Shown here: positions 1 through 64,000 of the stretch, piece by piece
How positions within the stretch are numbered: the first letter of the stretch is position 1
Layout of the letters: each line of letters begins with the position of its first letter
NCBI RefSeq assembly: GCF_019649055.1
Contig: NW_026570230.1
Coordinates: forward strand, 372,001-436,000
Length of the DNA: 64,000 nt
Reading direction: 5' to 3'
Source: Paramacrobiotus metropolitanus
Lineage: Eukaryota > Tardigrada > Eutardigrada > Parachela > Macrobiotidae
Notes under the pieces: model-generated
Told to the model about the DNA's origin: nothing
The model's database searches: none
Seen by the model: only the letters and a program-made list of their open reading frames with translations
Made by a program: the position numbers and the translations under genes

Positions 1-199
1 CTAAAGTGAGAAAATTGGATGAGTAGGAGCTGAGATCATAGCGAACAAAGAGGAGAGGCAGAAAACCTGCAAGAGATGTATAGTATTCATATAACCAGTT
101 TACGGGATCTACATCCGCACACAAACTTTTGCGGCGCAAGTTTGTTACGCAATGCACACTTCGCAACGGTTGATTGCATTGGTCCCAGCCGCTAAAAAA

Positions 200-455
200 A
201 CTACGAAAGCTAAGAAAGAGAAATCTAAGAAAACTTGAAACACCCTAAGAAACCTGAAAAAAAAGAAACCCAAGAAATAAAAGAAACCTAAGAAACCTAA
301 CAAACCTAACAAACCTGAGAAACCTAAGAATACCTAAGAATACCTAAGAAACCTGAGAATACCTAAGAAAACCTAAGAAACCTAAGAGCCTAAGAAACCT
401 AAGAAAACCTAAGAAAACCTAAGAAACCTAAGAAACCTAAGATATCTAAGAAATA
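200..455. repeat. Degenerate CCTAAGAAA-type satellite
   Basis: The stretch consists of irregular repeats of the type cctaagaaa(a), with spacer variants such as cctgagaa and cctaagaata. The same word recurs at about 22260-22420, 32690-32720, 40557-40660 and 46090-46280, and as its complement at 21770-21930 and 45660-45740. It therefore belongs to dispersed elements rather than to a telomere. No coding potential is visible. Confidence 0.85.
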
Positions 456-539
456 TCGTAAATGAAAGAATACGGGGTATACCGATCACGCTGGTGGGAT
501 TGACTGCGATTAATTTTTGCACATATTTCTTAAATTTTC

Positions 540-1870
540 AATACTTTGTAACGTGCGAATGCCGAAGGCCGCGGTCTGTCTCGGTTTTTCCGAACGGTCC
601 GCAAACAGACAATGTATTTACCTTGTATGTCTATGGGGGCCCATGGCAACAATTTGTTTTTTGGGGCTACTCCTTCCCTTTTGGGGCGTATCGATGGCGC
701 AATCGCGTAAGAACATTCGCGTCGTTGAGACGAATTTAACGCACTTGGCCGCGTCGAAATCGGTTCAGCCGTTCGCCCAAACAATGGCTACATTATCGAT
801 CGTGTATACGTGGTTACGGATGTAGATAACCAGTTTACGGCGTACACTTGGCTTGAAAAGTAAATACACGAACCCTTAGAAACCTGTGCGTGGACACCGT
901 GACCGGTTTCGCGGTTTTTTTCGCAGACAGTTGACGGATAGCGCCTACCTTTTTTTATCTACCTAATTTTATTTACTATTAGGGATACAGCATAATTTTT
1001 TTCGTTGTACTACTGAGTACTTTTATTCGCACAGTACAGAAGCCGGTTGACCTTTTTTTGGCATATATGAGGGTATTAAGAAAGCTTGAATTTATATTTA
1101 TTTATTGGGTAGGGTCGTTAATTTTGTTTTGTGAGTACCGTTGGAATTTAGTGATATCAGCAAATGGTAAAAATTTATTCGGATTCTTGTTCTGCTGTAC
1201 TAGTACTGTGTTTGGAACGAGGTCCGAAGCCGAGGCGTGCAGGCCCATGGCAACAATTTGTTTTCTGAGGCTCCGGTTTTCCCCTTGAGGCGCACCAGGT
1301 TGGCTATAGTGCAGGATTACCCGCTTGGGTGCGACGTTTCAGGCGCACTTCACCGCGTCAAAATCGGCCTACCCGTTCGTCCAAACATAATTTTCTTAGC
1401 AAAGACCGTCATGGCTGGTCACCTACCAGTTTACGGAGGACTACATCCGTAACCGATTTTTCGCTCGTCAGTATGTTTTTTTTGCCAGATTCGATGGCTT
1501 TCAATTTACCCGAATGCGTGGCGTGTAAAATAAACCATTTTCCGGGGTCCTGCTCATTAATTCTTTTTTTGCTGCACACTGATGCCGGTGGGCCAGGTGG
1601 TTCTCGTGTCGTTTATACTTGTGAGACAGTACTTGTGAAAATGACGTGAGACAAATTTTCTGAAAATTTAAACGAAATTTACAGGGCAAATTTTGCCGTT
1701 GTTTTATTCGTATTTTTTTCCTCATTTCTAGCATTTTCCTGTGGTTTCTTTGATTTGCTAGCGAAGCGATGCCGAAAGCCGCGGTCTGCCTCTGCCGCTC
1801 AAACTGTACAAATCGTTGTAACTATGTCTATGAAGGCCCATAGCAACAAGCCGGTTTTTTTGTTTGCCCA
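540..1870. repeat. Three degenerate copies of a roughly 600-bp dispersed repeat
   Basis: Landmarks recur in the same order. A gccgaaggccgcggtctg-like block lies at 560 and 1769. A ggcccatggcaacaatttg-like block lies at 638, 1241 and 1833. An accagtttacgg block lies at 96, 829 and 1425. A cgcgtcaaaatcgg-like block lies at 751 and 1354. The copies are diverged and none carries a convincing ORF. The unit could be the untranslated end of a retroelement, which I cannot decide. The short open frames in it overlap on both strands and look like shadows of GC-rich repeat DNA. Confidence 0.6.
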
Positions 1871-2077
1871 ATAAAGTACATTAAGAAGCCTAATGTTTTC
1901 GCCTGTTTTCTTAGTTTTGTAATTTATTTTTATGTGAAACTTTTAACTAATATTTTGCGTGTCTAATATGGCTTAGAAGATTAACTACATGTTTTAAAAT
2001 GGTTAAATTCTGAATATATTCTCTTACGTTGTTTCTCACGCCACTTTAAACCCTAAATTCGTTGTGGGTAGGCCGGA

Positions 2078-2915
2078 ATGATTTTTTCGCTGGGAACGAT
2101 GCCGCGATATCAGAGGATGTTCACGGATGTCAACCAGATTAGCTGCCAGAACACAGTCCTCGTGCGCAACGACGACGACAGTTGGTGGCTGGGGTATATT
2201 CAGGAGATGGACGGCGACCAAGTCTTTATCTACTTTGACTCCACAAAGATCAGAGCGCGGTGGATTCACCTAAGATCTATCTGGTCATTCCCATTTTACT
2301 GGACCAAGGACGCTCGTGATAAGCAATTAGGAGGCTCCTATAACGTTCCAGTTTTTGTGGCACTCCGAGACGAAGACAACGGACCATTTTGTTTCCGCCC
2401 AGCCGTAATGTTGCGGCCTTTATGGTGTTGTGAGTTCTTGTATGGAATATGCTTCATCAGAACTGATGGTGGCATGGATAACGCTTACGGACAGAGACCT
2501 CGTTTGGAGTTGGTTGACCACGGCCAGGTTGTCTATCAGTTACCGCCCACGGGGCCATCCTTATTCGAGCGTCGCAGTGGTTTGATTTTCACCAAACACT
2601 TCATCCCGTTGGCCAGAGCACAAGCCCTTCTGGGAGATGCTTCCGACAAGTTCCGGATCGTCAAACATCTTTGCACGGCTCTAAGGGAAGAGTTGCGCTT
2701 ACCGTGCCCGTCGGCGTCTTGCCGGTTTCATCTGCGAATTCAAGAAGATTGCTCCGTGATTATTATTATCGGGTGCACAACGGACCCTTTAAGACCGCCA
2801 CTGACGACTTCTTTGTTGTTGAAAGTTCTGGAAACGCATCTGACCAGCCGTGCTGAACTGCCACCTATCGCTAACCGAATGTTTTGTGCAAGCGAAAGCG
2901 TCCCGTTTGAAGAAG
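2078..2915 (+). CDS. First coding exon, tudor/agenet-like protein of an F-box-type family
   Basis: The ATG-initiated frame reads about 279 codons and ends at a good splice donor (gaag|gttagt at 2915/2916) two codons before an in-frame TAG, so it is probably an exon in phase 1 rather than a whole gene. Residues 27-70 (VLVRNDDDSWWLGYIQEMDG, then a FDS..I..RW motif) look like a tudor or agenet fold. Later come a VALRDEDNGPFCFRPAV motif and a conserved-looking block near residues 160-260. From memory, and unchecked, this resembles large tardigrade families in which the block is followed by an F-box and then by a domain like that at 18038-18784. The function is unknown; the tudor-like part suggests binding of methylated peptide. 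The frame is intact, which is unusual in this repeat-filled region. Confidence 0.6.
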
Positions 2916-3401
2916 GTTAGTTATACGTAAGTTATAATCGCGCTTTATAACTTTGCACGCCGGTCCTGATTTGCGTTTTAACCTACAATAAGTATCACAT
3001 GTTGTTGTTGCTACAGCAACGCTTAAAAGGTTTTCATTTTTTGTACTTTTTACTTGCTCATTTACGAAACGTTTTTTAATCGGATTTCGCACATTGGCTC
3101 GAACGCCTCTACGATGTGCACTTCGCAAACCGGTAACAAGGGATGAGAGAGAATCGCGTCACACCATTGTGTTACTAAACCCTCTCTCCGTTCAGTCAAA
3201 ATTGTGAAAACACATACCTGGCCATCGTTTTTAAACAGTTTCCGTTTTCACTATGCTGTTTCAATATGTAAACAAAACTGTAGCAAGCCCGGGCATCCAT
3301 GCATAATACAGACCTCCCGAAACGTACAGTAAACATTTTATACGGAAAGGTAGCAGCAGCAAAGAAGAACATCATGTACAAACATAAAACGTGAATACTG
3401 G

Positions 3402-3484
3402 GCTTGCTACAGGTTTTTAGGCTAGGAGCATAGTTGAAGGAGCAGAGCCAGTCCTGCCTCCGCTGCTATGACTTGAGCGTAAGC
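3402..3484. repeat. Dispersed repeat, inverted copy near 33.3 kb
   Basis: The segment containing aggagcatagttgaaggagc, gcctccgctg and gagcgtaagctc is present in reverse complement at 33262-33345. The neighbouring word tgtagcaagcccggg recurs at 3281 and 34787. These are fragments of one dispersed element whose full extent I cannot define. Confidence 0.6.
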
Positions 3485-3639
3485 TCGGTTTAAAGACTTT
3501 GGTAATAGCTGTTTCCACCGGCCTGTGTCTGGACCGAGCTATTCATCGAACAAAGACTGCATTCGAATAACTGCAAAAAACACTTTTCGAAAAGTGTTTT
3601 TGGCGTTTTATTTGAAAAATTTTTAACTTTTCTTTTACA

Positions 3640-4040
3640 TGTTTCGGTATATAAGCTTCTAGAAGAAAACACACACAACGATGGATATTACATCATAAAC
3701 AAAGAAAGTTTCTCATTCAACTTTTGGTCTCAAAAGTTTTTTCTTTTGTGCAACAAAGGAGTTTCGGTATATACGAGGACCATTGGGTGCTGTGAACATA
3801 CCCTGCACGATTAGGCTACGATGAACAGCCGGCTAAAGTTAAGCCGTTTGCATTCAGACTGTGATATCAGTGGCGTTGCGAGCTACGGCTGTTCATCGCA
3901 GCCTAATCGTGCAGGGTATGTTCACAGCACCCAATGGTCCTCGTAAGCTTTCTAGAAGAAAACACGCACAACGATGTATATTACATCATAAACAAAGAAA
4001 ATTTCTCATTCAACTTTTGGTTTCAAAGTTTTTCTTTGTT
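3640..4040 (+). repeat. Tandem duplication of a ~125-bp unit, second copy split by a MITE
   Basis: The unit running from gtttcggtata through agcttctagaag, gatattacatcataaac and ttctcattcaacttttgg occurs at 3642-3770 and again at 3761-3771 plus 3946-4036. The second copy is interrupted at a TA by the MITE at 3774-3943. The first copy preserves the uninterrupted gtatataagctt site. Confidence 0.75.
3774..3943. mobile_element. 170-bp MITE with TA target duplication
   Basis: Terminal inverted repeats of about 55 bp begin CGAGGACCATTGGGTGC and close with the reverse complement; the flanking dinucleotides at 3772-3773 and 3944-3945 are TA. A TA target is typical of Tc1/mariner-type transposition. 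There is no coding capacity, so it must have moved with a transposase supplied in trans. Its first eight bases (CGAGGACx) match the ends of the MITE at 47890-48138, although the interiors differ. Confidence 0.85.
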
Positions 4041-4248
4041 AGATGAATAGCTCGGTCTAGACTGAGGCCACAGAGGATCGCGTCACACCATGGTGTAGCC
4101 AAATCCTCTCTGCGTTCAGTCGAAGTTGTGAAAACACATATCTGGCCATTGTTTCCAAATTATTCCCGTTTTCCCAAACCCGCTTTCTACTGTATTGATC
4201 CCCTTAAGTCATGCTATTATCAATAATGCTATTAAAATTAGGAAATGG

Positions 4249-4785
4249 CTATAGGCACCCCCTTTCACCCCCGTTATCTATAGGCACCCCTTTTCGCACC
4301 CACTTAGACTATAGGCACCCCTTTTTGATTAACTAATTCCTGCACCCCGTCGCACCCGAAAACAACAAACGACCAAGCACGATAAAGTGAAACGAGGTGA
4401 AAGAACAAAAGAGGGAATGGTCAATCATGTACTAAACGAAATCCGTAAGAAAGATGCCGAGGCGGTTATTTATATCGTGGTGTCCGATACCCCAAAGGCC
4501 CCAAACATTACCATCAAGACCTCAGAAATGCAAGAAAAATTATTAAAGCAACCAAATCATTATAAAGTCTGTCAAACCGGCACATTGTTGGAAGGAGTGC
4601 CTAGGACGTACGCATTTTTATGTGAATGACCTAGCCATGTCAAAAAATCTTTGTAAACCAAAAAAACTGTTAGAAAATCTTTGTCAGGCTGCTGGGAAAA
4701 AAAAAAGCAAACAGGAAACAGGTGCCTATAGTCCACGGAAAAAATGGGGTACGAGATTTATGTAACAGAAAAGGGGTGCCTATAG
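4249..4785. mobile_element. Small element bounded by inverted TATAGGCACCCC repeats
   Basis: The word ctataggcacccc occurs three times in direct orientation at the left (4249, 4277 and 4308 approximately) and twice inverted at the right (4725 and 4773). This gives a fold-back arrangement of about 540 bp. The interior carries the small ORF listed at 4387-4629. The target duplication is unclear because the repeats themselves begin with TA. Confidence 0.5.
4387..4629 (+). CDS. Hypothetical 80-aa ORF inside the TATAGGCACCCC element
   Basis: The frame (GTG at its open start, first ATG at 4417) has protein-like composition: a charged helix (NEIRKKDAEAVIYIVVSDTP) followed by hydrophilic sequence and a terminal tag RTYAFLCE. 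I do not recognise it. It is short and lies between inverted repeats, so it could be an internal remnant of an autonomous relative. It could also be a chance ORF. Confidence 0.3.
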   Translation: MKRGERTKEGMVNHVLNEIRKKDAEAVIYIVVSDTPKAPNITIKTSEMQEKLLKQPNHYKVCQTGTLLEGVPRTYAFLCE

Positions 4786-4794
4786 TAAAACAGA

Positions 4795-6783
4795 GTGCAA
4801 AAGAAAGACGCTTTAAAATGGTTTATTACGAATAAAACTAAGCTACCGGATTGGGATGAAACTGAGAAACAGTTTCTTAAAGTGTTTGGCAAAAGTGCGT
4901 ACGACCTTGATCTGCAAACTAGTGCCCTGCAGCGGAGTGCGAAACTGCGTCCAGTCCGATCCGAACTTAAAAAATTTTATCCGAACCCAGTCCGACTCCG
5001 AATTCTAAAAATCGTACTCCGACCAATCCGATCCGAAAATATTTTTGGCCAATCCGAACCCACTCCGATCCGATCCGAAAAATTTTCCAAAAGAATATTA
5101 CCTAATTTTATTATACATTAAAACACATCCCTACATCAAAACATTTTTAATGCCATGTTTTCGGTAGCAAAAAGACTTCAGAATTCAGAAGTACAGTTTT
5201 CTTGGGCATAATAAAGGGTGCGCTAGAGAATTTACATACAATGTACGACAAAAAGAAGTTGATGGCTCGTTTTTCAAACATATTGCGCAGACAAGCGCTT
5301 CTCTGTTCAGGCCCAGTGCAGGCGATGTGATGCGCGTCGTACAGTCTGTTCTGCCACCCATTTCTCGTGAATTACGAAATAGAATTGCCAAGCCAATATC
5401 TCAAAAGATCCAGAAAAAAATTACAAAATTTTTGATTCTAAATAAGTGGCAATTCATGGGAAACACAAAAAATTAACAGTGTTTGTTTTTCTCATTGACT
5501 TAAGCATAGGTGAAAGCGAAACGATTTTGCGCACAGTTTCTTTGCTAAGCCTATGAGAAGGCAAAATGGCTAGAACTTGTTTTATTTGCCATAAACAGCC
5601 ACATGTTTAGTATCAAAAAGTTTTGAATTTTTTTCTACACCTTTTGATATGCAGTTTTTATAGTTACACTCCGAAATTCACGGAGCGCGAGCGTTTGGAA
5701 GTAGCATGCAAAGAAAGAAGTAAGCGTCCAAGTTTTACTGGTGGCGTGTCGTTGCGAGGCTATTTTTGAACCGCGGACCGACTGATCGGTTCAACCTCTT
5801 TTTGTCGTCCGTTGTATACAAGAATGTTTTAGATAAATTTAGTTTTTTAGCACTACAGTGTCGAAGCATCTGTGGAGGTTAGTTATCTATCTTCACTGTC
5901 AGGAATCTGTATCAGATCTTTTTGTTGTATACGGTTCACCCCACGGATTACCCACATATTAGCCAGGGTCAAAAAAAGGGAGAGAAAATTAAAGGAAGGG
6001 ATGTCCTAAACGTCCGGAACCAAAATAATTGGTAGTTTCATGTATTCTTTAGGAACTTAGAGTAAATTTAGTTGAACGTGTATATTACGAGTATTAAGTA
6101 CTGTTATCTCAATCTCCAGGAATAATCCAATTACAAGTGCTGCAAATAAAATGGGAAGCCGGTGCCTAGTGAAACTGACTGAGCTGCACAACACATGTGG
6201 TCCGTTTAACGTACTGTAGTAGTTATAAGTACTAAAATTATTTGATAAGACGATAACAAATAATGACATCATAACAATCGTAAAACACTCTAAATATTCA
6301 AAAGTGTCAGGAAAATTAATAAAGGGAAATGAAAGAGAATTGACAACAGTCTACTAAACAAAAGCAGATACTTCGGTGCAAATTAATTCAGCGCAAATGG
6401 AAGCATCGCGCGAAGCGCGACGCTGACGAAAATTTTTGTTTTGAAGGCCGGTGAAATTCAATCAAAATTAATTATTAATATTTATTTAATTACGGATTAT
6501 TCGGAGTCTCGATTGCATCCGAACCCGATCCGATCAGGTGCACAAAAAATCCGAAACCACTCCGACTCCGAATTTTCCAGATTGAAATCCGTCCAATCCG
6601 GTCCGAAAATCGGAGTGGGTTCGGAGTGGATCGGATTTCCCAGTCCGTTGCAGGGCTCTACTGCAAACACTAAGCTTGTCTAATAATCCATTAAAAAATC
6701 CTTTGGGTTACGTCGTGTCTGAGTTTAGCTATTTAGTAAAGGTCATTCACCACCATAAACCATCAGTAGCTTACATTATCTGA
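4795..6783 (+). pseudogene. Small ORF split by a hAT element (parts 4795-4919 and 6669-6783)
   Basis: The frame beginning near 4795 (KWFITNKTKLPDWDETEKQF) runs into the hAT element at 4920. Leaving out that element and one 8-bp target copy, the same frame stays open for 38 more codons to a TGA at 6781-6783. The composition (short helices, W and D/E rich) is reminiscent of a retroelement gag fragment, but I cannot assign a family. That the frame continues in phase argues it was an open coding unit when the transposon inserted. Confidence 0.5.
4920..6660. mobile_element. 1741-bp non-autonomous hAT-like element
   Basis: The ends are TAGTGCCCTGCAGCGGA and the near reverse complement TCCGTTGCAGGGCTCTA. 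Both are flanked by the perfect 8-bp direct repeat CTGCAAAC (4912-4919 and 6661-6668), the target-duplication length of the hAT superfamily. The subterminal regions (4950-5085 and 6490-6640) are packed with the word atccgaac/ccgatccgaa in both orientations, as expected of transposase-binding repeats. The AT-rich interior has no transposase. A weak open stretch near 5230-5430 is too short to name. Confidence 0.85.
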
Positions 6784-8130
6784 CAGGTTCATAATGAGAC
6801 TTTTGGTACACCTCCGCGCGTTTAAACTCTTGAAATTTTATTTCACTAATAACTCCCGAACCGAATGTTGCGCGCGCAAACGGATTCCACGCCTACGTAT
6901 ACAAATCCTTTGGCAAACAAATGTCATAAAGCAATGGAAAAAAGTGTTTAGGAGTGGGCGACAGCGAAAGTTCTCGTGTATGAACCCGAATTCGGTACTA
7001 TGTACCAGGCCAAATCCTTAATTGGGCAGGCATTTTTAATTATCAATAAAACTGCCTACCCAGTTAACTGGCACACGTCCCAGCCGACTTTCAGACTTGT
7101 ACAAAGAAAACCCAGAGCTGTGTAATAGAAGTCGAGCACGTAACAATCTCTGCTTTTTCCGCCGTTGGCACTACGGGTGAGTTTATAAACAATTAACGAG
7201 AGCTCCATGCATTCTGATACGGCACGGACTCGCGTATCCCTGAATGTTAAGTGGTATTGTCAAACCAGGCATATTACTCATTACTAGCAGACCTCGCGCA
7301 AACTGCGCGGAATAATTAATGCGATGGATAAAATATGATTTAGATATCATAACGTAGTGCAAAAATTAAAACTCATGACACAGCCTGCAAGTAAAGTACT
7401 TAAATGTTTTATGGACGAAGAGTAAAATTCTACAATATACCGAAGTCGACACTCGACAGTGGGCTTGCATGATGTGTGCCTCTCGAACACAAATGCGCGC
7501 ATTACAAAAGCATTGTTGACGATACTATCTACTGGAAAATTTGCCTATCGCTGTAAGAAGAATTTATACTATGGTAGCAAGACATAAAATGAGATCTTCG
7601 AAATTCTATAGTGTAAAAAAGAAAAATCTATTGTTGGGCTATATCTGTTGTTGGGCTATATAGGGACCCCGTAATTTGCGGAAGTTTATAGTTCTCTCCC
7701 TTCCTTTTTTGCCATTCTGCGCTTTTTCAAGTTGTAGACTGTAGAGTTGTAGACTATCTGATAACAGCTTACATGTGCTTGTAAATCCCGCCTGGAATAC
7801 TAACACCACTGGTGTCCTTCACATCATAGTTTGTTAAACAATCAGTACACCTTCCGATGCGAGTTCCTAAAGCGGTGCGTCGCCAGTGTGCTAAAGTCTT
7901 TACGGAACTATTTAGGAACTATTTGGGAATTGGTGCGTGTGCACCCGCACCAATTCGTCGGAGAGCTGGGTTGCCTTGTTTGCACCCACTGCCTTATCAC
8001 TTGACTGACTGACGGCGGGATACGGCCGAACGGGCCGATTGCTGTGGGGGATGTGACAGCTGGCGAACAAAGGCTCACGATAGTGAGGAAGAGGCTTTAT
8101 TGTGATAGCAATAAAGTACAGAGAACCAAA
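6784..8130. other. Gene-free AT-rich stretch
   Basis: I see no gene. Recognisable pieces are a block starting aatgagacttttggta (6791, also 19028), a gtgcctctcgaacacaaat block (7478, also 34817), a direct duplication of ttgttgggctatat (7631 and 7648), and a block gaatttatactatggtagcaa (7559) that recurs at 29430. Confidence 0.5.
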
Positions 8131-8132
8131 AC

Positions 8133-8252
8133 ACATGTGCTTGTAAATCCCGCCTGGATTTACAAGGGCTCGATGTGAGCTGTAGCATGAAAATCACCGA
8201 ATGTCAGGCTGACATTCGGTGAATGAGAATGAACGGCACATCGAGCCAAAGC
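8133..8252. repeat. Nested palindrome
   Basis: A hairpin of two nested stems is visible: ctcgatgtg pairs with cacatcgag on the outside, and caccgaatgtca with tgacattcggtg inside. The left flank acatgtgcttgtaaatcccgc also occurs at 7770. This looks like a small fold-back element. Confidence 0.6.
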
Positions 8253-8524
8253 ATGGAAAAAGCCTAATGCGGCACTGGGCAGATCCAACACGAGCGAACG
8301 AACGCTGATAGACCGAGATGTAAAGCTGGGGCGTGGCTCCGCCTACATCGAGGCCGGCGATTGGCCGAGACGAAAGCTGGGCGGAAAGCTGCCTGAGTCG
8401 AGGCCGATCTAGCGCTCGACAGCGAGTGCGACTCGGCGTGAGTCAGCACACCGGAAGCGGGACTGTCGCTGGCTGCCATACTCGTAGGCTGCCATAGCGA
8501 CTGGCCCAACAGGGAAATACTGCA

Positions 8525-9920
8525 TTGTCGGTCTGCACCGTTTGTTCTCGAAAATCATCAGCCGCCGCTCTACCGACGAAGCAGCCGCGTTGTTCAGCCC
8601 TACTCGGCTTTGGGATACGAGGCGGAAACGAGGCAGTTGTACAGGCCGTGCATAACTACGTTGAATCGTCGCATACGGACGCAAGAGTAACTGCAAAGTT
8701 GGACGTTCGCAGTTCGCACTGCATTTAACACGCTGCGTCGAAACACGCTGCTTGCTGCTGTTCGGACGCAATTTCCTGCTTATTACCGATAGATTTGGCA
8801 GTCGTACCGAAATGCTTCCCATTTGTCCTGCGGTTCCACTCAGCTGTCTTCTGAGACCTGCGTTCAGCAAGTCAACCTGTATGGGCTCCTTGGTTATGGT
8901 CTTGCTACGCTACCCATATTCGAAAAGTGGACTGCGACATCGCGGTGGGATGATGTCACCCTCGCTGGGCTTGCAGAAAGAGTCATCGCGGCACTTCGAA
9001 TAATCATTGCCAGAGGTTTTCGAATAGGCCTGGAGCTCAGTCTGGCAAAATAGGCTTATTATAGCGTAGGTCAATTCACGGTAGATGGTCTTCACGCAAT
9101 GCAGAGAGTGCTCGATGAATGTCCGGGAGTGTTAATCGCGAAGGCGGAAGACTTGGTGGCGCTTGGCGTTCCATTAGCAGCTGCGGCATGCGAGAGTTTT
9201 TGCACCGCAAAACCGTCCAGCTGAACCACTTCCTGAGTCAGTTGAAGGACATCCCTGCTCATTTCAGTCTTTACTTACTGAAGACTTGCCTACTGATTTC
9301 CAAACTGTACGGTTTCCGAACGGCAAGAACGGCACGTTAAATCCCCGCTCTGCTCGATTATTTTGCAAAAAGGGAGTCGCTGGCTGACCATCTGGAGGGG
9401 ACAGTCAGCATCAGCGCTGACCGTACTGAGTGGCGTGTACGTTTCTTCGACGCCTGGGCTTAAACGGATCCTCCAAGGTTCAACTCGCTCGTCGCACTAG
9501 GATAAAACACCCGCGCTCCATTCCTCACTCAACGTAGCTTGAATTTATTAGTTTGCTTATCGTTCAGAGGTTTCAACATCAACATCATAAAACAAAGTAA
9601 ACAGCGTTAAAACCATCAGAACGCGGTACGGTTGAAGTCACAGACAGCGCATTCCACCGCTGTATTTCAATGCTAATTCGCTGTAGCAGAAACTCGTAAG
9701 AGCGTCGTTCTCCCGTAGCATCCTTTAACCGCCTGCCCAATTCTCGCAAAAACTTAATACATGAAGCCTATCCGACCACGTGGTGTCAAACCTGCGATTG
9801 GCCGCTATCAAGGAAACGGATAGAGCAGTGTTGCTGGCCGCCACACACAGGGACTACGGCGCATGGCTTCATGTCCTTCCTGCCCCATGTCTCCGTACAT
9901 TTCTGCGCGACGAAGAACGA
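8525..9920 (+). pseudogene. Decayed R2-like non-LTR retrotransposon reverse transcriptase
   Basis: Several frames together give recognisable pieces in order. LGFGIRGGNEAVVQAVHNYV followed by KLDV (about 8607-8720) is the RT block that precedes the first catalytic aspartate. RWDDVTLAG (about 8937-8965) is the altered xxDD motif, followed by AERVIAALRIIIARGFRIGLELSLAK. LLAATHRDYGAWLHVLPAP (about 9815-9880) is the block just before the zinc finger. The same family is better preserved at 24641-27805. Stops and frameshifts occur throughout, so the copy is dead. Confidence 0.65.
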
Positions 9921-11829
9921 AAATATTAGAATGGGAAATACTAAATCTGTAAATCGTCGAATCCTGTGGCAGCCGAATTTGCGCAATATGCTGCTTTTTA
10001 ATTTTATGGGATCGAAAACAGTTCGCGATTAAAATACTGTACGGTTTTGGTAACCCTTTTGAATTAATTGCAAGCCGCATGGAGCTTGAATTGCTTGCAT
10101 CTAACTTGCACTGTAGACTGTAGTGGCTTACATTTAACACTAACTGGATGTTAGCCATTACACGATTACAGTCAACAGTGCAAGTTGGATTATCGAAAAT
10201 AGGCTTCACAACCATTACCGAAACGTGTATTATGCAAAGATAAACACGCACTCGGTTAAGTACCAAATTATGCTTTGCTAATGTAAAACCGTCTCTTATT
10301 GAGGAGAATAAATGGATTAATCATTAAACTAATGGTCAGCGTGGGACACACAGATAATTAATTTTATCTACAAAAAATCTAATTTAATCTACAGTAAATC
10401 GACCCCGGGGCATAGTCCTAAGGCAGGCGAAAATTTCGAAATGGAGCTTTCGATTTTTTATTATGGTTTCTGCATCAGAAAAAATCGCTTGTTCCGAATA
10501 GGTAATTAGTTTTTAAATCGGGTTACACAATCACACAAAACGGAAAGGTACAGAGTCACAGATTTCAGAGTCAAAAAGTAGCTAAATTCGTCCCCGAGCG
10601 TGCTTGGACGACGGAGTTGATTGGATAAAATGCAAGTAACCTCTGCCGAATGCTACATTTGCGAAAGGCTTTTGTGAAATTCCAAATACTTAATTTATGA
10701 TTATTTATCTTTTGTAAGGAAAGCGAACCGCAAAAGACGCCGAGCTGCGGCGTGAGCGGGGTAGCAACCAAAACCATTTACGTAACGGTATTTGATATTA
10801 AATGGAATTTTGACAAAAATTTGACATTGGCATGTTAGTAAATAATTTAAGAAGTGCACAGTGGCAATTTCCTTGTTGTATTCTTAACACGTAGCAATAT
10901 GGAAAAGTAAGTATTTCCTCGTATTTCAGTTCCTGTTGATAAGCTGATCGAAAAGGGCACCAGCGGTGGTGAAAGTTTAATTAAAAGGAATGCTAATAAC
11001 TGAAAATCCTGCAATGCTTGGAAATAATTAAGTAGAACAATAGCAAAACTTTTAAAACTTAAAGTCGATACTTAATAGCTGAGTGAAATCTTCTTGATGG
11101 CTGATCTAGAAAAATGAATAGATTCCACGTACCGGTAAAGCTCAAAACTGAAAAGAGCTGTTTCCGGGCAAAATACTTCCTGTTTTAACGTTAACTCAAC
11201 CTTCTAGCCGTATTTTTTTAAAGCAGTCGACGGGACGAGAAATATCCACTCAGGTTGAAGTTCAAATAGGCACTGTGATGTTGACAGGGGTTCTTCTCTT
11301 TGAAGGTAAATTATTCTACGTTTCCCTCATAAGAGTTATGGAAGCACAGCTACCTGTCTCTTTGAGTTTTGCATTAACCTACGATTTATTCACTGCTGAT
11401 TTGCGCGAGTCGACTATATTTGCATTAACCTACCGCCTACGATTTATCCATTCCTGATTTGCGCAATTTGCGAGAGTTAACTATATTTGCTTTTATTTCA
11501 TGTAGAAGACGAGCTGCTCCTGACTGCTTCCATCCGTGATCTGACCCCTTCGCTTCTAAGTGAAATATTTATCCATTTGGACTTGCATTCCCAAATGAGG
11601 ACCAAACGGTACGAGCAAAGCGCTGGGCTGCCATTACTTCTGGTGGAAAAAGCAGCACCATGACAATATGGTGGGGGGAGGGGGGATCGTTGGGCGTAAG
11701 CGATATCCATCACCCGTAACTACGGCGGGTGGAGTTATAAGTTTTCTTAGGCTATAAAGGGAATCAGCTTTTTGAAGCCGTGTAAGCATGGGCTATTGCG
11801 CCCATATTTTCAGTTTTATTCACTGGTCA
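9921..11829. other. Gene-free stretch
   Basis: No supported gene is seen. A local duplication of ttgcattaacctac...gatttatt...tgatttgcgc lies at 11370-11475. The longer minus-strand frame at 9808-10266 overlaps R2-like sense sequence on the plus strand at its low-coordinate end and is treated as a shadow. Confidence 0.5.
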
Positions 11830-11925
11830 GTGACGTAGCAACCAGATAGTTGCCACCAATTGTGGTACGCTGTGTGCGGTCAGAGTGTGTTGGGTCGAGC
11901 TGCAGAAAAGTGCTAAGTCGTGACA
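11830..11925 (+). repeat. 5' LTR of gag-only element copy 1
   Basis: It begins gtgacgtagcaacc and ends gtcgtgaca, and matches 13468-13564 almost completely. The first bases differ slightly from the TGTGACG start of the 3' LTR. Confidence 0.85.
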
Positions 11926-11967
11926 GTGGCGTGAAGGTACGAGTAGTGTGATACTCAGTGAGCAGAA

Positions 11968-13335
11968 ATGCCCAGTACGGGTAATGTGACGGCCTCTGCA
12001 ACTCCCGCAGCGCCCCATAAGGAGAATGGTGGATCTGGCCTTCTGCGGTTCGAACCTGCGGTCATGACGTGGAGGTCTGGCAGTTTCGATACCGCACTAT
12101 ATCAAGTTGAGGAAGGTTACGGACACAGATGAACAGAAGGCTATCCTGCTGGACGCCTTGGGCGTGGACGCGATGGAAATGCTGCACGCCATGTACCTGC
12201 CGCGTGACCCGGACGATTACACCAATGCTCAGATTGTGGACAAACTTGGAGCAGGCATAGGTCCGGAAGACCAACGCGACAGTAGAGTGGGCGATGTATT
12301 TCCAGTTGCGTCAGGAGGCCGGGGATACATTGTTGGAGTTTTCCAACAAGCTGCGCCGAAAGGCCATCAGCTGCGGGTTCCCAGCGGACGTGCTGGAAAA
12401 GAACATGTCGTCGACATTCCTGAACGGTGTGGCCAGCGATGCCACGCGTCAGCACCTCATGACCAAGGATTTCACGACGCTTGAAAAAGCCCTGGAGATG
12501 GCCAAGACAACCAATACGAGCTGGCCAAGACCACCAAGCGAGGCCAGGCGTCCACGGAAGTGGCTGACGTAGCCATCGTGCGCACGAAAGCAGAAGGGCG
12601 TGGCCAAGGTCGCAGTCAAGGTCAACTAGGCCGAGCTGAGGGAAGAAGCGACGGCACAGGCGGAAGCCGCAGGAGAGGCGGTGGGCGTGATGAAGGGAGC
12701 AGCCCGGACGAACGCGGCAGCAATTCTGCTGACAATGGTCGACTGCGCGGGGAGGCGCAGGGTGTTATTCCTGTGGCGATGTGGACCACAGAAAGGCGGA
12801 CTGCTGGGCGAAAGATGTCCGGTGTGGCAACTGTGGCAAACGAGGCTACATTGCTAGGATGTGCCGCTCTGAGCCTAAAGAGCGGGAACAGCACCAAGGC
12901 GGGAGGCGAACAATGCTCATAAACGAAGAGTTTGATGTCATGGGCATCAACATCGCCCCGGAGAGCACAGACGACTCGCTGGACTCAGTGTGGTGCGTGT
13001 TAGATACCGTAAGCAGGCAGCTGAATGAATTAGCGGAACGGTGCCGTGCGCTGGAGAAGCGGGATGGCAGAAATTCTGCGAACGAAGGTTCCCAGATGGA
13101 TCAGGCAGAAGTGTTGTTTGTGAGTGAAACAACCGCCTACGGACGCATGGCAGACGGAACCGATGAACGGAGAAATAGCGACACGGCGTACAGAGACGGA
13201 ATCAGCTGTGGTGCACGACCAAGCCAGAAGCAGTGCGAGGCGACAGCCGCTGTTGCGGACGCCGAGGCCAAACCGGATATCAGTCCCGATGTGACTGGAA
13301 AGCGTAAGAAAGTGAAACGCAAGACGAGGAAATAA
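11968..13335 (+). pseudogene. gag: gag polyprotein of the LTR element, spread over three frames
   Basis: The reading starts at ATG 11968 (MPSTGNVTAS...). The capsid-like part continues through MTWRS and KVTDTDEQKAILLDALGVDA (12107 on), then VFQLRQEAGDTLLEFSNKLRRK (12294-12572), then an RG-rich basic linker (12560-12780). Next come two CCHC knuckles near 12764-12860: CYSCGDVDHRKADC, and CGNCGKRGYIARMC in which Tyr replaces His. A lysine-rich C-terminus ends at 13335. Frame changes occur before the VEWAMYFQ block, after the capsid part and before the knuckles. The last two are also present in copy 2, so they predate the copies. The role inferred from the domains is RNA binding and particle formation. 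Confidence 0.75.
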
Positions 13336-13467
13336 GCAGCACCTTCGACTGCCAGTGGAGGAACCGAAAAAGCTTAATATTCGTTAAAAAAATTTTATTA
13401 TTATTATTATTACTGATGCTGTAATTGTTTTCTCTTTTTTGTGAGTGGGTTCCCCACTGGGGGGAGA

Positions 13468-13564
13468 TGTGACGTAGCAACCAGATAGTTGCCACCAATT
13501 GTGGTACGCTGTGTGCGGTCAGAGTGTGTTGGGTCGAGCTGCAGTAAAGTGCTAAGTCGTGACA
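13468..13564 (+). repeat. 3' LTR of gag-only element copy 1
   Basis: It begins TGTGACGTAGCAACC directly after the purine tract and ends GTCGTGACA. Confidence 0.85.
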
Positions 13565-13887
13565 TTCAGCCTATTCTAACGTTTGAAGCATTGGATACGT
13601 AGTATAGACATCAGACGCCATTACGGAGCTGGAAGGGTGGTTGCTTCTTACTAGAGGAGTGCACTCAGTACCGGGTGGTTGAACAAAATGGCCGTCTGTT
13701 TTATCATGGCGCGCTGGATCCGTCAACGCTTAACTGACGTAATCTGAGTTGTTTTCGATAGAGCATTGCTTTAAATATAAAAAAGTTAAATGAAGTCAAA
13801 ATTACCATAAGGCTAAAATTTTTTAAGAATTTTTTGTAAAATTGGCTTGGTTTGGACAATGTCCTGGTAGCGAAGATGTGAAATTAC

Positions 13888-15664
13888 CAGAGCCTGCAAA
13901 CTTGTGTTCACGTAACACAAAGTGTGTTCACGTAAAGGTGCATGTGTCCACGTAAAAGACAACTTGTGTTTAAAAACCGCCAATACTCCCCCCTTTCCAT
14001 GTAATTATTCAATTCCTGTCTGGTATTTCCATTTCTAAATCAAAACAAAAACGAATGAACGATCGCTAGAATCTAGATACTTACGAAACGGCAAACCGAA
14101 AGGTCGTCATAGAAATGTAAACACAATTTACCTTTACTCTAGAGAAGCGCGCTGCTGTAAGCAGATGGGTAGCCTAGCGCTTATTCAGCACTCCAGCATG
14201 CTGCAACTACCTAGGCTCGCAAATTCTGACATACAGTACTATAATATTATTATAGTAGCTGGTAGCAGAAGCAATCCAGAGAGCATAAAGTTTTTAGTCG
14301 TAAAAAACAACTACGGATTGTATTTGGGATGGTTTGTACCTCTGATTCTGATAGCTGATTGCCTACTTTTGTCTTTTTTCGACGGTTTACTTTGATGTTT
14401 TGACCGCGATGACAACTCCTCGATCTAAAGTAACCTCTCTTGAATCAGGCCCGAGACCTGCACAGAAATCGATAAAAGAGTTTTTCCCTACAACATCCAC
14501 AGGCGCCAAACGGAAAGCCCCCGAGTTCGACCTTCCTAACGAAGGCACTTCTACATCTTCTAGCAGAAAAGCGCATGCTGCGTGAGCCTTTGTTTGGTGG
14601 ATGGGAAATGTTTCTACAGCAGGAAGTTAAAGAAGAAAACGAAAGCAAGCTTTTGTTTGGTGTGGAGCTCTGGGAAAAAGAGCGAAGGACAAATCGTAGG
14701 CAACGCTTTGCTCCTCCAATCCGCCCCTTTTAGATATTCGGTCAGATGTCATCGCATCACTGTGGAGTTACGTCACCGATCGCATGAGTATCGATGAGCC
14801 TGCTCTGATAGCGTTGTTACCATTAAAGTCTTTTAATAAACACATCAGTGCTGCAGCATTGGAGTCGTGTTACAACCTAATTGCTCCAGATCTCGACAAG
14901 CGTCAGTTTGGATTGGCGTATTACAGCTTTTGCCGTTTGGTGGAAGGAAGAATTCTAACCGATAGGGATGCGTTGAAAGTTGCACTGTCTGATGAGGAAT
15001 TAAGCCCGATTGCGATTGCACTTGCAAGAGTTATTGCAGCAGTACCACATTCGTGTGATGTTGAGCGGCTTTTCTCGGCATACTCTCGGTTAAAGTCGGA
15101 CGATCGCTCATCGCTTTCGGCGGACAGTATTGGGAAATATCTGCACGTGCATATCAATATGCCTCCCGTTGCCGAGTACGATTTTCGTAAAGCTGCAGAG
15201 TACTGGGTTAGTGCCAAAAACCGACAGCCAAGAGAGCCTCCAAGCGTCACCAATGCTTTCTTTGTCGGCGTATTTAAGGAAGCTTCCGATCGTGCAGTCG
15301 ACAGGATTAGCGAATCTAAGCCAACTGTTGGATTCTGAGTACATGTTTTATAAGATGCATTGTACAAAGGTCATTCTCAGGTTTAGTTTTTAGCAGCGTG
15401 ATTTTCAAACTTCTTTATGGTCGTACTATATTTTCGGTTGTCGTTGCTGTTAATACAAGGAATGTTTATGAGCAAACTTAATTAATGACACGGTATTTTT
15501 CTCACGCATTCTCTAATAATCTGATTATGTCGCGCTCGTAGTAGAAGGATGACCAACACTCTAGCAATGTACACGCTAGAGCGAAAGTTAGGAAAGAGAT
15601 TGTATGTACCCCCCTTTGCAAAAATTAAATGTGTTCACGTAAATTTTCAAGATTTCTGGCTCTG
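13888..15664 (+). mobile_element. hAT transposon with internal deletion
   Basis: The ends are CAGAGCCTGCAAACTT and the inverted counterpart of CAGAGCCAGAAATCTT, with a tgttcacgta subterminal word in inverted orientation near both ends. A perfect 8-bp target duplication, GAAATTAC, lies at 13880-13887 and 15665-15672. At 1777 bp it is shorter than usual autonomous hAT elements. It encodes only a short N-terminal frame and the C-terminal dimerisation region, so it is probably defective. Confidence 0.9.
14784..15338 (+). CDS. hAT transposase, C-terminal dimerisation region
   Basis: The frame is open from about 14728 (LLDIRSDVIASLWSYVTDRM) to TGA at 15336. The segment IALARVIAAVPHSCDVERLFS followed by AYSRLKSDDRSSLSADSIGK matches the hallmark hAT dimerisation domain (the conserved S..CER.FS...I/LK..R motif). 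The upstream frame at 14400-14585 (TPRSKVTS...QKSIKEFFPTTS) may be the start of the same transposase; the DNA-binding BED finger and most of the catalytic core are not visible. It is therefore a truncated transposase that could at most dimerise. Confidence 0.8.
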   Translation: MSIDEPALIALLPLKSFNKHISAAALESCYNLIAPDLDKRQFGLAYYSFCRLVEGRILTDRDALKVALSDEELSPIAIALARVIAAVPHSCDVERLFSAYSRLKSDDRSSLSADSIGKYLHVHINMPPVAEYDFRKAAEYWVSAKNRQPREPPSVTNAFFVGVFKEASDRAVDRISESKPTVGF

Positions 15665-15672
15665 GAAATTAC

Positions 15673-16798
15673 CCGTTTCTATATGAAAAATTTTTGTTGT
15701 TCAACTAACGACATTAATGTAGCTTATTTTACTGTTTCTGGTAGAGGGGTTTTTTCTTGGTTTTTTACTGTAAGGAACTGCGGTATTCTAGCAACCGTGC
15801 TTGGCCAATGCGCTGAATAACAGAGACTCTGCACGAGTAACCGGCCAACAAAGTTTTTTCGAGAATAAATTTCTAACCAGCGCTCTAAAAGCTTATCTGG
15901 TTCGATATCGTTTCTAAAAGGGCAATGTGCTAGCTACATTTTATAGTTGAACCTGCATTTTTTGGTGCAACCCGTCATGCAGCCAAAAATTTTAACCGAA
16001 AATACTCGAAAATATCAAATAAAAAATCGACATTTTTGGAAAAGTCACAATGTGTCATGACTGCATAACTCGTTCAGCGTATGCAGTACGTCCGCAACTT
16101 TTTTTTCTATTGAAAGAAACCGTATTTTGCTAAACGAAACAGTTCGAAATGTTCAAAAAGTCAGTAAGGGGAAGAAATGGCAGAAGATTTTATGTTTTGC
16201 GAGCTGGGACACGAAAAATTTGCAGACAATTTCATTTGGCTTCATTGCAAACAAAGACGGCTTAATTTTTTTAAAAACGTCTCTAGGTTTTGTAGCTAAT
16301 AAAATTTTCTATTGAATAAGCCTAAACAGTTTACGGTGCAACAAAGGGTATGCGAGAAACAAACAAAAACAGCAGACTGCCGTTTTGTTCAGCCACCCGG
16401 TAGATAATAATCTTGAATTGGTATTCCCAGCAACTCAGTAGGTCGAACAAGAGTGGAAGCGCTGGAACCTAAATGCGATTGGTGACCTTAGTCTAACCAT
16501 ACTCGTACAATAAATGCGATTTTTAAAATTTGTTCTTCTGATCCATTCTTGGAACTTTGTTTGTTCTTTATAATTCGATATTTCACGATTTTCTCCCAGC
16601 ATGATATCAAGCGTAAAGCCGTACGACTAGACGGCACAGTTATTCGAAGTGTTTGCTTGCTTTGGGACCGATGGCGTCACGATATTAACGTCTTCCTTTT
16701 CACCACAGAGCGTCCATATTTGCAGAAGTACATCGTTTCATTTTGCATTAAAAAAACATATCACTATCCACTGTGTAACATATCACTATCCATACTGC
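15673..16798. other. AT-rich stretch, no gene
   Basis: Apart from the right inverted repeat near 16368-16404, I see nothing coding here. Confidence 0.5.
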
Positions 16799-17491
16799 TG
16801 GACATTTTCCGCAACGGTGAGATTAACCGGGCCGGGGGCCCGTCTCCTCGCACAGTCGACACCGGAAGCTGGCATATGGTTGAATGCCTTGCCCTCGGCA
16901 CACATCGGTAACCTCTTGGACGACGACACCGTAAAGATATCAGTCGGCCTAAGACTGGGTGTAGATATCTGTGAAGCTCATTCATGTTCCAAATGCCACA
17001 AGCCCGTAGATGTGGATGGTCATCACGGCTTGTCCTGTGCATTTTCTGCGGGAAGGCATGCACGCCACGGCGGCTTGAACAGCATTTTGTGCAGGGCGTC
17101 AGCACCACGTTTGCGTGGCAACGTGGCATGTGTTTGGCATGGGACGTGATTTGCGTGGATACTGTCGCTGTGTCTCATCGGAAGTCCACTTCAGTTACAG
17201 CGGGATCCGCCGCCGCTCAGGCGGAGGACAGAAAGCGGGATTGTATTTGTACCTGCAGGGCAGATACATCTTCGTACCGCTGGCATTTGAAACTCTTGGA
17301 CCATGGGGAAAGTCAGCTAGCCGTTCAGTGAAAGAAATTGGCAAGCGACTTCAACAACATACGGGTGAGCCTCGCTCCCATGAGTACCTCCGTCAACGAT
17401 TGTCGCTGGATATTCAGCGGGGCAACGCTGCTTCCGTGCTAGGGACAATGGAGGGAGCGGCAGCATTAAATGAAATTCTGTTTTTTTGATC
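16799..17491 (+). pseudogene. R2-like retrotransposon, zinc-finger and C-terminal remnant
   Basis: The first frame reads TPEAGIWLNALPSAHIGNLL, then a GLRLGVDIC block and a C..C...H....C finger (CSKCHKPVDVDGHHGLSC) followed by SAGRHARH. A different frame then gives the very C-terminal block YIFVPLAFETLGPWGKS and EYLRQRLSLDIQRGNAASVLG, ending at 17489. In this family the KRPDG-type restriction-like endonuclease core normally lies between them; here it is missing (about 17100-17190), so the copy is internally deleted. Homology is assigned by comparison with the other copies in this window and general knowledge of R2-clade ends. Confidence 0.7.
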
Positions 17492-18037
17492 TGTTGTTCT
17501 GAAACTGTGATGTTACCGCATTTTGTGAAATAAAACAGTTTTTGCATTCTGTTATAAGACAGTTGAGGTGATAATTGAATCTGCAAAGATGTCAATTGGT
17601 CGAGAAATTGTGGGAGAAAATTGCAAAAGTCATATTAATTCTGTCTGCACTGAGCTTATGAGTCTGCCGTTCTTCCAACGGGGAAAAGATGGAAAGAAAG
17701 ATCAAGTCTCAACTCTCAGTGCCTCACCCTGCCTGTTCAGTGGTCGATTCGATTCTATGTCACACTCCCTTTCGAGTAGTAGTTAACAGATGCTGTATCA
17801 CAAATCTGGACGGTTTTATGACTAGCATTTCTACGGCAAAAGTAAGCTGCATGTACCCATAGTACAGCTATGGAAAACCTCTGAAATTTGTTTTTCCAAA
17901 TTTATTCTTAACTAATGCACGTCGCCTACGTAAGGTTTCCGTAGAAAACGGTCCGAAGGAGTTTTGGAGTAAGACTAAGTACATAGTGGATCTTTTCTGT
18001 GATGGCGTAAAGAACGAATTCTGTTTTGTTTTGACAG
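17492..18037. other. Stretch without a recognised gene
   Basis: The sequence is AT-rich. It ends in a polypyrimidine run and the acceptor ttttgacag used by the following exon. Confidence 0.5.
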
Positions 18038-18784
18038 GGTATGCGCTTTGTGGCAGTTGCTACTCAGCAGTCCCCGCATGGCGGAGCACATCAGCATCTC
18101 GTTTGAAAGCTGTTGGCATCTGAAGGTGGACAACGGAAACTGCTACAAAGCGGCCACTCTCCTCTGCCGCTCAATCAATACTACCACAGTAAGCCTCACA
18201 ATATTGCGAGTTCCCCCGCCAAACCACAGGTCATTTTTGAACACGTTGCTTAAAACGATGGAAACTAAACTTTCCTTGATCGTGTTCAAAGACCACACTT
18301 ACAACGAGGAGCCTAAAGGGACTCTACATGATCAGCAGCAATCTCGGTTGAAACATACAGCCATGATCGAGCTAACCATATATAAGCACACCTGCAACTA
18401 CGTCGTGCTGCACAATTGGAAAGTTTCCGTTCTTTTCGGCCCCCTAATGTACCAAGTATTTGAACTACCTTCTTACCGAGAGCACTCTGACGGTGTTACC
18501 GCGATGCGCCGTCTCCCAGCACACGAGTGGGAATTCATGAAACGTCTTACAAGGCACTCTCACGAACTGAATATCGACAATCTGCAGATCCGCATTCCGA
18601 GGCTCCTTCTCAAATGCAGCGACGGCAAACTGCACATGGCCAGCCGCTTCATGTGCGCCCTCAATGACAACTTCCCGCCGGTCACTGCGGACATGCTGAC
18701 AAAGGTCACCACTGTCCATGATCGCTGGGTGCGCAGCTTGGCGTATCCGGATGATTGGCAAGCCATTCGCAACTTTCTCCGACT
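18038..18784 (+). CDS. Exon for C-terminal domain of F-box-type family protein
   Basis: The frame is open from an acceptor (tttgacag|G at 18037/18038) and begins VCALWQLLLSSPRMAEHISI, which resembles the last helix of an F-box (RVC..W..LL). About 240 residues follow, including ISISFESCWHLKVDNGNCYK, PAHEWEFMKRLTRHSH and HMASRFMCALNDNFPPV. It ends at L followed by TAA, but ct|gtaagc at 18784/18785 is also a good donor, so the gene may continue. The acceptor needs a phase-2 upstream exon. The exon at 2078-2915 leaves phase 1, so an F-box exon would be expected between them; I did not find it. From memory this resembles a tardigrade-expanded family. The frame is intact and is likely a real gene or recent pseudogene. 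Confidence 0.6.
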
Positions 18785-21411
18785 GTAAGCGCCTTGCCTT
18801 GCAAGTTTGCATTACGTATTTTCTGAGCGGGTCCATTTTTAAAGAAACAGGCGTTGTATTAGGCGGATAGTATGAAGAAATAGCTAAAATACTAGCGGAA
18901 ATAGCATCCCTGAACACGTGGACGACTTATCCACCTTTCTACCGGACTTCGGCAGAAAGCTGGATGGGGATTTTAGAGCATTCACCTTCCTGCCGGTTAT
19001 ATATCAATATCGATCAATAATCCTATAATGAGACTTTTGGTACTATACACCGGATGCATTTAAACTTTTTGGAATATGGTTACCCTTATGGCTCCGCAAC
19101 CGGATATTGCGCCCCAAAAATATGTAGTTCACGCCTATGCATACTTCGCCTTTTTAAAATTGTGCTTCTTTAAGTTTACGTTTTATATTCTGCACACTAG
19201 GTGTGAGAATTTCTTAACAATATTAATCTTGCAAAATTGATTACTTCAGTTCTAATAGTGAAAATTTTTTTTACCACTTTCCGAGCAGTTAAGCCTGTAG
19301 ATGTAAATTATTTTTCATAAAAAACCAAAAGGAACAAGCGGAAGTGGACCGGGTTGGAATGGGATAAACGGATATCTTTCTGGTTTCAACAATTTTCGTT
19401 TTCGACAATTTCGTTTTCGATTTCGTGTAATAAACAGCTCAGGGAAAAAAACAGGTCAATAGACAAGCTGTGGTACGATCAGCAGTATTTATTATAACAT
19501 GCCGCATGTGGGCGGTGCTGATGAACCGTGAGGTTATTCATGGCCCGTGAATGTTTTTTCGGCGGATTGATTGAGTGGCTATCAGTAAGCACTATGCACT
19601 CGTGTTAAAAGGGGAAAATTTTGAACTACAGAAGACATACATAAAGTAAAATTCCCTATTTTGTATCTCCCTGGAAATATGCATTTAGCTCTTATTATTG
19701 ATCCACATATAGGAACAGAATGTTTCAATAAGGAAACAGAGTAAAACGTTTAAATATAATCAAATGGAGGAAAACTGCCAGAAAAACTACTGAACACTTT
19801 CGCACTTTTCCGTGTTTTAACCAAAACAGCTTTTTCTATTTTCTCAAACTTCCTGTTTACCTTTTCTTATTCACGAAATGCTTAGAGTTAAAGTATTTCC
19901 TTTTCTGATCTCGATTAATAGGCAACAAAATTTATTATTACGGCTGCTTTTCTGGGAAAATTGAAATTTTGTGGTGCAAAAACCACAAATTTCCTTACTT
20001 CAAGACGGTGAAATAATTAGAATTTCATGAAACTGTCGTTGGTGTAACGTTCGGTATCTTAGACGCACATAACTAATTCTACTTACTTGATGCAAAGAAT
20101 TTGAATTCATAAAAGCGGGAAGGCTGAATGATTATTAATATTGTTATTATTCACCGTGTAGCAGTTAGCCCATTTCCGGCTAGGGTGACATGCTGGCATG
20201 GGATTTTAAACCTGGCCAAACAGTAACGTAAAAATAAGCACAGACAGAAACCAGAGCGACTGACAATTTTAAAGCATGCTTAAAAGCACCAATTGTACGA
20301 GCATCGCACGTATCAGACAAATTCGATTCAACAAAAATTTCTACAATTTATTAACCCCGGAAAACCGGATACTAGAAGGGATGGACTAAAGTTTTAAAAA
20401 TTGGAAGTCTGGGACAAAAAATCCAATTAATAGAAAAATATTTTTTTTCAAAATTTTAGCGACCCTAGGGTCAAGCAGGAGATGACCGTGTCGGACTGAC
20501 ACGCATGGTAACCATGTTGCACCGACATTTTATATATTGCCGTTTATAACATCTGGTAGAAACATCGCACCGAATATTCCACTATCTGAAACGATAAGTC
20601 TAAACTAGTATTGAACACAGAAGCATTCCGATGGTAATCAAGATGACCAGTGTTCAGGGAAAATTTAAAAACGAAACAACCCTAATATGCACCATTACGA
20701 AAGTGCTACTTCGATATATCGCAACACAAACCCACATGTTTGCGAATCTCGTCGTTCATCACCTGTTCTTTTGAACTAACGATATGCTCCGGCGCCACGA
20801 GTTGTTTGGGGAGGTCTGTAAATCTCCTCGGGAGATCTCAACATTTTGGATTACGCCTTGGATTAATCTAGCGTTGTGGACTGAATGCGGCGCGACTGGA
20901 TTCGAGCATGGACGCGCTCAGGTCCAACTTTGCTGATGCCCCCGTGAAGTGTCGCAGGTCAATTGGTGGTGGTGCATGTCGCTGTTGGGACCGCTCCATT
21001 ACGTCCCTTACGCCGTTGGTTTGGGATGGTTTCGGATTACCTCACCCATTCACTGTGAACATGATCGCCGATTGATTTACGCGCAGTGGCCGCGGATTCT
21101 GTAAAGTCTACTCACGTACCACGACCGAAGGCGGAGTAATCTGGACCTGTCTACGGGCAAGTATGACAGGCTTTCTCTCCAGGTCCAGGGTTATATTTCC
21201 TCCTGGGCCGGTCCTGTAGCGCCAGGCGAGTCGGCTCGAGGAGACTTGGCATCGGCTAATTGATTAGATGCCTCCAAAAATGCATCGTTCTGATATTGTT
21301 CACACTACTTCTACTTGTGCCAGGTCAGGGGGCAGGATTTGTCAGTCCCGCTTCTCCTCTGATTCCACGGTTCTCGTAAAGTCAGTCGATGATAGCTTCT
21401 GGTTTGAGTCG
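18785..21411. other. Long gene-free stretch
   Basis: I see no gene in these 2.6 kb. A second copy of the aatgagacttttggta block lies at 19028-19140. The last 500 bases are GC-richer but show no convincing frame. Confidence 0.5.
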
Positions 21412-21420
21412 CTACGCTTG

Positions 21421-23170
21421 GGCAGGGTGTAAAAGGCGGAAGTGGCACCTGCCACTGGCAGTTGCCACCGGCAGTGGCATGTGGCATTTCGCGACTGGCA
21501 AGCGTTAAAACATGGCAATTTTTCAAAATGCAGAAATAACTTAAATTTGCCTGCCACCAAGAAAAGTGAAAGTTAAAACGGAATCGACTTCTATGCGTAG
21601 TTTTAAATTTCATAAAACGCCATTACACTAAAGATATAATTATGTGAAAGAAACAGTTCATCACATTTCTGTTAAATAATCTTTTTCTACTCTGCGAACA
21701 GCCAACGCCCTACACTCGCCTACCAATGCAATGAGCGCTAAATATTTATGTAGCACAAAAGTTTCTTAAAATTTCGTAGGTTTCTTGCGTTATTCTTAGG
21801 TTATCTTAGGTTCTCAGATTTTTTAGTTATTCTTAAGTTTCTTAGGTTATTCTTAGGTCTTTTAGTTTTCTTAGGTCATTCTTAGGCTTCTTAGGTTTTT
21901 TAGGTTATTCTTACGTTTCTTAGTTTTCTTAGCTTGGGTTATTTTTCTTATTGCCACGATTTTTGAAATCTTAAGAAAATTTAAATAACGCAAGTGACCT
22001 TAGTCACATTGGTGTCAGGGCGGGCTTATGATTCAGCCCTTCTCTCATTGGTTGGTTTTGGGTTTTTCCTGTCTGGGCATTTTCATGCGTTTTGATGAGC
22101 TCTGTAAGGCAGCTGCGCTGCCTACAGAGACCAGTTGGTTCTTGGCTTGCGCGCAAAGCGCGGTGTGTTCAGATTTCGGCATTAAAGCCTACATCCGGGT
22201 TTGTTTTGTTCCTCCGTCGTTGGACGATGCGCGCTTAGCCAGCGCCATCTGATATTGGCATAACCTAGAATTACAATACAACCGAAGAACCTAAGAAGTT
22301 TATTGTAAACCTAGGAAACCTACGAATGACCTAACAACTTAAGGATAACCTAACAACCTAAGAAACTTAACAACATTAGAAACACAATGTAAACCGAAGA
22401 AACCTGAGAACCTGTTTTATTTATGGTCAGTTTTAGTGGTTCGAGTGTTGCGTTCAGAGCCAGACTTTGAGGGCCAGAGTTTGAGTTGTCAGAATCAGAG
22501 CTTGAGCGCGGGCCGTTTGTTTCTGTTTCGCCTCTCGACTTTTCGTACAACGACATATCAATGAATAACCCAACCGGCAGACCGACAGAATACTGACCGA
22601 CAATTGGCGTTTCCACAATTTTGTTGCCCGATGTGTTCGAAAAACTGTTTTGTCGAACTACAGTTTGCTTTTCCGTTTGAGAAAACCAAATAAACAAAAA
22701 AACCAAGAAGCAGACCGTTTAAAGTTAAAAAGTACAGAAAACTGACCGACCGTGCTCCAGAGTACATGCACGGAAAATCAAACACACAAAAAAACATAAA
22801 ACTTAATAAAACATAAAAAAATACAAAAACACGTTACAAAACCTAAGAAAACATAAAAATGTAAGAAATTCAAAATTTTAAGACATGTGTGTGCTACCCA
22901 CAAATATATTTTGCGGCATTGTAGCGCACGTTGCGTTGGTAGGCGCGATACAGGTAGTAAGCTGGCCGCTGAGTGTAGAAAGATCAATAATATTATTATA
23001 TAGAAATTAATTTTGTTTTATAAATGTTTTTTATGGAAGATTGATTTCTAGTTATTTCTGCATTTTCGAAAATTGCCATGTTTTACCGCTTGCCAGTCGC
23101 AAAATGGCACATGCCATTGCCGGTGGCAACTGCCAGTGGCAGGTGCCACTGCCACCTTTTACACCCTGCC
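21421..23170. mobile_element. 1750-bp TIR element, copy 1, with 9-bp target duplication
   Basis: The ends are GGCAGGGTGTAAAAGG and its inverse, with at least 120 bp of strong inverted similarity and weaker similarity to about 290 bp. The direct repeat CTACGCTTG flanks the element (21412-21420 and 23171-23179); counting an extra terminal G shortens it to 7 bp. The interior contains CCTAAGAAA-type repeats in both orientations, a GC-richer block (22010-22255), CTCTGAC-type repeats, and one ORF of 118 codons (22350-22706, minus). There is no transposase. A 9-bp duplication points to a Mutator-like or other non-hAT family. A partial copy lies inverted at 45133-46613. Confidence 0.85.
22350..22706 (-). 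CDS. Conserved 118-aa ORF of the 1750-bp TIR element
   Basis: The ORF encodes a polar protein: SQTEKQTVVRQNSFSNTSG, a VGLPVGLF hydrophobic patch, a serine/aspartate-rich stretch (SSSDSDNSNSGPQS), and a hydrophobic C-terminus (VYIVFLMLLSFLG). The copy at 45262-45684 encodes almost the same protein with an extended N-terminus. Preservation in both copies suggests either recency or selection; I do not recognise the family. The serine/aspartate part is encoded by CTCTGAC-type repeats, so the frame could be a by-product of repeat DNA. Confidence 0.35.
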   Translation of the reverse strand: MVFLFIWFSQTEKQTVVRQNSFSNTSGNKIVETPIVGQYSVGLPVGLFIDMSLYEKSRGETETNGPRSSSDSDNSNSGPQSLALNATLEPLKLTINKTGSQVSSVYIVFLMLLSFLGC

Positions 23171-23585
23171 CTACGCTTGTCGTTGCAGAGACGGTTAGGC
23201 CCGCTGTGTCGCTCCGTGCGTAGCTTTACCCTTTTGGCTCTGCCTGCTGATCTTTCTGGCGCTTTTCTTATGGACTAAACAAGCTCCACTGGAACTATTC
23301 ATGGCTGGTGCATGGCGTCAGTCGAGTCACCATTGCCAAAGTGTTCTGTACTATGTACTTGGCCCATGTTATGGGGCTACTGGGATTGGGTTCACGAGAT
23401 ACTTTCTCAAACTCGCTACTTCTAGTGGGTGAAGAGATGGTGCTAGTTTGCTGTACTGGATCTGCGGAACTCAGGTAGTGTGCTAGTCTATCTGTGACCT
23501 TATGTTACAGTACTGACTAGTGTGGCGTTACGCTAGGTGGTCTTGCGATTAGATGCCTGCGTCAGGAGCGTGACAGCCCAAGCGG

Positions 23586-23998
23586 TCGCGGGACATTTCG
23601 CCACATGTTTTTCGTCGCAGCGGCTAATTTGTTTTGGGACAGCTCGTTTTTCAGCCGTTTTGTTGTGTGCCATTCGGTCGCCCGACTTTTGGGGAGTCGA
23701 AAACTTGTCGACTGGCTTATGGCAACGAACAGCCATATGACTATTTGCCAAAAAAACGAGTTGCCCTTAGACGAAATGTCCGTAGACATTTCGCCACATG
23801 TTTTTCGTCTCAGCGGCTAATTTGTTTTGGGACAGCTCGTTTTGCAGCCGTTTTGTTGTGTGACATTCGGTCGCCCGACTTTTGGGGAGTCGAAAACTTG
23901 TCGACTGGCTTATGGCAACGAACAGCCATATGACTATTTGCCATAAAAACGAGTTGTCCTTAGACGAAATGTCCGTAAAACCAAATGTCCCGCGACGA
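23586..23998. repeat. Tandem pair of ~194-bp units with inverted ends
   Basis: Two units, 23593-23786 and 23787-23975, are nearly identical: gacatttcgccacatgtttt at the start, ttttgggacagctcg and ggggagtcgaaaacttgtcg inside, and gacgaaatgtccgta at the end. The unit ends are inverted (gacatttcg and cgaaatgtc). The array is bracketed by gtcgcgggacattt and aaatgtcccgcgac. It looks like a tandemly duplicated MITE. Frames reading through it are repeat shadows. 23999-24640 holds no gene; the part from about 24300 is rich in ttcttatgttt-like words. Confidence 0.7.
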
Positions 23999-24640
23999 CC
24001 TGTCGCGCAGCCGTCAGGAGTAGCCTGCCGTGTGCAAGTTTTTTTAAAAAAGTATGACTCATCAATATTACAGAGAATTTTTCCACGTGTTCTGATTGGC
24101 CAGTTTAACGCCAAAGTGGGCCGTTATGTCGTCGCGTCAATTTTTGCACAGATTCATCACAGTTCCAGATTAGCCAAAATCGCATCCGATCCTTTCGGTC
24201 GCGTTACATTTTGGTCCCACTGCCAACGCTCACTTTGACCAACGCCCCCTTCAGCTAGCGCACATTTCGGCAACAGGACAGGCACTCCGGCCCTGGGTTT
24301 TAAATTTTCTTAAGTTTTCAAATGTTCTGTTATGGTTCTTATGTTTTTCTTATGTTTCATCAGCTTCTCACATGTTTTCTCACGTTTCTTTTCTAGATTT
24401 TATTGTTTTTTGCGTTCGTCTAACTTTGTTCAGGTTTTCTTCGAAACTCCTATGTTGCTTTAGGTCTTTTTCAGGTTTTTTCACGTTTTCTTATGGTTTT
24501 CTCTTACAGTACGTTATGGTTTTCAACGTTTTCTTAAATTTTACCAGTTTCATGTGTTTGTTTAGCATTTGTCCCTTTATGCCTTTATTGTAAATTTGTG
24601 TGGTTTATTTATTTTCAAATCGCGGCATTACAGTCGTAAG

Positions 24641-27600
24641 TCAATTGAATACGGCCAGCATTGCACAATTAAGAATTAAAAAAAAACCAAAATCAGCATG
24701 CGCCCGCTGCCCTTGCTGACCGTCAATATGCGACTGCCCTAACGTGTCCGCAAAGGTTGCTTCCCATACAAGGTGCTTTCCTTCTCGCACGGGTACCAAG
24801 GTCAGTCCGTCCGGGCGCTTACCGTTGTCTCTGATTATTCCTTTAGGTTCCAATTCGCAAGGAATACCCGCTAATACGCTTCATCGCTCCAGTATACTGT
24901 TTAATTCTAGATGTTGGCTCCATCTACCTTTGCTGTACAAGCAGGACAGTCCGTGGTGGCCATCAGGAGTTACTTGGAAGCCACATCCCGTGCATTCATG
25001 CGGTGCCACTACTGGCAAACCAAATTGTAATCCTGCGGCAATTTTAACTTGTTTTTCATTCACCACCGTTCCTAAGCTAGCCGCCGGTAACGCGTACAAC
25101 CATGCCGCACACTCTTTTTTGGAGGCCGCTAATAGTGCCCCCATTTCTTGCTGCTTACCACTGGCCATCGCTTGTAGGCGTAACTGAGAGTATGTCCGTT
25201 CCAGAACCGGCCAATCCCAGCTTTTCTGAAATGTCCTCAAAATTTCGACGAGCATCTCACACTGATATGAGTTCACCCACTTGTCCATAGCCTGATCTAG
25301 ACCCGATATCCGGTCGACTGGAAGCATTTCCAGGCACACTGGCAAAATTGAGCACGTTGAAGCGATAAACGCCGACAAAGCTAGCTGCAATTTTTTTCAT
25401 CAATCCAGTTCTGGTCATCAGTGTGAGCGTTAACAATTGAAGTTATCGCACCTCGCATTAAGCTGTCAAACTCACGAAGAATTTCAGGGTGATCGTGGCA
25501 CTGGCTGCTGCGTAGAGTGTGCATTAATTTTGGCACGCTGAGATAGCTTGTGAGGAGGTATACAGCTTGTTGGGATGGCAGCAGTTTCAGTCTTTCCACC
25601 AGTCTCTCAATCTCGCGAATTTTGCTTTTCAAAAAAGAGAGAACTGCGATCACGTTAACCGGTGCTCTCAGTAGCGTGAGGGTTTCGCCAAGGTATATAA
25701 GAGATAAATACTGAATGATAAACATAATGATGAGATAAATACTGAATCTCTGGTACTGAATGAAGCTGAAACGTGTGGCACGACCTACAGCCTCAACCGC
25801 TTGGAATTTTTCAAAACGGATTGCACATTCCCTTGCTAATTTTTTATGCTCTCTATGCTCGTTATCGATTTGATAACACATTATGACTTTTGCATAAGTC
25901 GAATTATGAATATGAGTGAGCTTTATATAAGTCGTTGCAGCAGTCGGAGTGAGTGAAACTGCAGGGCGCAGACAGACTGTCGCTAGCGCGTTGCCTGCCT
26001 GGCCTCTATATGTACATGTCCGATTCAAACCACTTTCTTACTCCTTTACTCGACTCAGATGTTTTTTGAAATTTCAAAAAACAAATTACAGATTCAGAAT
26101 CAGCGTAAAATTTTACTATGACTTTCAGTCTGTGAAAAGTTTATAGCCTTTGTGGATCGTCCGAAAATCACTGCCACACGTTTACAACTTGATGGCCGTT
26201 TCGGCCATTGTCTTTCTTTTGTCTTTCGAGAAATATTAATGAGGTGTGACAGCAAAAAAAGTACTGAATTTTTCCACAATATCATTCAGTACCAGAGAAC
26301 TCCTTTATACCGTGGTTTCGCTATCCAGAATCTCAAATTCCGGCCACTCCCAAACCAAGCGATGCTTAGCGGCAGCTCGCACTTCCTCACTTCCACCGAA
26401 GAAATGAGCTTTGCATTTCGATGAATCCAGCCAATGTTACATCATCCAAAAAACCGGCTTCATCCATCTCAAAAACCGAAGTCTGCTCAACAATGGGAAA
26501 GTTTCCAGACGGTAAGCTAACGGTCCTCCAGGATCGCCTTGCTGTACACCGCTTTCCGATGCTATGACGGTATCTCACTAGGACAGATGGGATATGGGCA
26601 CATACGACGATCGAAACAGGGGTGGTACACCGGGTTGACGTACTGTACTGCTTGCTGAACTGTACAAAACTGCGCTTCTGCTGGTCATGTTGAAAGCGTT
26701 TTTGACGTCCAGTTTGACTATTCCTCTAAAATCTTTGTGATCTGTTTCCAAGTACGTTCGCGCGGCGTGTACGATAGCTTCACCCCCCATTTTTGTTCCA
26801 TATCCCAGTTTGAACTGGGCGGAAAAGTGCGCCTACTTGTTCCTGACATCTTGCGCTGACAATCTTTGACGCTATCCTGCGTGACACCTGTGTAAGAAAT
26901 AAAAGGGACATGGTTCAGTAGGGACTTTGCCATTGAGAACAATATCCATTAGACATGTCATGGCCAGACTCAGCTCACTTTCTTCGCCGTCCCGGCGGTT
27001 CAGCATGTCTTTTAAATATTGGGGTTTCATACCCGAGAAACCTCCAGCAGATCCGGCGGGCATACTGAAGACAGCGTCCAGTTACTCATCAGGAGAGACA
27101 CGCATTGCTGCAGGCACTGCAGCAGTAGGTGGAAAAGTTTCGTCGGCGGACCGCTGGGATGTTATCTTTGAGAGCAGCTATGGTTTCGTCGTTCATTTCC
27201 GCTATGGTTTTTTCCGAGGACAGGAATTTGACACTGTCATGGTCCGTCCATTTTGAAACATCTGAGCCACACGTTTACGAACGTGCTCTGTGTCATTCAT
27301 TTTTTCCCCCTTTGCTTCTCTTTGGCGCTTTGTGATTTGAAAGATTTTTGACGCTGTCGGTGACTGTAAGGCTCTCTTCCATCGCATGCAAATTCTTTCT
27401 GACTATAGTATTCAAAGAATCCTTGCAAAGAGCTTTCGACTTGGGCAGTGCCAGTGCAACCCTAGAAAATTTCAGCACTTCGCACCAGAACGCCGCATCA
27501 TTTTGCTGCACACGGCGACGGGCTCTCTTCAGGAATTCCGTCGCACAAAGGTGCTCTATCGCTTTGGGGATCCTTGCGGATATCTTCACGCGCGGTCCGC

Positions 27601-27805
27601 TTAGTAATTCCTGAAGACCTAACTGACGAGTTACAGGTGGAGGTTGCTTAGGAGCGGTCTGCTCATCTTGACTGACTACGTGGTCTTTGGAGACTTCGAA
27701 GCGCCTGTGCAAAGAGCCATCTTCTATCGTCGCAGCTGAGGCTGGCCATTTGCTGCCATCAGAATAAAATGAAAGAAGCAGCGGCAGTCCGTGTCCAGAA
27801 CTCAA
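24641..27805 (-). pseudogene. R2-like non-LTR retrotransposon, nearly full coding span, decayed
   Basis: Read on the minus strand the pieces are in canonical order. First is an N-terminal helical region (27805-27293: LGLQELLSGPRVKISARIPK, ARRRVQQNDAAFW). RT follows with PAGSAGGFSGMKPQYLKDML (27063-26872), GGEAIVHAARTYL...KLDVKNAFN (26790-26578) and the catalytic FLDDVTLAG (26578-26387). The thumb (SFLKSKIREIERLVERLKLL, PSQQAVYLLTSYLSVPKLMH) spans about 25700-25381. The C-terminal region carries LYALPAASLGTVV and the finger CTGCGFQVTPDGHHGLSC (25390-24881). A restriction-like endonuclease motif KRPDGLTL...VWEATFADTL (24853-24641) ends it. This architecture places it with R2/NeSL/R4-type elements. 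The frame changes at least five times and the 3' end is cut off, so it is inactive. Confidence 0.8.
25746..26303. mobile_element. Possible small insertion within the R2-like pseudogene
   Basis: The word ctctggtactgaatga at 25749 is inverted near 26286-26303 (atcattcagtaccagag), bracketing about 550 bp. These bases fall between the FLDD block and the thumb of the RT, where extra sequence is not expected. A clear target duplication is not visible, and a local duplication gagataaatactgaat (25703, 25733) abuts the left end. The identity is uncertain. Confidence 0.35.
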
Positions 27806-28466
27806 TGAAAAACAACAAACAGTAGGAGAAGAAATTTACGGGGTCACCGTTGGTGGTCGCTGGATGTCGGCGGTACAGCTGCCACCACACAGCCTCTGGA
27901 GAGCATCAGTCTACCATACTCATTTCCCGCAGCCACCCTCCATACTGAATGACGGGAAATTTGCCATTCAGGGGCATTAACAACAAGCCCAAATATATTC
28001 CGGATTTCCGGTGGTAGTAACGTTACAGTCATTCCCGTAGTAGTGATTTATTGTAAATATTTGTTCTAATATTGATGTGGTTCTTAAACATGGGACTGGT
28101 AGTGGTCAGCAGGTCCATTAGCTCGTAGAATGACGGCCGAAATGTGCGCAAGCCGAAGCGAGCGCTGACCGAAATGTGCTGCGGCCGAAGTTAAGGGCGG
28201 CCGAAGTGAACGACAGCACCTGCTGACGACGTTTTGTTGGTCGACAAAACCGACAATTGACAAAATGATTACCGACAAAATGAAATTACCCGACAACTTG
28301 TTGAAACGACAATTCAATGATCGACAAATTGCTGAACGACAGTCTGCTGAACCCCGACAATTCGCTGACGACCATCTGCTGACTTGGATAGGTATTCTAA
28401 AAAAACAAAGGAAATCACAACCAAACGTAAGAATCCCGACTGCTACCACACCAGGCGGGAGTTAAT
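27806..28466. repeat. Degenerate cgacaa/ccgaaatg repeat tract, no gene
   Basis: From about 28125 to 28380 the sequence is built of imperfect repeats around gaccgaaatgtg, accgacaaaatg, acgacaattc and tgctgaacgaca. Similar words occur near 23590-24260. Nothing coding is seen. Confidence 0.5.
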
Positions 28467-28811
28467 GTGACAGATCACGTTGCTCTTTGGAGGTACCTCT
28501 CCGACAATGCATCGCCTCCTCTGCCAGAAAGCCGAAATTTCCAACGCGCATGGGACACGCCATACTGTCTGGCCGAACAGGCAACTTTGCTGCACGAGGC
28601 TGTAGATCCCACCACCAAAGCCCGACTACTGGCTTCCGCAGCCCCAGATTCAGGCTATTGGACGCACGCACTTCCCTCGTCCTCAATTGGCAACCTCGTG
28701 GATGACGAGTCGTTTCGGATCGCATTCGCAATTAGACTCGGCACACCAGCGTCATCCGATCACTGGTGCAGGTGCGGAAGTGATGTCACCGCGGACGGCC
28801 ATCAAGCATAA
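28467..28811 (+). pseudogene. R2-like retrotransposon fragment (pre-zinc-finger region)
   Basis: One frame gives ESRNFQRAWDTPYCLAEQAT, then ARLLASAAPDSGYWTHALPS, then SIGNLVDDESFRIAFAIRLG, and the start of the finger (WCRCGSDVTADGHQ). It breaks off within the finger at a stop. It corresponds to the region at 25200-24900 of the minus-strand copy and is a truncated piece. Confidence 0.7.
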
Positions 28812-29480
28812 TGTCGGTCACCAAATTGTGGGGCAACAAAACGGAGGTCAGACAGTTGAGGTGGTACCCATGTTTGGACCATCTTTATTAGTTTGAGGAG
28901 GACTGACTGATTGATACTGGACTGTCATAAGTAGATCCATGTACTGAAACAAGGTGGTGGATATTCGCCCGAGAACAGCCATTTCGTTAAAATAATAAGG
29001 AAATGACACAGAGTGCTGGGTGACTCCGCTTAAATAATGTGCACAAACTAACATCTACTTAACTCTATCTCGCATATTACCAATTGCAATATTTACACGT
29101 TAGGTATATACAGACCGGAATATGTGAAGTACCCAGGTAAAACCGCAAATTTAGTAAATCCTGTTGACTGTGAGAATTCTGCAGAAACTGAGTAACGCAC
29201 GAGATAAGAGAAGCGCTCACAGCTGGCCCATATTGCGATGATGTGCCTTTTGCACGTTCGAAGTCTCGAACATAACTGATTAGTTCCCACGACGTGTTAA
29301 AAATTTTGATTAAAATTTAGTTAATTAGTTACGGGTTCATTAGAATTAAAAATTTGCGGATAAGTGGTGCATTGATCCATTCGCTGACCGGCTGGCGTTT
29401 ATTAGCTTGCAACTGGTAGCGTTCAAGGAGAATTTATACTATGGTAGCAAGACTAAAAATGAGATTTTCGAAATTCTATA
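28812..29480. other. Gene-free stretch
   Basis: No gene is seen. Its right end (29430-29480) is a copy of the gaatttatactatggtagca block at 7559, into which the following MITE inserted. Confidence 0.5.
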
Positions 29481-29713
29481 CGAGGACAGGCTTAGTATTC
29501 GCGATCACCTAAAAAACTAGCGAGAATTCGCGATCACCTAAAAAACTAGCGAGAATTCGCGATCACCGTGCCCGGGTTGTGCAGAACAGTCAGTCTTCAG
29601 CCAGCCACCAAGGGAAAGCAGTCCAGTGACACTCCACACAGCCATTGGGCTGGACTGCCTTCTCCTGGTGGCTGGCTGGTGACTGACTGTTCTGCACAAC
29701 CTGATCGCTAATT
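29481..29713. mobile_element. MITE related to 47890-48138, right end missing
   Basis: It starts TACGAGGACAGGCTTAGTA after ...aattcta and contains the same long palindrome (gggttgtgcaga...ccagccacca against tggtggctgg...tctgcacaac). It carries a duplicated 31-bp unit (gcgatcacctaaaaaactag) that is single in the other copy. The inverted right terminus seen at 48120-48138 is absent here. Confidence 0.75.
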
Positions 29714-32700
29714 AATAAGAGTAGTTACATCTATTACTGGGCGAAAGTTTAGTAAATTTAGGGGGCAACGAAAAAAGTTATTCAAGTTTTTTCGTTGCCG
29801 ACCAGGAGCGATTTGGCGGGCCAGCGTATCTTTCCACATTACTGCCACCTGTGATCGAAATCAGTGAAAGAAAGATTGCCCCGAATGTGCTTTGAAGCTT
29901 TCTTTCATTCTGGAATATGCCTTGCGGTTGTTATATTCCATGCGAGATTGCAAGTGTGATAGGGCCAGACAAGGCTCATATAGGGAATGCGTGGTTTATC
30001 CACGTATCCCGTGTGACGAAATATATGAGGCACAACACACGATGAATAAATGGTAATTTATTCAGAAGTGAGCACAAAATATCGGAAGATCAAAGGGCAC
30101 AAAATAATGGAGAAAAATATGCCAGTCATGGACTGTGCATAAAACCATCTGCCAGAACAACGCTCTCAGCTGGCCCATGCATCCACATGGCACACATCAC
30201 TGTGGTGATGACGTAGCCGAGTTGTATCGTACAACTCGCACTCATCATCCCTGCACTCATGTTTACACAGTCAGGACGCATAGAGCATAACAAAGGCGCT
30301 AGACAATGGAAACACGTAGCGCTGTCCTGTGAGTGCACATGAAAGAGTGGCCAAAGTCCACTCTTCGATGTGCACACATTCAGTGTGGCGGCACTGCAAG
30401 CGCAGAATCGGTAAGACCAAAGGAAAGCTCAGAACAAAAGAAGGTTCTTCGCTACGTTCTGAAAAAATTTCCAAAAATGACTTCTAAACTCAATAAATTT
30501 TCAAAGATGTCCAAAAATTCTGACATTTGATCAGATTCAAGAAAAATCATTTTCAAGAAGAATTGTGGAGCGTTTTTGTTAAAAATGTTTGTGTATTCTG
30601 TAAGAAATAAAAGAAAGTAACTCTGGGTCTTAAAAAGGTTGTTTTTTTCAACAAAGGTTGAGTTTTTTGGAAAAAACGCTCCACAGAACTTTAGTCATTT
30701 TGGCGGAGCACGTTGCTGCGCTTGAAGGAAAATTTTCAAAAATCTGCTTGAATTGTTATTGTTTCCGGAAAATAACGGCCTTTGATCAGTGACTTTTGCA
30801 TTTTAAAATAGTCTAATCGATTTCAGATTTTCAATGTATGTAGTGAAAATATCATAGTTTTGGGTCAGATGTGTAGTTATGATGCAGCTCAAGCGCACGC
30901 ATTGCGCCAGCAAGAATAGTCAAAGGAGGTCGAAATCGGTATAATCTCTTCTTAAATAACTGTTTTAAAACTTAATTAACTTTTTTATTTAATTTGAAGC
31001 ACTGAATTCGATAGGCTCTAGGCAGTGACGTGCAAACCGCAAAGCAGAATTACAGACCAGAATGAAAACACATCGTAGAACAAAACTTCAGCATATTTTG
31101 GCGCTTCCAAAACTTCCTTTTCGATGCAGATATGTGATGCATCTTTGCCGCGCAGTTATTTGGTATTGGTTAAGGTGCTGAGTTCGATTTTTTTTAGCGT
31201 GTATTACAGATCTGCTTCGCGGTAAACCTTCAGGACTGAATTTTGAGCCTGATTTATGGCATTTGCTGCGCTTTGTAGGTTCAGCGGGTTTCAGCCAGAC
31301 GGGAGACCGCAAATGTGGAACGATGTTGACTTAAGGCTGCTGGATATAACAAAGTTAAGTAAAATGGCTGTGTATGGAATAGACGAGCTGTTTCACGTGT
31401 GAACCCTGCATCTGGATCATCGCCTGCGTCGAGAGGAAAGCAAACCGGACGTTGGATCAGCAGACGTTAAAAAAAAGGCTATGGTGGTTTCGACCGGACG
31501 TTAAAAAGGCTATGGTGGTTTCGACCTATGCACTAAAGAAATTAGAAATGCTTGCAAAATGCAGATGGTATCTAAGGCAGCGTTTGTGGCTTGGTTATTT
31601 GGCACAGTAATGACGGCAATCATACAATAATCTTTGGTCTGACCATTGCAGCTTTATGCTTTTGAGTTATTTTAACTTTCCACTACAGAAAAATTTGAAA
31701 TTTACATGCTTTTACAATAATGTTATTAGGTCTAAAGGGTATCAATATTAAAAAATACAACCTTTATTGCGATTTCGTCCCAATAGACATACACGATAAC
31801 ATCAGGCTACGGTTGGCTCCTGTACTTGCCGCGGCGGACAGGTCGAGTTGTTTATCTAAATTTTACCCTTATAACTTCTTAGGTTCTCATAGATATGCAC
31901 TGTCTTGTAGTTATATTAATACAAATCACTGAGATTTGAAATCTCACTCAGAGTGGACCAATTTTCTGTCCCTGTTTTTGCACTTTTGCTTTGGTGTGAT
32001 TTTGAAACGTTCCAGACGTTAATGAATGAACCATACACAACCATATTAATGCAGTAAAATGCAATGCAACAAACATAAATACCCTGAAATAAATAACATG
32101 CTAACAGCATAGTCAAGATGAATTTATTGTCTTGTGCAACGGGACACTGTCCCCTCAGGCATTTGACATTCCAAAAACATGATAAACAGCAAAGGTCACA
32201 CGAAAAAAAAACACAACATAATAATCACAGCAAATTGAGTTCGGCTAGGCAAGCAACAGAAATTGTGAAAAGGAAAGTACACAAAGTGAGCAGAAAACTA
32301 CAAAAGTCAAAAGTCATGTCGACAATGTGCTATAATTATAAGATATTGGCTTAATGAAATGCATAAAAAAGGGAGGGAAGCGATCGCACTGGTGTCCATG
32401 CGTAAAACCAAAACCCACTTACTGTTATTATTAGTACAAGTTTTAACAATTTTCGAAAATTTTAATAATCTTGCGGGAAAAATGGAAAGCATGGACACTT
32501 ACGTGCGTAATCGCACTATTGATTTATTAGCCAATATCTGTGCTGCGGTAATTTTAACAAAACTGCTGATCGAACAATCTGACAAAAGCATCCAACTAAG
32601 AAATATCCTCCGACTTTGCTGAAGGTCCACATACCAAGGCAGTGACCGGCCGATCGGCTAGGAGGAATTCAGAAAGAGTCTAGCAACCTAAAAAAAACCT

Positions 32701-32725
32701 AAAAAACCTAAAAAATCTCGTATTA
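29714..32725. other. Three kb without a recognised gene
   Basis: I see no supported gene. Notable pieces are a short inverted repeat (gtggagcgttttt at 30565, aaaaaacgctccac at 30673) enclosing about 130 bp, and a direct duplication of gacgttaaaaaggctatggt at 31464-31527. Open frames at 32118-32622 lack any family resemblance I can name. Confidence 0.5.
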
Positions 32726-33240
32726 TTATTTGTTCAGGCTACGCAAACGTTTAACACAGTTCAGTTCGCTCCAACAAACGGTATCCAGCGCATTCTTAAA
32801 CACGTTGAGTGAGGCGTAGTCTTTCTTATCCAGAGTCATTTCATTCCATAACTGGACCAGGCGACTGGAGAGTGAGTCCGAGGAAGGAGGCAACGTAATC
32901 CCGCACAACGTTGTAGGTGCCGCCGTTATAGGGAAGGGATGCGCAGACAGCCTATCCGCCGATCTTGTATGACCTGAAAAACAGGACAAGGCGGCAGCAG
33001 TTTGTTCCAAGGGTAAGAAAAACCGTTCTCCCAGAGGGATATGGTTAAAAACAAGCTTGTAGACCAAAACCAAGCTGCGTTTCAATCTGCGCAGTTCAAA
33101 ACAATCCCACTTAAGCTCCAATAATCGTTCATTAAAGCTTTCACTACCAAGACAGAGAGAGTACACAAAACGTTCTAAGCAGCGCTCTAATTTGTCTCGG
33201 CAAGTTTTGTTAGCGGGAGCAATAAAAGGGCAACAGGAAT
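32726..33240 (-). pseudogene. CR1/L2/jockey-type LINE, C-terminal end of the ORF2
   Basis: The minus-strand frame reads ERLLELKWDCFELRRLKRSL, VLVYKLVFNHIPLGERFF, and later LSSRLVQLWNEMTLDKKDY...LNVFKNALD. In many LINE ORF2 proteins the extreme C-terminus has LESLELRRLR..L...YKI...L and then the SNR..WN.LP....S...FK..L pattern, which this follows. Only this 3' piece is present, as expected of a 5'-truncated insertion. Confidence 0.65.
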
Positions 33241-33261
33241 CAAACGATGTGAAGACCAGTC

Positions 33262-33345
33262 TTTAAATTGAGCTTACGCTCAAGTCGTCGCAGCGGAGGC
33301 AGGACTGCCTCTGCTCCTTCAACTATGCTCCTAGCAAAGAAAGCC
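33262..33345. repeat. Inverted copy of the repeat at 3402-3484
   Basis: It contains gagcttacgctcaagtc, cagcggaggcaggactgcct and gctccttcaactatgctcct, the reverse complement of the left copy. The following ctagcaaagaaagccata recurs at 34764. Confidence 0.6.
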
Positions 33346-35299
33346 ATAACTAGAAAAGTGCACTCGCTTTTGGCGGGCACTGCATGACCGAAGCGTATGA
33401 TTAATTACTATGTATTCCTGCCAGGAATTGATAGTAATTAATAACTTACAATTAGACTTTTGCCGGTAGCGGAGCAATATACGATGTTTGCAATTATCGC
33501 ATTTAGCACTGTTTATAGTATTTTAAGTCTTAGACAGCAACAACAAACTACAGCAGTAGTAAAATGGATGTTACGAAGTACAAGAAAAACCTATAACTGA
33601 CAAATACGCGCGGACAAATGAACGTTTTGCTGTTCTTAGAACCGCCTGAACTTTGACAGGCTAATATTTTAAGGAAAGTGACCCGGTACACAGCACAAAA
33701 TTCGTGTGCATGTACCAAAATTTTTCGTTTGTTGCAGGTCAAGTTTGCACTCAAAAACACTTTTCGGCATTGACTCATAGCAGTGTGTAGGCAAGCGATT
33801 TGTACATACGGGCGCGAAAACCGCCATAACATACCAACCGGATGTTGATCGCATAAACAGTTTCACGCCAATGTTTGCAAATTTGTTGGCAATAGAGTGT
33901 CATAAAAAGAGGCGAAAAAGTGTTTGGCAGTGCGTGCAAGCGAAAGTTTTCACACATAAACGAATTAGTATCGTGTACCAGCATAGGGCAGCAATATTCG
34001 ACACACATTTCTACACTCAGACAACGAGTTCATGTTGAACTGCTTTCTACATTATTTACCTGTTGAACTGCGTTCTAACTTTCTTGCCAAAGGGGGGAAG
34101 GGGGCAGGGGAAGGAGGTCGAGGGCCAACAAAAGATTTTGAGAAACAATCCTGCAGGTCATAATCGCCAAGCTGAAAAACTTAACCTTGAAGGCATCATA
34201 AAAACCGAACCTTGAAGGCAGCATATATTGGCCAAACTACGACTGACGTTCTTCCAAGCGGACGGATGGATGTGCCGTTTTAGAGGCATGCTAGGCGACA
34301 GTTTCGAAACTGTATCTTTTAGGAAAAAGTCAACGGGTATAAGTAAGCTCGATTTTATTTCGCCGCGCGCGTTTTTTCGCGCGAGCAGTGTGATATGTAC
34401 GTATCCGACCCTGTAGGGCAATCTCATCCAGCGGGTAAAGTACTCAAAAAAGTTTTAGAAGAATGTCTGTATGGCGACAGAAAGGGCATCGGCACTAAAT
34501 AAAAGACTTAACCGCTGTCATCAGCCGTTAGTACGAAGGGCTTCTGTGTTCCTCTTCTTTTATGATACCAGTGTGGCGGTGACCGACGGACGGGCACCAA
34601 CAGTTACATTAGGTGCGAGTATATACGGCCACCGCGCAAGCGTGCATTTGATACCAACGCGCATATGTGCATTTAGTGGCGGTGACCGACGCACGGACAC
34701 CACAGTTGCCATAATCGCTGAACATAGAAGACCTTCGCTACGCTTCGGTCGAAAACCTGCTTCTAGCAAAGAAAGCCATAAAAACCTGTAGCAAGCCCGG
34801 GCCTGCATAACGTGTGCCTCTCGAACACAAATACGCGTATTAGTTCTAGCGGTGGGTGTTAACTCCATCCGTGCGCCGAGCGAGCGCCAATTAATCAGTG
34901 CAACTGGCAAACGGTATTGGATATGTGGAACTGAAAAAGCGTGACCGACGCTCTTCGTGGGCGACAGACAAAATTTTACCCCTTGACGAAGCCTTATTGC
35001 AGCATCTCGCTGCGCTCGATGCAGATTATAAAAGAGCATTCTTAAGTGTATACGTTGAAACAAACATGACATTTGATCAGATAAAGTCCTCGTAATGTAT
35101 AAAAATAAGTAGGCAGCCGCTTGTCAGAAGACACAGAAGCAACGGGAAAAAGGAAGCAAATGTAGCACCTTTATTGAGCATCAATAAAGCATTGGATATG
35201 TGGAACTGGAAAAGCGTGACTCAATATCAATAAAGCAACCACAAACACCAACAGAAAACCAATGCGGAAAAGCCGATGGAAAAGTAGCTGCCAGCGAGC
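33346..35299. other. Two kb without a recognised gene
   Basis: A local repeat of gtggcggtgaccgacg occurs at 34572 and 34677, and ggatatgtggaactg(a/g)aaaagcg at 34917 and 35196. A short plus-strand frame at 34898-35095 (LPLDEALLQHLAALDADYKR) looks protein-like but is unassigned. Confidence 0.45.
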
Positions 35300-36283
35300 T
35301 TATCGAAATCTAACGTAATGGGCGGGATGCTGCAGCTGCGCATCAGCTGAGGCCGCAAAGCATAGAATCGCTCGTAGGCGCTGGGCCGGTGGGTCCGATG
35401 ACGGCGGTGCGGTATCCGTTTGGTACATGGATGCTGATATTCTGGGCCACAGAGCTGACGCTTCGTTCAGGTCTCTTATTGGTGCGGGAAAAGACCAGGC
35501 TCGAATCATCCTCATTCTTCTTTCCAGGTGAGGTCCGCGTTTGGGGCGGGCGCTCCTGAGACGGCCACGATTCTGGTGACCGGTCTGGTCTTGGTTTCGA
35601 TTCTCGATGTAGTAACGTAAGTCATAAGGCTGCCGCGATAGCGGTGCCGGTGGCGCATACTGTTGAGTACGCGTCGGTTCATACTGGCCCTTTAGGGCTT
35701 CCAACAGTCCGCTTTCCATCAGCTGCTTGGCCACTTGGTCGACCATGGTTGTGTTGATGCTGGTCATGATCTGTTCGTACGTCGTTGGAGTTGGCGCCTC
35801 ATACCCGTAGGGCTGAAAGCGTGACGGTGGCTGCTGCTGGTGCGACTGCTGTCCATGAGTTTTCGGGACGGCCGTTGGACCGTGCCCTGTCGACTGATCG
35901 GCACGTGTGTTACCAGGCCGACTATTACGCTCATTATCCCGCTGGATCTTTCGTTCTCGCGCCGTTTGGGTGAGAGGTGGCCACTTGGTTTTGGGACCGC
36001 TCCAGCCAGGTAGTAGGGCGCCAGCGCGTTGCATGTAGAGATCGCAGATTTCGATCTGTTCGTGGTCCCTCAGTAGGGGGAACAAGTGGCGTCCGTCGCG
36101 GCTGTACATGTGACAATAAGCGTCGAAGTTGCCTCTGACCACTTCTTGGTAGAAGCCATACGCTCTTTCGTTTTCGTCACGGAAGCCGGGTCGCAAAAAT
36201 GGTACGTGCAGGGGAACAACTCCCGTTGAGAGTTGTCCCTTAGGCTGGACTGATCCGAACTGTTGTGTTTGCAGTCCCGACAA
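35300..36283 (-). CDS. C-terminal large ORF of the unknown element
   Basis: The 327-residue frame includes HVPFLRPGFRDENERAYGFY, YSRDGRHLFPLLRDHEQIEI and YMQRAGALLPGWSGPKTKWP. Then come a Q/P-rich linker, a helix near TTMVDQVAKQLMESGLLEAL, and an R-rich tail. There is no catalytic motif I recognise. It is the last ORF of the element on this side; the sequence beyond 35299 changes character to AT-rich. Confidence 0.5.
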   Translation of the reverse strand: MSGLQTQQFGSVQPKGQLSTGVVPLHVPFLRPGFRDENERAYGFYQEVVRGNFDAYCHMYSRDGRHLFPLLRDHEQIEICDLYMQRAGALLPGWSGPKTKWPPLTQTARERKIQRDNERNSRPGNTRADQSTGHGPTAVPKTHGQQSHQQQPPSRFQPYGYEAPTPTTYEQIMTSINTTMVDQVAKQLMESGLLEALKGQYEPTRTQQYAPPAPLSRQPYDLRYYIENRNQDQTGHQNRGRLRSARPKRGPHLERRMRMIRAWSFPAPIRDLNEASALWPRISASMYQTDTAPPSSDPPAQRLRAILCFAASADAQLQHPAHYVRFR

Positions 36284-36439
36284 CTTGGGTCATATTTCTG
36301 CTGCGGTGTAACTGCCATTCTCTGTGGTAACTGCAATAAGACATGCAGAACGGTGATGAAGTCCACTTCTAGGACTAGTCCCTATGATAATTACGCCCTT
36401 TGAAATTACGTCCTATAAAATTACAACCCGTCCCCTAGA

Positions 36440-37129
36440 TCACTGATGATATGGCCTCCGCTTTTGCTTCTTCTTGGTGGAGGCCAAAGTGGGGGTGGTG
36501 GTAGGACGAGGGCCATAACGGTCTGGTGGGTCACGCAGCAATCGGTATCGCTGTTGGGCTTCTAGCTCATCAACCGTTTGGCCGAGCCAGCGTTCGTTGA
36601 GCATCTTTTTGACCACATACTGGACGTCCTCGTTGATGCTGAACAAGCCCATGTCGCGGCCCTGGCCGGAGACGTATTCCGTTCCGTCCCTGAGTTGTGG
36701 GTGGTGCGCCAAGCGTTCCAGCTGGTAATGGCCCAGGAGTTGATTGGCTATTTGACCTCTTGTACGGACCATCGGGTGTGATGTTGTGCTGAGCACAGAC
36801 AGAATGGCATTCCGCCATTCCCAGTAGCCTTGAGGTGCCGGTTCACGCCTTTCCGGTGGGAAAGTGTAAAAGATATCGCCGTTTGGCGTATGGGTCCTTA
36901 GAATGGCGCCCTCGTTGTAGGCCATCTGGATGTAGAGCATCACTATCGACTTTGATAACCATTGGCCCTGCCATTTCTCGATGATCTGAAAGGCCAAAGC
37001 TCCTGTGGCGTAGATTGTGCCCGTTTGGGACAACGCCTGTAGGGCGGCCTTAACGTATCCCCATCCTTTGTTCTTATTGAAGACCTTCATCCGTTGGGAG
37101 GGAGCTCCACTTAGATATTTCCTGGCCAC
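36440..37129 (-). CDS. Winged-helix-like ORF of the unknown element
   Basis: This 229-residue frame is the most domain-like of the set. KNKGWGYVKAALQALSQTGT, IIEKWQGQWLSKSIVMLYIQ and MAYNEGAILRTHTPNGDIFY have the helix-helix-strand look of winged-helix DNA-binding domains. A second similar block follows with VRTRGQIANQLLGHYQLERL and DVQYVVKKMLNERWLGQ. The end is basic (KKKQKRRP). It is intact from its first Met to the stop. DNA or RNA binding is an inference from pattern only. Confidence 0.5.
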   Translation of the reverse strand: MARKYLSGAPSQRMKVFNKNKGWGYVKAALQALSQTGTIYATGALAFQIIEKWQGQWLSKSIVMLYIQMAYNEGAILRTHTPNGDIFYTFPPERREPAPQGYWEWRNAILSVLSTTSHPMVRTRGQIANQLLGHYQLERLAHHPQLRDGTEYVSGQGRDMGLFSINEDVQYVVKKMLNERWLGQTVDELEAQQRYRLLRDPPDRYGPRPTTTPTLASTKKKQKRRPYHQ

Positions 37130-37373
37130 TGTTGCATAATCAATGCGCGGCTTCTCCGGGCATGGGTCTGGCAGGGTACGGCTTATCTCGCCATAGCCCG
37201 ATTCTGGGGAAAACGTTTCCCTTACGTTGGCCTAGTCGGGCCGTGCACCACTCTGGTCGCTGTGTTGGGCGCTTTCTGTGCCACCCTGGTCCTCCATGCT
37301 CTGGTCACCGGTGGTGCCTGGTTTTTGTCGCCTGAAGGAATTTCCATGCTGTGGTCCGGTGGGACATTAATGG

Positions 37374-37904
37374 TCAGTTTACCCTTACTTTGGTCACTAT
37401 CATCAGATTCGTCTGAGTCGGACTTTTGGGATTCCTTTTCCTGGTCCTCTTCGTCCTCCTCATCCTCTGGCTCTGAGTCCCCGAATTTCGAGTCTTCAGA
37501 GTCCGAGTCGCTGGTGATGTGGTGGGCGCTGGTGATGTAGTGGGCGATTCATTCCCACGCCCCTTTTTCGCCGTAGCCTTTCGGCTCTTCGTTAAAGTGG
37601 CTAACGGGACCGGTGAAGGAGGTTTGGACTGGCCAGCTGCGTTAGGCAGTGACACAGTGTCCCGTGGCGTGGACCGGGATCCGGTCACGCGCATACGATG
37701 TTTCTCTTCTTTTCGTAGGGCCACCTGCCTTCGAGTAGCTGATGGTCGAGGAGGCTTTTCATGGGGTAAGTTCTTCGGTCCCGGGAGTTTGGCCAGTTGG
37801 GTCATGTCGTATGCTTTTTTGGCCATTCCCGTTAGGGTATCTCCCTTTGGTCGTGCAGCTTTCTTCCTGCCCGCCTCCCATTTCGTGCCTACGTCGTGCG
37901 ACAC
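37374..37904 (-). CDS. Basic, R/S/T/P-rich ORF of the unknown element
   Basis: The low-complexity protein has KKAARPKGDTLTGMAKKAYD near its start, then many RKxx and PTTSPA repeats and an R/K-rich end. It is probably disordered and nucleic-acid binding, or a linker. The opposite strand of this GC-rich stretch is also open, but its composition is less protein-like. Confidence 0.4.
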   Translation of the reverse strand: MSHDVGTKWEAGRKKAARPKGDTLTGMAKKAYDMTQLAKLPGPKNLPHEKPPRPSATRRQVALRKEEKHRMRVTGSRSTPRDTVSLPNAAGQSKPPSPVPLATLTKSRKATAKKGRGNESPTTSPAPTTSPATRTLKTRNSGTQSQRMRRTKRTRKRNPKSPTQTNLMIVTKVRVN

Positions 37905-38056
37905 ATACAGGGACCGTTGGGTCTTCTGTGGATGAATCCGGGGACAGCGAAGCGTATGGGTTCGGCTCGATGGGCATTAGTCGTTTTCAGAACTCCTTGT
38001 TTGACCAGTGCGATCAGTTCTTCCGCCAGGTTAGTTATAAGTTTGTCGAGATCGGC

Positions 38057-38538
38057 TTATCTCTTGAAGTAAAGGGCGTTCACTGTCCTGGCGATGTCCA
38101 GCAGGTTTGAACCTCTTGGGTCATGTAAGTACCCAATGGTTATGCAGATCCGTTGGAAATGCGAGTCGCCACTACGCGAAAGTCCTGCTGGCCGGTGGGC
38201 CACATGGATTCTGCCATCGTCACGGTGTGTGCGGACTAGGAGGCCTAAGTCGAGGATCAGAGTGACCACCCGCCGCATAAAGGGTGCCTTCACGGTCCGT
38301 TAGTGGGAGTCTTCTGAATTCTTCACCGAGCGCCATACGGGCTCGGAGGACACTGACGAGGCACTGGTATAGGTCTCGTCCCGTCTCTCGCTTCATAATC
38401 CTGGTGGCCGCTACCCATTGTCGTACATAATGGCCCGTTGGGATTTCGACGTGGGTGGCCTCTGGTCCAGGGTCTGGAAGTTCAGCTCCATCGTCCCAAG
38501 GTGATGTGAGCATGACTTCCTCTGAGGGTTCTCCCTCG
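38057..38538 (-). pseudogene. Continuation of the interrupted ORF beyond the Polinton
   Basis: The frame below the Polinton carries LTSPWDDGAELPDPGPEATH, GHYVRQWVAATRIMKRETGR and LVSVLRARMALGEEFRRLPL to a stop at 38220. An overlapping frame follows with LLVRTHRDDGRIHVAHRPAG and ICITIGYLHDPRGSNLLDIA to 38057. The helical, arginine-rich composition matches neighbouring ORFs. The overlap indicates a frameshift near 38250. Confidence 0.5.
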
Positions 38539-38544
38539 AGAATC

Positions 38545-38729
38545 AGTAGTATAATGATGGTTATGAACCAGTTTTTTTTATCCGGGGGGTCTAAATTGTT
38601 TGCCCTAGGGGATAATTAACGGTCTGTGTGTTTATAATAAGCGACGTGTTTTTTGACCGGGGTAGATTTTAACGAGTGGAATGTTTTTTAATATGTGATT
38701 TTGTTAAAATATGTCATGAAATTGCAGAC
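38545..38729 (+). repeat. Left terminal inverted repeat of the Polinton
   Basis: It is similar over its whole length to the reverse complement of 46621-46816, with scattered substitutions and a short indel around 38620. Confidence 0.85.
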
Positions 38730-40038
38730 GAAATATCGTTTCGTTACATGGTATTGTAAAAATGACACACTGATTAGTACAATACCGCTTGTTTTTGAGT
38801 GACAGAAACAAAAAAGGAAAAAAGGAAGCTTGATCTGTGGTCGGGTAAGTATGATATCGCGGTAACACACGTTCCGAACGACTACGACCCCTGTTCGACC
38901 TTGGCTTCCCTATTTTTTTCAGTTTTGCGTGTCAATAAGTTGTACTTAACGGTGAAGCATAAAGACTATTTACAACAAGTTGTCAAAGGCATTTTGTAAT
39001 AAGAAATGACCATGGCTTTCAGGGATCATCGGAATCGGTGATCCCTGTAAGATCAGCGTAATATGGATGGATCATCGTTTTCGGTGATCCATACGAGTGC
39101 AGCGGTGATTTACGTACGTACAAGCCCATCCAACAATTCTTTGACCGCTGTAAGCGCAGCGCATATAAATCGCGCACAGTAATGCAAATACGCATCGTAG
39201 TGTAGTGGCAGATATATTTATAAATATTCAACCAACAATAATATATTAGATCACAATTAATCACCGATAAAGCATCATCACAGCTAAAATTATCAGGTTA
39301 ATCAACAAAACCAAACAGATCGCAGTTAGAATTATCATAGTTAAATTACCAGTAACTACAAAAAAAACAGATCAGTTTATGAACTACCATTCATGAAACG
39401 AAATATGGAACGAAATATCAGTACTCAATTCGAGCGCCACCTGCGTGGAATACCTTCTCATATCGCACTGGAGTAGATTTGTAAAGATTCTGGCAGATTT
39501 GTTGCTTATTTACGTTGAATACGCAGACTCATGTGGCGTGATGTGTCGAAGCACATTAAATGGCTCAAGCCCACGTTTCTTTAAATTCCCGCTTACAGCG
39601 GTCAAAGAATTGTTGGATGGGCTTGTACAACACCGTAGCAACAGTACTGTTTTAAGTAATCTTTGGATAAATAGATGTGGTTATTTTTGCCACGTATTTG
39701 ATCTGAACGGGTAATGAGCATAATGGAGGTTTTATTTCATTGCTGAAATTGCTGTCAAATCAATAAAATGTCGCATCATTGTCTGTGGCGCAACCGTCAG
39801 GAACGAACAGTTTCGTTCCGCAAAGTTGTTGCAGCTTGTTGTTTTTTCGTATGTGGGTCGATTCAAAAGTGTGACCGGGGTTGATGGTTTAAAGACACAC
39901 CCAATCTTACACAGCTCTATGAAATTCGACCGTTGCATTTTTGCTGTAATAAAAATGATGACCTAAGTTTCCGGTAAAGTTTTCAATTAGTCAGAACCAC
40001 GTATTTATCACCATCGTTCAACGAAATGCTGTAAAGTC
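38730..40038. other. Polinton left interior without a recognised gene
   Basis: Two small hairpins (gggatcatcg...cggtgatccc near 39022 and ggatcatcg...cggtgatcc near 39066) and a 42-bp inverted repeat (acaagcccatccaacaattc at 39119, its complement ending at 39630) suggest further small insertions. The short frames at 38799-38999 and 39445-39714 look weakly protein-like but are unassigned. Confidence 0.45.
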
Positions 40039-40251
40039 TTACCTAACATTTGAAAGGATATATTGTTCGATTATTCGGTTTCGTACGGTGTTGTTCCAGT
40101 AGTCGGTCTGCATAATTTTTCCAACGCTTTTGGTGACAACAAACGCAGCAAAAACTAAGAAAAACACAACGTACAGGATAATTAACAACACCTTCTCACA
40201 TTTTTGCTCGAGGTTACGCGCATAGCACAACATGTGCTGGAGGTTAGCCAT
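40039..40251 (-). CDS. Small single-span membrane protein, hypothetical
   Basis: It has an ATG start (ANLQHMLCYARNLEQKCEKV), one clear membrane segment (LLIILYVVFFLVFAAFVV), and a polar tail. Polintons often carry small unassigned membrane ORFs, but this one is antisense to the other genes and may be a chance frame. Confidence 0.3.
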   Translation of the reverse strand: MANLQHMLCYARNLEQKCEKVLLIILYVVFFLVFAAFVVTKSVGKIMQTDYWNNTVRNRIIEQYILSNVR

Positions 40252-40449
40252 TGTAAATTGTAAATTAATATTGAAGCATTAGCATCCCTCAAATAGACTA
40301 GCGTAGTTTATTTTCCTCGAATAAATTACGTCTTTTAATCGCTTTATAAATTGTTTTGCAACACTGGTCACTGAAACAATACCTGTTTTTGGCTAAAAGT
40401 TATTTAAAAATTTCCGTTTGTAACAAAGCCTATTTAAGCGGAACATATT

Positions 40450-40775
40450 GGCCCGCGCTCAAGCTCTGACTCTGACTCAGACTCTGACCGCTCAAACTCT
40501 GACTCTGACTACTCAAAGTCTGACTCTGACTGTCCAAGCTCTGACTCTGACTTTGACTGAATAACCTAAGAATAACTTAAGAAACCTAAGAAATTTAATA
40601 AAACAAAGAATAACCTAAGAATAACCTAAGAAACCTATTAAGAAACCTAAGAAACCTTCAGAGTCAGAGTCAGACTTTGAGCGGTCAGAGTCAGACTTTG
40701 AGCGGTCAGGGTCAGACTTTGAGTAGTCAGAGTCAGAGTTTGAGTGGTCAGAATCAGAGTCAGAGTCAGAGTTGG
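40450..40775. repeat. Inverted GACTCTGAC / CCTAAGAAA repeat
   Basis: The left arm (40450-40557) is built of ctctgactctgac words and the right arm (40664-40775) of the complementary gtcagagtcagag. A short CCTAAGAA spacer lies between them, so the whole could fold back. The start ggcccgcgctcaagctctga is shared with 45523 and (inverted) 22500, linking this repeat to the 1750-bp TIR element family. Confidence 0.75.
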
Positions 40776-40809
40776 ATTCTGGGCCGAACATATTTGGTGC
40801 ACAAACACT

Positions 40810-41514
40810 ATGTGTCTGCTAAAAATGTTTAGCGGGATAAATGATTATCCGCGCTTTCGCGCTCCGTTTGGAATGTGTATTTGTGGGCCCACAATGTCGG
40901 GCAAAACACATTTTGTATTTACGCTCCTAAGAAACAGTAACTTTGTTCTAAATCAACAACCAACGAGGATATTATACTGTTGCGGCCACTGGCAGAAAGG
41001 TATCGAAACCTTACAAGAACAGGTTACTCCAGTTGAATTCCTGCAGGGTCTGGACGATCTGTTCTCAGTTTTGCAGTCAGTTGACAGTAAGACTCATACC
41101 TTGGTTATTATTGACGATTTGGCTACTGATCTATGCAAGGATGCGCGCTGTTCTGACCTGTTTATCCGTGGAATCCATCACAAGAACGTTTCCGTCATCA
41201 TGCTGCTGCAAAATCTGTAAAAACAAGGAAAATCGATGCCTGATATCACACTCAATTCGCAGCACTTGATACTATTTAAGAACGTCCGGGATGTCAATCA
41301 AATCGCATTGCTGGCACGTCAAACTGGACTAAAATATTTGGTCGACGCTTATGACAAAGTTACATCGGAACCTTATCAACCCTTGGTTTTGGACTTGCGC
41401 CCAACGTGCCCCGATTATTTAAGGATACGATCACATGTTTTACCGGGTGAACGAATACGGATTTATCTGAACCGGAACTCAACAAACACTTTACCAAAAT
41501 GTCGGAAAGGGTAA
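40810..41514 (+). pseudogene. Polinton packaging ATPase (A32/HerA-FtsK type) with internal stop
   Basis: The Walker A motif GPTMSGKTHF lies about 25 residues from the probable start (ATG at 40810 or 40825; the earlier open codons are GACTCTGAC repeat). The Walker B motif is TLVIIDDLATD. One in-frame TAA (41218-41220) interrupts the otherwise continuous frame, which resumes with ITLNSQHLILFKNVRD and ends at 41514. In Polintons and related double-jelly-roll viruses this enzyme pumps DNA into the capsid. The single nonsense codon inactivates this copy. Confidence 0.85.
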
Positions 41515-41825
41515 AGGCCTTAGCGCCCTTCATCATCACGCTGCAGCACTTGAAGCCAAAGCAGCGAAAAGTCCTTATGAGCTACCTAATCAAATCGCAA
41601 CTGAAAGCTCTGGAAGAAGTGGCTGTCAATATTGTGAAAAATATGGTTAATTTATCGCCCGCCGAAGCAGATAAATGCAAACGGTATCGGAAAGCATTAA
41701 AGCTGATTGCCTTACGGCGATACCCCTTGAAAGAAAAACGCAAACTGATTCAGCAAGGAGGATTTATTGGAGCCATCTTACCAGTCATTGCCGGTGTTCT
41801 AACTTCTCTTGTCGGAAATGGATGA
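41499..41825 (+). CDS. Polinton small conserved protein with C-terminal hydrophobic GGF motif
   Basis: The 108-residue frame is intact. It starts SERVKALAPFIITLQHLKPK and continues with a basic helical region, then KKRKLIQQGGFIGAILPVI and a hydrophobic end. A protein of this form occurs in many Polintons and adintovirus-like elements, where a GGFLGALLP-like end is typical; a minor virion role is often suggested but not certain. It overlaps the end of the ATPase frame by 16 nt and the next gene by 8 nt, a compact virus-like arrangement. Confidence 0.7.
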   Translation: MSERVKALAPFIITLQHLKPKQRKVLMSYLIKSQLKALEEVAVNIVKNMVNLSPAEADKCKRYRKALKLIALRRYPLKEKRKLIQQGGFIGAILPVIAGVLTSLVGNG

Positions 41826-42662
41826 ATACTTTATCGTTTCATGGAGAGTAATGGAAAGCCGGCTCCATGAGCAGCTTCAGATCAACAGAGAACCTCCGAA
41901 AGCACATAGTGTTCTATCGCTGGACGCTCTCGTAATTCAAACGCTCCAACGTACCGATATAAGCGAGTACGGAAAGCTAGCCAGCTGAGCAGTATCCTGG
42001 AACGGTTCCTTGCCTTGAAACAGAAAGCCATTCCTGATGAAAATCTCTTAGTACTATCTACAAAAGTAGCCACACAGCCGCTACCAATAGCTGCGGAAAG
42101 GAATCCGGCATTCCCTCCATATTCCCGACTGCCACCGCAATCCATGGTTGTTGAAACGCAAGAGTCACAACAACCCGCTTCCCAAAAACGAAAGAAACCA
42201 GATGACTTTGAGGAAACTGTACCTACCAAACAAGCTCGACAACCTTTATTCCCATCCGCTTTCCCTACTAAAGGACAGAAGCGCGTCTACGAAAGCGATC
42301 CTGACGACAGTAACAAATCAAAAGCCGCACGCACTGCTTTGTTTCCGGCATCGCTACCGAAGAAAAGTTCCAAACGTCAGCAGGACGAATCGCGACCAAC
42401 AAAAGCAGCACGCATAGCGTTGTTTCCCCCGACCGCACCGAAGAAGGGTCGAAAGCGACTGAACGAAGGCATAGACAACCAAGGGTCTTCACGTAAGCGA
42501 CCTCGTAGACCTTTGTTCCCCGTCACAATTCCCCTGCGTGGAAAAAAAAGAAAGGCGGACCAGATTGAAGGTAGTGTTAGAAAACTGCGGTCACATACCA
42601 TCCAAACAGGAGCGGGCCAATCCAGAATACAGTGGATCACTCTAACGTATTGGCTGGTCTAA
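41818..42662 (+). pseudogene. Polinton basic protein with four ALFP repeats
   Basis: ATG at 41818 overlaps the preceding stop. The first frame ends at a TGA after about 56 codons, and a neighbouring frame (open from about 41985) continues to 42662, which indicates one small indel. The C-terminal half contains four copies of a ~33-residue unit with an ALFP-like core: QPLFPSAFPTKGQKR, TALFPASLPKKSSKR, IALFPPTAPKKGRKR and RPLFPVTIPLRGKKR. Each unit joins a proline-rich turn to a basic cluster. The last residues run into integrase sequence in another frame. The role is unknown; DNA binding or a nuclear-localisation array is possible. Confidence 0.6.
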
Positions 42663-43493
42663 TCCAACCAATGAAGTCCAAAACGGCCAACGAAACCAAG
42701 AATGCTTTGTCGCGGGCTTTTAAAGAACTCGGCGAGCGGGAAAAGCTGCAGTATGATAAAGGCACCGAATTTTTTAACGCCGCGGTGAAAACCTTGAAAG
42801 AGAGAAAGATTCACTTTTTCACATCGAAAAACGAAGACATCAAAATCAAATGTGCCATGGCCGAACGTGTCATTCGCACCATCAAAACACGAATGTTTCG
42901 CTTGTTTTGTGCGCGAGTTTCGACCCGGTACATTGACAAACTGCAAGATCTGGTGTACTAGTATAACCACTCTAAACATCGAGCACATGGATTGCGACCA
43001 ATAGACGTCACTCAGAACAATTCTTTGGCGGTATTCAACAAATTGTATCCAACCAAGGAAACCCAGCAACCTCGATTCAAGGTCGGTAATGCAGTCCGGA
43101 TAGCTGCATAAAACCAAGGTGGAAAAAGGCTATACGTATCGAATTAAGGAGGAACTGTTCTACATCACTAAAGTCATTTCACATACCGTACCGGTATACC
43201 GACTAAAGGACTACCAAGACCAACCTATCCAAGGAACCTTTTATGAACACGAGCTCTCCAAAGTATCGCGCCCGAAACAGAAAGAATATACCATCGACCA
43301 TATCATTAGACGCCGTGGTGATAGAGTACCAGTTTGCTGGTTAGGTTACGGACCTGAGCACGATTCCTGGATAAAAGCATCATCATGTACGAAGGAGCAC
43401 CATTCTACGTGGCGCTCTCGAGCGATGTGGCGACGGACCCCAGCAACACCCCTTCCAATTGGACGACCAAACTGGAATATCCCATTACACTAA
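42632..43493 (+). pseudogene. Polinton integrase, N-terminus deleted, with chromodomain
   Basis: The frame starts abruptly in the core (MKSKTANETKNALSRAF), has LQYDKGTEFFNAAV and then AMAERVIRTIKTRMFR, which carry the second Asp and the Glu of the DDE triad. It stops at 42961 and continues past that stop with YNHSKHRAHGLRPIDVT. After a second stop and a frame change (43119) comes LKDYQDQPIQGTFYEHEL and a chromodomain (EYTIDHIIRRRGDRVPVCWL, ending DSWI). The zinc-binding N-terminus and first catalytic Asp are absent, so it cannot be active. Confidence 0.85.
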
Positions 43494-44350
43494 AGGGAAA
43501 ATGGGAAATGGCCCTTGTCGAACTACAGTACCTCAATTCCTTTTACACTCTTCCCGTCGAGCAGAAGATTGAAGTGCACATCGTTAAAGAATTCAGACTA
43601 AAGAAAGATGAAGGAAACTTTCTGGAATCTGCGGACCAAGTTGTCCATACCGACGAGATTACCATTCCTCCTGGAAATTGCAAGGATGCGGATTTGTTAT
43701 TAAAAACCATCAATTTATTGGTACCAAAAGTTGGATCGTACATGGTGGACGAAACTGTGCAAGCTGATAAGAGCGCCTTGTCTGCCGACAGAGCCTTTAC
43801 CGTTCAGTTGCTGACCGCCACCAATCATCGAGTTCGACTGAATATTGGTAACGATCGGGTTTCTGTTGTCTTTCCTCCGTCGTCGATAGTCCTACAAAAA
43901 AATGCTGGGATTTGAACACAGCGTACTGAAACCTGATGTGCCGATGGAAAGTAACAGCAATGTATTCATCGGTCTTTTCCTATGGAAACCAAGAACGTCA
44001 GTATCCAGTACCTGTCCTTTCTGGCTAAACCTCCGAATCCAAAGCTGAACGGCTTTATTTCGGAGCGACCGGTCAACACCCTACTGGGAAATCAAAGCCT
44101 GTTTGTCTACAGTGACGTGGCCGACTACCGCTTGATTGGGGATACCGCAGCGCAGTTTTTACGTTTTCACGCAGGAGAAGTCAGTCAAATTGTGGAGGCC
44201 AGATTCGACATTCCCCACTACGTCCCTGTATTACGACAACATTTCGAAACCATAAAGCTGACCATTGCCAACGATCTGGGAGACGACGCCAAGTTCCAAA
44301 CGGGAAAGTCCCTTGTGAAACTGCATTTCCGACTACAACGACTATACTAA
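43385..44350 (+). pseudogene. Polinton minor capsid (penton-like) protein, two frame changes
   Basis: The ATG at 43385 opens APFYVALSSDVATDPSNTPS, TKLEYPITLKGKWEMALVEL and QYLNSFYTL, the pattern of the single-jelly-roll minor capsid proteins of Polintons. The frame is lost at an A-run near 43900 and regained by 43982, ending with NQSLFVYSDVADYRLIGD, RFDIPHYVPVLRQHFETIKL and KSLVKLHFRLQ, the conserved C-terminal part. The middle section (43905-43990) can be read in a neighbouring frame, so two small indels explain the break. Confidence 0.8.
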
Positions 44351-44351
44351 A

Positions 44352-44750
44352 ATGCCTCTGGTGGAGTACGTGCCGGATCCCCGGCGATACGAGAACGTCT
44401 TTTTGATTTAGACCGGTGGTAGCGCACTGATTCGGTACCGAGGCACGCTGCAAAACGGGTCTGGCTTCCCATAGATTTTGAAAAATCTGTTTGCTAAGCT
44501 ATCAGGATTTGTTCAACCAATATTACGGAAAGCCGCACCCCATGCCAAAGCTGCTCTGGAATCGGCTACGCCTCACCTGCAAGAAGCTGCTACCGGGGCT
44601 ATTAAAGAGGCAGCCGCACGTGCCGGAACAGCCATAGAAAAACGTTTTGCTTCCCAGGAAGGAGAAGGTGTTCGAAAGAAACGACGAGTTCAACGCAGAG
44701 TTGTTCGAGTGAAACGTATTCCACCTACCAACATCCCCGATTTCTTCTAA
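44352..44750 (+). pseudogene. Polinton pVI-like membrane-active/minor capsid protein
   Basis: The start region (MPLVEYVPDPRRYENV) has internal stops, after which 44478-44750 is open: LFAKLSGFVQPILRKAAPHA, then helical A/K-rich sequence (AALESATPHLQEAATGAIKE), a basic cluster and an IPDFF end. Polintons encode a similar short protein with a glycine-rich start, amphipathic helix and basic tail, compared to adenoviral pVI/pX. The N-terminus is damaged here. Confidence 0.65.
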
Positions 44751-44752
44751 AA

Positions 44753-45136
44753 ATGGCCATGTTGATGATGGAAAATTCTGAGCCGGCCATGCAATTGGAG
44801 AACCAGCTCTTTGCATTACCGGCCGCCTTAACGGATCGCTGGCGCACGGAACACGAAAAGCTGAACCCCACTACCGTTTTGACAGACAACGGATCCGCCT
44901 GCGACATTATCTTTTTCATTCAGCCCAGCACATCCGGACTACTTAGTTTGGCGGATATGATCCTGGAACTTGAAGTAGGTATTAAAGTCCACAAAGCCAC
45001 CGGTGAATGGGAACTGATTACAACGGCTGATGGTGTGGCACCGGTCAACAACATTCTGCACTCCCTGTTCTCTTCATGCCATGTGACGGTAGCCAACCGG
45101 TTGATCTCGGATGCCGCCACGTTTTATCCGTACAGC
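44753..45136 (+). pseudogene. Polinton major capsid protein, N-terminal fragment
   Basis: The frame begins two bases after the preceding stop and reads to PVNNILHSLFSSCHVTVANR and a YPYS motif, the conserved start of the double-jelly-roll hexon-like protein (VNN.LHSLFS...V and YPY are typical). Only about 128 codons remain of a protein usually several hundred residues long. The cut coincides with agcacacacatg, the point where the TIR element copy starts. Confidence 0.85.
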
Positions 45137-46613
45137 ACACACATGTCTTAAAATTTTTGAATTTCTTACATTTTTTATGTTTTCTTAGGTTTTGTAACGT
45201 GTTTTTGTATTTTTTTTATGTTTTATTAAGTTTTATGTTTTTTTTGTGTGTTTGATTTTCCGTGCATGTACTCTGGAGCACGGTCGGTCAGTTTTCTGTA
45301 CTTTTTAACTTTAAACGGTCTGCTTCTTGGTTTTTTTGTTTTATTTGGTTTTCTCAAACGGAAAAGCAAACTGTAGTTCGACAAAACAGTTTTTCGAACA
45401 CATCGGGCAACAAAATTGTGGAAACGCCAATTGTCGGTCAGTATTCTGTCGGTCTGCCGGTTGGGTTATTCATTGATATGTCGTTGTACGAAAAGTCGAG
45501 AGGCGAAACAGAAACAAATGGCCCGCGCTCAAGCTCTGATTCTGACAACTCAAACTCTGGCCCTCAAAGTCTGGCTCTGAACGCAACACTCGAACCACTA
45601 AAACTGACCATAAATAAAATAGGTTCTCAGGTTTCTTCGGTTTACATTGTGTTTCTAATGTTGTTAAGTTTCTTAGGTTGTTAGGTTATCCTTAAGTTGT
45701 TAGGTCATTCGTAGGTATCCTAGGTTTACAATAAACTTCTTAGGTTCTTCGGTTGTATTGTAATTCTAGGTTATGCCAATATCAGATGGCGCTGGCTAAG
45801 CGCGCATCGTCCAACGACGGAGGAACAAAACAAACCCGGATGTAGGCTTTAATGCCGAAATCTGAACACACCGCGCTTTGCGCGCAAGCCAAGAACCAAC
45901 TGGTCTCTGTAGGCAGCGCAGCTGCCTTACAGAGCCATCAAAACGCATGAAAATGCCCAGACAGGAAAAAACCCAAAACCAACCAATGAGAGAAGGGCTG
46001 AATCATAAGCCCGCCCTGACACCAATGTGACTATGGTCACTTGCGTTATTTAAATTTTCTTAAGATTTCAAAAATTGTGGCAATAAGAAAAATAACCCAA
46101 GCTAAGAAAACTAAGAAACGTAAGAATAACCTAAAAAACCTAAGAAGCCTAAGAATGACCTAAGAAAACTAAAAGACCTAAGAATAACCTAAGAAACTTA
46201 AGAATAACTAAAAAATCTGAGAACCTAAGATAACCTAAGAATAACGCAAGAAACCTACGAAATTTTAAGAAACTTTTGTGCTACATAAATATTTAGCGCT
46301 CATTGCATTGGTAGGCGAGTATAGGGCGTTGGCTGTTCGCAGAGTAGAAAAAGATTATTTAACAGAAATGTGATGAACTGTTTCTTTCACATAATTATAT
46401 CTTTAGTGTAATGGCCATTTATGAAATTTAAAACTACGCATAGAAGTCGATTCCGTTTTAACTGTCACTTTTCTTGGTGGCAGGCAAATTTAAGTTATTT
46501 CTGCACTTTGAAAAATTGCCATGTTTTAACGCTTGCCAGTCGCGAAATGCCACATGCCACTGCCGGTGGCAACTGCCAGTGGCAGGTGCCACTTCCGCCT
46601 TTTACACCCTGCC
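45133..46613. mobile_element. TIR element, copy 2 (inverted, one end missing)
   Basis: It matches 21421-22896 in reverse complement over about 1.48 kb with few differences and ends in the same ccttttacaccctgcc terminus at 46613. The opposite terminus (the last ~270 bp in copy 1) is absent. The sequence switches directly to the Polinton capsid gene at the shared word agcacacacatg. No target duplication is present, which suggests a deletion or recombination joined the pieces. Confidence 0.85.
45262..45684 (+). CDS. Conserved ORF of the TIR element, copy 2
   Basis: It encodes the same polar protein as 22350-22706 with about 22 extra N-terminal residues and very few substitutions. See that entry for composition. 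No homology is recognised. Confidence 0.35.
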   Translation: MHVLWSTVGQFSVLFNFKRSASWFFCFIWFSQTEKQTVVRQNSFSNTSGNKIVETPIVGQYSVGLPVGLFIDMSLYEKSRGETETNGPRSSSDSDNSNSGPQSLALNATLEPLKLTINKIGSQVSSVYIVFLMLLSFLGC

Positions 46614-46620
46614 TACTTAG

Positions 46621-46816
46621 TTTGCAATTTCATGACGTATTTTACCAAAATCACATATTAAAAAACATTCCACTCGTTAAAATTTACCCCGGTCAAAAAA
46701 CACGTCGTCAATTACCCCCTATGGCAGCTACACACAGACCGTTAATTATCCCCTAGGGCAAACAATTTTGACCCCCCGGATAAATAAAACTGGTCAATTA
46801 TAGCCAGGATACTACT
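46621..46816 (-). repeat. Right terminal inverted repeat of the Polinton
   Basis: It ends atactact at 46816 and is followed by GGAATC. It retains segments with cccccggataaataaaactgg and the complement of the left repeat. Confidence 0.85.
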
Positions 46817-47466
46817 GGAATCGGTTCGAATTCCTCGTCTCGCCATGATAGTGGTTGTGATGGCCCTGGTTTGTCCGGGCTGTCCGATAGGACCTGGACG
46901 TCCTCATCGCCTGACAGCCGCTTCCCGAGCTGGGCGATCTTGGCTTCGCGACTCTTCTTGTCCTGGGCCTCTTGTTTCTTCTGGCGGTTTCGTTCGGCCT
47001 TTGGGTTCAGTGCGGTCCGCGGTATTTCCGCCTGGCTTCCACTCGGTTGAGGGGAGGATGGACGAGAGGCCTGTCTTGCCCTCTCTGGCTTCTTGGCTTT
47101 TCTCGGCTGTGTAACCAGGTATGAGTTAGCAGAATGGATCACCGATGCGCCAAACGCCAGATCTTCCAATGTACCTGATATGCGGAAACTCACTGGTTGG
47201 CCAAAGGGTATGTCGTCCACTTTGGTTGGGATAGTCGTTAAGGCTGTTGGAAGGGCAGCCGTTGAACCCGTTTCTGGCTGATTCTGGTCAGCTGGTGCTT
47301 TTGGTGGCGGAGTTGCCCTCGATGGTCCCGCCTGTTTTGGCTCTACTTGTGACGTCGCCACAACTGGCCCTGGCGGAGATGTGTCCATCGGTTCTGGTAC
47401 TGGAGGCGCTTGCGTCTGTGGCGGCACCACTGTTGGTGCCAATAATGACAACGGTTCGGTCATCAT
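46817..47466 (-). pseudogene. P/T-rich basic ORF of the unknown element, cut by the Polinton
   Basis: The frame runs MMTEPLSLLAPTVVPPQTQA, a proline/threonine-rich stretch, a folded-looking part (IPFGQPVSFRISGTLEDLAF, VIHSANSYLVTQPRK), a lysine/arginine-rich helix (NPKAERNRQKKQEAQDKKSR), then an acidic end. The last codons before the stop at 46798 come from the Polinton terminus; the host frame ends at 46817 and resumes at 38538 in the same phase. Confidence 0.55.
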
Positions 47467-47509
47467 TGGTCCTTCTCCGGTGAGGGGAACAGGCGCCGAC
47501 GCCTTCTGT

Positions 47510-49078
47510 TCAAGTAATCTTCCACCATCTGAGCACCAATTGACGAAAGATTTCGGTGATCATTTCGTTATCTTCCGGCTTGTTCAGGTCCTTAGCCTCT
47601 TGTCTCTTTCTGAAGAGGTAAGGATATTGCCGTCTGTCATTATGGTCAGCGTGGGCCAGAAGGTGCCTCTTCTCCGTTGGAGTCGAGGCACTCATGGGCA
47701 TCAGGGCCTCACTGGCTTCCGCACGCTGAGTCGGAAGTTCAATGACCATTTGGGCTAATTCTGGAACCAAAGGTGCTGATGCGGTAACGGTAACTTGTAC
47801 TTCCTGGACCGTGGGGTCCGCGGCCACCGTTGGTGGCGGGATTCGTTCCTCGGTTATGGTTAATGAATGGTTGTTGAGAGGATGAAGTACGAGGAGAGGC
47901 TTAGTATTCGTGATCACCTAAAAAACTAGCGAGAATTCGCGATCACCGTGCCCGGGTTGTGCAGATCAGTCACTTACCAGCCAGCCACCAGGGGAAGGCA
48001 GTCCAGTGACACTCCACACAGCCATTGGACTTGATTGCCTTCCCTTGGTGGCTGGGTGGCGACGGGCTGTTCTGCACAACCCGGGCACGGTGATCGCGCT
48101 AGTTTTTCAAGTGATCACGAATACTAAGCTTGTCCTCGTATCCATCTTCTCTTTGGCTGGTGATTTGCCTGACCGGCTCGGTGTGAACCTGGCTGGTGGT
48201 GGTCCTGGGGTAGGCATACTTGGCAGGCGCGCCAGAGTTGATGTGGCGCGACCAGGAGAAGTCCTTTTTTCCGGAGACCGACTTTGGCGGGGTGATCCCT
48301 TCATTAGAGGGGATTTGCTCCTTGCGGTCTCATATAGGACTCTTTGAAGGTCTTTGTCCAAGTCGGACTCTTCTTCGCTGTACAGGACGCCATAAAAAGC
48401 CCGCTGGTAGGTTAGGACGTTTGTCCTCATTTTCAACCTCCTCCGGTGGGAGTTGGTCTTCCAATGGTTGGCGTGGTCGTGGTTCAACTGTCCAGGTTCT
48501 TGGGTTGATATGTAGCCCGCGTATGTAGATCGCATGTGCAATGATTTCGCCAGGCAGTGGGCGCTCGCGAAGGGCCTGGCTATTGTTTCTTATAGCCATC
48601 AGTCTTTGGATGAGCAGGTTCCGCTCCTGGACCAATAGCTGACACCCTCGGTTGAAGCGGTCAACTTCGTAGTCGGTTAAGGTCGGATCGCCGGCGCGTA
48701 GTCGCTGACGCATGTCCTCCTCAATTAAGTTTAAGCGTAGATCAACTTCTAGGATCTCGCTGACCAATTCGTCATGCGGGTCTTGCTGCGTTGGACCCGT
48801 ATGGGCCAACTGAATACGATGCCTCGTTGGAGGCTCGTCCCGCAATGGCTGGAATGTCCCTGATGGGAGTGGTCGTGTTTGCGGTGGTGAAAGCACATGT
48901 CCTTTTCCAGGGATTTCTTGGGTGGTGACTTCTTTTTGGCCGGTAGGCCCCAAAGCACCAAAGTTGGCTGGTCGGTCGAAGGTTTAAGTTTATGTGGTCC
49001 GGGCCTGGTTGGGCCAGGAAGTTCTAAGTCCAATGGTTGTCCTCTCCAAGCAGGGAGTGACTGTTGTGAAGGAGGCTA
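47510..49078 (-). pseudogene. Middle ORFs of the unknown element, with MITE insertion
   Basis: From the high end the frames give PPSQQSLPAWRGQP...GLPAKKKSPPKK (to 48749), a helical block DELVSEILEVDLRLNLIEED with LLVQERNLLIQRLMAIRNNS and a IAHAIYIRGLHINPRTW motif (48953-48330). Next is a short RS/P-rich block (48541-48141), and after the MITE a P/T-rich block ending EIFRQLVLRWW (47917-47510). At least three frame changes occur. The helical block resembles a structural or gag-like domain only in a general way. Confidence 0.5.
47890..48138. mobile_element. 249-bp palindromic MITE with TA target
   Basis: Inverted ends CGAGGA(g)AGGCTTAGTATTCG surround a long palindrome whose arms contain ctagcgagaattcgcgatca, ccgtgcccgggttgtgcaga and ccagccacca. 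TA flanks both ends (47888-47889 and 48139-48140). It lies inside the minus-strand unknown element. A partial copy is at 29481. Confidence 0.85.
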
Positions 49079-50776
49079 CTGCAGCTCGACCCAACACACA
49101 CTGATGGTCCCACACTGATGACCATACGCTAGCAACATGGTTGCTATACTACGCCACATCTCCCCCCAGTGGGGAACCCACTCACAAAAAAATAGAAAAT
49201 ACTTGCAGAATCGACATTAATAACATTAAAAAAAAGAATATTCACGAATATGAATGGTTTTCGGTTCCTCCACTGGCAAGTCCAAGGTAGTGCTTATTTC
49301 CGTTTCTTGCGCTTCGCTTTCTTACGCTTCCCAATCACCTCCGAAGTGATTTCCGGCTCGGCCTCGGCGTCCGCAACAGCAACTATCGCCTCGCACTGGC
49401 TTTGACTTGGTCGTGCACTACAGCTGATTCCGTCCCCGTACGCCGTACCGCTATTTCTCCGTTCTTCGGTTCCGTCCGCCATGCGCCCGTAGGCGGTTGT
49501 GTCACTCACAAACAACACTTCTGCCTGATCCATCTGGGAACCTTCGTTTGCGGAATTTCTGCCATCCCGCTGCTCCAGCGCACGGCACCGTTCCACTAGT
49601 TCATTCAGCTGCCTGCTTACGGTATCTAACACGCACCACACAGAGTCCAGCGAGTCGTCTGTGCTCTCCGGGGCGATGTTGATGCCCATGACATCAAACT
49701 CTTCGTTGATGAGCATTGTTCGCCTCCCGCCTTGGTGCTGTTCCCGCTCTTTAGGCTCAGAGCGGCACATCCTAGCAATGTAGCCTCGTTTGCCACAGTT
49801 GCCACACCGGACATCTTTCGCCCAGCAGTCCGCCTTTCTGTGGTCCACATCGCCACAGGAATAACACCCTGCGCCTCCCCGCGCAGTCGACCATTGTCAG
49901 CAGAATTGCTGCCGCGTTCGTCCGGGCTGCTCCCTTCATCTCGCCCACCGCCTCTCCTGCGGCTTCCGCCTGTGCCGTCGCTTCTTCCCTCAGCTCGGCC
50001 TAGTTGACCTTGACTGCGACCTTGGCCACGCCCTTCTGCTTTCGTGCGCACGATGGCTACGTCAGCCACTTCCGTGGACGCCTGGCCTCGCTTGGTGGTC
50101 TTGGCCAGCTCGTATTGGTTGTCTTGGCCATCTCCAGGGCTTTTTCAAGCGTCGTGAAATCCTTGGTCATGAGGTGCTGACGCGTGGCATCGCTGGCCAC
50201 ACCGTTCAGGAATGTCGACGACATGTTCTTTTCCAGCACGTCCGCTGGGAACCCGCAGCTGATGGCCTTTCGGCGCAGCTTGTTGGAAAACTCCAACAAT
50301 GTATCCCCGGCCTCCTGACGCAACTGGAAATACATCGCCCACTCTACTGTCGCGTTGGTCTTCCGGACCTATGCCTGCTCCAGTTTGTCCACAATCTGAG
50401 CACTGGTGTAATCGTCCGGGTCACGCGGCAGGTACGCCCAAGGCGTCCAGCAGGATGGCCTTCTGTTCGTCAGTGTCCGTGACCTTCCTTAACTTAATGT
50501 AGTTGCGGTATCGAAACTGCCATGACCTCCACGTCATGACCGCAGGTTCAAACCGCAGAAGACCAGATCCACCATTCTCCTCACGGGGCGCTGCGGAAGC
50601 CGTAGAAGCAGTCACATTACCCGTACTGGGCATTTCTACTACGCGGAGTATCACACTAGTCGTACCTTCACGCCACTGTCACGTCTTAGTACTTTACTGC
50701 CGCTCGACCCAACACACACTGATGGTCTCACACTGATGACCATACGCTAGCAACATGGTTGCTATACTACGCCACA
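49079..50776 (-). mobile_element. Gag-only LTR retrotransposon, copy 2 (inverted)
   Basis: It is the same element as 11830-13564, on the minus strand. The 5' LTR is 50677-50776 (TGTGGCGTAG...GACGTGACA) and the 3' LTR 49079-49158, which lacks its last ~20 bp. Both LTRs share a catcagtgtg duplication not seen in copy 1, so the copies represent subfamilies. It is inserted in the unknown element between ORFs of that element. Confidence 0.85.
49294..50654 (-). pseudogene. gag: gag polyprotein of copy 2
   Basis: Blocks correspond one for one to copy 1: LRFEPAVMTWRSWQFRYRNY and KVTDTDEQKAILLDALGV (50654-50421), a TAG, QLRQEAGDTLLEFSNKLRRK (50335-50057), the RG-rich linker (50069 down), and knuckles CYSCGDVDHRKADC and CGNCGKRGYIARMC. 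The lysine/arginine-rich end closes at 49294. The change of frame after the capsid part and before the knuckles is the same as in copy 1. A small deletion near DALGV distinguishes it. Confidence 0.75.
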
Positions 50777-51564
50777 CTCCTCCGGTTCTGGGGAGTCCTC
50801 CTCCTTTTTCTGAATCTGGGCGACTCTGGGCCACCAGTTGTGGCTGGTGTGGCCATTCTTTCTGTGACGGGCTTATCTCTGGTCGATATCCTAGCCGTTT
50901 ACCGGACGATGTGCCTCTGATGTATCGCCTTCAATTTGTCTTGGCGTGTCGTGGTCTGCGATGATGCGGTGGGCTCATCCACGACCATAGGACTTGTCGG
51001 TGCACCAGTCGGTTGGGCTGGTGCCGACTAAAGTTGGGCCGGCTTCTCCGGCGCAAGCTCAAGGGTTTTGTCGAGCAAGCTCACTTCCATTTCGATATCC
51101 TGCGGTGGAGTCTCCGTTCTGTTGTCCGCGGTGGCGGGTCCGACAGTATCCGCAGGTTGACTTGATGTTGGCGCAGGAACGCTTGGTGCTGAGGCCACTG
51201 TTGGTACTGGGACCAAAGTTGGGTCCACTGGTACTGAGGCGACCGGTGCATGCATGGTGGCTGGCGCCGTTGCCGTTGCCACTGAGTCTGGTCGCCGTTC
51301 GTTAACTAGATCAAAGTCACCGGGGCGTTCTGCCGTTAAAGGGCCGGGTCGGTGGACCTTAAAGTAATTTTCGATAAATTCTAAAAGCCATTTGTGGGTG
51401 TAGTCTAGAACATTTAGCGATTCGCCGGTAGGCATCGTACTATTCTGGGTAAGTTTCTTGAGTAGAGCTATCCGATGGAATAATCTCTGCTGCTGTTGGG
51501 TCAGCCGGGCCACTTCTGGGTCAAAAGGGCTGAGCCCGCTGAAGTCCCGTGTGCGGTTGGGCAT
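50777..51564 (-). pseudogene. Helical/P-T-rich ORF of the unknown element, 3' part cut by an LTR element
   Basis: The frame begins PNRTRDFSGLSPFDPEVARL and then LTQQQQRLFHRIALLKKLTQ, LDYTHKWLLEFIENYFKVHR, followed by a long P/T/A-rich tail. It meets a TAG at 51028-51030. Past that stop the same frame reads on with similar composition (QPTGAPTSPMVVDEPTASSQ), through one more stop, up to the inserted LTR element at 50776. The helical part is unlike anything I can name. Confidence 0.5.
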
Positions 51565-51720
51565 ACGACGATCAATATCCTCGGCGTCTCTGGTCAGGTT
51601 GCCGATTCTCAGCGCTTGAGGGATCGTTATTTGGGTGGTGCCAGTGTCCGCTCGCGTAACCTTTTGCGCAGGGCTTTTTGCTCATCTTTCCGCTGTCGGC
51701 GAAGAGTACGACGGCCTGGT

Positions 51721-52062
51721 TTAACAGTTTCTGCCAGCTGTATAAAGTTCGGTCTGCAGTTTGCGGATTACCAGTGCCCCGGCTCTGAGTTGGAGAAAGG
51801 CTGGGACATCTTCGTCATCACTGGACTCTTCAGACGACTGGTTGTCGGAGTTAGTGTCTGGTGAGTCGCTTGAGCTTTGGACGTCCGAATCGGTGGACTC
51901 GGGTTTGTCGTCCTGCTCTACGGTTGGCTCGCCGTTGGCCTCGGTAGAGGCTGGCGCGTCTTCGGTCACCGTAGGTGCCGGTTCGGTCATGGGATCCGCT
52001 TCTCGGTTCCCTGGCGTTCCGGTCGCGATTTTCTGATTCTTAGGTTCGTCCGGTTCAGCCAA
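51721..52062 (-). CDS. Acidic, low-complexity ORF of the unknown element
   Basis: The frame runs from MAEPDEPKNQKIATGTPGNR through a strongly acidic serine/aspartate tract (SSSDSPDTNSDNQSSEESSD) to LQLRAGALVIRKLQTELYTA and stops. The composition suggests a disordered linker of a larger polyprotein. No enzyme motif is visible. Confidence 0.45.
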   Translation of the reverse strand: MAEPDEPKNQKIATGTPGNREADPMTEPAPTVTEDAPASTEANGEPTVEQDDKPESTDSDVQSSSDSPDTNSDNQSSEESSDDEDVPAFLQLRAGALVIRKLQTELYTAGRNC

Positions 52063-52755
52063 AGCGGTTAGACGGTCCTCGTTAGGGAGTGGTGAGGCTG
52101 GTCGGCCTCCTGTCCACCGTTGGGCGGCACGGGTCTATATGGCCGGTATTACCGCTTCAACGTCGTCTCCACACAGAGGACATTTCAGTTGGACAGCCTC
52201 TGGTGAAGGGTCCTGCGTTTGGTTGCTGGTATCCCTCCTTTGATCTCCCTGTTCTGATGTGGACCATCATTGAAGCGCACTCCTGTCGCTATGTGCGGTG
52301 CTACTTCAAGCAATGATTCCGGTATGGTCCTGACGTTAAGCAGGTCCTGGTCATACCTTGTCCATATGGTGGTGGTTGCACCAGGATTTTTGGCCATAAA
52401 TCGTTTCAATTGAATTGTGGCGTCGAAGAGGTCTGAGCACATTTTGTTTAGTCGTCGAGGGATTTTCATATGGTACTCTTTGTATTCCCACCACAGGGCT
52501 ACCCGTTCGTCTTCCCAGAGTATTCCTTCCTCTTCGAGTTTTTCTTCCTCTTCGAGTTCTTCTATGGTCTCCACAAATGTTACAGATTTTGCGTCCAGCT
52601 TGCCAGTCTGCTGGTTCACCTACCACTTTTTGGTAAGTCTGTTCAATGGCCAGTTGGTCAGCACGGTATAAGAGGAAATTTCTGACCCCCGTTAACCATA
52701 TCTTGTATTGCTGGACCAGTTGCTCCTTAATTTCTTCATTGGGCACTGGGCGTTG

Positions 52756-52775
52756 TGCCTCTGGTATCGGGATAG
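52756..52775 (-). repeat. 20-bp motif CTATCCCGATACCAGAGGCA, site 1
   Basis: One of four perfect copies. It lies in coding sequence for IPIPEA in the minus-strand element, 207 bp from site 2. Confidence 0.9.
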
Positions 52776-52962
52776 TCTTTACTATCCCGTGAGTTAGCTT
52801 GAGCATGCCAGCGCGGAATTAGGTAACGTGCCGTTCAATGGCGTTATGGACGCGCGGTTTCAAGATGAAGCCTTCAATGGTATCCAGGAATTCCGAATAG
52901 GTAGAAGCTTATGTGGTCGGGTGATCAATCCGATTTATCGTTACTTCATTGTCGGATCCCGG

Positions 52963-52982
52963 TGCCTCTGGTATCGGGATAG
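52963..52982 (-). repeat. 20-bp motif, site 2
   Basis: A perfect copy, again coding IPIPEA. The base after the motif (C on the minus strand) is also shared with site 1. Confidence 0.9.
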
Positions 52983-53200
52983 ACTTTACCGCGTCCCAAA
53001 CGATTTCTTTGTTTGGCTTCGAGATGAAGGTAAACTTGGAGTGGAGGTAGTCGCACCAAAGTAGGACTTGCACGTTCGTAGTCGTCGGTTGGACGAAGGA
53101 CGTGTAATGATAGGTGATCATTCTGGCGCCCGGCGCACCACCCCTCGGGTACGCACAGGGCGCTGCTTAATATAGAGGGGGGCGATACTGCCCTAGCCAC

Positions 53201-54261
53201 TAGGCCTCACCTCGCCAGTCTGCCTTTGCCCAATTCCCGTATCACTTTGTATGTTAAAATTTTACCAGCTGTATGTATGTGCGTGTGAATGCCAACTGCC
53301 ATAAGTATCATACTTAATAGTATTGTGGCCAGTTAAATAAGTACTTGTTTCATCACTTTGCTGGATGCAATAGTAAGACTATGCTATGCATACCCATGAG
53401 TGATTAATTCAAAAAAATAATTACAAAGATCGATTGTATAATATAAGCAAAAAAATTCTCATTAAATCTTATTTATTATTCATAGGATGTATTGATATAA
53501 CGCAATGTATGATTACAGTACTGTACGGTATATCGTATAATGGATCGCTAATTACAAAAACGCAAAAACGCAAGTGGTCGGTAATTAATCATTCTTCATC
53601 AATGTACTAGCCGTTTAGGGTTAATATTATTAATTGCACTCTACAACTGCACTCTACTCCAAGCAGAAGTGTCAAGTTGTGAAGTGGATGACCTACTGCT
53701 GCTGTTGCTGATGCAGCTCGGTGATCACACAGGCATGCTGTCTGAGGAAGACTGCGGGCCGTGTGCAAAGTCGCAGCTGCTGGTGCGGCTGCACTTCCTA
53801 TTTGGTCAGCGTTCATTTGATTTTCCTGTGCAATGCACTGCAGCGCAGTGATAAGTAAAAATGTTGCATGCGTGAAAAAAATTAGAAAATAGCCATTTAG
53901 CTTGCGTTCCCATGGCTGTTATCAGCGCAGTGAAGCGTAAACAATTCATTGCACTACACTGGCTAGAACTGTTGCTTTGCTGCAGTAATGGCATCGTCTA
54001 AATTCTCCTGATAATTTTTTTCTCTGTCAGAAATAACAACTCAAAGAGTGAAAGCAAGCTCGATAAGGTAAGATGCAACGCGGACAGCTAACCCAGTCAT
54101 CTCATAATTTGATTATCGGAGTATTCAGTTTATTTTGCAGCTGGGTTTATATTTGCCAGGGTAGAATATTTCACTAATTTGTTAGCTGTCTTTTTCATCT
54201 GTGCCAACACAATAATTCTCCGTAATTTTAAGCAATTAATGCGAACCACCGTGCATACATA
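53201..54261. other. Intergenic, probable 5' region of the mucin-like gene
   Basis: AT-rich sequence without a supported gene. A short frame at 53669-53851 has no family resemblance. The promoter of the downstream gene should lie here, but I cannot point to a certain TATA or initiator. Confidence 0.4.
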
Positions 54262-55673
54262 ATGATGGCAGCGATTTTGAAATTAGTCAGCGCTGTGGCT
54301 GTAATATGTGTAATTGCTGTCTGCAGCGTAGTTTACGGTCAGTATTATCCCATCGTCGCTACCAACACCGCCGTCGCTGCCGCCGCTTGTCCGTACTTCT
54401 GCACCTGCAAGCCTAATATCTGGCAGTGTTCGAGTAGCAGTGCAATGACCTGGCCGCTGGATAATAAACCGCATGTCGTTGTGAGAGGTGTAAAAATGTT
54501 GGATATGACAGGATCGGATGTGAATGTGCTCCCGAATTGGCCGCCAACCCATAACTTCCCGGATCTGCAGCTAATCTTCCTGGTCAACACAATCTTTGAA
54601 GGTTACCAATGCCGCGAGCTGGAATGCTTGGAGAAACTCGGTTTAAAGATTATCGCTCCGCGATGTGGCAAAGGTTAGTTTATGCACCAACAATTATCCA
54701 GGTAATTATTAGGAATTCAAATTTATAGATAATATATATTAGTAATTTATATTCGTAGATAAACGTAATGGTTGCGCATATCCCCCGTGCTGTCCGTGGT
54801 CCACCAGCAGCTTTCCTCCAGCCGGGTTTCCAACGCTTAGGCCACTGCCGTATCCGCCCGGTGCTTTTACTACCGCAGCTACTGGTAAGGAGAAGCACAC
54901 TCGTGCATTGTTATAGCACGTCTGATAGAAGCTACAATAAAACGGCCGTTATTTATTGCCGTTTTTATTGTACCTAGCTGTCCCCACCACCACCATCACC
55001 ACCACCACTACCACTACCACAACAACAGCGACTGCCGCAATCAAAGAAATTGAGCAAGAACCCATTGCAACACCCGCCGCAGTATTTAGTACAATTAAGC
55101 AAGAGATCAACAGCAGCAACAGTGGTGGCACATCAGATTCGGCTTTCATGTCTTACATTGTTTTTCAATATAATATTTCCGACTCTGTTCATGCTCCTGT
55201 CACTTCCACCCCATTTGATTTGAATGTCCGTTCTTTGACCACCACCACCACCACCACCACCACAAAGTCCGGTGGAACATTAAATTATATCGATAGCAAT
55301 ATGAGCAGCAGCATGAGCATCAGCAGATCACCAGGAAATATATCTCAATCACTAAACAACACCCTCTCCACCACGGCTGTGTACGACGATGAGTTATCAT
55401 CGGATACGGCGGCAACCGGCATGGCTATCACACCGTCAACAACAACAATTTTCCCCCAAAATACCACTGCTGCTGCTGCTGCTGCGGCGCCCATTCTCCG
55501 AATCGCAAATAGTACTGTTGGTCTATTGGCATTTGCCCATACGGTTCAGAATGGCAGCACCGCAATCGTCAGCACGGCTGTGCCATCGTCGCCAATGAGT
55601 AAGAGTACGAGTACAACCACGACGACAACGATCACGCCGTCACCGACGACGACGACAACGATCACGCCGTCAC

Positions 55674-55740
<67 letters not shown>

Positions 55741-57041
55741 ATATCAAGAGGACACTTCCGGCGCAACAGAAATCCAGTTTGTAGTTAGCACCCACGTCAG
55801 TGTTGCTAACATTTCGGGGCCAGAGCACAACATGTCTGACAGCTTCTACGATTTGGAGGATGTTGTTGTTGCTGTTAATCCAACTACTCAGCAGCATCAG
55901 CCATGTCAACCATGTCCGCCCTGTTTTTTAGGTCGTAGCAGTGGCGACAACGACAATGACGGCGACAACAACAGCAATAATAACAGCAGTGCAGCAGGCC
56001 TGGAGACCATTGGTATAATCGGGATCGCTGTGGGAATCGTCCTGATCGTTTTGGCTATCTTAAGATGTGCAGCATCACGCTACAATTTACTTCAGTGCTG
56101 CATGGCACGGCTGCACGCATACAGGACTGCCGATCCTTTTGCGGTTCGGATTCCTCGAAATCCATCCGCTCCGGCGCATCCCTCGGCTGACCCTCCGCGA
56201 CCATCCACATTTCTGGGATTCCTCAACTCCAACGCTAATCTTCGAGGCCCATGGCCACCAGGATCCGTTGCACCAACAGCTCCACCTCAACATCCAGCGC
56301 GTTCAAATACTGGTAAGTACGCATGCATACGGCACGCCTCTTAAGCTTTTGTATTGCACGCTTGTTCAACTGATATTTATAAGTGGCGTTTGCAGACGCG
56401 TCGGGGTCTGACCTTAACACCACTGACCCCAATCAGGTGTGGGAAAATGTAAATTTGCGCTTGGACAACAGTATTAATCGCCTAGGTGAAAGAGTCAGCG
56501 CCATGCGGGCAGTGTTGTCTCGCGGAGAACAGCCGCATCAGCACCCGGGAAATTTCTCTCTGGAAAACGCTTCTGAAAGCACCCCACCATCGGATTCTTC
56601 TTATCACAGCGCCATCGACCCGGAACGATACAACAACACAGGTATGAAGTTATTACGGGCGTAAATTTTTTCCCAGTGGTGAGTGGTCAACTGTTTGTTT
56701 TGTTAATATCTGTAGAACGGGAAGCCGTTAACGATAGTATGGCTCACTTTGTGGAGAATATGGATGAACGAACCAGAAGACTGTAAGCTGTGTGGAGCAG
56801 GAGCGTGACCGATCCCACCTTTCCCGCCCACATGGCCGCCTTCTCGACCAGTATTCTGTATGATACTGTGGCAAGTGGACCGGAAGGAGAGCGTCAGTTG
56901 GCAGATGGAATCCGAGCGTGGCGCGAAATGGACTTGGAAGTTCGGGCACAGGGAGGTCCAAGCGATGAATTTGAAGCGCAGCGGGAAGAATTCAAACGTC
57001 GGCGTGAGCTTGTGAAAGAAATTCGGCGCCAGACACAGTAA
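54262..57041 (+). CDS. Mucin-like type I membrane protein, five exons
   Basis: Exons: 54262-54673, 54759-54884, 54978-56312, 56396-56641 and 56716 to a TAA at 56784-56786. All junctions are GT-AG and all introns are in phase 1. The order is a signal peptide (about residues 1-26), a Cys-rich CPYFCTCKP segment like an LRR N-cap, one or two LRR-like stretches, a Pro/Tyr-rich exon 2, a Thr/Ser-rich mucin-like domain including a pure threonine run, a QPCQPCPPC motif, one membrane span (GIIGIAVGIVLIVLAIL, about 524-541), and a cytoplasmic tail. The predicted length is 729 residues. It is probably a glycosylated cell-surface or cuticle-associated protein. Beyond the TAA the same frame stays open and protein-like to 57041 (see findings). 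The exact family is unrecognised. Confidence 0.8.
55660..55741 (+). repeat. (ACG)n microsatellite coding poly-threonine
   Basis: About 24 acg triplets in a row, preceded by two copies of acaacgatcacgccgtcacc. The tract is in frame within exon 3 of the mucin-like gene, so length changes would keep the frame. Confidence 0.95.
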
Positions 57042-57431
57042 CGACAACATCAGCTGCTTTGTAAAAGTATTTTTCTGATGCATTGTACATGCCCATACCC
57101 ACGAACGTTTGTTGTAATACCAAATTGGGATTTTCAAAATGAACTGGTTTTTTAAGTTGATTCTTGCGTTATATCGTTGCGTACCGTTGGAGCTTTTTTG
57201 TTTTCACAATTTGTGTTATTTTTTACCCTGATTAACTTACTTTGCGCACAATATTTCCGGAACTCGAGTATTTGTTCATTTGTTTTTTATTTCTTGGTTT
57301 CATCGGATGAAAAAAAAACATTTCCTTCGTTGTTAACAATAGTCGGCTGGTCAACTAAGTTTCCCCCGCACGTACCCGGTTGAATTCGTTAGTTGATTCC
57401 CTTGATCGTTGCATCATGAAAAGTTCAATTT
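57042..57431. other. Region between convergent genes
   Basis: AT-rich probable 3' untranslated sequence. No gene is seen. Confidence 0.4.
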
Positions 57432-58399
57432 TTACACACGTTTGCAAACAAATGAATTAGCCTGACATGATAAGCAGATCATGCATAACTTTCCGCTTTT
57501 TCGGACAATTACAGTCGAGCAGCTTCTACAATGCGGGCATTGAACAAATTGATTGAAGTAATTTTTCATAACCTGGAAGATGTGCCGGAGATTAAAATGG
57601 CGGTATAGTTCCAAGTAGGTGTATTTCTGGTATACATCATTTGCAAATCCTCGCGGTAAATCAACTTCTGTTCCGGTGCGTGTAATGGCTGTTGTTCGCA
57701 AAGCTAGAGATGGCAACGGCTCAGCCGAAGCCGTTTGAGCCGCGGCTAAGCCGGCTTCGGCTGAGCCGGCTCGACCCAAAATTGAAGCCGTAGCCGATGC
57801 TAGCCGAGCCGATTGAGCCGGCTCGGAGTCTCAGCCAGCCGCGAGCCAGCCGTAAGCCGATGTCGGCTAACGGCTTGCGCATTGTGCGCGAAAATGTGTT
57901 GGAAAGTTTAATTTTAGCTCTTTTGGTCCGTTCAAAGCCGATTTAGAGACTTGAAAAATCGATGATCTTATAAAAAAGTTCTGAATTTTTGTTTCGGAGA
58001 CCTCTTTTTCCAATAAAAACTGATCAAAAACAGTTTTTGCTTAAAAGAGAACAGGAAAAAGGCTTTTTGGTGAAAAAGTACTTGTGTTTTCCCGCGCTAA
58101 AAAACTATCGGCTAAGCCGGCTCGGAGCCGGCTTAGCCGGCTCGTGCTCAGAGCCGAGCCGTTAGAGCCGGCTCAGGTAGGTGAGCCGATACTTTCGAGC
58201 CGGCTCGCTATTTTAGCCAGCCGCAGCCAGCCGATAAGCCATTAAGCCAGCCGTTGCCATCTCTACGCAAAGCGCTCTGAAAATATGTGTCCAAAGGGAC
58301 GAGACTTTGCTCCATGAGGTTTTGGAATTGGTAAAAGTTTACAACGCGTGTTATGTTGATCAGCGTGTAGCGGTAGCGCAAAATGGGCTTGGGGAGAGG
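57432..58399 (-). pseudogene. eIF2-beta-like zinc-finger exon, split by a hAT MITE
   Basis: On the minus strand an acceptor (tttttgttgtag) is followed by PLPKPILRYRYTLINI...LDTYFQSAL. After the MITE the same frame continues with TGTEVDLPRGFANDVYQKYT, IFQVMKNYFNQFVQ and the finger CPHCRS...CLSC, ending at 57432. The finger spacing is C-x2-C-x17-C-x2-C and the CRS after the second Cys and the preceding aromatic helix match the C-terminal zinc-binding domain of eIF2-beta. The rest of the domain and the usual basic tail are not evident. The insertion of 561 bp within coding sequence, plus the short end, suggests a pseudogene or a spliced-around exon. Confidence 0.5.
57705..58265. mobile_element. 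561-bp hAT-like MITE
   Basis: Ends TAGAGATGGCAACGGCT and the inverse, with a perfect 8-bp target duplication CGCAAAGC at 57697-57704 and 58266-58273. The subterminal regions are dense with gccgagccggctc-type repeats in both orientations, capable of strong fold-back. There is no coding capacity. The TAG-G start resembles the hAT-like element at 4920. Confidence 0.9.
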
Positions 58400-59388
58400 C
58401 TACAACAAAAAACAGAACGTGACAGGTAACAGAAAACTTAAAATCGAGCATGCTGTTATGTCTTACCAGAATTATAGAACCCGTCTTAGTGCACAGCTGC
58501 AGCTCGTTTCGTATCTGGCCGGTATCGAGATATCCACCATACTTTTCGCTGCTTCCTTCTACGGAACGTCTGAGACCACGGGGTAGAACTACATCCGTTA
58601 ACGGCCGACGAAAAGACAGGGCAGAACGGTAGAACCGATGGTTCCTATCCCCATCTCATTGCCACCAGCCAGAACGGTCTGGTCTCGTTTGTCTCTCTTG
58701 CGGGCAGAAAGCCTCAGCGAACCCTCCTCTCGCGCGTGGACGGAACGTTCCTCGCGGAAACAATCTTCAGGCGGACTTTGCCCGGGTTGATAGCGATTCC
58801 CGCGAATCCCCGGACGGAACGGACGGTACGGATCCAGCGGACCCTCTCAGCACCATCAATCGGGGTCGCCTTTGCCTTAAGTGGCACCCGCAACTTTACC
58901 AGCGCGGGATTCACCGGACGAACAAGCGGATTCACACGGATTTACCCGGTAAATAGGGTCGACTGACCCTCGGTGACCCGTGTAGAGCCTTTAAAGACCC
59001 GATATAGCCGGGCAACTTTCATTTTACCGGACCAAAAGTAGTTTTGGCCGGCTAAAGCTTATTTTTACCCGGACAAACGGGCCTTGAAACATCTTTTTAG
59101 GGTAAAAATAGGGTTAGCCTACCTAACTACCGGAGACCCTCGGAGTCCCGGCTAATGACCTTTAGAAATTTTTGGAAAATTAGCGGAACTAATTTTCCCC
59201 GGCTAAATTAAATTTTGGTCGGTGAAAAAGAATTTTTTTTAACTTTTCCGGATTTTTCGCCGATTTTCCCACAGCAAAAATAATTAATTCAAATTGAAAA
59301 TTAATTGTGACGTGACTACGGCCGATTTACCATATTAAAAATTGACCAATCAGAATCTTGGGGAGAATCCCTATGTTATAAGCCCATA
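58400..59388. other. GC-rich leader of the plus-strand element
   Basis: From about 58560 the base composition shifts to GC-rich with repeated ccgg-containing words (tttacccgg, ccggctaaa). There is no convincing frame. It precedes the gag-like ORF and probably is its LTR/leader, but I could not find a second LTR in the window. Confidence 0.4.
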
Positions 59389-61108
59389 GTGAGTCACTGT
59401 CCACTGTCCACCCACCTTCAGAACGAAACAGCCCGGTTCGAACAGGCTCGTATTGAAAACCTCGGAGTCATTGAGGCTCAACGAGCCCAGATAACCCAGT
59501 TAGAGTCCGAGAAGACCCAATGGGAGATGGACAAGGGCCATCTCCTAAAGTACCAGCAGGAACTCTATAACTTCGGCACGGATGTATCCAACAGATACAG
59601 TGACCTGTGCGATAAGCACAATCAGCTGCTCCAGGAACGAGAAGACCTGGGCATTGAGGTCGCGTGCTTGAAGGAGGAAAAGACTTACCTCGAGGAGTCA
59701 ATGACAGAGCAGCCTCCATGCTACCGAACTACCCAAGAGCAAGATAAATGTCAACAAATTGATGACTACCTGCGCCGAGACAACCCCCTGCTGAACCCAA
59801 CAGGTCAAACGGGGGCTCTCGCGGGACAAGTTTACCAGGTCGGGATGCTTTGGGCTGAACCATCGATGGGACCCATACCGAGGGCGCCGGTAATACCGTC
59901 AGCCCCGGAGCCGGAGCGAAACACTTCCACGGCTACCCCCAACGTACCGACCCATTCTACTACCACGACAACCACGGCCTACGGAGGAACATCCACAACA
60001 ACGATGTTCTCAACCGGAACTAGGCCTTTAGTGTCAACTTCGACCGGCCAGGATAACCGAGGCTCGAACCCCCGAGCCCCGGTAACCGGACCTGGCAGGG
60101 GACTTAGACCGCCGACGAATCCCTCGGTGGCAACTTCACAACCTAACTCGGGGAATTCCAACCGGGATCGACAACGTTCGAACTCCCAGAATATGTACTC
60201 GCCGCGGATACAAGTACAACCGGTATCGGCAGGGCAGCGCAATTGGGCTGACCCGGTACACCCCGGCTATCCAGATAATGGACCACAGCAGCCTCGGTCA
60301 GATAACCGTGACCCAATAGGTCTGGTTGGCCCCGCTGTTGTTGGCAACGTCCCTCATCAGCCCCGGCAAGGCAACTTGGACCCAATAGGTCCGTTGCCCC
60401 AGGCTGACCAGTATGTGGTTATACCACCTGGGATGTGGCTCGACCAGAACAGAGTCCTCCAGAGGATGCCCGGGTATGTGGCACCAAATCTTCCGCCGAA
60501 CCAGGGATATGGAGCGCAGAACTCTCCCGGACCGGGACAGCCACAACCGGCAGTGGTCCGGCACCCCCCGGCATCCTCAACCGCAACCGAACCCACCTCA
60601 ACCTGCTCCAGCTGCACAGAACCATCAAGCAGCATACGCACCAGCCTGGAACCCTCCGGTTCAACCCCGTCAAACCCCACCACCCGATGAACAAGACATC
60701 GTTCAGGCCCGACTCGAAGGCTATGAAGAAGGCCGACGCCGGTATGAAGAACGGGATAACCGGATTTTGGCTCGAAAAACCCGAGCGGAGTTGCCGAAAT
60801 TCAATGGCGACGGGGCGAAGGTTGATGGCTGGATCACCAAGATCCGGCGAATCTACCGTTCAGAGACAGATGACGTCGGTATGACGGATGTGGCCTTCAC
60901 GACGGAGATCGAAGGCGCCCTCACGGGACAGGCCTTGGATTGGTACCAGAACCAATCAGGTCTAGAGCCCGAGAATGGATGGCCTGTAGAATACTGGCTG
61001 CAGCAATTCGCGGTCCGGTTCATGGACACCGATAAGAAGGTCATAGCCGTGGCGGACATCACCAACAGGAAGCACATGTTCTGCCAAGAGACCCCCAAGC
61101 AGTACTAA
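59389..61108 (+). pseudogene. gag: Ty3/Gypsy-type gag with N-terminal coiled coil
   Basis: The first frame (59389-60690) opens with a heptad-rich region (ENLGVIEAQRAQITQLESEK, DLCDKHNQLLQEREDLGIEV), then a long P/T/N-rich linker. The second frame (60413-61108), shifted +1, carries VQARLEGYEEGRRRYEERDN, LPKFNGDGAKVDGWITKIRR and FTTEIEGALTGQALDWYQNQ...WLQQFAVRFMD, which is the retrotransposon gag (capsid) fold signature with W..Q...F. The frames overlap by 278 nt. A run of six Cs (60566-60571) lies in the overlap and is a natural place for the shift. A TAA at 61106-61108 ends it; similar sequence continues beyond with stops. Confidence 0.7.
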
Positions 61109-62323
61109 AACGCCATCATTAACCTCAAGCAACGAGGCGGCCTAACCGACGAATTAGCGGCTTTTAACTGCGGGCAAACGTAACGTAGCCGAACCTTCGA
61201 ACGGCCCTAGACGTCCGTATGCCAAAGACGACCCAGGAGTTCCGGGACTACGTTCAAGTTTTCACCCGGGGAAAGCCGATGTACCAGGTAGTTTAAGGCG
61301 GGAACACCACTAATTACATCACCGTCAGAACGGCGACGCCTATTCCCGTGACTCAACTGGCCCCCGGATACATCCAGCCAAATTCGCCAGGTTACCAGAA
61401 CGTGCAACCTGGGCTTCCCCGACAGAGCCCTCCGGCCCCCCGACACCACCCCCTCAAGCCCGTGGTCAGATCGAACAGACTTGGGCGGCGTTGAATCTTA
61501 ATGGGACCCCAACAAGGACCATGGTCACGCCGCCTGGCTGTGGAAGTAGTGGCCAACCGAATCAGCCTCGGAGCCCCGGCTACGGCTGACCTCAGAGCCA
61601 GGGTTACTCCGGCTATGGCTAGCCCCAACAGGGCTACAGCCAGCCTCGGAGCCCCGGCTATGGCCAGCCTCAGAATCGGGCGTACGGCTCCGGAGGTGGA
61701 TATGGACGCGGTGGATCCTCACAATATGGTGGCTTCGGCGAAAGACGTGGCGGCGGGAATCGCGGCCGCGGAAACTTCGGCAACCGCGCGGGTGGAGGCG
61801 GCCAGGCTCGGAACGCTCAACGGCCACCTCGGACACCACAGCAGGAGGCTCGCCAGTTGGCGACTTACGTCGATCGGATGGAAGCTAAGTTCTTCCAGTG
61901 GACCCAGGACGGAACGTAGTCCTGCGGTCAATGCCTATGGGGCAACGACAACCAAGCGAGTTGTTGCTATGCTAACCTCCGGCTGGAAGACAATCCTAAC
62001 CGGAAATGGTACCTGGACTGGAGGCTCCGGTACGACAATGGATTGCCATTAGGTTCGGCGAACCCAAGCTATCTGACCATCGTACCACCCCCACACCCCC
62101 GTCAGCAGAATGCCGGCGTATTCGCCGGCCAAGGCAACCCTAACCAGCAGCCTGGCCAAGGAAATTAAGGGAACCGCCAGGATGGTGGGAGACCCCCGTT
62201 GGCAACCCCGCCACAAGCCCCACGGCCGCAACTGCCGCCGTCCCCGGCCCCCAATAGGGGCCAGGGCGGATTCCAACCGGCAGTTGGCGGGCCTGTCCCG
62301 GGTACATACCAGGGAAACGCCTA
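61109..62323 (+). pseudogene. gag C-terminal region, GYGQ/RGG-rich, decayed
   Basis: Frames with stops give AIINLKQRGGLTDELAAFNC, PKTTQEFRDYVQVFTRGKP, then repeats of QPRSPGYGQPQ and GGYGRGGSSQYGGFGERRGG. Next come EARQLATYVDRMEAKFFQWT, a C..C-type remnant (SCGQC) and a P/Q-rich end. The RGG and GYGQ parts suggest RNA binding. Stops interrupt the frame at least six times. Confidence 0.55.
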
Positions 62324-63293
62324 AGGTCGATGAGCTCCGGTGACTCATTCGACCTCTGCCATCCAACGGAACCACCGGATAAGGATAACCCTACTAACCG
62401 GATTAACCCTTTGGACACAACTCGGAACCTCAACGAGGACTTAGCCTCCGCAACGGTCAGCAAGGCCACTAGAATCTTAGCGGCGGGGACGGTAGCCCAA
62501 TTAGGCGCCGAACATCCCCGGTTCGGATACTCGGAAAACCGACCCGAACCTCGCAACACTGATAATGCGGCTCCCGGACCAGAACCGGTACCTGGGAGGA
62601 TCGGCCAAGCAACTTGGATCCGATCGGCAGCCGGGACACAGAATGTGTCCGGACCACCAGGCCCAGAAAGTGAAGCCGGGGATGTCGTCCGGAGAAACCG
62701 GATTCGACCAGCCGGGACGAGAAACGTCACCAGGCCGCCCGGAAGACTCAGTGCCCAATTAGGCATTACGAGCCACGGGCTAAGCGGAGAATCATGACGC
62801 CGACCCGCAACTTCACAGGACGCCAGAATGACGCCTGAACCGCCTCTGGTAGGCCAGCCAGGCAGACGGCCGGAGGCTCCGACCAAAGAAATAACGGAGT
62901 ACTTCGAAGACTAGGAAGCAGTACCCTTGGAGGCACAGGTACCCGCTTACTGTCTGCAGCAGGAAGCGGAATTTTTCCAGCGACAACCGGCAAGAACTGT
63001 AACCGGATCGCGTACGTTCTTCAACATGCAATATAACCTCTCAACCTTACGAGAGGGAGAACCATCAATGGAAGAACGGATAGCAAGCCGGATAAACCCG
63101 GTTGAAACTGCCAAATTACTAATGGATGGAGTAGCTAACCATTCGGAGGTGAACCACTCGGTCGATGAAGTTCCATCCGGGCCCCGGCAGAACGACTAAG
63201 TCCACAACGACCGTCGGATGGTTACCCACAAGGCGGAGTAGACTTACCGAACCAAACAGGGTCAGCGGAACCCATCTTCGGGTGTAGTGCAGC

Positions 63294-63313
63294 CTATCCC
63301 GATACCAGAGGCA
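63294..63313 (+). repeat. 20-bp motif, site 3
   Basis: A perfect copy of CTATCCCGATACCAGAGGCA, coding IPIPEA. Confidence 0.9.
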
Positions 63314-63503
63314 TTGGGCACGGCAGCAAATGAGGCCCGGATAAATCGGCTTGATCACCCGATAAACCCCGGACCCCCGATGCCCTCAGTGCTCGGACAC
63401 GGAACGAAGCCTCGTAACGGAGCTGCATATCAATAACGCCATCGAATAATACTTGGCGAAAGTACGGACGACCCGACTGGAACCAGCCCGAGGGTATTTA
63501 AGT

Positions 63504-63523
63504 CTATCCCGATACCAGAGGCA
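63504..63523 (+). repeat. 20-bp motif, site 4
   Basis: A perfect copy, 210 bp from site 3. It is followed directly by a partial inverted copy (cctctggtata, 63528-63538), so site 4 can form a hairpin. Confidence 0.9.
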
Positions 63524-64000
63524 TCGGCCTCTGGTATACTTAATCAAAGGTACCGAACCTGGTTTTCCGGCATTCGACACCTCCTGGAAACCCGAACGAT
63601 CGGCATAAGAATCGAACTTGATCGGGTCGGCGCAAGGACGGACGATCAGATCCGAGCCGTAAGGGAGGAATGCCAGACGGTAACTGACTTAACCAAAGCC
63701 TTAGAAGAAGAGATCATTGAATGGGAAGAGAAGCGGATCGTACTCCACGCACAATTTGTGGAACACCAGCTTTCCATACCGGCGATACTGGAAATTCAGT
63801 CCCACGAATTGGGCCGACGTCTTATGTGGCACTTCCGAGACCTCTATCACTTCGGTACCTTGGACACAGCCTCATTCTGGAGTCGATACGGCGAAGACAC
63901 CCGAATAATTAGGGTCGTCTCGGACTCCGAACTTCCAATTGAGCCTCGTACCTGGCATCAAGCTAAGAAAGTAAAGCTAGCCGGAGCAGTGCACCCACAG

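Follow-up and report, generated by a model that had tools for sequence, protein, structure and literature searches.

Organisation of the locus

The window analysed here is a stretch of 64,000 nucleotides of Paramacrobiotus metropolitanus, in which the minus-strand ORFs of an outer element are interrupted by a Polinton, a gag-only LTR element and a MITE (Table 1). The initial annotation had placed this assembly at 35300-53200. Comparison with relatives moved both limits, as the 3′ end of the outer element lies at 35122 and the other end lies inside the protease, at ~53115. It also revealed two losses that had been missed: one of ~7 kb that took RT, RNase H, integrase and roughly 830 N-terminal residues of a giant ORF, and one of ~3.2-3.7 kb close to the 3′ LTR. 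This LTR remnant lacks ~162 bp of its 5′ part and, judged by eye, contains a filler insert of ~45 bp at ~35180-35225.

Table 1. Features of the outer element and of the insertions it carries (window positions)
Feature	Position	Strand	Basis or remark
Outer element	35122..53115 (end approximate)	-	blastn/tblastn to C168, C68, C21, C110, C6, C3; LTR edge
3′ LTR remnant	35122..35387	-	blastn to L023/L025 LTR, ~80-84%
Deletion junction, 5 shared bases GGGCC	35383..35387	.	~3.2-3.7 kb of outer element gone
ORF4 (ORF after giant ORF), N-terminal part	35383..36289	-	tblastn of C21 ORF4, 54%
Giant ORF, C-terminal conserved domain	36443..37231	-	152 genome matches; alignment A2
Giant ORF, middle part downstream of Polinton	37377..38538	-	tblastn, 66-69%; alignment A3 of relatives
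Polinton with one target copy	38539..46816	+	TIRs, Pox_A32-type ATPase, integrase fragment
Nested non-autonomous DNA transposon	39118..39628	.	39-bp perfect TIRs, TA target duplication (by eye)
Palindromic, microsatellite-rich insertion in Polinton	40450..40782	.	inverted repeat I2
One-end-truncated copy of TIR element at 21420-23171	45134..46613	.	98.9% over 1,481 bp to 21421-22895
Giant ORF, segment upstream of Polinton	46817..47559	-	tblastn, 56%
MITE with inverted arms, in giant ORF	47888..48140	.	repeats I5, I7
Giant ORF, segment with the 48330-48953 protein of the initial annotation	48138..49057	-	tblastn, 48-70%; 150 genome matches
Gag-only LTR element	49076..50776	-	LTRs; gag-like and zinc-knuckle ORFs (by eye)
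Giant ORF, segment	50777..51743	-	blastn, 69-75%
Deletion junction, ~7 kb gone	51743..51774	.	C68 and C168 coordinates, C21 tblastn
Protease end and protease-to-RT linker of pol	51774..53115	-	tblastn, C168 885-aa and C3 protease ORFs

When ten outer-element ORFs of the window were compared with Pfam, only matches below the cut-off were obtained (best CDC27, E 0.0036), and an Rfam scan of the window gave nothing at gathering scores. In tblastn and blastn comparisons with relatives, RT, RNase H and integrase were absent from the window copy, which therefore lacks an autonomous gene set. The loss of these three domains and of the giant ORF's N-terminal third made the copy look undescribed. The earlier term "undescribed multi-ORF element" is only partly apt, since its domains place the element in the known Ty3/gypsy kind; in relatives, RT, RNase H and integrase lie immediately upstream of the giant ORF.

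Relatives of the outer element

One relative, C168:46316-71100, spans LTR to LTR over 24.8 kb with an internal region of ~24 kb, and is the sole such member analysed. In this one copy the LTRs are 390 bp long with one mismatch, have TGTCAG..CTGACA ends and are flanked by a 4-bp TSD (GTAG), and a primer-site-like TGG adjoins the LTR. A Gag-like ORF is followed by RT, RNase H, integrase, the giant ORF and ORF4. C168 is not intact, as pol and the giant ORF are each split between frames. Pfam identified RT, RNase H and the zinc (H2C2) and core (rve) domains of integrase in both C168 and its sister C3. A protease was found in C3 upstream of RT-RNaseH-integrase, and gave no match in those C168 ORFs that were scanned. 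The best relative of the C3 RT was Ty3 (6e-81), in a comparison with solved structures rather than a phylogeny.

Judged from the sequence, the domains, their order, the LTR pair and the TSD fit a Ty3/gypsy LTR retrotransposon. The outer element of the window is very probably a dead, internally deleted copy of this multi-copy giant family. In working members, the anatomy suggests that RNA would be started in the 5′ LTR and reverse-transcribed by the element's own RT, with priming at the site adjoining the LTR, and that the integrase would insert the new copy with a 4-bp target duplication. In the window copy, deletions would have taken out RT, RNase H and integrase.

The initial annotation had assigned the ORFs on both sides of the Polinton to one unit, had proposed a search for an uninterrupted homologue and had named as counter-evidence homologues in which the two groups are never linked. 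Uninterrupted homologues were indeed found, with both groups in a single open frame in C21 (2,559 aa), C23 (2,559 aa) and C110 (2,540 aa). In addition, when the 59 closest copies of the right-hand protein were inspected, 54 had the left-hand protein downstream on the same strand, with a typical spacing of 2.9 kb in relatives versus 11.2 kb in the window. The left marker was missing for 5 of these 59 right markers; conversely, 8 among the 48 best left markers had no right marker.

A giant ORF downstream of pol

Among the genome matches listed, 11 copies of the giant ORF have open frames of 2,531-3,227 aa. The integrase tail lies directly upstream of it in 7/7 other elements examined (L009, L015, L013, L012, L018, L022 and L020), and it is present in two subfamilies that are ~33% identical. 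Purifying selection acts on the giant ORF, with a dN/dS of 0.21-0.23 over 2,530-2,554 codons in all three pairs. Like ORF4, it is conserved downstream of pol across the two divergent subfamilies.

Neither the giant ORFs nor the ORF4s of the relatives scanned contain a Pfam domain above cut-off; the C3 giant ORF gave a weak match to RIN1 (E 8e-4, 20.1 bits versus a cut-off of 27). Region 1830-2559 of the giant ORF had no homologues at E <= 0.001. A protein search with profile A2 returned two proteins from 7,996 candidates scored, both from P. metropolitanus, and profiles A1, A2 and A3 gave a single match overall against solved structures (E = 0.18), which was taken as chance. When the C-terminal domain in the window was modelled, pLDDT reached 39.8 for the domain by itself and 48.5 together with two relatives, which is too low for a fold search. 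Both models predict a helix-helix-helix-strand-strand order, a hint of a winged helix rather than evidence for one.

In retroviruses, env follows pol, and the giant ORF sits in this position. Moreover, MGQTQS, compatible with a myristoylation signal, occurs in the Gag-like frame of C168. It is nevertheless improbable that the giant ORF codes for an envelope and that these elements form an endogenous retrovirus-like (errantivirus) lineage able to exit the cell. The highest 19-residue Kyte-Doolittle means, 1.25 and 1.49 for the giant ORFs and 1.11 and 1.23 for the ORF4s (two of each computed), point to no likely membrane-spanning stretch in either protein. Cysteine accounts for just 0.2-1.2% of the proteins computed for this comparison, P/S/T/E/Q make up 42% of the C21 giant ORF, and Pfam gave no match to env. 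The products of the giant ORF and ORF4 are most likely not envelope proteins but accessory or structural proteins that act inside the cell.

We consider it more doubtful still that a host gene or an unrelated element supplied the giant ORF, which would then lie beside copies of pol by chance. That no homologue was found outside P. metropolitanus could be cited in favour of this reading; however, the location between integrase and 3′ LTR in an LTR-to-LTR copy contradicts a chance neighbourhood, and the recurrent position behind the integrase tail, the selection between copies and the presence in both subfamilies also speak against it.

Returning to an accessory role, we tentatively propose, as a possibility with somewhat less than even chances, that the tardigrade family of giant LTR elements carries a conserved post-pol module of two proteins, one of 2.5-3.2 thousand residues plus ORF4, of a kind undescribed in other retroelements. 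This accessory system would be neither an envelope nor a captured gene, and might for example provide a large particle component or a chromatin-targeting factor. Our literature search found no description of this giant retrotransposon family.

Comparison with other giant elements

Retrotransposon length has traditionally been thought limited to ~10 kb (PMC6431247). According to that source, Burro elements are giant gypsy-like LTR retrotransposons of planarians, whose 4,873-aa ORF1 begins with Gag and has extra domains (BIR, ankyrin, MATH_TRAF_C and others). The tardigrade family is likewise gypsy-like and longer than 20 kb, with an ORF of several thousand residues and many copies in an animal host. 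Unlike Burro as portrayed there, its giant ORF is separate and lies after integrase, without a Gag start, reach into pol or a Pfam domain above cut-off, and the C168 LTRs measure only 390 bp. None of the giant ORFs, ORF4s or Gag-like ORFs scanned matched BIR, ankyrin, MATH_TRAF_C or BCL2-like domains in Pfam. Ogre of dicot plants, according to the same source, is so large mainly because of its LTRs of 1.9-6.5 kb and has an internal region of 11-13 kb (PMC6431247). The tardigrade family resembles it as a giant Ty3/gypsy element with extra ORFs, and differs in its far longer internal region.

The family stands beside planarian Burro as a ~25 kb animal LTR retrotransposon, in a small (170 Mb) genome. 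Its excess coding capacity is placed in a separate post-pol ORF kept intact by selection, which makes it a tractable test of giant accessory protein function. For annotation, a set of unrecognised ORFs is explained, and internally deleted copies can evidently pass for novel elements. The nesting itself is ordinary; the interest lies in the giant post-pol ORF.

Insertions into the outer element

The TIRs of the Polinton (38544-38735 and 46614-46817; 204 bp, 84%) are flanked by the 6-mers AGAATC and GGAATC, which are identical at 5/6 bases. Pfam identified a Pox_A32 packaging ATPase at 40744-41220 (30.4 bits, cut-off 22.8), while the integrase fragment at 42632-42961 scored below the cut-off (rve, 18.7 versus 32.6 bits). 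A chromodomain-like ORF at 43119 was recognised by eye. The TIRs, 6-bp target duplication, A32-type ATPase and, less surely, the integrase fragment are shared with Polinton/Maverick elements (PMC6431247), from which this decayed copy differs in being just 8.3 kb long, in giving no PolB match across the 8 ORFs scanned and in being interrupted by three repeats.

Leaving out the Polinton and one target copy had been noted to restore an open frame in phase across 46817/38538, and relatives bear out this empty site. In gapped alignments this breakpoint was best in 5/6 homologues, with a clear lead in C110, C6 and C68 and a lead of just 2 points in C23 and C168; for C21, the best breakpoint was 38536. 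Ungapped scoring favoured 38541, 3 nt away and in the same phase, in 6/6 homologues. The cause is a codon missing from the window ~10 nt downstream of this site (C110, C6 and C21 alignments). We rejected 38541, as the gapped alignments reveal this one-codon gap and then favour 38538. That the left and right ORF groups stem from different elements and meet in phase by chance is scarcely credible: the ungapped preference and the narrow or absent gapped support in three homologues could be cited for it, but it is refuted by the uninterrupted ORFs covering both groups and disfavoured by the gapped joins and the frequent linkage.

Two further repeats had been claimed inside the Polinton, and three were located. 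Counting arms and fragments, the nested DNA transposon has 142 genome matches, with full-length copies of up to 98% among the 40 of 93 candidates scored. Both this transposon and the palindromic insertion are absent from 3/3 related Polintons compared. The proposed age order of outer element, then Polinton, then TIR element is borne out. The "four-layer" nesting was rejected, as the deepest chain shown (outer element, Polinton, repeat) comprises three levels only. The Polinton, gag-only element and MITE would all have entered the outer copy after its own insertion, and the three smaller repeats would have gone into the Polinton; the nesting leaves the mutual order of the first three unfixed.

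As the initial annotation had stated, the gag-only LTR element interrupts the outer element, since the insertion is absent from 6/6 homologues. The join 50777/49075 was best in five of them, and C6 gave a tie with 49076. Its LTRs measure 100 bp (5′, 50677-50776) and 82 bp (3′, 49077-49158, end missing). A 79-bp LTR with a 4-bp TSD was considered and rejected: in another copy, L030, the two ends match 97 and 95 bp of a 100-bp LTR, so that the 3′ LTR in the window is taken as shortened. Around the MITE, the interval from 47746 to 48138 measures 392 bp in the window versus 86 bp in C68, and a related MITE copy lies at 29523-29701 (90%).

Identity and linkage of the outer element

A relative of the outer element on host contig C168 extends from 46316 to 71100 (24.8 kb) and is bounded by two 390-bp LTRs with one mismatch between them, ending in TGTCAG..CTGACA and flanked by a GTAG target duplication. 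A primer-site-like stretch starting with TGG directly follows the 5′ LTR. Its pol encodes RT, RNase H and the zinc and core domains of integrase; a related element on contig C3 harbours the same domains plus an aspartyl protease upstream. Since pol and the giant ORF of the C168 copy are each split between frames and its scanned ORFs gave no protease match, this copy is complete in extent but not intact. Its first ORF (1,425 aa) appears Gag-like, judging from where it lies and from a single zinc-knuckle-like pattern rather than from a Pfam match. Among solved structures, the C3 RT is closest to Ty3 (6e-81). In all seven further elements examined, an integrase tail immediately precedes the giant ORF; locus L026, examined alongside these, corresponds to pol of the C3 element. 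Among the best 120 of 3,177 database matches to pol, the closest were three proteins from the same host, followed by other RT-integrase proteins (29-47% identical). The LTR pair, pol domains, Ty3 match and integrase tails together indicate that the outer element is an LTR retrotransposon of giant size and Ty3/gypsy type, composed of gag, pol, the giant ORF and ORF4, the clade being assigned from domains and best matches. On the plus strand, 60761-64000 holds a portion of another, related giant gypsy element, with gag, a zinc-knuckle region and the protease-to-RT linker, which continues past the window end.

The initial annotation had assigned the left and right ORF groups to one unit, and their linkage in the genome bears this out; the refuting case, in which the two groups would never occur together, was not encountered. 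ORFs that are separate in the window form a single open frame in C21, C23 and C110 (2,559, 2,559 and 2,540 aa, respectively). Among the matches listed for the left-hand protein (36440-37129), 11 fall within open frames that are 2,500 aa or longer (2,531 to 3,227). In 54 of the 59 closest genomic copies of the right-hand protein (48330-48953), the left-hand protein follows downstream in the same orientation, no more than 30 kb away and typically at about 2.9 kb; the window pair shows the largest distance (11.2 kb). Conversely, when the 48 best left markers were checked, 40 had a right marker. These counts were based on 146 left-marker matches and the first 59 right-marker matches.

Both proteins are high-copy in the 169.8 Mb searched (533 contigs), with at least 152 matches for the left-hand protein (150 of 281 candidates scored) and at least 150 for the right-hand protein (150 of 211 scored). 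A protein search with profile A2, built from the conserved C-terminal domain of the giant ORF, retrieved two proteins, both from Paramacrobiotus metropolitanus.

Nested insertions and deletions

Coordinates of the outer element and its insertions
Feature	Window position	Strand	Location	Comparison
Outer element	35122 to about 53115	minus
Gag-only LTR element	49076-50776		outer element	empty-site joins in homologues
MITE	47888-48140		outer element
39-bp-TIR element	39118-39628		Polinton	missing from 3/3 related Polintons compared
Palindromic insert	40450-40782		Polinton	missing from 3/3 related Polintons compared
Repeat copy	45134-46613		Polinton	98.9% identical to 21421-22895

When the window was compared to its relatives by blastn, the Polinton was bridged without a break at 38527/46823 (C21) and 38542/46817 (C110 and C6). 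Its TIRs start at 38544/38545 and 46816/46817, and the flanking 6-mers (AGAATC and GGAATC) are identical at five of six positions. Gapped scoring of short flanks joined at 46817/38538 gave a clear best in C110, C6 and C68 and a best by 2 points in C23 and C168; the C21 peak was at 38536. Without gaps, all six homologues gave their highest score at 38541. Alignments to C110, C6 and C21 show the reason: 3 nt are missing from the window at a point about 10 nt downstream of the join. With the gapped join best in five of six homologues, we take the predicted in-phase empty site at 46817/38538 as confirmed.

For the gag-only element, the join 50777/49075 was best in five homologues and tied in the sixth; blastn placed it at 49057/50777 in C21, leaving about 80 bp unaligned that closer alignment resolved. 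Another gag-only element at 11830-13564 is 91% identical to the nested one, and its own LTRs are 99% identical over 96 bp. The MITE region measures 392 bp in the window versus 86 bp in C68. A MITE relative (90% identical) at 29523-29701 adjoins a perfect 29-bp tandem repeat.

The repeat copy in the Polinton is a one-end-truncated copy of the TIR element at 21420-23171 (arms 122 bp, 93%), which looks recently active. A 193-bp unit is present in two tandem copies (97% identical) at 23592-23977. The order is outer element, then Polinton, then inner repeats, as originally proposed for the TIR element inside the Polinton, and the nesting is three layers deep rather than four. Nesting gives no relative order for the Polinton, gag-only element and MITE. 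The host genome is Polinton-rich: a Polinton-type ATPase has at least 150 matches across its 170 Mb (348 candidates, of which 150 were scored), with a few matches representing two pieces of a single copy.

The window copy begins inside the protease, at about 53115. At 51743/51774, it lacks about 7 kb that C68 and C168 retain; this stretch encodes RT, RNase H and integrase and, at the start of the giant ORF, about 830 residues. A second jump omits about 3.2-3.7 kb and lands in the 3′ LTR, the two sides of the junction sharing five bases (GGGCC, 35383-35387). The start within the protease and these two deletions explain why the element looked unknown. The 3′ LTR remnant contains roughly 45 bp of filler (35180-35225) including a 30-bp copy (97%) of 34916-34945, which lies just outside the element, about 275 bp away; the filler resembles a product of templated break repair.

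The giant ORF

In size, the family is nearest to Burro of planarians. According to PMC6431247, the Burro giant ORF has Gag at its start and carries named domains, and the size of Ogre is largely due to long LTRs. In contrast to Burro, the giant ORF studied here has no Pfam family above cut-off (nearest RIN1, E 8e-4, 20.1 bits versus 27), and the structure search found no solved relative. A curation of tardigrade TEs lists elements of the Gypsy and Maverick types for two other species, and the available part of its text has no match to Paramacrobiotus (PMC11071193). Searches of an open-access library revealed no description of the giant family.

Comparison of full giant ORFs gave dN/dS values of 0.21-0.23 in all three pairs (Nei-Gojobori, without significance test), and values across ten consecutive 250-codon blocks of C21 versus C110 were 0.08-0.37. 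Low values over the full length and in every block indicate that the entire giant ORF is kept as protein. Its middle and C-terminal domains, as well as ORF4, are common to two subfamilies that are about 33% identical. An envelope function is unlikely, because the giant ORF contains no likely membrane-spanning stretch. Its product would most likely be a polyprotein with an accessory or structural role inside the cell, which the element's own protease may cleave.
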